64,000 nucleotides of DNA from the NCBI GenBank assembly GCA_034670405.1, contig JAXDDX010000033.1, forward strand, positions 4,056,501-4,120,500. The letters run 5' to 3'. Position 1 is the stretch's first letter. Each line of letters begins with the position of its first letter. A model generated the notes under the pieces. That model saw only the letters and a list, made by a program, of their open reading frames with translations. It did no database searches and was not told where the DNA came from. Made by a program: the position numbers and the translations under genes. The DNA comes from Hoplostethus atlanticus (lineage: Eukaryota > Chordata > Actinopteri > Trachichthyiformes > Trachichthyidae). Below, piece after piece: positions 1 through 64,000 of this stretch.

Positions 1-336
1 CTTTCTTTTCTCCACTTTTTTCATCTTATCCGCTTGAATTACTTCACTGCCTGTTTCTTGTGGCATCACATTCACCTCAATTTCTTTAATGCCCTCGGGG
101 CTGTGGGCTGTGGCTGTATCAGGGGCCATCTGAGACCATTCAACTACTCTTGGAGTTTCAGCCCTAGTGGGTAATGGAAGCTCCTTTTCTCCTTCATCAC
201 TCTTGATGCATTTATTCTCCTCCTCTGCAGGTTTTAAATCAGTGCTGTTTTCTGCTGCTGCATCCAACAGAGCTTTTTGAGCGCTAAGGCCTCCTGCTCC
301 TGCAAACAACTTTCCCTTGGATGGGGAACAGCCCAT
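1..336 (-). CDS. First coding exon of an unidentified, probably N-myristoylated protein (partial)
   Basis: An open frame of 112 codons starts at an ATG at 334-336 and runs to the window's left edge without a stop, so the gene continues outside. The N-terminus reads MGCSPSKGKLF: Gly2 followed by Cys3 and Ser/Lys is a classic N-myristoylation plus palmitoylation signal, which suggests a membrane-anchored cytosolic protein. The rest is hydrophilic and rich in Glu, Lys and Ala, with no recognisable fold, as in a disordered adaptor. The ATG is preceded by non-coding DNA with an in-frame stop nearby, so the start is credible. The MGC[ST]PS start resembles that of photoreceptor cilium actin regulator (PCARE), which also has a very long first exon, but that is only a weak suggestion and no symbol is assigned. 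Confidence 0.6.
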   Translation of the reverse strand, partial: MGCSPSKGKLFAGAGGLSAQKALLDAAAENSTDLKPAEEENKCIKSDEGEKELPLPTRAETPRVVEWSQMAPDTATAHSPEGIKEIEVNVMPQETGSEVIQADKMKKVEKRK

Positions 337-757
337 TTTGTATACAAATGTAATAAAGAACAAAAGTTACAAATTCTCTGTCTCTGAAGAAATAAGACAA
401 ACCAAAAGCCTTAGCAGAGTGTGTGAATCCATCTTGCTACTGCACCCCTCTCAATGATTGGGACTCCTTAGATTACCTGATGGGTGAGATATGCCGAGTT
501 CTCCCTCCACGAAAGGCCTTCGGTAGCATTCAGCATCCTTGAATACCATTCCAGCCTCCGAATGCTAGTTTACATTTCTGTCGCTTTATGCTTTCTCCTC
601 AGAGTCATGGTCATATGGTGCAGCGAAGACTAACCTACTGAGTGCCCTCACTACCCAACAGAGCTTGTGACAGTGAGGAGCTGATAGGATAAGAGGGATT
701 GGGGGTTTCTTCGCTCTCTCTCCTTCAGCATGCACAGATGGTCATGTTAAGTGCATC

Positions 758-799
<42 letters not shown>

Positions 800-3700
800 A
801 GACTTTAAGCTCATCAGGGTAATCAGAGCCTAGTGTGTCAGGTGGCGTTTTTAGCCTCGTCTACTGTGCTGTTGTTATGAAAGTTTACAGGCACCTATTG
901 GGTTAACTGGACTGTTGTTGTTGAGAATTAGCCACCTTTCTTTGGCTTGGTTGACATTTGAGATTGTGCCGTTTTATGAGATTACTGCGTAGAGGTATTG
1001 AAGCTGGGAATTTTAAAAAGGGAAGTCCATGTCTTGTTAGAGCGTGACAGGTTTCACTGAAATACTAGTCAGCATTGTCAACATGCATAACATGACAGGC
1101 TGCCCCACCTCTCCATGTTATCTGTAAAATGTCATACACAGTATGGCCTTAGCTGTGACTGCAAACTTGAATTAGGGCTTGAATTATGGCCTGGCTGGGA
1201 AAATTCAGACAGGGAAAGTAAAATGGTCACCGCTACCTCAACAGACTGAGCAAGGGACCTAATAGCTGAACAACAAAAAAGAGCATGCAGACTTAGTCAA
1301 TCTCCCCTGGATAAATAAAGGCTGTAAATAAACTGTAATCCATTACTCTGTAACCCTGACTCTCAGATAGGTGGTACGGGGAATAACAGAAAGCCTGAGC
1401 CTAAATATCTGTCTCAAAGCATTATGTATAGCACTTTAAGCCCTGCCACCCATGGCCAGGTGTATCACTGAGGGTTGTACCAGGAATCTGGCATGCTGTT
1501 GGCCGGCAGAGCAGGAAGAGCTTAACCTGTTGAAGGTCTGTTGTCTGACTGATATGGCGTATTGAGGGACTGGTTTCCTCCATCCTGGTAGTTTTGGTGC
1601 TCTTCCGTAGAGTGTTGGAGGGTTTCATAGCCCACCCCCACTCCCCGCTAATTGCTTTGGGATGGCCCTCAACGTGGCGAGCCCTCCACATGAACGCACA
1701 AACGGAGGCGAAGTGGATAGGGTGAGGGCTTACCACTGATTGGCTGGCACTTGTGTAATAGTCTCAGGTAGCTGACCGCATGTCATGCTATTCTCAGCTG
1801 TTTTCCTTCTAGCTTTTTCACCTAGGATTGCACAACACAGGCCTGGGTAAAGCTCTGAACCTGAACGCCCCCCAAACCCTAAGCATGGTCAACTAAGACA
1901 TTGACAACGTTTACATACACCCCAATAATTCAATCTTAACCTGATTTAGGCATTAATCTGACTGAATTTGACTCTTTATCTCAATATCTTAATTGAAGTA
2001 AGCATGACCCAGTTAACACACCTAGATTTCTGCTCTTTTGATTTATTAGGGCATGTCAACACCTCAGTCTGATGTCTTTTTCAAACTGTGCATGTCAATC
2101 ATCAGACGCAGTAACTCACAAGTTGTATTACAAGATGGTGCACTGCAGGGAAGTGGTGAGCAGTAGCTAGACGATGATTAAATTAATCCATGTAAACCGG
2201 GTTATTACAGAACTGGCGAACATTGTAAACGTTATAATTTAAATATCGCCTTAAGCTGATGACTCCCAGTGATCTGGGGATTGGTGTGCATGAAAAGATA
2301 CTCATAGAGGGTGGGGTTGAAGATAAAGTCAGGGATATCAGGAGTTATTTGTTGGTATGCTGTTGGGAATTGTATATTTGGCCGAGGCAAGATTGTCTTG
2401 TCTCGGCAAGACACTGAAATACAATACACTAAGGCCGTCTGGAGGCCTCTTCTACAATACAATGCAGGCCGTTTGGTTGCCTTTAATCAATTGGAAATTA
2501 GCACAGGAGACATGGTGTTCACAGGTCTAGAGGAAGGTGAGACAGAACTACTTCCACTCTACTCAATTAACATAGGGATGACAGACAGAGGCTGAGGGGG
2601 ATGAAAGGGTCTATGTAAAATATCACATGAATATCTGTATAAAGGAACTGTATCTGCTTGGAGTTCTTTAGATTATCCTCGTAGGCAGAGATGCTGCCGG
2701 ATATTTCTCCCTTTCAGCGCTGAACTGTATTAAATACTCATTGAATCCTGAGACGTAGTTTGTTGCTGCTTTCTTCTTACGTTCATCACCACAACCAAGA
2801 AATAATTCCTAACAATGCAAAGGAACCTGTACTGCGACAAAGACAAAGGAATAAAATAAATCACAATTTTGAACCAGAATTCCCTCCGTACATCTGACTT
2901 TTCTTTACAATGTGCATTGTACCAATGTACAACGCTGTGAACCTGAGACCTTACACACTATTAAACTTCACCCACAGAAATGTAGGTCATCCAACTGACA
3001 GAGTGGATGCAGATCAGAGACCAACCTGCTCCGGAGGCAGAAATAATCCCATTGGTTGATTTAAACCTCAGTGGGTGAAGCCAAAGGATCAAATCAAAGG
3101 ATGTACCAGCGTGCTCGGTCTGATGGGAGTCACAGAACTCAAACAAACATGGAGGAAAGCTTGGTATCAGCCATGTTGAGTTTAGCTTTCACGTTGAATG
3201 CTGAACTGCATGTTTCTCCCAAGGACAGGTGACAGGTGAATTCACTGTCACTATCAACCAACTATCTAACAACAAACATTTCGATATTTTGACACTCCAT
3301 TAACAACCCAGAGTTTGGAAAACTCAAGCAGAGCATGAAAATGTGAATGCAGCATTAGAAAAAGTGAAAAAGACAAGAGAGGAGGTTACTAATATTATAG
3401 CGCGCTTGTTACTAACTGGAAAAATACAATCTAACCATATTAAATTGTGCATTCACGGACTGGTGGGAAGGTCCGACATCTGGGACTTTCACGTCAGCTG
3501 CTGAACAACGTTGCATTCACTTGCTATTTTGTCAGCAAACCCAACCCAGAGGAAAAATTATAAACAAACATGGAGGCTGCAGTTTAACAAGCTAAAAGTA
3601 AAGCTAATTTCAACAAATGTTAGTTATGATTCAGCCTGGCTAACTATAAACATATAATAAAGGTTGGTAAAGGCAGGAGGTGTAATGTGAAGGCATCTGA

Positions 3701-4054
3701 CTTCATTACCTAAAACATTTTCTCCCACATGTCAAATAGGTTAATGTATTTTATTGTGTTGCCTTCAAATATATATTCAATAAATATATATTATAGCTAT
3801 GATAGTAGTTCAAAAACATGACTTTATTTTAAAAGATTCTTTATTGTGATGGCACTCCATCTCTGATCTCTTCTGTATATTGAAGAATACAATTATTTTG
3901 TTAAAGTATACTTTAACATGACATACGATTAGATTAGCTTGAAAAGATTAGCTTTAAGGTACATCATAAAATAACCAGTGGATACAAACATAACATTTTC
4001 TTACCACAACAATTCATTACATTAAATTACATTACATTGCACACCAAATCATTC
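337..4054. other. Intergenic DNA between the partial gene and gprc6a
   Basis: This holds the presumed 5' UTR and promoter of the left gene and the 3' flank of gprc6a. Apart from a CA microsatellite I see no convincing gene. A short stretch at about 1905-2215 begins and ends with similar GTTTACAT-type motifs in inverted orientation and may be a decayed DNA transposon, but the match is poor. Open frames here (for example 2311-2595 on the plus strand) show no family resemblance. Confidence 0.5.
759..797. repeat. (AC)n microsatellite
   Basis: About 19 uninterrupted AC dinucleotides. Confidence 0.95.
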
Positions 4055-5193
4055 TTAGCAGGACATACTTCTAAGTCTCTTTCTAACCTGTGTGCCTGGG
4101 GTCACAGGTGGACAGGCATTAATCGTCTCATTGGACATGGGTAATATGACTACTTTTGAACCAGTAGTGCTAGCATGGCCCCGTGTGCATGAACCTATAA
4201 TATTGCATTGGGAAAGCGTTGGAACTCGTGGGATTATTCTCAGGATATCAGAGTTCACCTCAGGGCCTCTGTCTGACTCTGGGTCTGAATCAGGACAGTG
4301 CCACCTCCTTAGGATCCCCTCCAGTGTATCAGTTGACCCCCAACATGCTTCATAGCATTTGGGTAAGAAATGGCAGAAGATTATGCCGTAGCTGGATATT
4401 AAAATGGCTGAAGCCTGCACAGGGGAGCCCTCTCCTGTCTTGATGATATAGATTGGGACAAAACTCACCCACACAAAGAGGTACATTAGCATGCTGAAAA
4501 TGATGCAGCCTGTTTCACAGAACTCCTGAGGAACCTTCCTGCATTTGAAGGCCAAGAGGAAACCAACCAAAGCCAGCACAGCTATGTAGCTCAACATAAT
4601 GCCGAAACCTATGTATTTAGGACCCTCATTACATTGGAGTATTCTCGTCATGCTTTGTGCGGATGGAGAAGTGTCATCAATAACAGGGGAATCAAAGATC
4701 AGCCAGAGAATACAGATGATCCCCTGGAGAACAGTTAGGACAGTGACAATTACAGGTGGCTTGTAAAGTTTGTGTAGCCGTCTGTGTCTTTGCGCACCAA
4801 AGGGAATAAAAACCAGAAATATACGGTAGGCCTTGACTAGGATGCAAGAAACACACAGGGTGAAGCCCATGGCATACATGACCTGCCGGGCTCGACACAG
4901 GTGTACATTGGGCTTGCCTATGAAGCATATCACACTTGCAAAGCTCACTGCTAGACCAGCCATCATCACACAGGACAATTTCACTTCGGCTCTTCTCATG
5001 GGCTGGGATTCTCTGTACACCAAAAAGATAACAAAGATAAACACCAACAGCAAGATGCCGAGGGCTGCAGATGCCACCAGAGAGATGGGATGAGCAGCGC
5101 TCCACTTCAGGTAGGATAACTCTCTTGGCCTGCAATGATCCCAACCCTTGAGGGAGTGTGTTCCATTGGGACACTTTTTACAGTCATGAAGAT
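4055..5193 (-). CDS. gprc6a: gprc6a exon 6: last cysteines, seven transmembrane helices and cytoplasmic tail
   Basis: The acceptor CTATAG at 5194-5195 precedes LHDCKKCPNGTHSLKGWDHC. Seven hydrophobic segments follow, with RQVMYAMGFTLCVSCIL in helix 3, CILWLIFDSP in helix 4, VSFVPIYII in helix 6 and SSYGIIFCHFLPKCY in helix 7. The tail is about 100 residues, Ser/Pro-rich with basic clusters, ending KRLRSMSC before a TAA at 4055-4057. Human GPRC6A ends in a similar basic KRMSSI. No internal stop or shift is seen. Confidence 0.92.
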
Positions 5194-8100
5194 CTATAGA
5201 AAGACAAGATGACATTTTCATATTAAAGGAAGATCCATTCTGGTCTACTTTATTATAAAGTTTATTTTTTTAATTTTCTTGTTTTGTCACAGTGCAACTG
5301 CAGATCAAATATCAAGGCCTAACCGTAACCACCAAGAAGCATGCATCATGCATCATCAAGTAGACGCCAGTATTGGCCATAGGGAATTTAAGGTGCACAT
5401 TGAGCTGCAATTGTTGTATGAAGTGTGCTATATTAATACATTTGATTGATTGATTGATTGATTGATACATAAATCTAGTTTTTAACTAAGTAATATTTGT
5501 CTTTGGTTTCAGATTATCATTTTCCAGCACACACATTGACATTCCGCTTTTTCCTTCCATGAATGCAAAAAGGTGAAATTACTTCTTCCTTGATTTCATA
5601 TGATTTTTAAACTTACAGAAGCAAAATGAGAGCAATGAGAGCACGTAAGGGACATCGTACTGCAGGTAGTTGAGGAAGCAAGAATCGATGAATCCAAAGA
5701 ACACCCATTATTCCAAAGGACTCATCAATTCAGCTTGTTGTAAATACTAAATAACATTGTTCAGATTGAATTTTGGTCTGTGCAAAACAAAGACGACTTT
5801 AGGACTCATAATTTCGACAACGCATGCAGACTGGGGGAAATGTCTCAATTTTACAGTGAACTGGTCTTATATTTAGCGGCAAACAAAGGACAAATGGAAT
5901 AGAAAAGGAATATTTCAGTCAGGCATACCCCTGGCATCTGAAAAGGTCCCCTCCGAACATAAGGTGCAGTTGTAACAGCAGGACACTGTAGAGATCTTCT
6001 TAAACGAGCCTTTTTCACAGGACTCTGAGCATTTAGACTGAGGAATCTGAGAGAGTAAACCAGACAAACATAACCTGACGTTCATCATTCAATATCTCTA
6101 CAGTACAGAACACCCATTATTTCAAAGTGTTAACATTTTGTCAATCAAGAACTTATGTTTTTTTTTTTTTTTAAAGCACCATCATTTGTTTCTATTGTGC
6201 GCTATTAATTACTTTGTAAGAGTAGGCGTTACTTTTTTCAAATGGTGGATATCCCAGTTTGGCATGAAACTTGCAGTGAACACTTTGTACAGTGGGATGG
6301 CAAACAAGGATGTGGGTTGTATTGATCCACCCCTCCCTCTTACCGTGTTATTGGCTGTTGAAAGCCAATTGAATTCGCTCACATCTGCATCAAACTCGAT
6401 GTTTCCATCTGAGACACGGTATCTTCCCTTTACTTTGAAGCTTCGGTGGTGTCCATCCTTTTCCCACATTATCAGATCATAACCACTGACAAAATCACCT
6501 TTTTTGTTGAAAGAAAAGGTCTGGCTGTCAAGCTTGAAACAAACCTTCTTCAGTTCCTCAAGAAGCTGCAAGATAAACAGCAAGGTTTGAATTGAAAATG
6601 GCCTGGTCAGAGAATATGAATGAATAGTCTAAGGTAGGCACTAGTACATCTATGGACTGGGCACTGTGCCTTTGACCCTTGCACTCCTTTATATTGGTTG
6701 CTTGTTATGTTGATGATCGAGGAATTATGTATTATGATGTACAATGTAAATGTTTGAGTCTGTTTATTTCTGCTCAAATGCTTTATGTCAATTCTTACCT
6801 TCCATGGTGGGAAGTTAGTCTCTCCTAAACACAAGGAGTTGTTACACTGAAGTAGTTTTTTGAGAGCATTAGCTATTGCCCACATAGCCACTGTCCCACC
6901 GTAGCCTTCACTTGTGTCCACAGCCGTCAAAAGGTAGTCGTCATTGGCCTCTTGCGGATCTGTGTAATCGCACGCATTGACAGATTTAATTTTCAGGAGA
7001 TCAGATTTGGGACAGTAGGATGGAGGCTCCTGTGAAAAACACTCTGGCGTGCAGTTGAATCTCAGGTTCTTGTACTTTTCAATGAAGCGGTTGTATCCAC
7101 CAGGGCTTGGTCTCAGATTCTTCAGGTAATTATCAAATGATTCACTCTTGCGTGAAATGAAAGTGAAGCCAAAGATGTCGCCCACTGCATTGATGCCATC
7201 CAGATGGGCCAAGGGCCGGTTCATGGACCAGGCATCGCTGGCGATCCAGGTTCTTGTTGTGTTGGTCAGGATCATCTCCTTGAAGAGGTCCTCCACCAGA
7301 ACCCCCTTGAGGATGAGCAGTACAACCTGGGCCTTGGAGGAGCGGATCTGCTGGGCGACCTGCTTCATGCGCAGGTTGCTGTGATGCTGCTCGTGATCTA
7401 GGTAGTGGGGCACCACCTCCTGGTAGGCCAGGCACACATTCATTTCCTCAGCGTCCTGCAGGAAGCTCTGGAAAGCCGCTTTGCCATAGTCATCATCCCC
7501 ATACACAACCCCCACCCAGTTCCAGCCAAAGTGTGCCATAAATTTGGACAGTGCCTTGGTCTGATGCACATCACTGGGGATGGTCCGCAAGACACCTGGG
7601 TAGCGCACCTTATCACTCAGTGCGGGTGACGATGATGTGCTGGTCAGCTGATAATAAAATAACACAAGGAATGACAATGAATAAAATGTACACATAAAAG
7701 AAATTAAATGTAGATATACAAGAAATTAAACAGTTTTTTATTTAAGATTTTTAATCTCAGTAGGACTAGGTGGATAGATTTAAAATGTTTAACAAATGCA
7801 GTAACCATCACAGTCCACCAAAACTATTTCATCATCTCATCAGAACCGGTTTCCTCAGGAAAACTATAAAGCACCATGATATATTTGACTTAATTTCAAT
7901 GCATCATTGAGAACATAAATTCGCTTGACAGCTTACAGTCAAATTGAATTCTTTATCAGAAAGTGTTAATCAGTTTGTGACTTACTTGAGGGATCATATA
8001 CACACTGAGCAGCTTGGCAATAGCGATAGGACACCTCAGAGAAGTGTGCTCCCATGAAAACCTTGACTGGTGACCTGAAGTCAGTGTAGTTACACTGCAC

Positions 8101-11100
8101 ATGTAGAGAGCTGTTGACTGCAAGCATTTTCTCCACACTCTGCAAGGCTTTGGTTGCATCAGAGCATGTATCACACAGCATATATCCAAGACGCACTCCT
8201 GGGAGGAAACCAGCTGCATTTATGTTCTCGATCGTGTGGATGACAGCCAAGGTACGCACGAATGGCACCAAATCAAAACTGGAAACAGACAGTTATCTTA
8301 GTATTGTATTCAAATGCTCCTGTCTTCCAGGGAGGATATTCCAATCTACATAACGCTAATGCTGTAGAAAAAACAAATAGCTACACCTATAAACTAAAAG
8401 CTTACATGGTCATTTACGTGGTCAGTGAGTTCCTGACCATTTGGCATTAGACACCAGCTAAAACCCTATTGTATCGTTTCAAGAAAATATGCTTTCTTTT
8501 CATCACTGAAAAAGTTGCTTTGATTATTTTTTTTTGCATGACAGCAATATAATACTAGAAATGCATTTCCCGCGGAAAATGTGTGGGATTGCTGTACAGG
8601 CAAACCGCAAAGTATGTACATGTGCTAGCTTAAAGGGATATAAAGGTGGTTGCTAGGGTGTCCTAGGTGGTTGCTAGGGTGTTTCTAGCTGGTTGCTAGG
8701 GTGTCCTAGGCCATTGCTAGGGTGTCCTGGGCCGTTGCTAGGGTGTTGCTAGGGTGTCCTAGGCCGTTGCTAGGGTGTCTTGGGCCATTGCTAGGGTGTT
8801 GCTAGGGTGTTGCTAGGGTGTCCTGGGCCGTTGCTAGGGTGTTGCTAGGGTGTCCTAGACCGTTGCTAGGACCAAAATGACCACCTGGATCCAAAATGGC
8901 GGCATTTGTAGTAGTACTAGTAGTAGTACTTGAAAGTTGTATGAAGTTGAATGTAGTTGCATTACAAATACATTGAGGTCTATGTGATTGCTAAGGTGTT
9001 CTAGCTGCATCCAAAATGGCCACCTGGATCCACAATGGCGGCATTTGTAGTAGTACTAGTCATAGTAGTAGAAAGCTGAATAAAGTTGTATGCAGTTGCT
9101 TTACAAATACATTGATGTCTATGTGATTGCTAAGATGTACTAGCTGGATCCAAAATGGTGGCCTGGATCCAAAATGGCGGCATCTGTAGTAGTACTAGTA
9201 GTAGTACTTGAAAGTTGAATGAAGTTGAATGCAGTTGCATTACAAATACATTGTTGTCTATGTGATTGCTAACATAGACACATATACGTAGACGCTGCAT
9301 TGGCCTGTGGATCGTACGTAAACGTCGCCGCCATATTGGTCCGGGCAAGACTGGCCTGTAAACAAATACAAGTAAACGGGGAGCTGCGGTTTTTCTGGAT
9401 GAAAAGCACTATAACGTTTACATTTCTCAACCGATTTCAATGAGTCCTTTTTATATTCAAGGGTTTATGATCTATGTGGAGTAGGGAACAAAAGTTTTGT
9501 CTCCAGTTACTTAGAATCTCGATAGTTAGGCTATAATTGCTGTGTATCAACTCTTTCTCTTTGGGAAACCTTCAGAGTGTGAGAAAAGTTAGCTAGCCAG
9601 CTAACTACAGTCAGATTCATAATATGTCAGCTGCTTAGCCGAAACGAGTAGCTTGTCATAAAAATCGGTTTAGAGAAATATAGATCTATATAAATATAGA
9701 TGAAAATCTCGATTATAGGCCATTTGAATTTTCCCTCTTTATTTCCCCTCTGGGGATCAATAAAAGCATATCTTATCTTATAATTGTCTGTCTTGGAGTA
9801 TATCTGTATCCTTTCACTGCTATAAAAATATAGAAAGCAGACTGACTGCCAGTGTCTCACTATTTTAACTTGTATTTGCCAATTTTGTTCCATTTTTCCA
9901 ATTATTAGTACTTAAAAATGTGCTATTTAGATTTTTTTTTTCAGTATTTCAAAGTGAATGAGCTGTGTTCTGACCTGGAGCACAAGAAAAGCTAAAATGA
10001 TGGGGACATGGACAGAAAAAGACATTTCCACAATGTAAAAAAACCTTCTGCACATTTCATGTACATTAAATTATATTATATAGGGACGTCTCCACAAGTA
10101 TTGACCAAGGAAAATAAGCCGAATCCTGCTTGACAAACCTGAGTTTTTACAATGCCTTATGACAATGAATTATTTTCCACCACGTAAGTAATTCAGTTCA
10201 TGTAAGCCTATCGTTGATACACACTGCGTGAACTCTCTTGAACTTTTTTTTCTACTCCACGTAGATCATAAACCCTTGAATATAAAAACGACTCGTTGAA
10301 ATCGGTTGAGAAATGTAAACGTTATAGTGCTTTTTATCCAGAAAAACCGCAGCTCCCCGTTTGCTTGTATTTGTTTACAAGCCAGTCTTACCCGGTCCAA
10401 TATTGTAGTAACGGGCCGAAGCAGTCAATGCGGCGTCTACGTATATATGTCTATGATTGCTAAGGTGTACTAGCTGGATTTAAAATGAATGTTGAATGAA
10501 GTTGAATGCAGTTGCATTACAAATACATTGAAGTCTATGAGAGTTCAAAATACATTGAAGTCTATGGAGTGGGATTGCCGAGTCAGCAAAACACAAAATA
10601 CTTAATAATTCCTAAAGTACTACTAGTATCTCTTAGAAAAGACACAGCACACTTCTACACATAATTCTGGACAGTTTGACATATGACACGTGCATGTAGC
10701 TCGAAAACTGCGGGACATGATACACTTCAACCGCGTTTTTAGAAAAACGTGTTTATCTCCGATAACTCGTGAATCGTGCGAATTTCTGCATTCGTTACTA
10801 ATTTCCACACCCCGTCGCATAATTCCGCACATTTCGATACCTGAACCACGTATGTGGCACAAGCAGTTTTCGCACTACAGGTGAGCAACAAAAAAAACCG
10901 CACAGAAGTGGAATAATAAACCTGCAAAATTACAATAGTGGGATTGCTGACTCAGCAGCAGCAATCCCACTAAAAATTCTCTAGCAGTGATGACATACAA
11001 TGCAATTACAACATGACACAAGCATAAATACACTCTCACGCAGTAAATTCATCACTTCTTTCTCACTCTGTACAGGTGAAGGGGTCAGGTCGTGTCCGTT

Positions 11101-11320
11101 GATGAAGATTCTCCACTTTATTATGGCAGGGCAATATCACACCAATCATGACGTCACCTGGCGCCTGTGCCCCGCAAATCGACCCACCGATGTCACAGCT
11201 GCCCACAAGACCCAGGATGCTGCTCATCATCAGGCCAAGGAGGCTGGAGAGGGAACGTAAACAGAAGTTCAGCATGTTGAGAATGTTTCTGAATGCTTTG
11301 ATGGCTGCTTTTAAACACAA
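4055..11320 (-). CDS. gprc6a: GPRC6A-type class C G-protein-coupled receptor, six coding exons, one frameshift
   Basis: Receptor for basic L-amino acids and divalent cations at the plasma membrane; the fish orthologues (goldfish 5.24, zebrafish GPRC6A) are expressed in olfactory tissue. Six exons on the minus strand (11320-11067, 8278-7986, 7647-6799, 6565-6344, 6046-5929, 5193-4055) join at GT..AG sites with compatible phases. They give signal peptide, Venus-flytrap domain, cysteine-rich domain, seven-helix domain and a ~100-residue tail: about 957 residues if the frame is kept, against 926 in human GPRC6A. The hallmarks DDDYG, FTLCVSCIL, FLPKCY and the QSKC start of the Cys-rich exon fit GPRC6A better than CaSR, T1R or V2R. 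Exon 2 has one base too many near 8023-8034, so as written the reading frame is lost there. This could be an assembly error, a null allele or a young pseudogene. Intron 1 is enlarged by repeats. A fish-specific paralogue cannot be excluded. Confidence 0.85.
5441..5466. repeat. (TTGA)n microsatellite in gprc6a intron 5
   Basis: Six tandem TTGA units between exons 6 and 5. Confidence 0.9.
5929..6046 (-). CDS. gprc6a: gprc6a exon 5: cysteine-rich domain (NCD3G)
   Basis: 118 bases after a CTCTCAG acceptor. It encodes IPQSKCSESCEKGSFKK, then VSCCYNCTLC and EGTFSDAR, with the cysteine spacing of the class C cysteine-rich linker that couples ligand binding to the membrane domain. It ends with one base of a codon that exon 6 completes as Asp (donor GTATGC). 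The exon is too short to stand out as an open frame. Confidence 0.9.
6344..6565 (-). CDS. gprc6a: gprc6a exon 4: end of the Venus-flytrap domain
   Basis: 222 bases, 74 codons, phase 0. The acceptor TTGCAG precedes LLEELKKVCFKL, and the exon contains FNKKGDFVSGYDLIMW, the usual 'F-x-x-x-G-D-x-x-x-G-Y-D' motif of class C receptors. It ends NNT at an ACG|GTAAGA donor. Confidence 0.9.
6799..7647 (-). CDS. gprc6a: gprc6a exon 3: main part of the Venus-flytrap domain
   Basis: 849 bases, phase 0 at both ends, open throughout. It begins after TATCAG with LTSTSSSPALSDK and contains RTIPSDVHQTKAL, HFGWNWVGVVYGDDDYG, RTWIASDAWS and VGDIFGFTF, ending FPPWK|GTAAGA. This is the largest ligand-domain exon of CaSR/GPRC6A/T1R genes. 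The Ser/Thr cluster at the start and the DDDYG motif are the usual ligand-pocket region. Several NxS/T sites are present. Confidence 0.9.
7986..8278 (-). CDS. gprc6a: gprc6a exon 2: Venus-flytrap lobe 1, with a one-base frameshift
   Basis: The acceptor TTTCCAG at 8279 opens the exon with a base that completes the Asp codon from exon 1. The protein runs FDLVPFVRTLAVIHTIE, then FLPGVRLGY, CDTCSDATKAL and GAHFSEVS. The family expects the next residues in a different frame, where IAIAKLLSVYMIPQ is found and ends exactly at the CAA|GTAAGT donor at 7986. The exon is 293 bases long where 292 would keep the phase of exons 1 and 3. The extra base lies at about 8023-8034, in the stretch GTGTCCTATCGC on the coding strand. 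The serine of the GxxxSEVS loop, used in binding the amino-acid backbone in this family, is present. Confidence 0.85.
8646..8871 (+). repeat. Minisatellite of TTGCTAGGGTG(TCCTAGGCCG) units
   Basis: About 14 variants of a core GTTGCTAGGGTG, alternating between units of about 12 bases and units of about 21 bases that add TCCTAGGCC or TCCTGGGCC. Confidence 0.9.
9273..10455. mobile_element. 1183-bp DNA transposon with long inverted ends and an 8-bp target duplication (hAT-like)
   Basis: The left end (9273-9484) is the inverse of the right end (10252-10455) over about 205-212 bases with few differences. Both ends start CATAGACA and contain CGTAGACGC and GAGCTGCGGTTTTTCTGGAT. The element is flanked by ATTGCTAA at 9265-9272 and 10456-10463, which restores the host repeat unit when one copy is removed. 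An 8-bp duplication of the form nTnnnnAn points to hAT, although such long inverted ends are also seen in other superfamilies. No transposase frame is present, so it is non-autonomous. Confidence 0.8.
9721..9785 (+). mobile_element. Retroposon 3'-tail-like fragment inside the transposon
   Basis: TTCCCCTCTGGGGATCAATAA followed by a TATCTTATCTTAT run resembles the common 3' tail of fish non-LTR retroposons. It is short and degenerate. Confidence 0.4.
10936..10972. repeat. Perfect 14-bp hairpin
   Basis: TAGTGGGATTGCTG at 10936-10949 is exactly inverted at 10959-10972 around a 9-base loop. It ends the composite repeat block. Confidence 0.85.
11067..11320 (-). CDS. gprc6a: gprc6a exon 1: signal peptide and start of the ligand-binding domain
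   Basis: The exon encodes a hydrophobic leader rich in Leu, Met and Ser ending near GLVGSC. It continues with APGDVMIGVILPCH, which matches the position and pattern of GHIIIGGLFAIH in human GPRC6A, and ends at FTCT. The donor is GA|GTGAGA at 11067; the two leftover bases join the first base of exon 2 to make Asp. Two starts are possible: the first ATG at 11318-11320, or an in-frame ATG at 11273-11275 that lies closer to the leader and gives a more normal signal peptide. The exon is 2.8 kb from exon 2, so it is easily missed. Confidence 0.75.
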
Positions 11321-12351
11321 TGGGAGGCGCCCAAGATCACGTGATACGTGAGAAAAAACCTGTTAAGCAGAACTAAAAGAAGCTACGTGTCTCCGGCCTC
11401 ACTTCCTCTTCTTAAACTGGGTTTTGGCAGAAGTGGTGAAAACAATATAAGGAATATAACAGATTGTTACAGATTGTTGTTGTTGCAGCTTACTCTGACT
11501 CTTTGGTCAAGGATGTGTCATTGACGGTTTTGCATGATCATGAAACTGATGTTTTTCAGTGGTTCCTAAAGTGGGAGGGCATACCCAATAAAAATACAAT
11601 TAGTTCAATTTCACTGTTGGGTCATTCCTTAACATAAATGTTAACATTTTTTAATTCCAAATAGATTTTCATACACGGTTAGTCCATATTTATCATAGAA
11701 AAACAATTCTAAATACCCCACAATGGATTTTTTCAACATGTTAGAACATCAACATGCTGAAAGGTTTCCTCCAGTGTACAATTTCCTCAAGCAATGATAA
11801 AATATGTTCTAGCTAAATAGGATTGAAAGACAAATTCCTCTTCCAGTCATTGCATTGACCTAACTCGACAATAACCCAGTTTCCTAACAGAAAACGTGAT
11901 TAGAAATGTACTGAATAATATTAAATCATATTAAACTAAACATACAAAATGCTAAATGCTAAAAAGAAACAAAATATTAAATAAAATCCCCCAGATAAAT
12001 AAATGTAGAATCAGGAAAAAATCAGGAATTTCGTCAGGAAGATCCCTTGCATGAGAGCAAATGATTTTACCTTAAGCATGTGGAGAGGCACGTTTGACAG
12101 GTAATAGATGACAGGTTTGCTAACAAGGTATTTCACCTGCATACACTGACATATTTCTGCACTGATTTTATACAGATCATCACACTGAACAATCTGCCAA
12201 GCATATCTAAAATAAGCAGCAATGAACGATGTTTCTCATGTCTGATTTTTATATTTCTATATTTTGTGAAATGGTTGAATTCATATTTTGGGAGTTGTCT
12301 TCCGAAATACTGAATGACACCATTTTAGGAAATATCATGGACAGTGGAGTC
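11321..12351. other. 5' flank of gprc6a
   Basis: AT-rich DNA presumed to hold the gprc6a promoter and 5' UTR. I see no additional gene and no clear core-promoter motif that I would assign. Confidence 0.4.
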
Positions 12352-12365
12352 GGGTCCTACTAATC

Positions 12366-12662
12366 ACCCCAAAGTACCCCAAAATACCCCAAAGTACCCC
12401 AAAGTATATCCCAAAATACCCCAAAGTACCCCAAAGTACCCAGAAGTATACCCCAAAATACCACAAAGTACCCCAAAATACCCCAAAGTACCCCAACGTA
12501 CGCCAAAATACCTCAAAGTACCCCAAAATACCCCAAAGTACCCCAAAGTATACCCCAAAACACCCCAAAGTACCCCAAAGTATATCCCCAAACACCCCAA
12601 AATACCCCAAAATACCCCAAAGTATACCCCAAAGTACCCCAATGTACCCCAATGTACCCCAA
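12366..12662 (+). repeat. Left arm: CCCCAAAGTA / CCCCAAAATA decamer array
   Basis: About 29 near-identical 10-base units, some lengthened to TATACCCC variants. Confidence 0.95.
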
Positions 12663-12684
12663 AGGGCAGGCAGAGCAAAGAACT

Positions 12685-13850
12685 AATCCAGGGCAGAGGT
12701 GCCTAAGTGTGGACAGGCGGGTGAGTGTGAGGGGCCTGGCGGCCTGGAAGTCACAGAAAAGAACAAAAAAGAGACAAAGTCAGTCATAGATTACCAGGAC
12801 CACGAAGCGTATGCTGGGTGACCATGACCACGAAGTTCATTAAGGAAGACCAGGACTACGAAGTTCATTTTGGAATACCAGGACCACGAAGTTCTGTGGC
12901 TGGCGGTTGCCTGTGTTGACCCAGGGTGGGGTGCTTAAGACTGGGTAAGCAGGTGAGTGTGGTGCGCCGGGTGTTGTGGAGCCCCGGAGGCCAGGGCAGA
13001 GAAGGTAATGTAGTAACCCAGGGCAGAGGTGCTTAAGTGTGGGGAGGCTGGTGAGTGTGGAGGCCTGGTGGACATGGGGAGGGCCATGTCATGCAGAGAC
13101 CCAGGGCAGAGCTGCCTAAGTGTGGGCAGACAGGTCAGTGTGTGGCCAAAACATAAGAAAAGGCAAAATAAGCCCGAAAAGTAGCCAGAGGTGAGTCTGG
13201 GTGACCCCTGGAGGTCTGGGGGCCTGGTGGCCATGGGGAAACCATGCAATGCGCACACCCAGGGCAGGGGTGCTTGGCTGTGGGGAGGCTGGTGAGTGTT
13301 GAGGCCCCTGGAGGTCTGGGGCCCTGGTGGTCATGGCTGGGACCATGCAACGCGCACACACCCAGGGCAGGGCTGCTTAGCTGAGGGCAGACAGGCCAGT
13401 GTGTGGCAAAAACATAACAAAAGGCGAAAATGAGGCAATAAAGTAGCCAGAGGTCAGTGTGTGACCCCTGGAGGTCTGGGGGCCTGGTGGCCATGGGGAA
13501 ACCATGCAATGTACACACCCAGGACAGTGGTGCTTGGCTGTGGGGAGCGGGCTGAGTCTGGAGGCCCCTGGAGGTCTGGAGGTCTGGGGGCCTGGGGGGC
13601 CCATGGGGGACCATGTCCTGTACAGAGCCAGGTCAGAGCTGCTTGCCTGTGGGCAGAGAGGTCAGTGTGTGGGGAAAAAGGTAAAAAAAAGGCCCAAAAG
13701 TAGCCAGAGTGAGTGTGGAGGCCCCTGGAGGCCCCTGGGGGCCTGGGGGACATGGGGGGACCAAGCAATGCACACACCCAGGCGAGAGGTGCTTGGCTGC
13801 GGGGAGCCGGGTGAGTCTGGAGGCCCCTGGAGGTCTGGGGCCTCCAGGCT
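12685..13850 (+). repeat. GC-rich higher-order tandem repeat, ~260-bp period
   Basis: CCCAGGGCAG-type unit starts recur at about 13018, 13258, 13518 and 13779, and a second variant at about 13101, 13361 and 13626. Two sub-units thus alternate with a combined period of about 240-265 bases. At the left (about 12795-12895) lies a smaller repeat of GACCACGAAGTTC every 35-40 bases. Confidence 0.8.
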
Positions 13851-13854
13851 TTGG

Positions 13855-14050
13855 GGGGCTTTGGGGTATTTTGGGGAACTTTGGGGTACTTTGGGGTATT
13901 TTGGGCTATACTTTGGGGTACTTTGGGGTGTTTTGGGGTATTTTGGGGTACTTTGGGGAACTTTGGGGTACTTTGGGGTATTTTGGGCTATACTTTGGGG
14001 TACTTTGGGGTGTTTTGGGGTATTTTGGGGTACTTTGGGGTACTTTGGGG
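13855..14050 (+). repeat. Right arm: TTTGGGGTAC / TTTTGGGGTA decamer array
   Basis: About 18 units, inverse of the left arm. An ~85-base block within it is itself duplicated (about 13870-13955 and 13960-14040). Many closely spaced GGGG runs give strong G-quadruplex potential on the plus strand. Confidence 0.95.
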
Positions 14051-14105
14051 TGATTAGTAGGACCCATTATTTTTTCTTGTCTCAACTCTCTACACTTTTA
14101 TCTAC

Positions 14106-14255
14106 GTGATCGCTGGAGGGACTCCACCTCCCAGCATGCCTGGGAGAGCTTGGGAATACCCCAAGGGGAAGTTGCTGGGTAAAAGGACATCTGGGCTGTG
14201 CTGCTTGCCCTGTTGCCACGGTGACCCTAAGCGGCTTGAAAATGGATGGATGGAC
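14106..14255 (+). mobile_element. 3' end of a fish non-LTR retrotransposon with ATGG tail
   Basis: The sequence ends CCACGGTGACCCTAAGCGG and then AAAATGGATGGATGG, the usual form of the 3' end of a family of fish LINEs (GACCC..AAGCGG..ATGGATGG). Only the terminal ~150 bases are present. Confidence 0.55.
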
Positions 14256-14599
14256 TGAACTTTCCATGCAAAGTTAGCTTATCACTTATCACAGCTTGCT
14301 AGTAAACCTACTAGTTGTATAGCTAGTGATAGTTGTGGTCTTTGGCTAGTCTACACTGTCCCCCACCAGAAAAAAACGCACAATAATTTTGGTAAGCTGC
14401 TTACGGGGAAGAGAAGTACACAATACGTACACAATCTTGTACCCAAGCCTTTTCCCTCAAAAGTTACATAAATGTGTACATCTTGATTATGTAACTGGAT
14501 GCCACAAGAATATTTTCAAGACGTGTCCCCCTGTGTCTATGGAAAATCATGCTAGCCACCTAGCCGCTAGCAAACCAGTGGCCTTGGTTAACTTTCACT

Positions 14600-14790
14600 T
14601 CGACTCCCTTACAGGTTTGACAAACAGGCTTGTTGTCACCAGTTTGAAACCCAGACAGGCAGATTAAATCCGGGCAGGGAAACTGAATGAGCAGTACGGT
14701 CTCCTCCCTCATTACTTACTGCAGTGGTGCCCTTGAGCAAGGCACTTAAACCACCAACTCCCCCAGGGTAGCGGAAGACTGTACAAACAA
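14600..14790 (+). mobile_element. tRNA-derived SINE, V-SINE-like
   Basis: A B-box-like AGTTTGAAACCC is followed by a body containing CAGGGAAACTGAATGAGCAG and the conserved core GTGCCCTTGAGCAAGGCACT. This order matches fish V-SINE-type elements. The A-box end is eroded. Confidence 0.7.
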
Positions 14791-15255
14791 AATAAAGGCT
14801 TTGTTTTGTTTTTACCATGTTCACTGACTGTAAATGTTGTTTTTGCTAACTCACGGAAGCAAATTCCATGTGCATGTAGATGGTACCAGGTGATTAAACT
14901 GTCATGCTGATTCCTTTCTTGCAATTACAAGAATTACTCCAAACGTCACTGATACTGATGCTGCCCAGACAGACAGCAGAAAGTGCAAAAAGCAGAAAGT
15001 GCTTTTTGAAAGAAATCAAATAAATAAGAGGTATGTAGGATTTTTTTTTTCCAGACAAGAGCGTATATTGTAAAGAACACGTAGAGGAAGGAAAATATGG
15101 GAAAGGGGGATGTGATTCAGTGGCCAGAAGAGCCGTTGCTAGCACTAAAATAAATAAATAAAAGGCTTCACTAGCAGCAGCCGACACAACACGGAGTCTA
15201 AAAACAAGGTTTATTTCATTAGTCTGCTTTTCAGAGATCAAGAATCAAATGATTG

Positions 15256-16311
15256 TTAAAGCTGCAGTATGTAGGCTAGTTGCAGGCTCATTCTCCGACC
15301 TTAAAACCAAGATTAAGATTGAGTAAAGAGAACTGAGATTAAGTCAAGGATATGTATCTTTGTATTGATAATGTGGTGCGAGGAAAGGAATACCACAGAA
15401 AAAGTTCCTTTCCAGCTTCAAACAGTCCAGAGCTCCAGGTTTACTCTTTATTTATTCACTGCTAAACTATACCATGAACTTTTTTGACATTGCATACCTG
15501 TAAATTTCTTCAGCACAGCCTTCAAACTTCAGGAGGACCATGAGTTTACAAAGCAATTTCCAAGCTGTAAAGTGAAATGTTGGCCAATACTGCCCTCTGG
15601 TGGAGATGGGAGATTCAAAACAAATGAACCCATGCCTGAGGACAGCAACAGATTCTGTGCCCGCGGTGAAATAACTTCACTATCCAATTCCAATCAACTT
15701 GTTTCAAGGACTTTCTTCATTCAAGTGACATCTTGATACTAGTGGAGTCACCATGTTCCAAGATACTGACACACAATATATTCAATTGTTATTATTGTAA
15801 GACCCCATACAAGATTAAATGGCTTGTTAAGATGGGAGTTTTTCTTTTCTTTTTGCAGTGAAGATGAGGGTCCCTGCGAAAACACGGGGGTCATGAAAAA
15901 GGTCTAAATCAACCTTAGATTATCTTCCATCAAACCATCAAAGCTATTTTTTTCAGCGGCTGACAGGGAGCAGATACTGTTCTTTTATGATCAGTGAAGC
16001 CCAGTCTTTTCCATTTATAAACTGGACCTAAGACACCAGACGCCATCTATAAAGGTGAACTAATATTTTTTATTGAATCTTCAACGTATTGCTGAAATTA
16101 TTTTTAGTGAGGTTTTTGTTCATTTGATAACTGATGTAATGATGCTGCATCCCTGATGAATGATCACTAGAACATTGCTGTAATATTCCTAAAGGGGCGT
16201 ACACTGTGTCCCTGTACTCACTACTCACTACTACTTGCTCCTGGTTAGACAGCAGGAATGAAAACCAGCAAGGCTCTGAGTCCCGAGGTGCAGGAGTGAG
16301 TGCAGCTTTAA
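15256..16311. mobile_element. ~1.06-kb TTAA-target DNA element
   Basis: The left end is TTAAAGCTGCAGTATGTAGG, and the right end GTGCAGCTTTAA is the inverse of TTAAAGCTGCAC. TTAA at each end fits a Kolobok- or piggyBac-type target duplication. No transposase frame is seen. A smaller relative lies at 53895-54327. Confidence 0.6.
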
Positions 16312-16720
16312 AGTGAGAGAAGAAAATGTGTCAAAAACAACTTATATCTCAAGTTTTATTTTTTGCCATCTTAAGTAATTTATTGTTGATAAAGATTCTG
16401 TTGCAATGAGAACCAGCATTTATGTCAGGACAACTTCCTGCATGGCCTTCATATAGTAAATGGGATGTCACGTCATGAGGTCATTTAAATCAATATTTTT
16501 TTTTAAAGCACCACTGTTTTAAAGTGTAATATCAAGTCACTTGAGGCTTCTTTTTTAAATGATCTATAAGATCAAACAGTTTCTTAAACAATATTACATT
16601 TACAAAAAATTGTACTGACCTACTACTCACATCTATTTCAATACTCGAGGTCTGCTTCTTTTATATCATACAGTGGCTTTTATACCGTGGCTTTTCTTTT
16701 ATATGATCACACAGGCTCTT

Positions 16721-16721
<1 letters not shown>

Positions 16722-16765
<44 letters not shown>
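16722..16765. repeat. (CA)n microsatellite
   Basis: About 21 CA units, close to the 3' end of the ankrd9 coding region. Confidence 0.95.
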
Positions 16766-16768
<3 letters not shown>

Positions 16769-16812
16769 AAAATATTACCATTAATAGATTTGTACAGTGG
16801 ATTAAAATCATG

Positions 16813-17694
16813 CTATACAACTCTCAACTTGTCGCGCTGACTGTATGGCAGACCCAGTGGTTTCAGGGAGGAGGGTATAGGCAGCTCGTGCAGGCTGTCT
16901 GGAAACGTTTCCGGGCTCAACTGCTTCAGAATAGTTTGCATAGAGGTGAGCACTAGGGGGGCGGGGCTCTTCCCCACCAGGTACTTGAACGTCTCCTCGC
17001 CGAGAGCCTCGGTCCAGCACTCCGGCTCTCCGTCAAGCACACCTTTCATTTTAAAATTAATCTCGGGCATGAACATTAACAGATTGTCCAGACACTGCCG
17101 CTTCTCGCCGGTGTTGACCTTGGAGTCCCTGAGCTGCTCCAGAATGACATCTAGCGGGGTCAAGCCGTTGTGGTCCTCGGCATGGGGCGACGCTCCGTTC
17201 CCCAGCAGCATAATAACCGCCTCGGGTCGCAGGAGTTCGCACGCCAAATGTAAAGGCGTTTTGCCGTCCTCCATATGAAAACACCCACCTCTGTTCATGT
17301 AGGAAGGCATGCTGGGCATGCGGTGCGCCTCCTGTAATATGAGACCCAGTATGTACCGCCTGTCATACCGGACAGCCATGGCCAGATGCGGGGCAGAGGA
17401 CGGACAGCAGCAGAAGCGCTCCCCGGGCTTTGCGAGTGCTTTGTCGGTGTAATGACTAAGCAGGTACTGGGCATAAGCCTGGTGGTCGTGAACTATGGCG
17501 TACAGCAACGCCTCGGAGGGTGTGTAAGTCCTCTGGCTAGCGTCGTCCTCCTGGTAAAACGTCTCCATCGTCCGCATGTCCTCCAACATCCAGGCGGGCT
17601 TCAGGTCCCGCACGGCCTTGTAGAAGAGCAACGAGAAGGATTTACTTTGCTTCTCGTTGGTTTGAGGAGTGGAGTTGTTTGTTGACGAGGCCAT
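16813..17694 (-). CDS. ankrd9: Ankyrin repeat domain-containing protein 9
   Basis: Single-exon frame of 293 residues (human ANKRD9 has 317). ANKRD9 is a substrate receptor for cullin-RING ubiquitin ligases and has been linked to turnover of IMPDH, so it acts in the cytosol. Family landmarks are SFSLLFYKAVRDL (about 19-31), YTPSEALLYAIVHDHQAYAQ (57-76), PHLAMAVRY (102-110), and one clear ankyrin pair, GKTPLHLACELLRPEAVIMLL and GLTPLDVILEQL (144-188). The C-terminus has SPETFPDSLHELPIP, as in the mammalian protein. The start MASSTNN is the only ATG before the conserved block. The gene lies alone, in GC-richer DNA than its surroundings, as expected for a CpG-rich promoter reaching to about 18000. 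An AATAAA signal on the minus strand at about 16355 could end the transcript. Identification is by recalled homology. Confidence 0.93.
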   Translation of the reverse strand: MASSTNNSTPQTNEKQSKSFSLLFYKAVRDLKPAWMLEDMRTMETFYQEDDASQRTYTPSEALLYAIVHDHQAYAQYLLSHYTDKALAKPGERFCCCPSSAPHLAMAVRYDRRYILGLILQEAHRMPSMPSYMNRGGCFHMEDGKTPLHLACELLRPEAVIMLLGNGASPHAEDHNGLTPLDVILEQLRDSKVNTGEKRQCLDNLLMFMPEINFKMKGVLDGEPECWTEALGEETFKYLVGKSPAPLVLTSMQTILKQLSPETFPDSLHELPIPSSLKPLGLPYSQRDKLRVV

Positions 17695-18060
17695 GGCGAC
17701 CAGCGACCCGGAGCCCAGAAGTTGTGTGTCCTTCCTCGTTAGACGGCGTCCTTCATGGCTCTGGATCCATTACTTCAGTTAAATCGACATCGATTGTTGA
17801 ACAAGGTTATAAAAGAGCGATCAAAAGCGATCGAAAGTAGGCCACGGTTTGTATACACAGACATTCAAAAAGTCACACAGGCTCACACTCCTGTACCCTC
17901 TCGAGGTGCAGCATTCCCCACTGCAGTACTGAGCTACTGCGCGTGCGCCAAAAATAATGTCGTACAGGGATGCTTGTATGCTGCGTTCACGTACACCTCG
18001 TAATGTCGGTCTTCCGTTAAGCACCGTTTTATGTCATGTTGAAAACAAACCTGTGAATTA
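17695..18060 (-). promoter_or_regulatory. Probable ankrd9 promoter and 5' UTR
   Basis: Upstream of the ATG the DNA is relatively rich in CpG (for example GCGCGTGCGCC near 17940) compared with the AT-rich DNA beyond 18060. No TATA box on the gene's strand is evident. Assigned by position and composition only. Confidence 0.4.
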
Positions 18061-18414
18061 TTGGATGAATTTATGTTATGTAAATAAAAACATAATAAAA
18101 TCGTCACAAAATATAATCACAATCAAGAAGCACAGCAGTAGCAGAAAATATGCATCAGACAGAAGATGAAGAACACACTTCACAGCATGCAGTGGGTGGT
18201 GGCCGCCAAACACACACGCATGCAGGGTGGCTGCGAAAATTTGTCCTCTGCAGGGGCAGAGGGGCAGCCCTCTGTGTCGGCGCCCGGGGACCAACAGCTC
18301 CAGATCTTGGGTCCACGTTGAAAACTACTTTGAGTGTTTTAAATTGATTAAAAATATTCAATATCTTTACATTTTCTATAATTACAAGGATTCAGAGTTT
18401 TATTCTTGTCTCTG

Positions 18415-18480
18415 AAACTGTATTTAGACCATCATGGGACACTAAAACTCTCCACTGAGACTCAGACTAATGAAATTCTA
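18415..18480 (+). repeat. Fragment of dispersed family A (GACCGATAT-type element)
   Basis: TTTAGACCATCATGGGACAC and AAAACTCTCCACTGAGAC match 49770-49830 with few changes. Confidence 0.6.
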
Positions 18481-18961
18481 TAGTCTATAGTGATATCAGC
18501 TCTCAGTCATGACACATTTAGACGACAAAAATAGCGATGTGATGAATGGTACGTAAAGTAGGCCACTTGATAAGGCCATCCATAAATAATTGAAATACAT
18601 GCTGCAATTATCTAGTAATCAGGTCTCCTGTCCTGATTTCCACAGTAGCCTACAGATCTCCAGTAGCCAAGCTCTTGTCAAAAATGTAGAAAAAATAAAT
18701 AATTGCCAGGAAAACATAGAAGCTGCATGTGCAAATCTCATCCATAAGAATTAGATAAATTGTTGTTGTGTGCCTAGGTCAGAGAATTGGCTTTTAAAGG
18801 TCCCATGTTACTCCATTTTTATGATTTTGTTTTCAAATCTACTATGGCTCGGGGTAAGAATCATGCTCTTCATGATGTTTTACAAATAGATTTAGTGAAA
18901 AGTTTCAGCTGAATTAGTTAATTGAATGAATTTGAAGACTGAGTTCTCTCAGCCAGAACAG

Positions 18962-18998
18962 TCTTTGTCTTTCTTTCTTTCTTTCTTTCTTTCTTTCC
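18962..18998. repeat. (CTTT)n microsatellite
   Basis: About eight CTTT units. Confidence 0.9.
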
Positions 18999-20564
18999 AC
19001 ACAGATGCAATGATACTTCCTACACATGACCCATACGTCTGTGTGACAGTGACTAGTCTAGTACCAAATTTAGTAAACCCATGCTCTACATAAATTCTTA
19101 TAAAAGTGAAGAAAATGACTGGGCTATGTTCTCTGTGTGTCATAAGCATTGTGCAGTAATCGTCCTCAATCACACGGGGGCATTAGTGATCTACTGTATG
19201 TGGGCTCTTCTGCAGACTTCCTCTGAGCAAGAGGAAACACAGTGGCAAATGCATGAATTTATTCTAAAGATATCACAGTTTCAATATCTCACTGCATTTC
19301 TCCTATGTACATGTCACAACGCTCCTTCAGGACAGGCTCATATGACTTTAGATTACTGTGTACTTTTTTGATTCAGCAAAGATGCAGGATGATAAATACT
19401 CTTATCATGCAAGAAATCCTTTTTGGAGAAAGAAAGGAAAGGAGACTGTGCTAAACTGCAACAAAGCCTGAACAATTTGCCTGAACAGAATTATCATCTC
19501 TCCCACTGCACACAAATGCAGCACTGCCAGCACTGCTATGTGAGCACAGTGTAGCCGAGTACAAGGCCTCACTGCAATGGCTGCATCGCCGCAGGCATTC
19601 CCCACGGCTCTGGAGCACTCATAGCTCCCCTTAGGTTTTCATGTTTTAGTCATCATGGCTACATGCATCAGACCAGCATCCCAGGCAATTCCCTAATAAC
19701 CCTGGAAGTGCAGTCCCACAACACACTGATCCAGTAACTTATGCACATATTTTTTGGAGTTATCATGGTAATAATTCAGAGTGAAAATTCAGAGTCAATT
19801 CTGGAACACCTTCTGTGTGCATTTTCAGAGGAGTGCAGTCTGTCATTTTCCTCCACTATTAACCGGAGTGGCTTGTTCTGGTTGAGGATTTTAAAAAGCC
19901 TATCCTGCTGATCCCTGATCAAGCCCTCGCCTGAGTTCTCGTTCCTGAGAAATTGGCAGAAATTGGGCTCTTACATTTATTTATTTATGTGCATTGCTAG
20001 TATGAAACCGTTGGTATGAAAACATGAAAAAATTGCATGGCTGCCATTCCATGTAGACCCACACCTGTAGTAATGGCTGCAGTGGTGTAGTGGGGGGAAT
20101 AGGGGTACTGACAACCAAGGGCCCCTAAAGTATCCGGACTAAAATGCCTTTTTTTGTTTGTTTGTTTTTTTTGGAAAATACAAAAATGCAAACAAAGTTT
20201 TCTCAAAAATGGTGGTGAAAGTTTGGTTATGACAGCCAATTAGCACTGTCATGGCAGCATCTCAAACCCATCCTCTAAGCTGGGGATGTGTTTGATAGTT
20301 GATCAGTAAATGCATGTGTGGAGGCGTGTTTGAGTCGTGGATGGGTAGAAATGGATGTTTGTCATAGATGGAGTAATGGAGGTGGGGCCCAGAGTCACCT
20401 CCTGTCTCCCATAATTCCTTGCTACACCCCTGAGTAATGACAATCAGTAATGGAAGTGTTTGAAAGAGTCATGGTGCCATACCCTCTTGCCTTACAAGCA
20501 CTTTGTGTTTGATTGTTAAAGTGGCTTAGCTGTCTCACCCAAAGCTTTGCTTTTCCTTTGCACC

Positions 20565-20935
20565 GCGTTGGGAAGGTAACTTTCAGAATGTAATCCATTA
20601 CAGATTACTGCCTTCATGCTTCAAAATTGTAATCAGTAACACAATCCAGTGGAGTACTCTCACTAAATCAACCAGCCTTTGGGTCCAGTGGTGTTAGTAG
20701 AAGCCTGTGGTTGTAATGAAGCTCCCGGGTGAAAACGTGTGATGAAACTAGAGTGTGAAAGTGCATAGTGGATAAATAAAACTTTAACTTATTGCTATTT
20801 ACAGTCATGTGAAGTGTGTCGTGTATTATCGTAAATCAACCAGGATCAACCGTTATTTTGAAATGTGGAAAATGAAGTGTTTGAGTTTGAGTGACAGGAA
20901 TCCATTTACTGTAATCTGATCAGTGTAATCCAGAA
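20565..20935. mobile_element. Possible decayed DNA transposon
   Basis: GTTGGGAAGGTAACTTTCAG, ATGTAATCCATTACAGATTA and GTAATCAGTAACAC at the left resemble a widespread fish repeat that starts this way. GTAATCTGATCAGTGTAAT near 20915 could be its other end. The class is not certain. Confidence 0.35.
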
Positions 20936-21477
20936 CACGCCCAAGCCCCGCCTAGTCACAGCATTCCTCATACAGTACCGATACCTTCTGCCGTATCGTC
21001 TACTCTTAGCTTCTAGAGGTTTTACTTCATTTGTTCTCATACCGTGTTTTTACACCACAGCGTGTTGTGGATATTAAATATATCTCTCTCTGATGGATCA
21101 ACTGTCACGACTAGTAAAGACGCCTTTGATTACAGCTGTGTCCCTGAGTGCTCCGATCTCACAGGCCGGCTGAAGCCTTTTGATTTCATTCATATTTGGG
21201 TGGTCAGCGATGGACTTGAGCCACGGTCGCCTCCCCGTTATCCGGGGTAATTGCAGTATTCTATTCTAACCGATTGAATTAAATGTCAGAATGACCCGTC
21301 TCAAGAAGCACTTTGGCCCGCTTTGAAATATAATACGAACGCCACGTATCTGTACGGGGGTCCTCGTTTCTTTGCAAAGCTTTTTCATCTAATTGACGCT
21401 GTGGCCGGCGCCTCCTGCTGCCGAGAGTTCACGGTTGTGGTGAAGGGCTGACAGGAGCGGCGTTTGGGTGTGTCTAC

Positions 21478-21662
21478 TGGCGTTAGACCGATATATACCG
21501 GGCCGATATCTGCCAGTCACTGTTGTTCATATGACGGAGATGAGAATCTGTTTTTTACGTGACAGCCTCAGGGGCGTCGGCACGATCAGCCTTTGGAAGC
21601 TTCAATCCAAACATATTGGTATCGGTTCGACCTTCAGAAAACCCACGTGGGTCGAACCCTAG
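21478..21662. mobile_element. Short copy of dispersed family A with both ends
   Basis: It begins GGCGTTAGACCGATAT and ends GGGTCGAACCCTAG, an inverted relation typical of a small hAT-like derivative. Confidence 0.5.
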
Positions 21663-21770
21663 TGTTGACATGAACAGGAGTATTCAGGATACTGATATCC
21701 TGGTTAAGGTCACGTGTGGAATGATATTTTTACATGCATCTTCATATTCTGATCACAAATATCCCTGTAG

Positions 21771-22085
21771 GAAATCCATTATTGCCCATTTATTTAGGAA
21801 AAAAAGTCTTAATAGTAAATTTGTGAGGAGGCCTGACATGTTGGTGATGTCATCTGATTTCCTGAGGTGAATTAAGCCCTCCTTACTCAAACATCGCACC
21901 CTTGGAGAGTCTCATGGCTCACAGGACTAGGGGTCATCAGAGGGCTCTCAGACGGGTCACACCTCTGAGTTAAATGTGATTTGTGTGATGAATTGGCATC
22001 CCGGCATCATGTGTTCATGCCTAAATCGCTGTCTGCCTGAAATGGGCTTTTCAAAGACGTCGGGTCATTTTGGGCTGTACACCAT
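21771..22085 (+). repeat. Local direct duplication, copy 1
   Basis: Nearly identical to 23842-24140 over about 250 bases from CTGACATGTTG to GGGCTGTACACCAT. This copy has about 32 extra bases near 21790-21825. Confidence 0.9.
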
Positions 22086-22502
22086 CGACAATGGAGGAAA
22101 ACAGTAAGAAATGAAAAAACAGCGAAGCTAAACGTGCAGACAAGACCTGTTCACAAATATCCCTGCATGTCTGAATGGACTGAATACACTGGATATTACC
22201 AGCAGTAAATGGTGAACCGCTGTTTGCATGCCTCAGTATCCCTGCTATCCCAATGGAGTTTCTCACAATCCGGATATGAATTCATCCCGGCCATCATAAA
22301 GCAGGATGTAAAAATGTGTGTCAGCTCACCAACTCTTCCACCGTTGGACACTCGCACACTGTTAGACATTAACAATTCTTTGGTGAATCCACTTTCCCTC
22401 AACAAGCGCTATCCTAGTGATTTGCCTACATTTCCCAGAATGCCCTGCGACAACCCCCCATAGAAGGGGACGGGGTGACTTTGTGCTGTACATGTGTAGG
22501 TG

Positions 22503-22529
22503 GAGAGAGAGAGAGAGAGAGAGAGAGAG
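22503..22529. repeat. (GA)n microsatellite
   Basis: About 13 GA units. Confidence 0.95.
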
Positions 22530-23841
22530 CGGTAGCGATGGTGTAGTAAGTTTCTTCCAGTCAAGAAAAAGTGGAGTGAATTCTGTGGTGTTAAAATGAC
22601 AAAAAAAAACCTGTTGAAGAGGGTGTTGTATTTCACACGCTACCAATGACAGATCTGCAGAGATGCAAGCTGTGGCGTTGCATTCTGGTCCATTGAGGCT
22701 ACTGTCGGGGGAGAAATTGGTCTCCTCTCCTCCGATGGATTTCTCCCTGTATGATTGTTGATCGTCGGTCTAGAAAGAAGCCCTTGTTCTTTGATTCTGA
22801 TTGGCTGTCACCAAAACCTGACAATTACCGATGATGTTTTAGATCGCTGAAACATTTTCTGCTATTAAACTTCATTGTAGTTGCACTTGAAATTTCTCAA
22901 CGCGACGTCAATTCATATTTGCTCAGCCAATTATCCACGGGAACAAGAGAAATACACCACTGAACTAGATTTCTCCTTTAAGAAGCCCTATGTACCTATA
23001 GCCCCTCTCTGTCTCAGCACTCCCCATTACAGCCCCACAGAAACACACCACTGTGTATTTCCTTGCTGGCTGGATACTGGTAAACCCAGTACGGTGGCTA
23101 ACAAGACAGGGGAATCCAGATACTGGGTACCACATACTGTACTTCATGTTCTGATGCCTGACGGAAGAAAGGGGCTTTGGCAGGGGTGTCTGGCCAGCTG
23201 GCAGAGAGTTGGGTCGCATGCAGCCTGTGTTTTGTGTCCCACTGTATAGCTGCCATGTCTGAACACTTTGTAATACAGTGTCTGTATTGTCTGACATTTT
23301 CGGCCTCATTGTTACTGGATGGAAGGTGTTAAAAAGCTGAAAATGCAGAAAATCTACTCCTATATCCGCCATCTTTACATCATAAGGAAGGACACTATAT
23401 GTTTTCTTTCATGTGCATTCATGTGTTATTGTATTGTATGACAGACTATGCCCCCCCGCCCACCCCCAAGTCTGCCACATATTGACTGTAAGAATCCAAC
23501 ACATATGGATGGAGGTAGCTTGGGGGGAGCTGCCTTATCTTATTGTACTGTCACCTTATCAGAACCAAAAAAGTGAAATTAAAAAGGAGGAAACAAAGCG
23601 TTAATTTGAAAAAATAAAACTTTGTGCCTACTGTTACAAAATAATTGCTGGCATGAAAGTAAAGCAAAATGATGGTCATTAAGTTATCGGACGTATTAAG
23701 ACTTTCATCTGAGACTGAATCATCTGTTTTTGAAATATTGCCTGGTGAATTTTAAGTAGAAAAATTGTTCAAGGGCATACAGCATACATCAGCTTTTCAT
23801 ATATAATCACACTGATATACTATGGGCATCGTAGTAGCGAT

Positions 23842-24140
23842 TGAAATCCCTTCCATTATTGCCCAGTGAAGACGCCTGACATGTTGCTGATGTCATCTGA
23901 TTTCCTGAGGTGAATTAAGCCCTCCTTACTCAAACATCGCACCCTTGGAGAGTCTCAAGGCTCACAGGACTAGGGGTCATCAGAGGGCTCTCAGACGGGT
24001 CACACCTCTGAGTTAAATGTGATTTGTGTGATGAATTGGCATCCCGTGTCTGTCTGTGACCCCGTGTGTTCATGCCTAAATCGCTGTCTGCCTGAAATGG
24101 GCTTTTCAAAGACGTCGGGTAATTTTGGGCTGTACACCAT
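23842..24140 (+). repeat. Local direct duplication, copy 2
   Basis: Same sequence as 21771-22085 except scattered changes and an added TGTCTGTCTGTGACCCC near 24047-24063. Neither copy has recognisable ends or coding potential. Confidence 0.9.
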
Positions 24141-24516
24141 TTGCTGTGGGCGTGGCCAGCAGTTAGCTGGAAATCAGACCAACATTTTTTTTTAAATTGC
24201 AGATTGCTTGCATTCGCCGTCTGCTTCTTCAACGCCTGTGGCGGCTTTACGGACGCCGGGTACCTCAGTTTCAAGGTAGACAGCGCATCAAGATGAGTGA
24301 CAAGTGTTGGGGTGAACTTGACCAGCTGAGGGGGAGGAGGGCGGGACAAACAATGCACTTTGCTGCCTCAAGGCGGGTTGTAGCTTTAACCCCTAACTCT
24401 TCCAGTGAAGCGTCCAACAGGAGAAGGCTGCCGTTATTCTATGTGTATACATTTAAAACAGGGCGTTGCTTAAAACACCAGACTGTATTTCAGGAAATGT
24501 TCCTTGGAAAAAATAA

Positions 24517-24520
<4 letters not shown>

Positions 24521-24547
<27 letters not shown>
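24521..24547. repeat. (AT)n microsatellite
   Basis: About 13 AT units following AAATAAATAA. Confidence 0.9.
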
Positions 24548-24551
<4 letters not shown>

Positions 24552-26300
24552 AATGCAGGACAGTATCCATGTATAAAGAAAGAATAATCTGACATAACAT
24601 TTCTGATTCAGGATATTTTTAGATTTATCTTTTAGTAGCAAAAACAATAGATTTGACCACATAAACATCATCTACAACTCCAGGTAAGAAATGTGTACGG
24701 TTATGCTGTAACAAAACAGTGAAGCACCTCCTCACGTCTGCTCCTAGTACAGCTTTACCCAGAACACACATTCCTTCCGGAGTATGGTACAAAAAAAGCC
24801 AATATACAGAGACGTTATACACGCAGTCAATCGGAAATATCACAAAATAAGTCATTCAAACAACACAATGTGTGAAATGACAGAGAGTGTATACATTGTA
24901 CTCCTTAGTTGTCTCATGGGTCAGTTCGCCAGAAACATGCAACTTGAACACCTGACAAAAAAGCAAACAACTTCAACGTTGTTGAACATAAACCTTCTGT
25001 ACTGTGTACGGTCATAAAGTGGGTTTATTACACAATCTATATAATTAGTTGTAATTATTAAATCCATATCTGCCTGTCTTGTTCCACACAGACAGTAGGA
25101 AGTCAATGTACATTGCCCATGGTGGGAGGTTTGTTCCAAAATGAGATATCCACCATTTGAAAAAAGTGACACCTATTCTGACAAAATGATTGATAGTACA
25201 ATCTCAAAACTGGTTCTGGTACTTTTCGAAAGCCGTTGGATGACTTCCTTCCTTGACTGATAAAATGAGAAAACTTTTACTTACTGGAGCCTGTATATTT
25301 TTAGAGGTATTGAACGATGAACCTCAGCTAGTCTTTTCCCCCAAAATGGATATACAGTGTTTTAAGAAAAGCTTTCAATTGAGAACCAAAACATTTATTT
25401 TTCCTATTGGTCCTGAAAAATTAAATGTACAAGAAGAAAAAGTGCGTCAGTTTCTTCCTCAATAATTTGGCATTTTTGAAACAATTACCGTTTTTCACAT
25501 ACATCCATGGTTCAGGGGATGACTGGTTCAATAATCTATGTAATCACATGAAATTTGATCTGGACGGCAGACAGAATTATTCAGTGAACCTTCAAATATA
25601 TACTCTGTATAGAAAGTAAATATATTCACATACACTTATATCGATAAATCTTTTCTTACATCTTTATGAATCATAGCATCACATCTATGTATACTGCACC
25701 GTTCAGCCAGATCAGGTTAAACTGGATTTGTGGGTATCAGAGATGAGGATGGGTTCATATTAAGATTTTACATCAGAAGTACCGGCCATACCCTGCTCTG
25801 GTGCAGAGGGGGAGGTGTGAGTTTGACCAGCAACATAAAAAATATAAAACTTTAATTTCATTACATATTTTAAATTGACACAGTATAATAGCAGTCCGAG
25901 GGCATATCTCTGTAGTAGAGTGCGTCACTCTGTCATTTCCTTTATGTTCTTCGTGGCTGATCAGCCGAAGTTTGTCTTCAAACAAGACCTGATCCGTTTC
26001 TGTACAAATTGTGAGGCAAAACAGTCCAAAGGTTTTTATTTCTATAGTTTATATTTGGCTATTACTGTGAATCCACCCTTGTCCTGTCTCACTCAAGTCA
26101 TCTGCTCCTTCTGCAGACTGTGCTTTGTACAGTAGTCACCACCCCGGTGTGGCTTTCTCACCACCAACAAGGGATGAACATGACTGTGTTTCATGCAGAA
26201 CACAGAGGGAAGGCTCTTTGACCAGTAGGTCTGTCTTGGCATAGCTGCTTGCCATCCGTTTGGGCAGTGTCTTGACAGCGTGTGATAGTCTTCATGTTTC
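24548..26300 (-). other. Probable lrfn2 3' UTR region
   Basis: Downstream of the lrfn2 stop on its strand, AT-rich and free of clear transposons. AATAAA on the minus strand occurs at about 26033, 25391 and 25026. Which of them is used cannot be told from sequence. Confidence 0.4.
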
Positions 26301-27282
26301 CTAGACAGTACTCTCCATCACCCAGTCAGCACTGTCTATTGTCCCTTTGCTCCCTCCTGTGTCCCCTTCCTCATCGCACTGCAGCAGCATGCCATTTACA
26401 GAAAGGCTCCTCTTAGTCCAGATGCTGCTGATCCTGCGTGGGTAGCTGCACAGCGGGGCGCCGCCGCCACCCGTTACGTCTCCCATGTCAAAGGACTGGC
26501 TCCTCTTTGGCTTGGAGTCCAGAGGTAGCATGAGGAGCCGGCTGAGTCGGGAGTCCAGCGTCCGGCCCAGCAGCGGCTCCCTGTCTGTGGCCGGCCTCGC
26601 CGCCGTCACCGCGGTGCTACTGGTGGGTGACGGGTCTTGGTCCTGCACCCCCCGCAGCTCCAGTGATGTGAATGCCCCGAGAAGGTGGTCCAGGTTAGGC
26701 CGGTGCTTGGAGGGGGCTGACCTCCAAATGTTGGCGAGTGTGCTGTTCGGGCTGTACGAGTCCCCGGCCATGGAGCCCGAGGAGGAAGAGGAGGACGTGA
26801 GGCTGCTCTGCAGGGAGCCACACTTGAACTCCACCACCTCATCCTGCAGTGTCACTTTGGCCTTGACTTTAGCCTGGGGCTGGGGCTGGGGCTGGGCTTG
26901 TGGCTGGGGCAGGAGCACTCCATTCTGCCCCAGCCGACCCCCGTTGGTCTGAGAGTGTGTTTCGCTAACGCTGGTCAGCTTTCCCACCGGAGGCTCGTTA
27001 TCCCCAACCTTGTAGCGCACCATGAGGATGACGATGAAGACGAGCAGGGTGGCCACGATGACGCCCCCTACCACCAGGATCATGGTGCCTCCCAGCAGCT
27101 GGCTGGGCAGAGACTGGCACTGAGGGTAGTCGTCCTGGGTGAAGAACTGTGTGCAGCCCACTACGTTGGTGGCGGTCAGCGTGGTGGCCGTGTCGTCCCA
27201 GGCGGCCAGCACACACAGATCGTAGCGGGTCCCCGACACCAGGTTGGTCACCAGGAAGGCTTTGCTGGAGGCCGGGATCATC
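26301..27282 (-). CDS. lrfn2: lrfn2 second coding exon: rest of FN3, membrane helix, PDZ-ligand tail
   Basis: The acceptor TTGTTCAG at 27283 opens with G, completing Arg, then [21 protein letters not shown] strongly hydrophobic segment ([20 protein letters not shown]) is the membrane helix. The tail has a Pro-Gln repeat ([12 protein letters not shown], encoded by repeated CTGGGG on the plus strand near 26873-26915), a Ser run, [17 protein letters not shown] and [14 protein letters not shown], ending ESTV before a TAG at 26301-26303. Confidence 0.93.
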
Positions 27283-30200
27283 CTGAACAAAGACAAGGAA
27301 AATAATTAAGCCCTTCAGGTTAATTACTGTGGAAAGATAACAAGGTGTTTCTTGACAATGGCCTAGGCTGGTATCTTATTTAAAAGACACAGAGGAAACT
27401 GTAAAAAAAACTAGAAGAGCTATATAGTAAATCCAATAAATGATAGAGCCATCAACATCTTAACACATTACACATGTAATTTCAGTACACAGAGACTCAA
27501 CTAACCGCTGTGGTAATATGAGAGTTATTCATGACGCAATTTTTCATTAAAGGAGAGGAAGGATTCCCATTTGCATTCCCTAGGAGTTTCTCTCCGCTGC
27601 AAAGTCTCTGCGGTTGCTGCCTTAACAGACAGCCAACAGTAATTGGCTTTATCTCTCAGAGCCATCTGTCTTGCTGCAGTGAACAGAGGGTCCATTTGAT
27701 ATCGGAGCTGTGGAGCAGCAGATAAATAAACAACCAGAAAACCCAGGAAAGACAGGACAAAAATTGAGCGAGGCCTATTTTTTTGTGTACGGGCAAAAGC
27801 CAGATACCTTTGGACCTCGGGGAACTGTCACGCATCCTTGCGGTATGAACAACAACACCAGGGAGAGTGTCAGGTGGTGGGTGTTAAGCTCTGGAGAGCC
27901 ATAATGCTGTGCGTGTTTGCGGGTTGAGGAAAAAAATGCTCTCCCCCTGCCTCGACAACAACCATCACGGTGTTGAGGTACCCCCTGAGCATGACTCTAA
28001 ACCTCCAACTGCCCCAGGCAAGCTGCTCAGCGGCCAACAGTAGCAGGCTGGTGGTTGTACTGCTACAGATGGTTAAGGGACGTTACCCACTCACTTCCCT
28101 GACCAAGAGTTTCCCTGCAGAGATTAAAAGAAGTAATGCTCTGGTCTTAAGCCCGTTCCTCTAACCTTTAGGCCGATTCTGGGCCAAACGGTATTTTGCA
28201 CGTATAGGTTTTAGTCTGTTTATGTGCCAGACGGGTAGAGTTTGGTATATAGAGCAAAACAATAACTGTCAGGAAATGTAGACATCACAGTTCAGCGATG
28301 TCCACCCCTTACCCTACACTGGGTTCGAATCCTCCCCTCCCTTCGCACTCACACACGGTTTAGCTGTGTTGATGTATCAGTTAGGCAGGCTTGTACTGGT
28401 GTGGCTAGGCTAATGCTAGGTCAAGGCTAGGTTCAAGGCTAACCAAGGCGAGATCAATGCTAATGGCGAGGGTAAAAGGGAGTTGTGAGGTGGTGGCATG
28501 GAGGGGGGGTGTTTCCAGGACGCTGGAATACACCGTTGAGCCTTCTTGAGGTGTCATGGCCCAACTCAACGAAACATCGGTGAAGGAAGGTGCCCGCTTG
28601 ATAACCCCGATGACGTGCCGCATAGCGCTGTTGGCTAGGGGAGGTCACTGTGAATGGTGCCATCTGAGGAATGACTCTGTAGATCTATGACGGTGTAGCC
28701 TGATGTCTGCTATGGTGTTCATCTGATGGTGGTTATATTACTTGTATTTTTTAATCTGACTTGGGTTTCTACAAGTGTTTACCTTGGATTATGGCACAAG
28801 GGATAGTAACATCTTATCCTGTGTATTAATGAATTTGGTCAATTTAGTATTTTCTGTTGTGTGCTGATGTAGTAAACCCCACCCATCTGCTACCTGCTAA
28901 ATGGCCTAGATCTGCTCAGGAAAGCCCTGAGGGTGCGATCACACCTACAGTTTGTTTTCTTTGGTCTGATCCATCGAAAAGTTGTTGCATTTTTGTGTTC
29001 ACATGGACTCACATGTAGCTCGTTTATTGGACAGTCCTGGTAACCGGTCATCCCAGCCTGTCAAAACAAATCCAGATTCCAGTCCCTGTAACCTTAGCAA
29101 AGCATGATGGACTTGTCTGCCATCTTTGCTGTCATTTACCTTCTCTGGTGTTTATACCAGTTAAGACCACATTAAGAAATAGCTGAATATGAGCATCGTT
29201 CCAGTTTGCCCTTGCTTCTTTCTGTCATGCATGAGAAACTATCAGATGTCAACAACTGAAACCAAACAGTCGCACTTTTGTCGCGTCACATACTGCTTAT
29301 TTGCACAATCTCTAACTAAACTAAAAAGGTTCCTCCTGTGAAGGTTCCTGCCCCCAAAAAGGTTTCAGTTTCCTGCTGTGGAAAAAAAAACGGCTATACA
29401 CACCCGACATTTTGCTCTAGCCCAGTGAGTTACCGGTACGCAAACAGAAGAAGCTCTTTGACAGAGAAAAAAAGTTCCTACTTCTCAAACAACTAGTGAT
29501 TTGGTCTATTACAGAATAATAATTGGCTGCCTGGGATTTACAGAGGAGTTCTATAGCCTAGTGATGGTTTTGCTGGGCACTGCTTCCTCCTGTGTCCGAG
29601 TCTAATTGATTTCAGGTTGTCGGCATAGACGGGCTAATTCATTTTTAACTCAAATACATAGGGATACAGTGGAAGTCCAGGGAAACCTATGCCCGTGCTT
29701 ATCACGAGGAGATAAAAGTTTTCTCCCGCCCCTTCAGGCTGCAAAAGGCAATTTGTAGAGTGCCCTGCGTAGTTCCCAGTGATGGTGTGAGGCCATAACA
29801 TTAATCAGAATGAAAGAGTGGGAGAGAGAGAGAGAGAGTCAGAGAGAAAAGAGAGGGAAGGCGACGGGCTACCGGCTTCGGCGTCTTAAAGCGTTGGAAG
29901 AGATTTGTCAGTTACAGTTTTAATATTCAACATATTTTCTCAGTTCAAAGAAAGAAACCTGACACAACAAATAAATCACTACTTCAGGCTGTCGACAATC
30001 ATTAAACTATTTCATGGCTCATATTTTTTTTTTCCCCCCCAAACTACGACGACTCTAGCTTCCAAAACATTATTCATTATCTTTATTGATTCCTCTTTTT
30101 CTCTGGACAAATATAGACAAGGTCATGTCAAATGGTCTCCTGCCCCATTGATTCAGCGTAAACATCAGGGTGCTGCTGGGAAACCTGGTTATGCTTATAT

Positions 30201-31390
30201 AAGCAAAATCCCTAATGGCCTCTCACTGGCTACTTCTCACCGAGGCTTTCGCGGCCTCCTGCAAATGTATTGTAGCAAGGGGGGGGGGGGGGGGGATTAA
30301 ATGGGCCGTGGCGTTTTTCTGTGTCTGTCTATACCCTTGAGTCTATCCTGGTTGAAATAAAGCATCCCCTTACTCTAACTGTAATGGATGAGCGCATTAA
30401 GAGTGGAAAGCCGATGTTGCCACCTCAGGTCAGCGATTTGCGTTACAGTCTCAAGCTCGATGCAACTATGATGACATAGCTTGTGCAGACCTGCGCCCAG
30501 CACTGCAGGAAGCCTTTATCTCTTTGACAATCCGGTCTCATTAAAGAGAATCATAGCACAGATAAGAGTACACAACCGCCACGAGAAGCCAGCAGCTAAG
30601 TGTCTGAAATGGTTGCTGCACCAAATAAAAACGTGAAAACAACAAAATGAGTTCCATATTTAACAGTTATTTCTAATCCTATTAAGACAAAAGATGCTGT
30701 CTTATCGTGTTGCTTCTGGTACTTACTGTAACAGCTCTATGAGGTTTCCTTAAATCATATAACATCTTAAAGTGAGTGGCACTGTGTTACTTCATCATCA
30801 CATACATTTTTTTAAATATCAGCTGAGGAAACAGAACGGCGGTGATTTCTGAAATGTAGACTCTCAAAATACTTGTAAGAGAATCTTTGATGAAATGAAA
30901 TGTGGTGATCTGTTGACTTAGTAAGAGGTTATTCTTGATCCTCTTATCCTCCTGTGACCTGACGCCGACAAACAAAAATGAAAAAAAAAATCTCATTTTC
31001 AACCAACATTGAAGTCAGGGCCTTTTGATTCGTAGAGCAGAAATGTAGTTCCTTGAAATGCAAACCACAAAACGAGTCTCACATTTCCTTTTAGGAGAAC
31101 TACTGGAAGAATTCAAATATCCCTCTGTTTCAAAATGGGACCAACTCAATCAACACATTACAGCTGGACTTGGTGTTGAGTGACTCCCCTCACTAATCAA
31201 AGTCTGTCCATTTGAACCAGCAGGTTTATCTCATTTCAATTAGAGGGTCCAGTATTGTGACTGCCTGTGAGGACTTTTAATCAATTAAACTACATTTATA
31301 TATATAAAACATCATCAAGAACATATTCTTATATTCTTATCCTGAGACAAAATAAAATCATGAAAACTCACTTTCTAGTCTTCGTCTGTT

Positions 31391-31458
<68 letters not shown>

Positions 31459-34400
31459 CCTCCCTCTCCCTGCAGGTTGGTGGGCGTGTCCCTGAGGGCT
31501 CCTGTCTGCTGATTCCTATCCCACATCTTCTCCTGTGTCTATCAGCTCTGCCCTCACACATGCTCACTGCTTGCTTGTCTAGTATGTCTACCCTAGTGTG
31601 CCTATTGCCGGTCTAGTAAGTTCCTTGTCAGTATTTGTCTGTATCTGTAAGTGAAGTCTTGCCATTCTGAGAACCTCTGACTCAACCCTGCGTCGGCTTC
31701 TGGGTCCACCTGTACGTGATCACTACAACTGATGTGTATCACAGAGAACTGAGTTTGAAACATATTGAGCGTTGGATCTTTAAACCAAACAAGTTGAGTT
31801 GATGCAAGAGGATTATTATATTTATATATATATCCATTATATTCAATTTTAAATTTCTGTAATACAAATTCAGTTTGCAATTCAATTTGAGCATCACAAA
31901 TTCAATTTCCGGCTAATCTCAGCCCATATTAAGGTCTTATTTGTGTTGACCTTGCACCTTTAATGCTTTGCGGTTGAGTCCGTTACCATGGATAAACAAA
32001 ATCTTCCTGTCTACCTGTAGCACCCTGCCCATGACAGCTCCCACCTCCCTCTTTGACTGAGCAACACAGGGGAAACAGATGATCCCTATCCCTGTAGTGA
32101 TCTGTGATGTTTTGAGATGCGCTAACAGGCATCCTAACCAGTTTCTCAGATTTAAAATATGAGCTTACCCAGGTTATTTGAACTGAACTATGATATTGAT
32201 GCTAGGGCTGGTAATTGTAAGGAGTTTAGATAATCCCATGCCATTTTCGATTCTCCCTATTGATTTGATTCTTCATCAATTCCCTTAAGAATTCCTATTA
32301 GATGAATTGTTAGGGGGGAAAGAGTACATACAGCTTTAATGGAGCGCCCTAATGTCCAAATACGTCATTGTTTCCAATCAATCATTGTTTTCGGCTCTGC
32401 TGTTGGAACAAACACCATCCAGCTGAGCAACAGCCTCTTGGCATTGATAAGAGGAATCAATAGTACAGCTTATGGGCAATTTGGAACTGGGACTAAATCT
32501 GAACCGGTTCTTGATACCCTGGCCTAACTAGCCGATGTCAACAAGACACATTCCTGTAGACTCATTGAACTTGCTGATGAAAGAAAGTCTGGTTCTGGAG
32601 TTCAACGATAATACTCACCTCTTGTTTTCTTGCTCCTGGTAACGCACCTATAAAATTACCTTGACATTTCAAAATGAGCGACTCTGTATGGTGCTGTTTA
32701 GTCCCAGAGCTGTAATCAATAGAGTATGTTTCTCAGTATATAAGCCGTGAAACCAGCAGTCTCTTCAGCTCAGTAGCTTGCTTTTATTCCTGAACTGCAT
32801 CTCTGTGACAGAGGCGTGGGCGTGAAATCACATGACATGCGACACTTGAGCCATTATATGGTTAAAGTATTGCTCTGAGGCCTTATTGCAATTGAACTGA
32901 AATATTACTCAAGGCCTGGGCCTGACACATAACTTCCATTATCGTGCCCACATACAATCCCATCGCCCTGCTTCACGGTCTCTTACACAAGTATGATGTG
33001 TATGGATAATGCGCTTCACCTATTCATGACCATGATAAAGTCATAAAGACATTTTTCCCCACTCTTGCCTAGCAACAAGGCGTAATGCTGCTGTCAGATC
33101 AAAACCTTGTAACATCTCAGAATAGTCAACTTTTTTGAAAAACAGAACGACAACTGCTCATTCTTGAACTTTTCTCATGAGTTTCGAATGAGCTTCCATG
33201 GCCCTTAGGTCATAAAATTCACCCAACCTATATAAAGGACTGTGTAAACCACAAGGAAAAATATGGAAACTGGTGCTATGGGGGTTTTCGACCAAGCTGG
33301 TATATAGATGAGACTGTCTTCAAGCTCTAGTGTTTGAAGAGGAAGCAGCTGGATTCTCTTCTCTTTCTCCCACACAACAATGGGATGCAGCTGAAATGAT
33401 TAAGTTGTCTACATCCCTCGAGTCTTAGCAGCTACAGGCCCAACTTTCTCAAAACCTCTATTCTTATCCAAACCTTTAGAGAAACTTGTCTCAACTTTTT
33501 ATGAATCCAACTTTCCAGGTTTCAATCATGAATCAAACTACATCTTTGAGACATTTCAATCTGTTTTTTAGAACAATGCACATTAAGGTAGCAAACGATA
33601 TTCTTATGGCAGTGGATTCGTTCTAGTTTAATCCTTCTAGATGTTAGTGCAGCTTTTGATAATATAGACCATGGCATCTTAATTGATCGCCTGAATCCCT
33701 GGGTTGGCATTAAGGACTATGCACTAAACTGATTCAGCTCATCTCCTCCTCAGATCAACCTTTTCTGTTCAAATTTGGAGACATCATCCTCAGTAGACAT
33801 CACCTGTGGGGTTCTTCGAGGTTCAGTTTTAGGTCCCCATCTTTTTTTCTACTTACACGCTTCCTCTTAGCCACATCATCACACATCTCCTTTCACTTTT
33901 ATCCTGACCGTATGCAGCCCTTGAAATCCCAAAACTCGAATAGCCTGGCCACGCTTAAAGAATACCTCGCTGCCATGAAATGTTGGATGTGTCAGATTTT
34001 TTTTACTTTAACTTGACACTCTATCAACTTAAATAAAATCAGCTACAAAGCCATTCTTGCTTTTATTTCCACTGGCCTAGACTACTGCTTCTGTCTTCAT
34101 TCCTGCCTAAATCAAAGGTTTCTCCAATGACTCCAGGACAGCAGCAGCAGCTCGGATTTTAATTGGTGCTAACAGAAGAAATCACTTCACCCCCAATTCT
34201 GGCATCGATTCACTGGTTACCTGTTCAGAATTGACTTTAAGATTTTGCTTGATTTCACTTGTAAAGCACAGATGAGTTTGGCTCCCAGTTTTACCTCTTA
34301 CTTGATAAGGGGTTAACCCGGATAAGCCGACAGTACATCCCTGGGTAGCTCCTTCTTCTCATTCCTAAATCTACACTTAAGGAAACCAGGCTTTCGGAAT

Positions 34401-37400
34401 GGCCCTCCCCAAGGAGCTCAGGCTGGCAGAGTCACTGTTGTCTTTTAAATCACTTCTTAAGACCAATTTCTGAAGATGTTTCTTTATGTAATGATGTTTC
34501 TCATTCCACTATTGTTCCACCACTTCCATGTGTTGGTAAAGTCCCTCCTCAACACCGCAAACTACAGGAATAAACTGTGTCGCTGATGGGTGAGGGGGGG
34601 GGTTCACACATTAAAAGATTCTGCAGTTGGATTTGGTCGCGTGGGGTCTTAATACGCTGCTGTTGCACAAAAGCACATGTGACACACGTGACTTTGTTTT
34701 TCACATTGTGCTAATGGAACTTGAGAAGGAAGAGCAGCTGGTAGCACTTACAATGTGTGCACTCATTTGTGCCGAAAAAGAAAAAAGACGAGGCCTTGAC
34801 ACCGAATTTGGAGGAGAGAATGGTTGGGGAGACATGGGCAGCATGGGTTGTCTGTTCTGCAGAGTTGGAGGTAAATTATAAAGCCCAAATAAAAGAGCTA
34901 GTTATGGATGGTGCATTATTTGATGTTCATACTGTGTATTTACTACAGATATTTATATTTATATATTTATATTTACTACTACAGGTATATATGTTCCATA
35001 GAAAATCCTCTTTTCGACGCAAGCTCTCATTGGCTATTGCTGCCCACCATTCTCAAAACTTGTCTTAACATATCTCACACTACAAGAGCATTGCAGACAA
35101 AATCAAACATGTTTGAAAGCTCCAGATGTCTGAGAAGGAAAGACTGGGTCAGACTGCCTTTCTGGCCCATTCGAACAAGCAGGTCAACGAACGAACTGAA
35201 CACACCGAGTCGGCTCCGTCACGGGGATTTTGTCTGAGATCTCAAAAACGTATCTAGGGCATTGTGCCTAAAGTCGTGTATTGTGTGCCTGGCTTTACCC
35301 TGACCAGGGTCCATATCCCACCCCAACCTTATGGTTCTGCCTTTTGCCGTGATCCTCCTTGTCCTCTTGCTTGTCTTCATTGTGAAGCACTTTATACAGT
35401 GGAGGAAATAAGTATTTGATCCCCTGCTGATTTCGCAATTTTACCCACTTAGAAAGAAATGAGCTGTCTATAATTTTAATAGTAGGTCTATTTTAACAGT
35501 GAGAGATAGAATATCAACAAAAAAATTCAGAAAAACGCATTAAATAACAGTTATAAGTTGATTTGCATTTCATCGAGGGAAATAAGTATTTGACCCCCTA
35601 CTGACCAGCAATAATTCTGGCTCCCACAGACGGGTTATGTGCCCACGAGGCACACAGATTAGTCCTCTCGGCTTTCCTCTCGGCTTAAGAAAGTACTCCT
35701 AATCTCAACTGGTTACGTGTATGCACAAAACCTGTCCAAAGAATCAACTTCACCACCATGGGCAAGACCAAAGATCTGTCTAAGGACGTCAGGGACAAGA
35801 TTGTAGACCTGCACAAGGCTGGAATGGGCTACAAGACCATCGGCAAGCAGCTTGGTGAAAAGGAGACAACTGTTGGTGTGATTATTCGCAAATGGAAGAA
35901 AGACATTTCTAAAAAGCCACCTGCCATCTGGATGGATAATAATGTCTATTACAAGCTCTGTCGAATCAGTGTGTTGTATACTTTCACTCAACACATCTGT
36001 ACTGGAAAAGAATGTTGGCTATCAGATGAAAATGTATTAACCGGCAATGAATCCTGACAAGTACACAATGTAAAAAATATTAACAGCATGGAAATAATTA
36101 CATTGCTATTCGCTAGAGTCCCATATAATTAAGAAGTAATGAAGTGCAACAAAGAAGTGATGTAATCACAGAAAAACATTCTTGCTATGTTATTATCAGA
36201 GTAAAACAATAGGAAATAGACTTAATGATGAGGGGAAATACAGCGAGGGAAGGGTTGCTGTCCCCGAGGCTATGGCTCCAAATATCTTGCTTTGCATGGT
36301 TTTTTAGCAGAGTAACTGATTTAAATGGCATTAAGTAATTGGATTTTTTTCTGGCTGGTTTCACATTAGTTTTAGAGGCTCTACTGATAGAATACCAGCC
36401 TGATCTAATGCAGTCTCATCCCCATCAAATGCTGCTGGATTGACAGAACACCCGCCCACTGAGCTTAGGAATTCCCCTGGTTCAGGGCTACTGAACATAA
36501 TGGAGTCCAACACAACATGGTGCTTAGTGAAGGAGACGTCAGATGATGAAAAGGCGGTGCAGAAGGGAAGAGAGTTGTTTGCACCGCTGTTAAACAATTT
36601 GACGGACAATAGAGGCATTGGATGATGGATGGATCCCTGGAGCTCGCCAACATCGTTCCAAAGGGAGGCCTTGCTATGGGACTTGGTGAATAGTGCGTTC
36701 TGTAAACAGGCATCGTTCAGTTCTTCAACAAAATCCATCTGTCTTTGTTTAAGATCACAGCTGTTTCTCCACGACATGACTTTCTTTCATCTTTAGTGTA
36801 GAGCTTCTCATTCAAATACCATCACTCTATGACTCTTTACCATTCCTTTCCTTAATGGGTAATAGCACTACACAAATATTGAAAGAATATTGACATTGCA
36901 GTAATGACAACTGCAATTTCACAATTGTAAGAGGCGACAGTTTTTTTGTTTCTGACAGCTTCCTACACAACTTTTTTTGTGCTATGCAGAATCCCTGGTT
37001 GACAAATGAAGTTGCATGTTAGGAGAAAATCTTTCAGTGTAGTTGAACAGAGCAAATTCTAAGCATTAACTCAACCCACTCACACACCAACCCACATACA
37101 CTGATTTTTTTAGACATTTTGAGAAATCCTATTGAAAAAGCTACACCCACATGTACCACAATTCAAATTGAAATTGCGCATTCACACAGAATATATGTGT
37201 TCTTACCTGTAGATCAGAACCTCGTCATCAGAGCAGTTGTACTGGAGCTGGTACATCTTCACCTTGGGTGCCGACTTGCTCACTGACCACTCAACCAGCG
37301 CCGAAACGGCCGTCACCTCGGACACAGACACGGCCTTCTCCGGTTGGCTCTTGGGAGCCCCCTTGCTGATCCTGGTGGTGCCTGTGATGTCAGAGAGGCG

Positions 37401-38603
37401 GGACTTGGGCTGTGCTGGCTGCCCAGTGCCATTACTGAGGTGGGGGAGCTGGATGATGGACACGTCCACAGAGGCGGTGGACTCCCCGGCCACATTGGCA
37501 GCGATGCAAGTGAAGGTGCCATAGTCCTTGGACGTGGTGATCGTGATGCTCAGGGTTCCGTTGCCGTACACGGCGGTCCGGGAGGAGTTTCCCAGCAGCC
37601 GGTCATCAGGGGAGATCCAGTGGATGGTGGGGGTAGGGTCTCCGATGGCCTCACACCTCAGGCTGGCCGTCTGCCCCTCCAACACCAGCATCCTGTGGGT
37701 GTGCTGCGTGATGAGAGGTGGCTGGCACACAAACTCCTCCTCCTTAACGTACCAAAAGTAACGGCCCTTCAGGGTGGGAGGGGAGGCGCAGGTCTCCAGG
37801 TCGTCGTCTCTCTCCAGCCTCCGCAGCCACAGCATCTCACAGTTGCAGTGCAGGGGGTTCCCGCCCAGGCTCAAGGACAGCTGGGGGGCGTAGGGCGTGG
37901 TGAGGATCACCGAGTCCTGAGCGCGGGCAAAGATGGGGTCTGGGGGTAGTTTCTGCAGGCGGTTGGAAGTCAGGTCCAGCCTCGCCAGCCTCTCCAGGTC
38001 AGTGAAGGTGCCCTCTGGAATGAAGTCCAGCAGATTGTGGTCTAGGCTGAGCTGGTGCAGGTTGACCATCTGGCGGACTGAGTTCCATGGCAAAGATATC
38101 AAGTTGTTGTAGGAGAGGTCCAGGTCCTCTAGAGAAGGGGCCAGATCCTCAAAGGCCTTGTCATGAATGCGTCCCAGCTGGTTGTTGTTGACAATGAAGT
38201 GCTGCAGGTTGACCAGGCCTCGCAAATCGTCCGGGCCCAGCTCCACCAGACGGTTGTTGTCCAGGTGGAGCGAGCGCAGCGTCTCCAGGTCACCGAAGGA
38301 GAAAGGCTGGATGTAGCTGATGGTGTTCCTGGAGAGGGTCAGGTCCACCAGGTCGGTCATGTTGGCAAAGTCCTGCTGGGTGATGCGGAGGATGTAGTTG
38401 CCCCCCAGCCGGAGCTCCACCGTGCTACGGTCGATATCTGAAGGCACGAAAAGAAGGCCTTTGGAGGGACACAACGTCCCTAGGGACTCTGACAGATTCT
38501 GGCATACGCAGTACTTGGGGCATGCATGGGTGATCATCACTGTGGTTCCCAGGACCAGCAGGCAACAGATGATGTGGTCCATGGTAGAGTCATACATAGG
38601 AAC
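26301..38603 (-). CDS. lrfn2: LRFN2 (SALM1), synaptic leucine-rich-repeat, Ig and fibronectin III adhesion protein
   Basis: Postsynaptic type I membrane protein that organises excitatory synapses through PSD-95 and glutamate receptors. Two coding exons (38582-37207 and 27282-26301) join in phase, AG|G making Arg459, and give 785 residues (human LRFN2 has 789). Order: signal peptide 1-20, LRRNT from Cys21, leucine-rich repeats ~53-235, LRRCT ~242-290 ([19 protein letters not shown]), Ig domain ~295-378, fibronectin III ~415-508, one membrane helix ~523-547, then a cytoplasmic tail ending ESTV, a class I PDZ ligand. The tail signature [14 protein letters not shown] and the ending WVMESTV, with the N-terminal [20 protein letters not shown], favour LRFN2 over LRFN1/3/4/5. 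Teleosts often have two copies (a and b), which I cannot distinguish. The preserved domains and phase indicate a functional gene. Confidence 0.92.
27910..28160 (+). mobile_element. V-SINE-like fragment
   Basis: ACCATCACGGTGTTGAGGTA, CCCCTGAGCATGACTCTAAA and CAACTGCCCCAGGCAAGCTG follow the order of the SINE core seen at 14600-14790, with more divergence. Confidence 0.5.
28929..29060 (+). mobile_element. End of an unclassified DNA transposon
   Basis: GGGTGCGATCACACCTACAG resembles the terminal GGTGC..TCACACCT motif of a common fish transposon. The other end was not found with confidence. Confidence 0.35.
29822..29838. repeat. (GA)n microsatellite
   Basis: Short GA tract. Confidence 0.85.
30279..30295. 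repeat. Poly-G tract of 17 bases
   Basis: Uninterrupted G homopolymer; its length may be unreliable in assemblies. Confidence 0.9.
31392..31455. repeat. (CT)n microsatellite
   Basis: About 31 CT units followed by a CCCT-rich tract. Confidence 0.95.
33420..34490 (+). mobile_element. L2-type LINE remnant (reverse transcriptase and 3' region)
   Basis: On the plus strand, broken frames encode [20 protein letters not shown] (near 33634-33690), then [18 protein letters not shown] (near 33800-33850). These match the reverse-transcriptase motifs LLDLSAAFDTVDH and CGVPQGSVLGP of L2 LINEs. Further on, [15 protein letters not shown] and the following DNA match the conserved 3' region of that ORF. There are several stops and frame changes, so the copy is old and inactive. 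Confidence 0.75.
35395..35908 (+). mobile_element. Tc1/mariner (Passport-like) transposon, 5' part only
   Basis: It starts at TA followed by CAGTGGAGGAAATAAGTATT and repeats GGAAATAAGTATTTGACCCC at about 35578, as in Tc1-like inverted ends with inner direct repeats. At 35758 a transposase start follows: [20 protein letters not shown] and the first helix-turn-helix ([20 protein letters not shown]). Homology stops at about 35905 after RKWKK. The catalytic DDE part and the right end are missing, so the copy cannot move. Confidence 0.85.
36361..36777 (-). other. Unexplained 138-codon open frame in the lrfn2 intron
   Basis: Open from an ATG at 36777 to 36361, with a balanced amino-acid composition and no simple repeats. 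I do not recognise a family. It may be a piece of an old repeat or a chance frame. Confidence 0.2.
37207..38603 (-). CDS. lrfn2: lrfn2 first coding exon: LRR, Ig and first half of the FN3 domain
   Basis: A CTCACTCAG acceptor at about 38604 shows that an untranslated 5' exon lies further right. Translation most likely starts at the ATG at 38580-38582 ([10 protein letters not shown]..., giving a normal 20-residue signal peptide); an in-frame ATG at 38595-38597 would add five residues. The exon holds 458 codons plus two bases and ends CTACAG|GTAAGA at 37207, within the FN3 domain after [11 protein letters not shown], exactly where the human gene is split. Cysteines of the LRR caps and of the Ig fold are present. 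Confidence 0.93.
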
Positions 38604-38700
38604 CTGAGTGAGAAACATAAAAATAAAGGAAAAGACAAAGAACAAGAATGAATATGAGTAAACGCTCTTTATACAGTACTTCAGGAGGACAACACTGTAC

Positions 38701-39346
38701 TAGGGCTGCACGATTATAACTGCTGATTAATGTAATTGTAATTAAATACAATACATTATGTTGCAAACTGTATTCTGTATGAACAACCAAAGCAAATCAA
38801 GCTGGTAACGGATGTGCAGTGATGGAAACTTGCTGCTCCTCCTGCAGCCCCAGGCAGACAGAGCGCCTCTCAACCCTTGAGCAATGACCTCCCCATCGTG
38901 ATCTTGTGGAGAGTATGCTGTTAGCAGGCATAAAATCAACATATTGAAGCGTTAGGCTCAGATATGGCTCCATGGTTCTACTCGACCACAGATCAGTTGT
39001 GGTCGCACAGTGTGCCATTTCTCTCCGACATTTGGAATAAAGTGAAGGCAGTGCAAGTGCGGGAGGGAATCATGTATCTCTTTTCTTGTCTTGTCTCGGT
39101 GATGATCATCCTTTCTACACCGTTTATCGGAGCCGTGTCTTTTTGCTAAATAAAACGCGATGGCTTGCGTTATCTCTGCTTCCCTCCGAGAGCTTGCTGG
39201 ATAAGGGGATGTGTTATAGAGTGAACCAGTGCTGGTTGTCTCTGCTGTTTAGAGCAGTTTGAAACTCAGTTAGAAAAACTTGATGTTGACACAGCATATT
39301 GTCATCGTAATCTCGATTAATATAGGATTAATTGTGCAGCCTCAAC
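38701..39346. mobile_element. hAT-like non-autonomous element
   Basis: It starts TAGGGCTGCACGATTATAAC and ends with AATTGTGCAGCCTCA, a degenerate inverse, with ATTAAT-rich DNA next to both ends. This end sequence is typical of fish hAT elements. No target duplication is clear and no transposase is present. Confidence 0.55.
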
Positions 39347-39470
39347 GAGGGTTAAATGATCTGAGATGCAGCTGTGCTTTAAAAGAAATCACTAAAATCA
39401 GACAGACAAGCACCTCTTAAATAGGATCACTTCAACCAATTATCTTAAATCATTATCTGATACCCAATTT

Positions 39471-39512
39471 CCTCACAGGGATCATTAAAGTTTCATCTTA
39501 TCTCATAAATTC
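39471..39512 (+). mobile_element. Retroposon 3'-tail-like fragment
   Basis: AATTTCCTCACAGGGATCAT followed by TAAAGTTTCATCTTATCTC resembles the tail at 9721-9785. Confidence 0.4.
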
Positions 39513-39719
39513 AGGTGGCAGACACATACGCTGCCGTTTTAAGTAATCTCTGTTGGATTTGGCCCAGAGGATTGAGTCTTCAGCGCCTATCTTGACAGTT
39601 CCCCCAGGGTCCATCTTAAGGTGTATTGATCTGACAAGACTTTGGTCCAGCTCAAGTGCTGTCATCACACCCACAGGCATTAGAACGAAGTCTGATCCTT
39701 GACTTTTACATTTTGTTAT

Positions 39720-39723
<4 letters not shown>

Positions 39724-39775
<52 letters not shown>

Positions 39776-39779
39776 GAGA
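39724..39779. repeat. (GA)n microsatellite
   Basis: About 27 GA units with one interruption. Confidence 0.95.
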
Positions 39780-40261
39780 AGACATCAAAACCAAAGCTTA
39801 TGAAAGTCCATATTCATAAGCATATTGTTCGATGTCATCAAAGCATCTGGTCATTGACAATGTATTCAAAGCACCATACTGTACTCGAAGCCTTTCATCT
39901 TGTATTTGTCTTGTAAGGTTTGTTCCGTAATGGCGCCTGTCATTTGCTGGCCCCCCAGAGGACACCGTGATGGTCTCTGTCTGGGAAGTCACGTGACCCG
40001 GGTCAATTTCACCAGGGGATAGGGCACTCAAGTGAAGATAATGCTGTAATCATAATGTAGTCCTGCGATCAGGGAATACGGAGCAAAAACTCAGAGTGCA
40101 GAGCATTGGACAGCAGGCACTCAGAGACACGGTGTGGGCTATAAGGGCAGGCCACCGGCGGCGATGCGGTGGTACTATAAGTAGGGATATGGCATATTTT
40201 TATATCTCAGTGGTTAAATAAGATAAAAACAGCTTACAAACTAAGACTGTCCTTGCTATCA

Positions 40262-40321
<60 letters not shown>
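40262..40321. repeat. (CT)n(CA)n compound microsatellite
   Basis: Six CT units run into about 23 CA units. Confidence 0.95.
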
Positions 40322-40326
<5 letters not shown>

Positions 40327-40710
40327 ATTACCTAATAAATTGGAGTTGTTTGTCAGAAAGCACATTTTCTGCATTGACGAGAACTATTTGTATTTTTATC
40401 AACTTGAAATGAATACAAAGACCTTCTGCAGGAGCTTTTGTACTCCAATATGTCTGAGGTGCTAATCATCGCCATGGTGACAAGTTCAATATAATAGCTG
40501 TAGGCAGGGAGAAGGAAGGACAAAAACTAGGCCTGCAAGGAAAAACCTCAGCGGAGGGATAACAACTACACTCTGCACACGTGTGTTACTTTCCATGTCA
40601 CTAACAATACATATTGACACAACATGCTTTTAGGTAATTGCCCATTTTAAATGCTGTTTTCTTTTATCTGATTCCATTTGACTTATTTATTTATCCTTCT
40701 ATTAACGTGC

Positions 40711-41007
40711 TGTGGCGGACTGGGGGGAGGGAGGGTGGTAGGTTCGGCTGGTCTCAGCGGCTGCGGCCAATTAAAGCTGATTGCAGCCGGGCCTTTTTAA
40801 CCTGTGTGTGGATGTGTGAGCGAGAGGGACGCGCCAGTGTGAGAGGCTGGCGGCGTGGCTGCAGGAGCCGGCGGCGATCGGGAGGCTTGAGGGCCGGCGG
40901 ACTGGGGGGGGAGGGAGGGTGGTAGGCCCGGCTGCAATCAGCTTTAATTGGCCGCAGCCGCTGAGACCAGCCGAACCTACCACCCTCCCTCCCCCCAGTC
41001 CGCCACA
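40711..41007. repeat. Perfect 84-bp inverted repeat with a 129-base spacer
   Basis: The arm at 40711-40794 (TGTGGCGGACTGGGGGGAGG ... GCAGCCGGGCCT) is the exact inverse of 40924-41007. The spacer carries a third, direct partial copy of the arm start (GGCGGACTGGGGG, about 40900-40924). The arms are GC-rich and asymmetric, so the transcript or single strand would form a very stable hairpin. It may be a fold-back element; the family is unknown. Confidence 0.95.
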
Positions 41008-41054
41008 CGTGCTTCTCTTTTTATTTTAATCTCCTCATTATTTTACTATTCTTG

Positions 41055-41200
41055 TTAATATGTGACTCTGTAAAGCACGTAACTGCCATATAAGTAAAGC
41101 TAATCATCATTATTATTATCATTATTATCACCATCGTCATCATCTTGCCATTTCACCTCCAATTTGTGCCATTTATTATTATTATTATTATTATTAATAT
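41055..41200 (+). repeat. LINE-tail-like sequence with ATT/ATC repeats
   Basis: CTCTGTAAAGCACGTAACTG and CCATATAAGTAAAGC resemble the 3' end of fish LINEs, followed by imperfect ATC and then (ATT)8 runs to about 41195. Confidence 0.4.
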
Positions 41201-41873
41201 TTGTGCCAGATATGATGATGACATTTTGTAAAACTGTCCATGTCTTAATAATCCTATAGGTGATGTTCACAGCCAGGCATTGATTCTTATTTGTTCTTAA
41301 GTTTAGACAGCTGAATAGGGGTTTATGAGGCTGTATGTATGTTCTGTTGCAAATGTAATGCAACATGTGTATTGTCCAGAACTAGACACATAGGTGCACT
41401 GAAAGGGTCACAACAAACAGAACCGTTCCATCGCGGAGGCCAGGTCTGCAGACCGAGGAGGAACGCCCAGTAAATCACTCGGTCAAAGTCAAGGACACGC
41501 TCTGTGCAGGATGGATGCTTTCGAGGTCAGGGAGTTAGGAAAACGAGATCTCTCCTGACGAGTCATGCGTGGCGGCCATGCAGGTGGCCCTCTCATATGT
41601 TGTGCACAGCCAGGACAGCAGTAATCAGTGGAGGGGCCTTGATGTGCACACTCATCACAGCTCCTGACAGAACAGGCCTACCAGCCTCCAGCCTTCATAC
41701 CCTCACTGGCCGGCTGGTGGACAGAGTGGGCTGTACAGGCTGCAGCACTGCTTATCTGAATGAAGGCAGGGAGATACACGGGTCTTCGTCTTGTCACCTT
41801 AGCTAAAATTTCAATGCTTCTTTGGTACCGTCGCAAAAGATGAAATGCAATATTGATTTTTATAAAAGTTTAA

Positions 41874-42130
41874 TACGTTCACCCGAGGTGTTCCGCAAGC
41901 TGAAACTCCATTTCAGCTTTACCTCCGGAGGGGGCGTCGGTGCAGATTGGACTAGTTAAATCCACAAAGAGGGACGGGTCTAGACGGAGCTGCAGTCTGG
42001 CTCTCCACAGAATTAAACCGAGTAAAACAGCTGACAACATTCAACAGTGTCACACAGTCCACCACGTGTTGAACGGACTCCAGTCCACCTAAACTGGTTG
42101 ACAAACTGGTGCCAGGAGCAAAAACGGAGC
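41874..42130 (+). repeat. Dispersed family B, copy 1
   Basis: CGCAAGCTGAAACTCCATTT, GACGGAGCTGCAGTCTG, GTCCACCACGTGTTGAAC and CTGGTGCCAGGAGC appear in the same order as in 59856-60150 and, inverted, in 48940-49215. Confidence 0.7.
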
Positions 42131-42739
42131 TATATACTTAATGCATTTCATTGCTCTTTCCAGACCTCTTGGAAATCCGGTATTCTCAATTAAGGCAGCT
42201 TGTTAATTAAAGTAAATCAAATCAAAACAAAACAAATCAAATTAACAATGATTTTTTTAGAGGCTTTCAGGCTCCCCAACCTTTCTGTTTCCTTCTGTCT
42301 CAGTATTTGACAGTGCCCTGTGTGCTCAGCCTGTACATTTACTGTCCTCCATTGTGTGTGAGCTATGCACACTACGCTGATGAGAAATGAGTCAGATACG
42401 CTTCCCTGTCCTCACGCTGTTTCAACAAGCTGACGGCGGGACAACTCCCACTCGGTTTAGTACTTCTACTCCACAACGCACGTATGGTTTTGAAATATCT
42501 CCCATATTTGGAGGTTTGTAATTGGGTTTGACGGTTCTTCACTAGAATGTATCTTTAACTTGAAATGAGAGGGTGACACTTACTCCTGTTCTCTTTCTCT
42601 CTGGATGTGGGAGTCCTTCTACAGCTCTATGGGTAGAGCCTCAGTGGGGCTGCCCTTGGTCAAAATGTAAGCATTATGGTACTGAAGTTGACTGGATTTA
42701 CCCATTTAGAAGTGTACATCACAATAGGGTATATATATA

Positions 42740-43262
42740 TAAAGGGTATATATTGATATAGTGGTCATGTTGTTGTCCGTCCTGACCACAGCTATATAAA
42801 AACAGGCTGTAAAACCTACAATGAAATTAGATTTTCTTTGAACGTTTTATTTATTTAGTCAATAAAGTTTTCTGTAAATTAATTCCTCAGTTAAAGGCCT
42901 AATGTATCCCAGAGTTTCTCCTACTGTTGCATAGGTGGTTTGGGTCAATCTGCCTTAACAGACTACTCTAGGTAGTTCTCTGGGCATTTTTTGGTGGTCC
43001 TCCTGTCATAAAATGTAATAGTTGACCACTGAGCTGCTAACGGACCTAAACAATTGAATTAGTATGAGTTTCAGTGATCATCTAAATGCTGCTTCAAAGG
43101 CTTTTCCACCCTGACAAGAATAAAATGGGGAAACACTAAATACCTTTTAATTATTTGGCAGGAAAAGGGACAAATTTAACCGTATTGAATATTGGCACAA
43201 AACTGGCTATCGGCGACTTCAGTGGTATCAGCCTTTCAAAAACCCATATTGTTCGAACCCTA
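42740..43262. repeat. Dispersed family A, long copy
   Basis: CCTGACCACAGCTATATAAA, GGCTTTTCCACCCTGACAA and a right end of CATATTGTTCGAACCCTA match 55930-56272 in order. The family ends resemble GGGTTCGACCGATAT. Confidence 0.65.
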
Positions 43263-43785
43263 CATCAGACACTACAGTTTAGTGGTTACGTGTTTTTGTT
43301 TTGTTTTTTGGTGCATTTTGCTGCAATGAGGATTTGAGCTGGGGAGGATTCAACTTATCACAGTCACAGACATGAGATTTCAGTGAAAGTCTGTGTGTTG
43401 AAACCTTTGTCTGCAGGAGAGTAGGCTGCAGGATCAGGCCTCTGCTATCTGATCTGGGAGACATGGCAGACTCGCTCCCTATTAGCATTCCCCGCTAGTG
43501 GTTTCTGTGAACAGCTCTAAGTAGCTTTTGGGTAGAAAATCTGCCTATCGTCTTCCTGGAGGCTGCCAAGTCTGCAGGACATTGCTTTGAGTTTGCACTT
43601 TAGCGGCTGAATGCAGAGCTTTAATGGAGACAGTTTAAGTGTTTGGGGGGGGGAAGGAGGTCTGACCTGTGGGGAGGGGCTGTGGTTTAGGTGGCTACAG
43701 GCTGCGGTGTGGAGGGAGAGCGACACTAGGTCTTCTGGGTTAGCAGCCTTGTTAAATGTAACATGATCGTGTCAATCAACACCTG

Positions 43786-43814
<29 letters not shown>
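43786..43814. repeat. (AC)n microsatellite
   Basis: About 14 AC units. Confidence 0.9.
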
Positions 43815-43821
<7 letters not shown>

Positions 43822-44986
43822 CCACTCTACTCTGCAAAAGCAACGTGTCACGTTTTGCTGCAGTGCCATTTTGAGTCCTCCTGCACGGCTGCATGGATTT
43901 TTCTAGTTACACCGATCCCATTTATCAAAAGTGACAGGGAGGGGTTTTCGTAGCGGCGACTCGGGGTAAAGATCAGCTTATTCAGCTAACTAACAGAAAG
44001 AAAAACACTCTGGCAGCCCCCGTCGCTCTCCTGTTAATAACCCCACAGCGGCTCTCTCTAGGTCTGATGAGGCTTCCAGGATTAATAATAATTTCAGCTG
44101 GAAGCAGAAGTGACATCATGAAATTGCTTTTCTATTGTCTGGCTAATTAACCTTCTTGCTGGCTCTGAATGCTCTCAGAGTCCTTGTTTGGCGTGACAAG
44201 AGTACCACGCGGCTGTTTTCACTTCCAAGACACTAGCGCTGCAACAAAGACAGTTTCCCCCCCGAGAGAGCAGCGAGACGGGGAGCTGCCCTTTTGGGGT
44301 GAGATTAAACATGAGCAGCATATAGGAACGAGAGCAAGGGGTCAAAAAAACAGCACTGAGACGAAAGAATATTCTGACAATATTGATAAAAGTTTCTTGT
44401 GTTCAATATTGTCGTGATTCGTTAGAGACATCTTGATGCCGTTTTACTCAAATTGAACAAGCCTTCTGCAAGTCGTCTGCTCGTGTTCAACTATGTGACG
44501 CCGACTCCCCTGCCTGCCTGGTATTCAGTCCCAGCCTCTCGTCTCCCTCGCTGCACTATAGATCACGTTGCCACAGATCGGTGACCTTCATGGTCAAGCC
44601 TCTCCCGGGACAACGCTGAGAAAGATAACAGCCTCAAATGCCAGGACAGCTGAGCGGAGGCCGATGCACATCATGGAGAGCATACCGGCGTGGTTATGGC
44701 TGATACACAGTATTTATTTATTTTTATACTAATATTCACTATCTTTAAATTTGACCATTTTTAATGCCACAAATAAAAGGATTCAGTTTCCGCCCAGATT
44801 AAAGACTCAAACTGACACCAGAACTCTCCACTGACACCCATTGCAATGACATTCTTCCCAACTATTCAGCGGCAGGGAAGGAATACTACTACTAAGAAAA
44901 CACTACTGAAGGAATACTACTTTAAAGAAAACACTACTGAACTAGAAGGCACAAACCTACACCAACAATTCTCCAACTTGCTGTTA

Positions 44987-45105
<119 letters not shown>

Positions 45106-45123
45106 TCACGGTTAATGCTGGTA

Positions 45124-45124
45124 A

Positions 45125-45165
<41 letters not shown>
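45124..45165. repeat. (ACAG)n microsatellite
   Basis: About ten ACAG units just after the CT tract. Confidence 0.95.
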
Positions 45166-45404
45166 TGAAAACAAAACTTCCTTAAACAATTAACAATGAC
45201 TAAATACTATTCTTAAGAAGAATTACATCATGCAGAAAATCAAAATCAAATATCACTGCAGGTATTACAGACTGCTTTAATGTGGCTGTAAAGGAACCTC
45301 CATCATATCACTGACTGGCCGATATCTGATATTTAATAAAAGGCCAGATATCTTATCACGCTGATATCCTGGTCTCAGAGAGAACAGGTCTAATCCCTCA
45401 GTGT

Positions 45405-45500
45405 GTGTCCATCAGCGTCTCCGTGTCCTTGAGCAAGACACTCCACCTCTGTTGCTCATTCACTGGAAGTAACTGTGGAGACGAGCATCAGCTAAATGTC
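45405..45500 (+). mobile_element. SINE tail fragment
   Basis: CGTGTCCTTGAGCAAGACAC and ACGAGCATCAGCTAAATGTC are the usual core and tail of fish tRNA-SINEs. Confidence 0.5.
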
Positions 45501-45581
45501 AAAACTGTGAGGACATTCAAGGACACCGAGACAATCATCTCCGCCACGCGGCCCGAAACCGATTACTGGAGAGACTGAGAG

Positions 45582-45586
<5 letters not shown>

Positions 45587-45630
<44 letters not shown>
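45587..45630. repeat. (AC)n microsatellite
   Basis: About 20 AC units with one GC change. Confidence 0.95.
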
Positions 45631-45631
<1 letters not shown>

Positions 45632-46033
45632 AAACAAACTTTGGCTTTGTACAGTATGTTTGGTTTTGATTGTTTACGCTGCAGCAGGCTTGTTCCTGGA
45701 GGTGCACATACACTACGCTCACGGCAGGCATCTCAATACCTCGCCTCCCGAGCCAATCACACGGAGAGCTTGAGGTAAAGCATTGTGGGATTATCTGCCC
45801 CTGTGAGCTACAGTTTTACCCATGTGCCTCCCAGCACCTCGACTATCCTCGCTACTTCCCGTTGTGAAGAGCCAGGAACTCAATTAAGGCTCTTAAACAA
45901 AAGGCTGGAAGATGCAGGCGTGACGGCGTCTCTGTGGCGAGCGTCTCTGCACTCCCAGTGGTCAAAGTTTAAGAAGAAGCTGCTTGTCATGTGATAAGCA
46001 GCACATCTGATTGGTGTGTGTGTGTGTGTGTCT

Positions 46034-46052
46034 GATATCGGTCAAACCCTAG
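46034..46052 (-). repeat. Family A terminal motif
   Basis: GATATCGGTCAAACCCTAG is the inverse of the left end at 49694; only the end is present. Confidence 0.45.
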
Positions 46053-46395
46053 TTCAGAGTTAAGCTCATGCACAGCACATGCATGTGAAGTAGCATCCAT
46101 TAGGACAGCAATCATGTATTACACAGGGCGCCTGCAATGTCTTGAAAGGTGTTAAATGATCTAAACTCTAAAACTCTAAAACTAACATGGTCTTGAATGC
46201 AGTTTTAGAGGTGTTAACATCTTCTGTGGTCTGTTCTTCCGTTGAGAAAACAGTCCAGTCATGCAGACCGTATCCTGATAGGTCTACAGTTCATTTCCCC
46301 ATTTTTTCATTAGTTTGTTGTTTTGTGAAATCGGTCTTATGTTTCATTCTAACTGGCATTAAAAAGGCCTTAAAAAGTCTGATGAAACTTGCAGG

Positions 46396-46482
46396 GTGGC
46401 CTAATGGTTAGGGAGACTGTCCCGTGACTCAACGGTTTAACCCCTGCAATAGCCAATGTGTGTGTGTGTGTGTGTGTGTGTG
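46396..46482 (+). mobile_element. tRNA-SINE head with GT tail
   Basis: GGTGGCCTAATGGTTAGGGA has the form of an A box, and ACGGTTTAACCCCTGCAAT that of a B box at normal spacing. A (GT)n tract follows from about 46457. It lacks the fold of a functional tRNA. Confidence 0.55.
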
Positions 46483-46929
46483 AATGATAGATAGGCTGGC
46501 CAGATTCTCGGTTCAGTTCCTGAGTCAGTCTTCTCGGTCTGTTTCCACACAAGGACCTGCAAAGAAGAGCCACTGCTTCCTCCCTCACTCCCAGACGTTT
46601 CCTCTCTCAGCTTCAAACCACCACCACTACTACGACTACACCATCCCCCTTTCACTCCACCCCGCCCCCGAACACAGAAACACTAGCCTAAATACCACGC
46701 GTCACACTCGGATCATCCCACACACACTCTCTCCGCTACGCCGCTATAGGTCAGCCCGTTGTTCACTGTTCACTTATAGAGCTGCCATTGCCTTTTACAC
46801 TCCACCAGGACGTTGAGCGCCCAGCAGCTCCCTCCGTCGCTGAGCGGGACCTGGAGTGCCAACGTTGCTCTTATCTGGTTGTGTCAGACGCGACCGACGT
46901 CCTCCCACACAAAAGCCTGCAGGCCGCGC

Positions 46930-46972
46930 GCACACACACACACACACACACACTGCACACACACACACACAG
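46930..46972. repeat. (CA)n microsatellite, interrupted
   Basis: Two CA tracts separated by TGCA. Confidence 0.9.
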
Positions 46973-48412
46973 ACAGTGCTCTCACTTACACCCAAGCGTT
47001 GAGTTGAAGAGGATCACATTCTTTTTTTAACCCAGGATGATTTGCTGAGCACATATGACACCGTTCCCATTTCATACCCGTTCAGTTATGGACGTTCACA
47101 CAGAACAACCACAATCCCCGTTCAAACTGATTGATTATTAGTCCCGATACCTTATCGTGGTATGGCCCAGGTGACGTCAGCCTGGGTCGACTAGTCAGGA
47201 GGGCTGTTTGTTCTGTGCCTGTATGCTCAATATCTCCTCGTTGAGTGGGAGAAGTGTGATTTTGAACGCTAAAATGCGACTTCTGTGGAACGACGAAGAA
47301 TAAAAACACAACCAATATTACAATAAAATAAGAGAGAAAAGAAAAAACAAACAAAGGCGAAATGAAAACGACGAGACATTTAAAAGCAAGGTGCAAAATT
47401 TCAGACACTGAAAGCAATTTTAAAAAGGTGAGTTTTGAGAGACGGTTTGAAGCGGGGGGAAAGAGGCGGAGTCACGGCCTGCTCCTGACACACCTCTCAA
47501 AATCCAAACGATTACAGCACGGCGGTGTTGACGATGATCGCCGCCTCACTGCTGCTAACAAACCCATCCGCCCTACGCTACTCTCAGCCACAGAGCGCTA
47601 ACCGTAACGGCGCTGCAAGCCTTCCACACCAGCGTACAGTTTTGAGTGTCGATGTGTGGTTTCATAACGTCGGCGCTGGACGAACCCCCCACGTGGGATT
47701 CAGTGTCATCACAGCTGCTGGCAGATAATACCCCCGTTGGTTCAGAGTTGACCAAGTTCAACCCTTGGCATTTGAGCAAGGCAGGAAGATAAGACACTAT
47801 CTGGTGTGAGCTCGGGCCTCGCAAATAATCAACGGGAAATATTTATTTTTAGACTTTTTACATTTACGTAACATTTCCTTGTGTCTTTGTGTTGATAGCG
47901 CCCCCCCAGCATACCAGTATAATACACTGAGACTCTACTGGTTTCTCTCCCGATGGTCGTTTCTGAGATCAAGTCAATCCTCCGTCGGGATGCTGAGCTG
48001 GGAGGGAACAACTGGCCCGCTTCACAGTGTTTACCGTTTTGTGGAGGTGTTCCTACAGGACATTCAAGGGGAGTATTAACGCGCCGGATCACGGCTGCTT
48101 ACTGTACAAAAAAATAAAAAGTGATTAATTACCCCATAAAATAATTATCGAGCGAACACAGAGTATTCTGGAGGTAATGAGAGCAATTAAACCGCCATGA
48201 AATATTAACGGGGCTGGGTGTTACTTCGCTGTACCCTGCAGAGTCAATAAAGTCCCATAAAGTCCAGCTTTTCTGAAGAGGCGACCGCGGCCTCGTCGGA
48301 TAACACACGGCGAAAGACGGAAATTCAAAGAGGCATAAATTGTCTGGAGCAAACGGTGTTCCTCCATAAACACTGCCTCCGCTGTCAAACAACTCATTGG
48401 TGTAATGAAAAG

Positions 48413-48414
<2 letters not shown>

Positions 48415-48444
<30 letters not shown>
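48415..48444. repeat. (GT)n microsatellite
   Basis: About 15 GT units. Confidence 0.95.
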
Positions 48445-48446
<2 letters not shown>

Positions 48447-48619
48447 GGCCAGGGGGGATAGTTAGCCAGGGAAGCGTCTACTGGATCGGGATAAAGTGAC
48501 ATTTCATTTTTCATTTCAAACCTTGAGTCGTAACGATGAAGACATTCTAGGACGAGCTCAACGGTGCACCGCAGAAATATGCAGTGTGGAGCTGTAGAGG
48601 CACACAGCGAGGCGGGGTT

Positions 48620-48680
48620 CACACACACACACACACACACACACACCTCATTCACACACTCACACACTCACACACACACC
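48620..48680. repeat. (CA)n microsatellite
   Basis: 13 CA units then CACTCACACA variants. Confidence 0.9.
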
Positions 48681-48939
48681 ACACTCACATCAGTGAACCA
48701 AATCTCAGCACTGATTGGTATTTTTGAAAGCCTGAAAGTTCAATAAAACTAAAATAGTCCAGGCAGGATTAAACAATAAATCATATGGACCTTGTGAGAG
48801 TGGATGTGGAAAGCCTCTCGTAACGCTGACCACGTCAACGTTGACTACATCGATGGTACAACAATGGTAAGAATGAGCAGCAGAGAAACCGGTAGTGAGA
48901 CGATGAGTGCTTCATTCACTCGACCTGGACAGCGTTTTA

Positions 48940-49215
48940 GCGGTTTTGATGCCGGCTGGGTGTCCATCTCCGTCGGCTCTGTCAGTCAAATAGATCCACA
49001 TTTGGCTCCTGGAACCAGTTTAGTTGGACTGAGATCCAGTTCAGGACTGTTTGACTCTGTTGACCGCTGCAGTCCACTGTGAAGAGCCAGACAGCGGCTC
49101 TGCCTACTCCTACCCTTCTTCTTCTTTTAACTCTTCCAACCGGCTTGTATTCGCCCTCTGGACTTGAGACCAGAGTGGAATTGCAGCTTGCAGAACACAT
49201 TTGGTGAAACTATTG
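48940..49215 (-). repeat. Dispersed family B, copy 2 (inverted)
   Basis: Read on the minus strand: TTTCACCAAATGTGTTCTGC, GCTGCAATTCCACTC and GTCCAGAGGGCGAATACAAG, and farther on the CTGGTTCCAGGAGCC motif. Confidence 0.7.
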
Positions 49216-49605
49216 AACGTTCATGAAATTCAGTATTGAATTCAGTCTTTCACAACGGTATGGAGGTCTGTGGTGCTCTGGGGAGGATGACACACACACA
49301 AACTTTACCAATACAAGATGAAGTCAACCGTGACGACGTGCAGACAATGATGCGACTCCTCAGGGCCGATCACGCCGACGCTCAGGGACAGGGGAGGTTT
49401 CTGAGGTCTGCTTCTGACATTTTCATCACACTTAAGCGTGTTGAATGTGTCGCTCGCTGGTGGAAGTTCACCCGTTTCAAATGAGCGGCTGCGTTATTGC
49501 TGCATCATTCAACTGCAGATGCATCGTTTAAAGCTGCGAGGGTTGCATGCGTTTGAATGGATGGCACCTGTGTGGCGATTGTGAGCGAGAAGATTTATGT
49601 TGTGA

Positions 49606-49646
49606 TCGTAGAAGAAGAAGATTGAAGAAGAAGAAGAAGATGATGG
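49606..49646. repeat. (GAA)n microsatellite
   Basis: Interrupted GAA/GAT units. Confidence 0.85.
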
Positions 49647-49689
49647 GTATAATCAATACCCACGTTTGGTCAAGTTCATCTCAGTGTCT

Positions 49690-49966
49690 GATGTAGGGTT
49701 TGACCGATATGGGTTTGTGAAGGCGGATACCAATACCAATATTATATATGATAGCCGATAGCTTGTGTAGACAGTATTTAGACCATCACGGGACACTAAA
49801 ACTCTCCATTGAAACCAGAATGATGGGGTTAGCAGCTCCTTATGGCAGGGTGACCCCCCCACACCTCTTCAATAGGAGGGGAAACTGGTTATTATTGCCT
49901 TTAAATGAAGAAGTCATATCTGATGTTTCATAAAAGGCCAATACCAGCACACCGGTATACGAGTGC
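49690..49966 (+). repeat. Dispersed family A, copy with left end
   Basis: GATGTAGGGTTTGACCGATA starts the copy; internal TTTAGACCATCACGGGACAC matches 18430; it ends with CATAAAAGGCCAATACCAGC and CCGGTATAC. Confidence 0.65.
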
Positions 49967-50490
49967 AACTCCAGTTCTGGCAAGACTGCAGGATGAATGT
50001 TTCCTCCCAGAGGTGGAGATCGTAACCACCGCTCCGTCTCTCAACACACAGCAAACACACACTTGACAGCGATATTGAAGTTCTGAATAACTGTGTTTAC
50101 GAGACCTAAATCGCAGAAAAAATACCAAACTATCTCCAATGCGAAAGATCAACCGACGGCGAAGCGCAGACGGGACGCGCAGACGATCATTAAATAACGG
50201 AGGTGTGTTCACCCGGCGGCTGGGAGGCTTTATTGCGTCTCGCTTGTGGAGTTCTCTGGAGGAGGAGGAGGGTTTCTGGTGCAGTCGAGCGAAGGCGGCC
50301 TGCATGCAGGGCCAAATCCCTGTTTGTTTTCTCCAGGTGTCTCGGTGACACTAACCCCGCCTCCCCTCACATCCTGGCACAGAGTCATGAGTCATGTTGC
50401 TGTGGTGCCGGGCCAAATGCTAAAAGAAAATCGCTCCCGCAGCAATTATCAACGCTTTTCTTCAGCTTGTCTGCTCAGGTGAGAAGACCA

Positions 50491-50521
50491 AGCTGCCGTC
50501 GGGATCAGTCCGACGGCAGCT
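50491..50521. repeat. Perfect 12-bp GC-rich hairpin
   Basis: AGCTGCCGTCGG at 50491-50502 is exactly inverted at 50510-50521 around a 7-base loop. It has the look of a terminator-type stem, but there is no T run and no gene next to it. Confidence 0.8.
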
Positions 50522-51300
50522 CAGTCCGCCCCCCCCTGATCCACAGCGGGATGGAGGACGGACGGGCAGTCACAATCTGAATGGCTTCTCATTCACCGAG
50601 TGCGACCGCGGCACGGGGAATCTGACCCGGCTAATTGATGCGGACACATTACAAGACAGTTACACAGCGCGGGACTAATACGCTCGCCGCGGGACAAAAC
50701 ATGACGGGGCTTCACGTAGACGGTCGGGTGGGCAAGATGTGCTGTGGGCCGGCAGACGACAAGTTTACATCCACCACAGAAGAAGAGCTCCAGTCTGAGA
50801 AACAGGAAGGAGATGCAAGACAAAATACAGCTTGGTTGATAGATAACCCAAACAGCTGGCATCAGATATCGACAGTGTTTGTTGGTGATACTTCTTATAC
50901 CAGATTACAATTGAACATTTGTAGATCTTTAAGAAATGATCGAGGAATTTACTCGTTTGCAAGATGACGGCGTCAGCAAAACGCCCACGATGTCAATGTG
51001 AGTAGAATGAAAACCTGCAGTCAGATACTAATGGAGGCCGGGGGCTTCGTTCAGATGGAGCTGGTAATGCTGAGAGAACTGGGTGAGAATGTGGGAGGGG
51101 GGGGAGGGAGGGAGAGACAGAGAGACAAGATAAAGGTACAGAGAGAGAGAGAGAGGAGAAGGAGAGAGAGAGATATTAGCTATTGTTATTGAGTTATTGT
51201 TATTATATTATTATGAATACTTTTATTTATTTATTATTATTATATTTTATATTATTAGTCTTGTTATATTATTTTGTGTTTTTTCTTATTCATATTGTTG

Positions 51301-51304
51301 TAAC

Positions 51305-51347
<43 letters not shown>

Positions 51348-51411
51348 GAGAGAGACAGAGAGAGAGAGACACAGAGAGAGAGACACAGAGAGAGAGAGAG
51401 AGAGAGAGAGA
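51301..51411. repeat. (GA)n microsatellite, interrupted by CA
   Basis: About 110 bases of GAGA with occasional CAGA; a smaller GA-rich tract lies at 51110-51172. Confidence 0.95.
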
Positions 51412-52503
51412 GTGGGAGACAGAAACAGAGAGCGGGTGGGTCTACTCTTTGTTCCGTCTGAATGCCTCCCCCATGCCCCATGCGGCGAGTGTTTATCCCG
51501 CCGCCCTCCCACTCGTCCTCCGTCTCCGGTTGGACGCTCGCATCAAGACGGAGGGATTACAATCCTTCCTCGCCATGCAGGCCCCGGCGCCGCACGCCGC
51601 GAGAAACACCTCAACGAGTCATTACTTGACATCTTTAGTTCTCGGGTGACAAAAAAAGTGCCAGCGAGGTGAGATTATTTCAGTCTGTCTTGTTTCACGT
51701 GTGAAGAAATTCGGTGAAACGGCATTGGAGACAAGTGGACGTATATCTCACCCTACATGCAGCTTTTTCACTAGTTTGGGGGAAAATGACGACAAGACGA
51801 GATGAAAGATGGATATTCTTTGTAGTGCTCTCACAATAACAGCAGAAACCCAGAATATTGCACTAAACCTACGCATCGCTGTTGGCATCAAACAACTAAT
51901 CCCATTTGGAACGAGACCAGACACCTCGCAGATGAACCGCTGGGGCAAACAGAGACAAAACCACCCAGAGAAGAGGGAAAACAACAGAGTCACACTGCAG
52001 GAAGCTGAAGAAGAAGAGACAAAGCACTTCTAAAGCTTCACAGGGCCATTAGTGTTTATGAACAAAAACCTTTGGCTGATAGGTGAAAACCTTTTTCCCT
52101 CTCTTTGTCTTTTTATTATTGATAGTTTCAGCATCAGATTTCTTGATTCATTCATCACGGATTGATCTGACAATAAGGCGAGGGGCAATAATCTACTGAA
52201 AAAAAATATACTTTTGCTGTGGAAAAATGTCTAAGTGACGCCGTCTGGATGCCAAGTTGGTATTCAGACCCCAGATCAGCAAACAAACATTCTAAGCCAA
52301 ATAGTTTGGACCAGCCCCAGAGGCACTGGGGAGATAGACTGAGGTTTGTTACTCCCGATAACGAGGATAAGACGAGGATAAGACGAGGATACCTCCAGTA
52401 ACGATGATTTCTGTATCGCTACCATCAGAAAATGAGACTGAAATGTGATATGGGCGTCTCGGGAAACAAGATTCACTCACATGATTAGAAGAGTGAGTGA
52501 TGC

Positions 52504-52527
52504 ATGTGTGTGTGTGTGTGTGTGTGA
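52504..52527. repeat. (GT)n microsatellite
   Basis: About 11 GT units. Confidence 0.9.
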
Positions 52528-53088
52528 AGCGCAACCCTACAGGCACTTCAACCTCATGTGCTGCTGCGGCTCGTCCTGAGAGACGCTGGGCCGCCGTGGG
52601 CATGAGAAACGCACCTGACAGGTAAATCATCTCCATCAACACAGAGAGATCGATTCCATCCGATTCTATTGTTGCGGTGTTGAATGTGTTTCGTCGTGAG
52701 GAGGGCCGTGTGGTCTCTAAACCACCCAGACGCATACAGCGCTTGCATATGGCCGCTCCATGAGAAACAAGCCATACCTGCTGCTATAGGGAGACACATG
52801 AGAACACGCTCTCCCACGCGTTGAATCCCATCCAAACCACAAATGTTTAGTTTGAGGAACCAAATCAATACGACTCTCATCTGAAATGCCTTTTATATTC
52901 TTCTAACTGATGTTGAGGTTTACATCTGACCGCCTCCGGAGTGAACAGACTGTTGAGCGTTAACTTAAAGACAGCCCGCTAGCGGTGTTAGCGACGTAGC
53001 TGCAAGCGCTCGCATGGCCCGCGTGCATCTATGGCAGCAATAAGGAGAAGGCTGGGTTCGTGCCAGTGAGACATATGGCAGCTCCCTG

Positions 53089-53112
53089 AGAGAGAGAGAG
53101 AGAGAGAGAGAG
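53089..53112. repeat. (GA)n microsatellite
   Basis: About 12 GA units. Confidence 0.9.
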
Positions 53113-53232
53113 TATCTGTTGCTACACCAGACTGCCTCTCTGATCTGGTCCACTGGATGCTACAGATCTGCAACGTGCACTTCATTTGGTCTCTAGCCTT
53201 TAGCTAGCAGGCATGACAGGTAGCTGGTAGTA

Positions 53233-53310
53233 GGGATGGGACGATATACGATTTTATCTTTTATCGCCATAAAAACACTCAAGATAATTTTATCATGGTG
53301 AATTTCCATT
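53233..53310 (+). mobile_element. End of a hAT-like element
   Basis: TAGGGATGGGACGATATACG followed by ATTTTATCTTTTATCG is a familiar fish hAT terminus. No opposite end was found. Confidence 0.45.
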
Positions 53311-53894
53311 ATCGGGGTTAATCTTGGATATGGTGAAGCCTTTCCAGGGTTGCACGCAGGCTTCTATGCATCACTAGTGTTCCTTCCTCATTCTCACTCC
53401 TCTACCAGCACAACTAAAGCCAGAAAAAGTGAACATGCTGACATTTTTGCACTTCAGTCTATGTTGAAAAGGACCAAGGTTTGGCACGTCTCACAAGCCT
53501 ATTTTGCTTTGACATGGCCTCCGTCAGCGTGTGTTGCTGAGATTGAAGGTGAGGTTGGAAATGATTGGGCGAGGTGTCGTGGGCGAAGCGTGAGCCTCGA
53601 CGAACACATCTCTTGGGAATTCCTTTGCCTATATATATATATATTTTTAAATTACCTTGATCTCGGGTCAGTTAAAGTGCAGCAGAGTGCAAAACGCTCA
53701 AATGTTGTTTTGGCACACACCGATGAATTCAAATGTATGTAGAGCCAGCGCAGACGCCTAAACACTGTTGACATTTCAGCGAGCCGTCCTCGGGGTGTGC
53801 TGCTGCTTCCTACTGGGAACGCACCACCACCTCATCCTCTTGAGGACTCATAGCATCGTTTAAAACAGAAAAATGCCCCTTTTCCTTGTGGATT

Positions 53895-54327
53895 TTAAAG
53901 TTGCAGTAGGCGAGATGTTGATGCAAAAATAAACCTGTTTTGTCAGCCTGAGTCACAAAGTGGGGCTGCAGCAGAGAGGAGCGTCCCATCCCCACTAAAA
54001 TGGATTCACCCCGTTTGCCCACATAACATTCTTTTGGTATGGACGCGTCTCAGGAAGTGACGGATTGAAAGTTAAGAGTGAAATACAAACTCTCTCGCTA
54101 GTAAAAAGCAGCAGCAGCAGCGAGCGCTCCCTCCCTCTCCCGTCCCTTTGGTATCTTTTGGTGTGAAGCATCGCAGCCCGGCCGGGTCGGTGAACATGAA
54201 CGCGCTGTGTGCAGTTCACTGACGTCACCTCACAGGATTTCTGGGTGTTGCCGTTTTTTTTTTTCCAAACCGTTTCCTCTCTCTGCCACTTGGAGCCGCC
54301 AACACGCTGAAGTTAGTGCAGCTTTAA
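53895..54327. mobile_element. 433-bp TTAA-target MITE
   Basis: It starts TTAAAGTTGCAGTAGGCGAG and ends AGTGCAGCTTTAA, each end carrying TTAA. It is a short relative of 15256-16311. Confidence 0.65.
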
Positions 54328-54359
54328 AAGACAATTACCACAACTGTCATCATTCGATT

Positions 54360-54480
54360 TATAATTGATAACTGAGTGTCTATCAGCTTGTCCTAGTTCG
54401 GCTCGTGAAGCCCTTTGAGGCTTGTTTGTGATAAAGAGCCGTATAAATAAAGCTTGAATTGACTTGACAATTCAAATCAT
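54360..54480 (+). mobile_element. LINE (L2-type) 3' tail
   Basis: CGTGAAGCCCTTTGAGGCTT, then GTATAAATAAAGCTTGAATT, the typical end of fish L2-like LINEs. Confidence 0.6.
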
Positions 54481-54498
54481 CTCCAACACACTGGGTGC

Positions 54499-54499
<1 letters not shown>

Positions 54500-54543
<44 letters not shown>
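54500..54543. repeat. (GT)n microsatellite
   Basis: About 21 GT units. Confidence 0.95.
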
Positions 54544-54545
<2 letters not shown>

Positions 54546-55929
54546 TAACCCCAATTACACACCTCCGACTCAGATCCAAGCCAGGTTTCTACATGGACGT
54601 TTAGGTAGCACAACAGATAGACAAGATACAAGTGAGGATCCCTCGTGGTGTCAAGCGAAGGGAGCGAAATGAGCAAAGCCAAACACAAACAGGTCAACAG
54701 TCAGTCATGCTCCTTGCTGAGGAGGCAGGAGGAAGGAGTGATTTACACGCCTTCTCCTCGCCGTCTAATTGAACACTCACGATAAATAATGTCGGTTTGT
54801 GAAGAAGAGCGTTCGAGTTTTTAACCTGGACGTGGTACCAATTAACCTTGACGGAGCGCTCGGCTCTGATGGCGACCCCTGATATTAACACCCTCTTCTC
54901 CTCCTCCTTCACTCAGCAGACAAACTGAAAGGGCTGTTCACTCCCGCTGCGTTCAAACTGAAGGATCTTAAGGACTCTTCAATTGTACGTTTGCTAATTG
55001 TTGCACATTATTGTCTGCATCCTTTTACCGTCTGTGTTTGTCATGATGTCACGTCAATGCGACTACCTCGTTCAATAAAAGGTTCAATAAATAAAGAAAC
55101 ATATTCACTAGCAATCTGCTTATTTTGGTCTTTTTTTAAGATTTTCTTCATCTTTTGAATGTTTTTGTTTCTTTCATCTGAGCCGAGCCCAAAATCACGC
55201 AGGTGGGAAATAACTTGACACGTGGGAACTTTACAGTATCTGAATTTAAACTAGATCCACTTTAACCAGCAAGAATTATGGAGGAATTTATCTGCAGACG
55301 ATGCATCTCACTCAACGTACACACATGAATCTGTCAATCTTATAAAGCTATCACCGCTTCGGTCTCGTCGGTGCTCTCTCGGCAACATAACAGCGCCATT
55401 CCCTTGAAGTAGCAGCTTCCTTTAAAAAGGCACAGGGGAGGGTTAAACATGGAGTTGTGGATTTTTACTAAGGGCAATGACATTTCTTAAAGACAGGATT
55501 TCCTGTATTTTTTCCCCCTTTCAGTCGGTTCCTCTTATCCCTAAAGAGCCTGAGCAGCGACTGCAGCTGAGTGGATCAATCTAAGAATTGCCCGTGAAAT
55601 TCGGAGCGTTCCCGAGCCGAAATCCTTCTGATTACGTTTCACGGGTAAGTGAGGATTTTACGCACCATGCAGAGTGTGCAAAATTTTTAGGCACACCTTC
55701 CAAATATTGAGTTGCGCCCTCCTTTGTACGACCTCACCGCCTCGAGGCTTGAAATCCTCCTTCAAACTGTCTGCTTCCGCTCATCTTCCCTTCAGGGCTG
55801 CTGCACATTTAATTGGTGAAATCGAAGAGCGATCGTTGCGTTCCCCTGCCTCCGCCCGGTCGGTCGGTCTGTTTCATGAACGGTGCAGGTGCTCCGAACA
55901 TTTTCCATGCTTCGTTTGAGTTTCTGTTC

Positions 55930-56272
55930 AAGGGAAGGGTCGATATTGGCCTTTTATCTAATATTGGAAAGCGGTCCACTAACGGTTTGATGGTTCCTCC
56001 CTGACCACAGCTACATAAAAAACTATAAAACGGCAATGAAATTTTAATTTAACTTTTCAATGCAAATGAATTATACATTTAAAAGGTAGTAGAGCAGGTC
56101 ATCCTGGTCTGTTCTCAAGAGTTTTAAATGCTGTTTCAGAGGCTTTTCCACCCTGACAACAATATGATTCTGGGTGGAAACACTGAATAGTTGTCTTGAA
56201 AATGTTTTTTTTCTTTTAAAGATCTTAAGTACAAACATACCAGTATCAAAACCCCATATCGGTCGACACCTC
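55930..56272 (+). repeat. Dispersed family A, copy
   Basis: Starts near GGGTCGATATTGGCC, contains CCTGACCACAGCTACATAAA and GGCTTTTCCACCCTGACAAC as at 42740-43262, and ends CATATCGGTCGACACC. Confidence 0.65.
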
Positions 56273-58921
56273 CTCTTTTCTATGACCTGCCTCACAGGCT
56301 TGTCACCTTTCATGCCTGTACCAGTGCAAGACAGGTGACAAGCAAATCTCGGCAGCGTGGACTCCGACTGCTTAGTCTGATTCAGTGTTTGGTTCGGTGA
56401 CGGCTGATGCAGTTTGTCAGGTGGTATTACCGCTGTCGGCCGGCGTGCCACCAACTATCATCTCTCAGAATCAGTAGGCCCGTAGCAATCTCAGCAGTCA
56501 CAGATCAAAGTCATTCCTCATCCATACACCCGACACCCCTGGCGGAGGAAGCCTTGTTGAGGCTCCAGAAGCCAGAGCTCGACAGGCAGGGAGGGGGGGT
56601 CAGAGGTCAGGGTGATGCCTCGCTTTTCCCATCAGCCAGCTCGAGCAGTGTTCACCTCAGTGAGCACAGACTGAGACAGGCACATCCGGATGTATGTATG
56701 TGTGAATACTGTTCTTTCATCTTCAGTAAATATAATGTCAAAAACCTTTTGATTTGAAAGAACCAATGGAGGGCTTCCCTACCTTCTTTCCAAAGATATC
56801 AACCTCACATCCCACGGCGAGGCTCCTCCTAGGCTCCTCCTCTCCCCACTGAGTCATACTCCACTCGCCCACATCTTTCTCCTCTACTGATTCTCATATA
56901 CTCTCATCAAAAAAGATTCCCCTCTCCCTCTCTCATTAGTCATTATTTTGATCTCTTTTCTCCTGAATGACTACATCGGGTCACAGGAATATTGCTGGAT
57001 GTTGCCTATCTAGGATGTGAAGCTTGTTCTACTGTTGCACTCCCTGTAAGTGGTGCTGGAAAAGAATATCAGTAATGCAATGTAAAAAATAATGCCAATT
57101 ATTTACTTTTTATTTATTCAGAATAACACTAAAATACAGGAGAACACACAATATACAGCATTCACTCATGATCTTGGAAGGTTAGCAGGCTAGCTAACTA
57201 GCTTACCTAGATCATTTAGTTGGCTGGATTGAGTTGAGAGAGCGAGAGAGCCAGGAGGAGGTGTTGCCTGGGGAGGTTTGATCATCGGATGTCTCTCCCT
57301 GGTTCACTGTTGATGTGAAGCTCATTCACTACCAAGTTCAAAGTAGACGAGACCAAAACAAGTGAGGACATTTTGAAACGACCAAATAAATCAAAACCCA
57401 CGATTGACAATGTAGTGCTGTGCAGGAGTGCTTTAAAAAAACGATGGTGGTTCTCTTCCTTCCTCATCCTTCATAATGCTGCTGGTTCATCTGTTAATTA
57501 ACACTGGACCACCGGGTCCTTGAAGCAATCCCAAAAAATACAACCCACTTACAATATTTTGACAACATTTACAAATGACTTGCAGGGAAAAAACAAAAAC
57601 AAAACAAAACCAAACAAACTTCTGCAAATAGCAGAAAGTGCAAACTAGGAATCCACAAGGGAATGTAGGAAACACTCATAACTCGTGGAGCAGTTTATTG
57701 AAGTGAAGTGTGGTGTGGTTTGTTAGGAGTGAGAAGGTAATCCGAACCAACTAAAAAAAAAAACAACCCAAGACGTGGTGACACCTGATAGCCAGTGGTT
57801 TCTCATGTTTGTAAGGCCTGGCGTAACAAAATCAAACATGGAGTCAAGATAAGGCGGCTCCTCGATATATTGAATTACGGCAGTGAAGTGCAGACAAGTC
57901 CATCACGCTCAGCTGAAGTTACAGGGGCTGGAGTCGGATTCGTTTTGACTCCCCACCGTGACACGTGACCAGAACTGTCCAATAAACAAGATGTCATTTT
58001 TGTTCACAAGCCCCAAAAATGCAGCAAAGAAAACGGACCAAAAAAACAAATTTACACCCTTCCTTTATGCAACTCATTCTATTTCAGCATGACTTCCTCA
58101 TAGCACGCTATACTAATGCACTATTGGTCACCTACTCTAAAGCTGCACCCGTACATGCATGCATGTAGGCAGAGTGATATTTTTAGCCTTCTGTCTATAG
58201 TCCTGCACTGATCCTGTATGTGAGCTGCAGTACTGTGACTGTTCAGGTTGTCCCTATGTCTCTGTACCAGGGGGCTGTAGATTGATTCTCGGCGGGGGGG
58301 CTGGTAGGTGATGCACGGACAGCCTTTTGGATGAAAGAGGCATCTGTTGTCGATGCTCTTAAAGTCAAGCGTCTGTTATTCCTGAAGGCGTCTTTGGTTT
58401 AGCCTGAAGAATAATGAACCGCGGGGAGCTCCCGTAGCATGGATGGATGTCGACCACACATACTGTTAGCATGACACTGAACCCAGATGGAAAGTAACTA
58501 GTTACAGATTATTCTAGCTGCAGAAATATATTTCATAAAGCCTGCGCTTTAATTTTATTCTTGAGAATTGTATTTATTTATTTTTATTTCCACATAATGC
58601 AGTGATAGTGTGTTGATCTTGCTTTTACCAAACTCTGTAGATGTTTGATGGAGTGAGAGATGTATTCAGTTGGTAGAGACAGTGACAGGAATACACCTAT
58701 GGACTGTTGAAAATCAGAATGCATCCACCTCGGGAGAACTCCTTCCTGTGTTTTAAAATGCTGAGAAAACAGTTTGATCCTCTGACACAGGCAGGAAGCT
58801 GCTGCAAACAATGATATACATGAAGTACAAACGATGCAGCTTCTGTGTGTTGCTACAGCTCAGCCTGAAGCCCATTTTACTGACGACTTCCCTGTTTCCT
58901 GCTGCCATTTATTTAATTGTA

Positions 58922-58952
58922 GCTTTTTTGGGTACGTGAGTCCCAAAAAAGC
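58922..58952. repeat. Perfect 11-bp hairpin
   Basis: GCTTTTTTGGG inverted as CCCAAAAAAGC around a 9-base loop. Confidence 0.75.
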
Positions 58953-59640
58953 CTGTCGTCGGCTCCACCAATCAGAAGTGACGTAACACTAGCATCAAGG
59001 GTCAATCCCGGCTCAGCTGGCTTGGTCCAAGATGGCGGCACGCCAGCGGAAACCAGTGAATTATGGTCTACTGCCCGATTCTGAACCATTAGATTATTAA
59101 ACTGAGGCAATGCAACATAAAACCCCAAATAGGATCAAACCTATATAGTCCAGTCGAATGTTTGAGGTGATTACCTCAATCATTTCAGCTTTTAGTGGCA
59201 TTAGATTTGGATTATTGTGTACTGGGTCTAGTTCCCCGCGGTCCAGTTTTTTATTTCCATGCCCTCGGCTGCAGAGGGGAGGCTACGAGAGACGGATCTG
59301 ACCCCAGCTGGTTTCTTAGGAGTCCCACTTCGCTGTCTGTCTCCTCCCTGTTCCCCCGGTAGTTCTTACCTGCACTATGCTGTCTCTCTGCCATAGGTTC
59401 ACTCCCGGGGCTCAGCCCGCTAATCACAGCCTCCGAGTCTTTCACTCCCACACCAACAGAAACAGACAACCTGGAGAACAGGGGATGAAAGCACCCTGTC
59501 AGGCCAGGCACGCTAGCAGCAGCACACACCAACAGTATGGAGGCACTGGCAGCAACACACGCAGTTACAAGCATGCAGGCATTGATGTATACACACATGG
59601 CAAGATGGGGGGGGTTATGTCAGGAAAAAAACGTAGTAGT

Positions 59641-59765
59641 ATGTAGTTTTAGTTTGTTAGTTCCAAAAGAGAAATATTGAAATCCCGACCACATGTGAGT
59701 TCCCAGAGAAAATGGACAAACAAACAGCCGGACAAGCATGAGAACAACTAAGAAAAAACCCATTG
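59641..59765 (+). repeat. Dispersed family C, copy 1
   Basis: CCCGACCACATGTGAGTTCC, GAGAAAATGGACAAA and CCGGACAAGCATGAGA recur in 61283-61545. Confidence 0.7.
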
Positions 59766-59855
59766 GTGGACCCCCATGTGAAGCAGTGTTGCCACGATCT
59801 TTGAACCACAATCAATACTTCTGTACTATTGTGAATTTCAGATTGAATTTTTAGA

Positions 59856-60150
59856 AATGTTCACTACTTTCACCAAATGTGTCCTGAAAGCTGAAATTCC
59901 ACTTCAACGTCACCCCCAGAGGGCGTACACATCCGGACGGGAACAGGAGGACTGGACCAGACAGAGCTGCAGTCTGCAACAGTCCACCACGTCTTGAACT
60001 GGATCCCAGTCCACATACACTGGTGCCAGAAGCCAAACATGGATCTATTTTTGCTAAGAGAGCTGACAACGAGGGACACCCAACCAACAACCCAACCCCC
60101 TGTGCAAAGAGCCGCTACAGATCTGCAAGTGAAGTGTGGTAACACGCTGC
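59856..60150 (+). repeat. Dispersed family B, copy 3
   Basis: TTTCACCAAATGTGTCCTGA, CCCAGAGGGCGTACAC, CAGAGCTGCAGTCTGC, AGTCCACCACGTCTTGAAC and CACTGGTGCCAGAAGCC. This is the fullest copy of the family. Confidence 0.7.
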
Positions 60151-60374
60151 TTGTTGGTTTGTCTTGTTTGCGGTTGTATCACAGTAGTATTGAACCTCTA
60201 GATATTAAAGTTAGTATTGGTATCGTTAAATTCTGGTGCCGTGAAAACAGTTACATCATGTGTTTTTATGTCATTTGAAAGAATAAAACCACATCATATG
60301 GTGTGATTATCTCCCAACCGGTGTTTCAGTTTACACACACCTACACAAACCCACAGCAGCTACTAACACACACT

Positions 60375-60377
<3 letters not shown>

Positions 60378-60402
<25 letters not shown>
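60378..60402. repeat. (CA)n microsatellite
   Basis: About 12 CA units. Confidence 0.9.
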
Positions 60403-60406
<4 letters not shown>

Positions 60407-61282
60407 ACAGACGGTTCTGCATACTCCCACACTCATACAAGCACATTGCGACTCTGGCTTCAGCTGCATCCTCGACATAGTTCAAGGAACGGAGTGGAAT
60501 TAGACGTTCAGTTCGAATGGCTTCCTGTCCGGTTGTGATTAATTGGGTGACGATCAGCTCCCCCAGAGCAAAACCCTCATGAGATCAATTGTTGTAACGG
60601 CAACCGTCACCGTAACTAGCCTCCACGGAAGGTCTGGTAGGAAGAAGAATGTGCTGTGCCGGTATCTACATCTAATTTACACACATTACAACCAGCTTCG
60701 GTTCCCAGATCACCGACTCTGCAGGCACCCGCTAGTAAAAAGTGCACGTTTCTAAGCCGCTGTATCCCGACAACAGTGTCATAAAGAAGCAAGAGCGATG
60801 GCAGACAATGCAGAACAGTGTTTTTTTGTTTTTTTGCCGTTGTTGTCGGTGGTTTCTGTGTCGAATCTGTGTTTCCAGCTACCCAATCCTTGTTGGTGGA
60901 ATCTGACCGTTGGATGCCCCTCATAGAGGATTTGCTACTCATCATTTTCCTCCAGCACTGCTCTACCTTGGGAAACGGAAAGAGATGGGGGTGGGAGTGG
61001 TGTGTCGGGGTGGATTTTTTCTTTTTTTCTAACAGCTTTGTGTCAGTGAATTCGCACACCGCAGAACAGTACCTCCGGCAGACCTCGTGTCAATATCTGA
61101 AAATCCCGTCTGTGAGAATAAGCCGATGAGATGCACCGACACGGCAGCCCGAGCTCCGGAACGTTTACAGAATGTAAATAGGATAGGCGAGATGTAGCGG
61201 CGACCCCCATCACCAACCAGCGCCGTGGCACCTGCAACCGACTCGCAATAGTTGAGTGATCACATCCCATCCTACGGTATGT

Positions 61283-61545
61283 AGTATTCAAAAACAGAAA
61301 TATCAAAATCCCCGACCACATGCGAGTTCTCAGAGAAAATGGACAAATCTGGGCAGGACGGCTCATTGAACTGCTTTCAATAAATAAAAAACCTTTAACT
61401 AAATAAAGTAGAACAAATAGGAGCAAGTCCGCCCTCAACGACTCACTCAACAATGTCATCAAAAAACACAAATGTATGGGCCTGATATCGCTGCTTACAC
61501 AGCCGAACAAGCATGAGAGCAACTGAGCACAAAATGGGATCAAAT
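61283..61545 (+). repeat. Dispersed family C, copy 2, with an insertion
   Basis: CCCGACCACATGCGAGTTCT and AGAGAAAATGGACAAA are followed by about 140 unrelated bases before CAGCCGAACAAGCATGAGAG. The intervening bases are absent from copy 1. Confidence 0.65.
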
Positions 61546-61559
61546 CACATGTGGGACAT

Positions 61560-64000
61560 GATCTGTGTCTAATACTGTCTACTAGGAAGCAGACGTGAAC
61601 ACAGCACGCTTAAAGCCACAATCCTCAATTCATCCCACCAGCTCAACTATGTTACTGAACTCACCATGCTGGCCCGGTTTCCTGGTGCCAACGTAGCCAA
61701 CCCTTTAAAGCATCAAACTACACCTAAAGGCTGTCACATGCAGTCGGTCCTGGTATCGAGAGCTCAGAGAGTACATTTAAGAGTATAGAAAATATGTATA
61801 ATCCCATGAATCACTATGTGAAGTCATAGTGCGGAGACAGTATAGCAGTAGACGGCGTAGCATGTGCTAATACATGTGGCGCTGCGGGAGGCCGCTGTGA
61901 GAGACGGTAATCTGTCCTGACAGAAAATCACTGCCGCACAGAAAATGTTTAATAACCTACTTTCAATAATTACACGGCGGTACACCTGCAAAGCTCGTTA
62001 AGCTTTAGGTTATCAAGATGAGGGGTTCAGCGCCTTTTTAAAAGTCAATTAAAAGAGATGGAAGATAATGAATTTGAGGGAAAGCTTTAATGGCTTTTGT
62101 GTCACTTGCCTTGTTGAATAAGGGGAAACAGTTTTCAAAAGGGGGTTCGGTTCAAAATACGAGACGCGGCTTAAAGTCTGCAGCTCATAACAGCAGCAGT
62201 GACTAAACTCGGGCAGGACAATGTCAATTATCCTCGGTGGCTAGGTGGAAAAAAAAGATATATGTTCCTTTTCCATTTTAAATGTCAGTCTTGTTCTCTG
62301 ACGACCGAGCTCCCGTTTGGCACTTGAATGCGCCACATAATGAAAAATTCAGCAGCGGCTAAGAGGCTCTTGTTTTTCTCACCACTTGAATTATTGCTTG
62401 CTCTAATACACGCCCCGCATTCACTGTCTCGTATTTATACATTGTCTGGACACATATTCCCCACTTCCTTCACATGAGATTTCAGCTAATGGGAGTCTAA
62501 TGGAGGCATTCTTCTAGAGGCCATCTCTTAAAGCAGGATCATGCTTCCTATTAAGTGGGAAATGCCCCTCCTGCACTGCTGAGTCACAACTGTCCTGCAA
62601 TGGCCGGCATGAAGCTAAGAAGGACTATAAAACACAAACAAGACCTGACAAGCGCTTATTCTCAGTTTCTACATAGTCATCGTGCTGTCTTGTTTTTTTT
62701 TTTCTCGTTTCAAGCCGTGCAGAAATATTAAATCTCCATTTTGCAGTGTGAAAGAGAGATGCTGATTTGATCACAGGCACATAGAAGAGGCCCGAGCCAA
62801 ATGACTCAGGCTGCTAAAACCTCGCGTCCACTATTTTCTGTGGTTTTTCATGTTTGTCCTTAAACTTTAATTCAAGCTTTTTGCCTGAGCGTGTGAAATC
62901 TCATTCAAAAACCCTTTTTGTATAATTTCAAAAACAGATACTTCATTTTCAGATCGACTTTTTGGCGTCCATCCAGCAGCATCTATTATTAGCAACGCGT
63001 GGCATCTTGACGAGAGAGGAGAGACGGGATGGCGGGAGGTGTGATCGAGATCTCTTCCATACTCAACAAGTAAGACAATTAAAATGATTGCTGCTGTGAC
63101 GTTCTCCCGAGAAGCCTTTCAAAAACCTTAGTAGTTATCTTTCTCTTCACACCGCTAGCCTACGCCTGGCCAACATGAATGCTGAAGTATACAACATGAA
63201 AGGAGATTTAAGAGATTTACACAACACTGGCACCAGTGTGCTCTGAATGCACAAAGCATTTTTGACACCATCCTTGAAACAAGTCGTTTCTGTTCGGGTT
63301 TTTGTTACTGTCACCTTGGGGAGTCAATATTACGCTGTAAAAAATGTGGAAATCTTAAGTTACTAGCAGAGAGTCTTAAAAATAGTTTTTTTTTTTCCAA
63401 ACTAGGAGAATGAAGAGAAAACCATCTCACCCCACTGGCAGAATAAAAGAAAAAGAGGATGTTTATGGTTCAGCACTACATTACACTGCAGCGTAAACAC
63501 CAGCACTGCAACAGGATGTTACTGCTTGTCCCCAGCATGTCACTTTGGGGAGACAATAGGCTAGGCTGACATTTTGGGGTCACTGTGCAAACATCCCAGG
63601 GAAGGAGGCAAAGTGTGCCTGCTGCCCACCGCTGACATATTAATCTGAAATGAAAACCAATCCCTGGTGATTTTCCTCTCCAGCAGCCAGATTATACAGT
63701 CGCCTCCTGGAAAACCATCTTAAGTGGCATTCCTCCTGCCGTCCACATGCAGAAGTGTATCTGTTCATTGCAGGTGCTATTCGTACCAACCCCCCACTAA
63801 ATGTTAGAGAGGCAGGCTTGTGGCTGGTGACCTCCTGGGAGAATGTGGACTGGTAAAGTGAATGAGGCTGTGGCTGGACTGGGAAGGCGTTGTACCTGGA
63901 TAAATAAAGATTGATGATGAGCAGGCTTGCAGTTCTGGAAGGTTATTGGTACCCCTTGCATTGGATGCAGATAACGTACAATATCTTCTGAAATAACTGG
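61560..64000. other. Low-repeat stretch at the right end
   Basis: No simple repeat, transposon end or coding frame is recognised. It is AT-moderate DNA with runs such as AGGGAAAGCTTTAATGGC that look like non-coding conserved DNA. That impression cannot be tested without another genome. Confidence 0.3.

Follow-up and report, generated by a model that had tools for sequence, protein, structure and literature searches.

A probable non-autonomous foldback-type MULE with decamer-array arms and a ribosomal-spacer-like core in Hoplostethus atlanticus

Foldback elements, in which long inverted ends made of short tandem repeats flank a variable middle, are already known, also within MULEs, and include FB, Galileo, and Tm1. 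The repeat units of Drosophila FB measure 10, 20, and 31 bp. The Daphnia DNA transposon Pokey is not known to have foldback arms, and some of its repeats derive from the rDNA spacer. Tm1, a Mutator/Foldback element of the nematode Meloidogyne, is described as a member of the MULE superfamily with fixed terminal motifs that precede ~14-bp tandem repeats in variable number, arms of asymmetric length, target duplications mostly of 8 to 10 bp, and non-coding members beside one member that encodes a Phantom-type transposase with a FLYWCH finger (PMC3169594). Rehavkus, a MULE outgroup from insects and annelids, combines long inverted ends, a MULE-related DDE domain, a PHD finger, a minisatellite before the 3' end, and a 9-bp duplication; the accessible text of the survey describing it mentions no OTU domain, reports no Rehavkus from vertebrates, and records some Phantom members without a FLYWCH zinc finger (PMC6446971). 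FB4 (NOF), with long ends and 9- to 10-bp duplications, has been placed with the MULEs and is able to carry host sequence, its cargo being the gene Ssk (PMC8277862). Galileo and Tetris, both from Drosophila, likewise have the foldback layout with tandem repeats in their ends; Galileo belongs to the P superfamily, and its repeats contain secondary binding sites for the transposase (THAP) (PMC3688188), while Tetris is described with a unit of ~220 bp and no known transposase, and its repeats seeded a satellite (PMC4079207). Pokey, a piggyBac element linked to rDNA, contains repeats in its 5' region, uses a TTAA target, and inserts in 28S (PMC12869080).

The presence of MULEs in vertebrates is contested. 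A 2019 survey did not confirm the transposases of the reported vertebrate elements, called the sequences mis-identified, and raised the question of a true absence of MULEs from vertebrates (PMC6446971), whereas a survey of four teleosts lists both MULE-MuDR and MULE-NOF (PMC4746887). Across 100 animal genomes MULEs were reported as rare (median of 0), with no Pack-MULE in the reference genomes and one Pack-MULE family found in fly populations (PMC8277862).

The window analyzed here, a 64,000-nucleotide stretch of the H. atlanticus genome, contains a 1,714-bp element at positions 12352 to 14065 (all window positions count from its first letter). As the first-pass annotation of the window had claimed, both ends consist of the exact 19-mer GGGTCCTACTAATCACCCC, which forms the left element end at 12352 to 12370 on the plus strand and recurs at 14047 to 14065 on the minus strand, and each end leads into an array of the same decamer in opposite orientation; the lengths it gave for these arrays, about 300 and 195 bases, were also right. 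No further copy of the 19-mer was present in the window with up to three mismatches allowed, and none was present in each of 100 shuffles. The left arm (12366 to 12664, plus strand) holds 28.9 units of ACCCCAAAGT with an 80% match, including some 12-bp units, and the right arm (13849 to 14051, minus strand) holds 19.9 units of the ACCCCAAAGT type with an 83% match. An 82-bp unit within the right arm, repeated 2.3 times at 98%, is a recent internal duplication. The longest ungapped pairing between the arms spans 172 to 176 nt at 75 to 84% complementarity. Between them lies a core of 60% GC (12665 to 13848, plus strand) that matches arrays which, on contig C645, follow 28S rRNA sequence. The separate satellite core described earlier was seen again as a 260-bp higher-order repeat (13092 to 13842, plus strand, 2.9 units); a 28-bp repeat, GACCAGGACCACGAAGTTCATTAAGGAA (12820 to 12894, plus strand, 2.7 units), had been overlooked. 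The window copy itself encodes no MULE transposase, and a scan of the window for known RNA families at gathering thresholds found none.

This arrangement, in which short tandem repeats make up long inverted ends on either side of a variable middle, is that of foldback elements, and the earlier statement that no described family has this layout fails against Tm1, Tetris, and Galileo. The explanation that best accounts for the element, to which we assign a probability of roughly 0.76, is a non-autonomous, foldback-type, cut-and-paste MULE that carries a captured rDNA intergenic spacer, as a putative "Pack-MULE." Its family shares with Tm1 the superfamily, the fixed terminal motifs followed by variable arrays, the asymmetric arms, and the coexistence of coding and non-coding members; it differs in the sequence and length of the unit, in its 8-bp duplication, in its transposase, which shows a PHD finger and an OTU-like domain where that of Tm1 is Phantom-type with a FLYWCH finger, in its vertebrate host, and in its spacer-like core. 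With Rehavkus, compared by description, it has in common the PHD finger, the inverted ends with minisatellite, and the MULE-related DDE domain, and it differs in duplication length (8 instead of 9 bp) and, as far as that survey describes Rehavkus, in the OTU-like domain. FB/FB4, also compared by description, is alike in layout and differs in duplication length and in carrying a gene where the present element carries spacer-like cargo. Galileo and Tetris are alike in layout and unlike in superfamily and unit, and Pokey is alike in its rDNA connections and repeats and unlike in superfamily, target, and insertion site.

The family is dispersed. The exact 19-mer occurs 40 times in the 632.8-Mb assembly, so the ends are not confined to the window, and 34 of these copies form 17 inverted pairs spaced 0.8 to 7.1 kb apart, the remaining 6 being single. 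Allowing one or two mismatches added 11 copies genome-wide, compared with 5 for a reversed-pattern control. The exact ends mark 23 places, 5 of which are duplicates of another place, found on small contigs, leaving 18 distinct loci. A looser pattern for diverged ends, GGGTCCTACTAAT[TC][AG]CC with at most one mismatch, found 106 sites including the exact ones (control, 15); near-palindromic relatives of 73 to 102 bp occur at loci L038, L045, and L046.

Target duplications were sought by comparing the outer flanks at each length from 4 to 12 bp in the 15 distinct paired loci. The 8-bp flanks were identical at 8 of the 15 loci and in none of 210 cross-pairings, and mean identity over 8 bp was 0.75 for own pairs versus 0.27 for cross-pairs. 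Exact matches at other lengths were limited to one own pair (5 bp, L023) and one cross-pair (6 bp). Near-duplications were present at L024 (7 of 8 bases) and at L009 and L015 (6 of 8 each). Dispersal of the 19-mer in inverted pairs, together with the 8-bp duplications, identifies a mobile element, as the first-pass annotation had proposed. The length of 8 bp falls within the range used for MULEs (8 to 11 bp, mostly 9), and no duplication of 9 bp was found. Among the 15 paired loci compared, the 8-bp duplication is absent at L018, L020, L023, and the window copy, whose flanking octamers GTGGAGTC (12344 to 12351) and ATTATTTT (14066 to 14073) agree at 2 of 8 bases, a feature that the first-pass annotation had passed over. 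The window copy may have lost its duplication through recombination between copies or through deletion; its absence there, and the lack of a clear one in the three other pairs, count against the reading as a MULE with captured sequence.

Of the 18 exact-end loci, 14 carry core sequence, which has at least 235 matches in the genome, a count based on the 38 of 89 first-look candidates that were scored. The core is not a satellite specific to the element: it matches spacer-like arrays elsewhere, some of them long and situated on small contigs and others forming part of larger contigs (among them C117, C392, C471, C645, C653, C856, C1023, and C1027). The 28-bp motif GACCAGGACCACGAAGTTCATTAAGGAA is also present in one such array (L053), and the 260-bp period recurs in another (L060). 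On C645, a 28S rRNA sequence occupies positions 18925 to 22793 (Rfam RF02543, model positions 1 to 874 and 875 to 3401 in two adjoining pieces), and core-like repeats begin ~140 bp after it on the same strand and continue to about position 28118 (~5 kb), with best identities to the core of 90% over core positions 1 to 199, 77% over 127 to 903, and 95% over 574 to 764. Two other sources of the core were considered and rejected. Capture of a protein gene found no Pfam match in three core open reading frames (two inside the core and one running through the right arm), and derivation from the interior of an autonomous element found, by blastn against the interiors of L014 and L015, a best match of 19 bases (E value of 0.87).

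The boundaries between arm and core are shared among copies. The left junction, CCCCAA followed by AGGGCAGGCAGAGC, falls at the identical base in 10 of 14 distinct loci, the exceptions being L010 and L024, where the leftmost match lies within spacer-like sequence, and L011 and L012, which have no left match. The right junction, CTCCAGGC followed by TTTGGGG, falls at the identical base in 13 of 14 loci, with L023 as the exception. The best counterparts of the left junction in the arrays read GGTAACC followed by AGGGCAGGCAGAGC or GGTAGCC followed by AGGGTAGGCAGAGC; the arrays thus stay homologous beyond the point at which the elements switch to the decamer. Shared junctions fit one capture followed by amplification, and the simplest reading is that rDNA spacer was captured once and then spread through transposition. 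Both the junctions and the position of spacer-like sequence beside the C645 28S agree with what is expected of a Pack-MULE, in which MULE ends enclose captured host sequence with an identifiable parental copy, the 28S in question being degraded or error-rich. Trees of core segments did not recover a clean single origin: in the two segments examined the element copies did not form one clade, the label changed between element and array 2 times in one segment and 3 times in the other, and one array class grouped next to three of the element copies. The elements may therefore have exchanged sequence with the arrays afterwards, in both directions, captured spacer more than once, or donated sequence to the arrays. 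The trees, and the fact that the rDNA link comes from one contig, weigh against the reading of the core as captured spacer.

The same observations bear on the alternative that the arrays derive from the element, or that both share an independent satellite lying beside one 28S, so that the core is not captured rDNA spacer. In addition to the unclean segment trees, this alternative draws support from the rRNA search of 14 stretches from array contigs, in which C645 alone gave rRNA and the other 13 gave none, and from the condition of the C645 28S. That sequence (L062/L065) is full-length, with many single-base gaps in the first part of its alignment; three stretches that we presumed to be conserved in 28S were not intact in it, and its sarcin-ricin motif carries an inserted base. 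Either the assembly of C645 is error-rich, as it is for certain other small contigs, or C645 carries an rDNA pseudogene. The next best matches to a 1,295-base piece of this 28S were on C957 (84% over bases 686 to 1295) and C495 (74% over 35 to 1295), with shorter matches elsewhere in the genome. An origin of the arrays from the element is nevertheless opposed by the 14 stretches themselves, 11 of which hold core-like sequence and 6 of which are partly N: they contained no match to the decamer pattern and no element ends other than three-mismatch matches in L057, L060, and L061, which proved to belong to an unrelated ~1.2-kb repeat. It is opposed as well by the array homology that runs past the switch to the decamer and by the placement of the C645 arrays ~140 bp downstream of 28S over several kilobases. 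We regard this alternative as unlikely, though it is the best-surviving rival to a captured spacer. The unrelated ~1.2-kb repeat is a tandem unit near the core-like arrays of C856, C117, and C392, and a LINE 3' end (UnaL2) is present in the C645 stretch and in L053 (twice), L057, L058, L063, and L064.

Transposase-derived sequence gave nine matches at four genome loci, on contigs C62, C65, C1080, and C4, and all four have an end of the window element's family. The most complete is the 4,220-bp locus L014 (C62:1974645-1978864), which is flanked on both sides by a perfect 8-bp duplication, ACACTAAT. It encodes a PHD finger (PF00628, 1.6e-6), the finger that also characterizes Rehavkus, and has a match to an OTU-like domain just below the cut-off of 23.3 bits (22.6 bits, 1.6e-4); the same domain scores above it in L015 (24.6 bits, 4e-5). 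The OTU-like domain lies beside the PHD finger in a transposon open reading frame (L014:575-1303) and contains a DGNC motif, which we take to resemble the catalytic Cys of OTU proteases. The MULE domain match (PF10551) in L014 is borderline, at 27.9 bits against a cut-off of 27.6 (3.3e-6) and covering profile positions 53 to 99 of 99; in a second copy the score equals the cut-off at 27.6 bits. The third open reading frame of L014 includes D211, D288, and E408, presumably the catalytic residues, and a NNNCEAINH motif that in our judgment resembles the third catalytic block of MULEs. A search of PDB sequences found no relatives of the transposase, and none were confirmed in viral contigs.

The coding copies are similar to one another. 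The shared part of C62 and C1080 shows 4 differences in 1,161 bases, which indicates recent activity. The C65 copy, L015 (C65:16526-24257), contains a 1,761-amino-acid open reading frame (1151 to 6433) with four tandem transposase domains of ~410 amino acids, each differing from C62 at 16 to 19 of 1,210 bases (1.3 to 1.6%). A giant domesticated protein was considered for L015 and rejected: both Asp residues have been replaced in all four domains, and the changes relative to L014 (13 to 17 non-synonymous and 1 to 3 synonymous) are close to neutral. L015 is read as a dead, tandemly amplified transposase copy. C62 and C1080 each have an apparent frame break, and the N-terminal part is absent from the adjoining stretch of C1080 that was examined. 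Each of these three coding copies thus has at least one apparent lesion, and no intact working transposase was seen among them. The C4 remnant (L009), in which two arms enclose a coding element shortened by internal deletion, links the coding and non-coding members. The partial PF10551 match at the cut-off, the lack of a PDB relative, and the lesions count against the preferred reading.

Mobilization of the foldback element by a different superfamily, hAT or P, would be compatible with the borderline and partial MULE match, and 8 bp is the usual duplication length of both. No hAT or THAP-P transposase domain was found in the scanned open reading frames at an E value of ≤1, whereas the MULE profile scores above the cut-off in one copy and exactly at it in a second, and the NNNCEAINH motif, with its resemblance to the third MULE block, points the same way. 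MULE-type duplications of 8 to 10 bp are moreover on record for Tm1 (PMC3169594). A hAT or P origin is consequently improbable. Within the MULEs, the scanned open reading frames of L014, L015, and L049, for which the gene models are incomplete, gave no FLYWCH match at an E value of ≤1.

In 30 arms from 15 loci, a scan for the CAAA motif gave arm lengths of 86 to 469 bp and a motif spacing of 10 bp in 361 and 12 bp in 96 of 573 intervals. The decamer pattern had 175 matches in the genome and none for a reversed-pattern control; among the 100 of these matches that were listed, the array always lay at a locus with an exact or diverged end, so the idea that such arrays are common without ends found no support. 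In seven diverged relatives whose period was tested, 10 was the best lag in five (L039, L042, L043, L044, and L047) and not in L041 and L048. The period is thus conserved more than the sequence, which suggests, on the pattern of the repeats, that the arms may serve as a protein-binding array.

Homogenization of the left and right arms within a copy was unsupported, since the share of common 20-mers was 0.47 within elements and 0.48 between elements in 12 non-autonomous copies; an arm resembles its partner no more closely than it does the arms of other copies, and the arms seem to change independently. Five pairs of contigs that hold the same insertion allowed array lengths to be compared. C312 and C762 (L022/L025) differ by one 10-bp unit. 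The gaps measure 10, 10, 8, and 12 bp between C583 and C889 (L023/L050) and 57, 40, 12, 39, and 20 bp between C601 and C664 (L024/L028); C202/C914 (L021/L026) and C583/C622 (L023/L027) show only gaps of 1 to 5 bp, none of unit size. Several same-insertion contigs have many single-base gaps resembling sequencing error. The differences in length fit slippage or unequal exchange, in keeping with the expansion by slippage that the first-pass annotation had anticipated. The same annotation also proposed that the arms could form a cruciform.

The remaining alternative, that a local minisatellite was duplicated in inverted orientation and no mobile element is involved, could appeal to the missing target duplication of the window copy and to the other minisatellites of the region, and it is refuted for practical purposes by the 17 inverted pairs among 40 exact ends genome-wide, the 8-bp duplications, and the confinement of the listed decamer matches to loci with ends.

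For the preferred reading, a non-autonomous foldback MULE with captured spacer, the following mechanism can be proposed. A PHD-OTU-MULE transposase from relatives of the C62 locus would recognize the terminal 17 to 19 bp, may bind many CC(C/A)CAAA sites that recur in each arm at intervals of about one helical turn, and would then pair the ends and move the element. The window copy would depend on transposase supplied in trans. Arm length would drift by slippage or unequal exchange, with extra sites tolerated or possibly helpful. Gap repair, for example, could have placed at least ~1.2 kb of spacer between the arms of an ancestral copy, and most of the present copies may descend from that spacer-carrying version. 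A more ambitious version remains tentative, and we consider it more doubtful than not: that these elements form a recently active vertebrate PHD-OTU-MULE lineage in which helically phased decamers act as multivalent transposase-binding ends and in which one captured rDNA spacer unit, perhaps containing repeats of the Pol I enhancer type, brought success to the non-autonomous form, which dispersed ribosomal spacer across the genome and exchanged sequence with the rDNA.

What appears to be new is a vertebrate MULE with foldback architecture and spacer-like cargo, set apart from Rehavkus by description. Literature matches listed for a foldback MULE in fish or a MULE-captured rDNA spacer included, judged by title or opening of the abstract, no such report, which is weak evidence of novelty since Repbase and most subscription papers lay outside the search. 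The ends, the target duplications, and the near-identical coding copies together make the question of vertebrate MULEs directly testable. The arrays also lend themselves to asking if the transposase binds to the tandem repeats of foldback and Phantom ends, a role that was called untested in 2013 (PMC3688188). If the preferred reading is true, transposition of rDNA spacer would be an added route for the dispersal of spacer repeats; for the fish satellite As51, an origin from spacer has been proposed, in the text available without a transposon mechanism (PMC13170303).

Several other features were observed elsewhere in the window. A 160-nt inverted repeat (9333 to 9492 and 10244 to 10403) has arms that are 93% complementary and 751 nt apart, and a 139-bp satellite (8872 to 9288) lies beside it, with a partial extra unit at ~10438 to 10549; the inverted repeat may be a further inverted-repeat element that inserted into a minisatellite. 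Positions 8647 to 8870 contain a minisatellite of GTTGCTAGGGTGT-type units with nested periods of 21, 32, 43, 53, and 96. A direct duplication (21823 to 22085 and 23866 to 24140) is 98 to 99% identical over copies ~2.05 kb apart. A helix-turn-helix of the Sleeping Beauty transposase type (35689 to 36057; PF25787, 1.6e-23) marks a Tc1/mariner-type remnant. The window also encodes a class C receptor and a protein that matches LRFN5 (E value of 5e-155).
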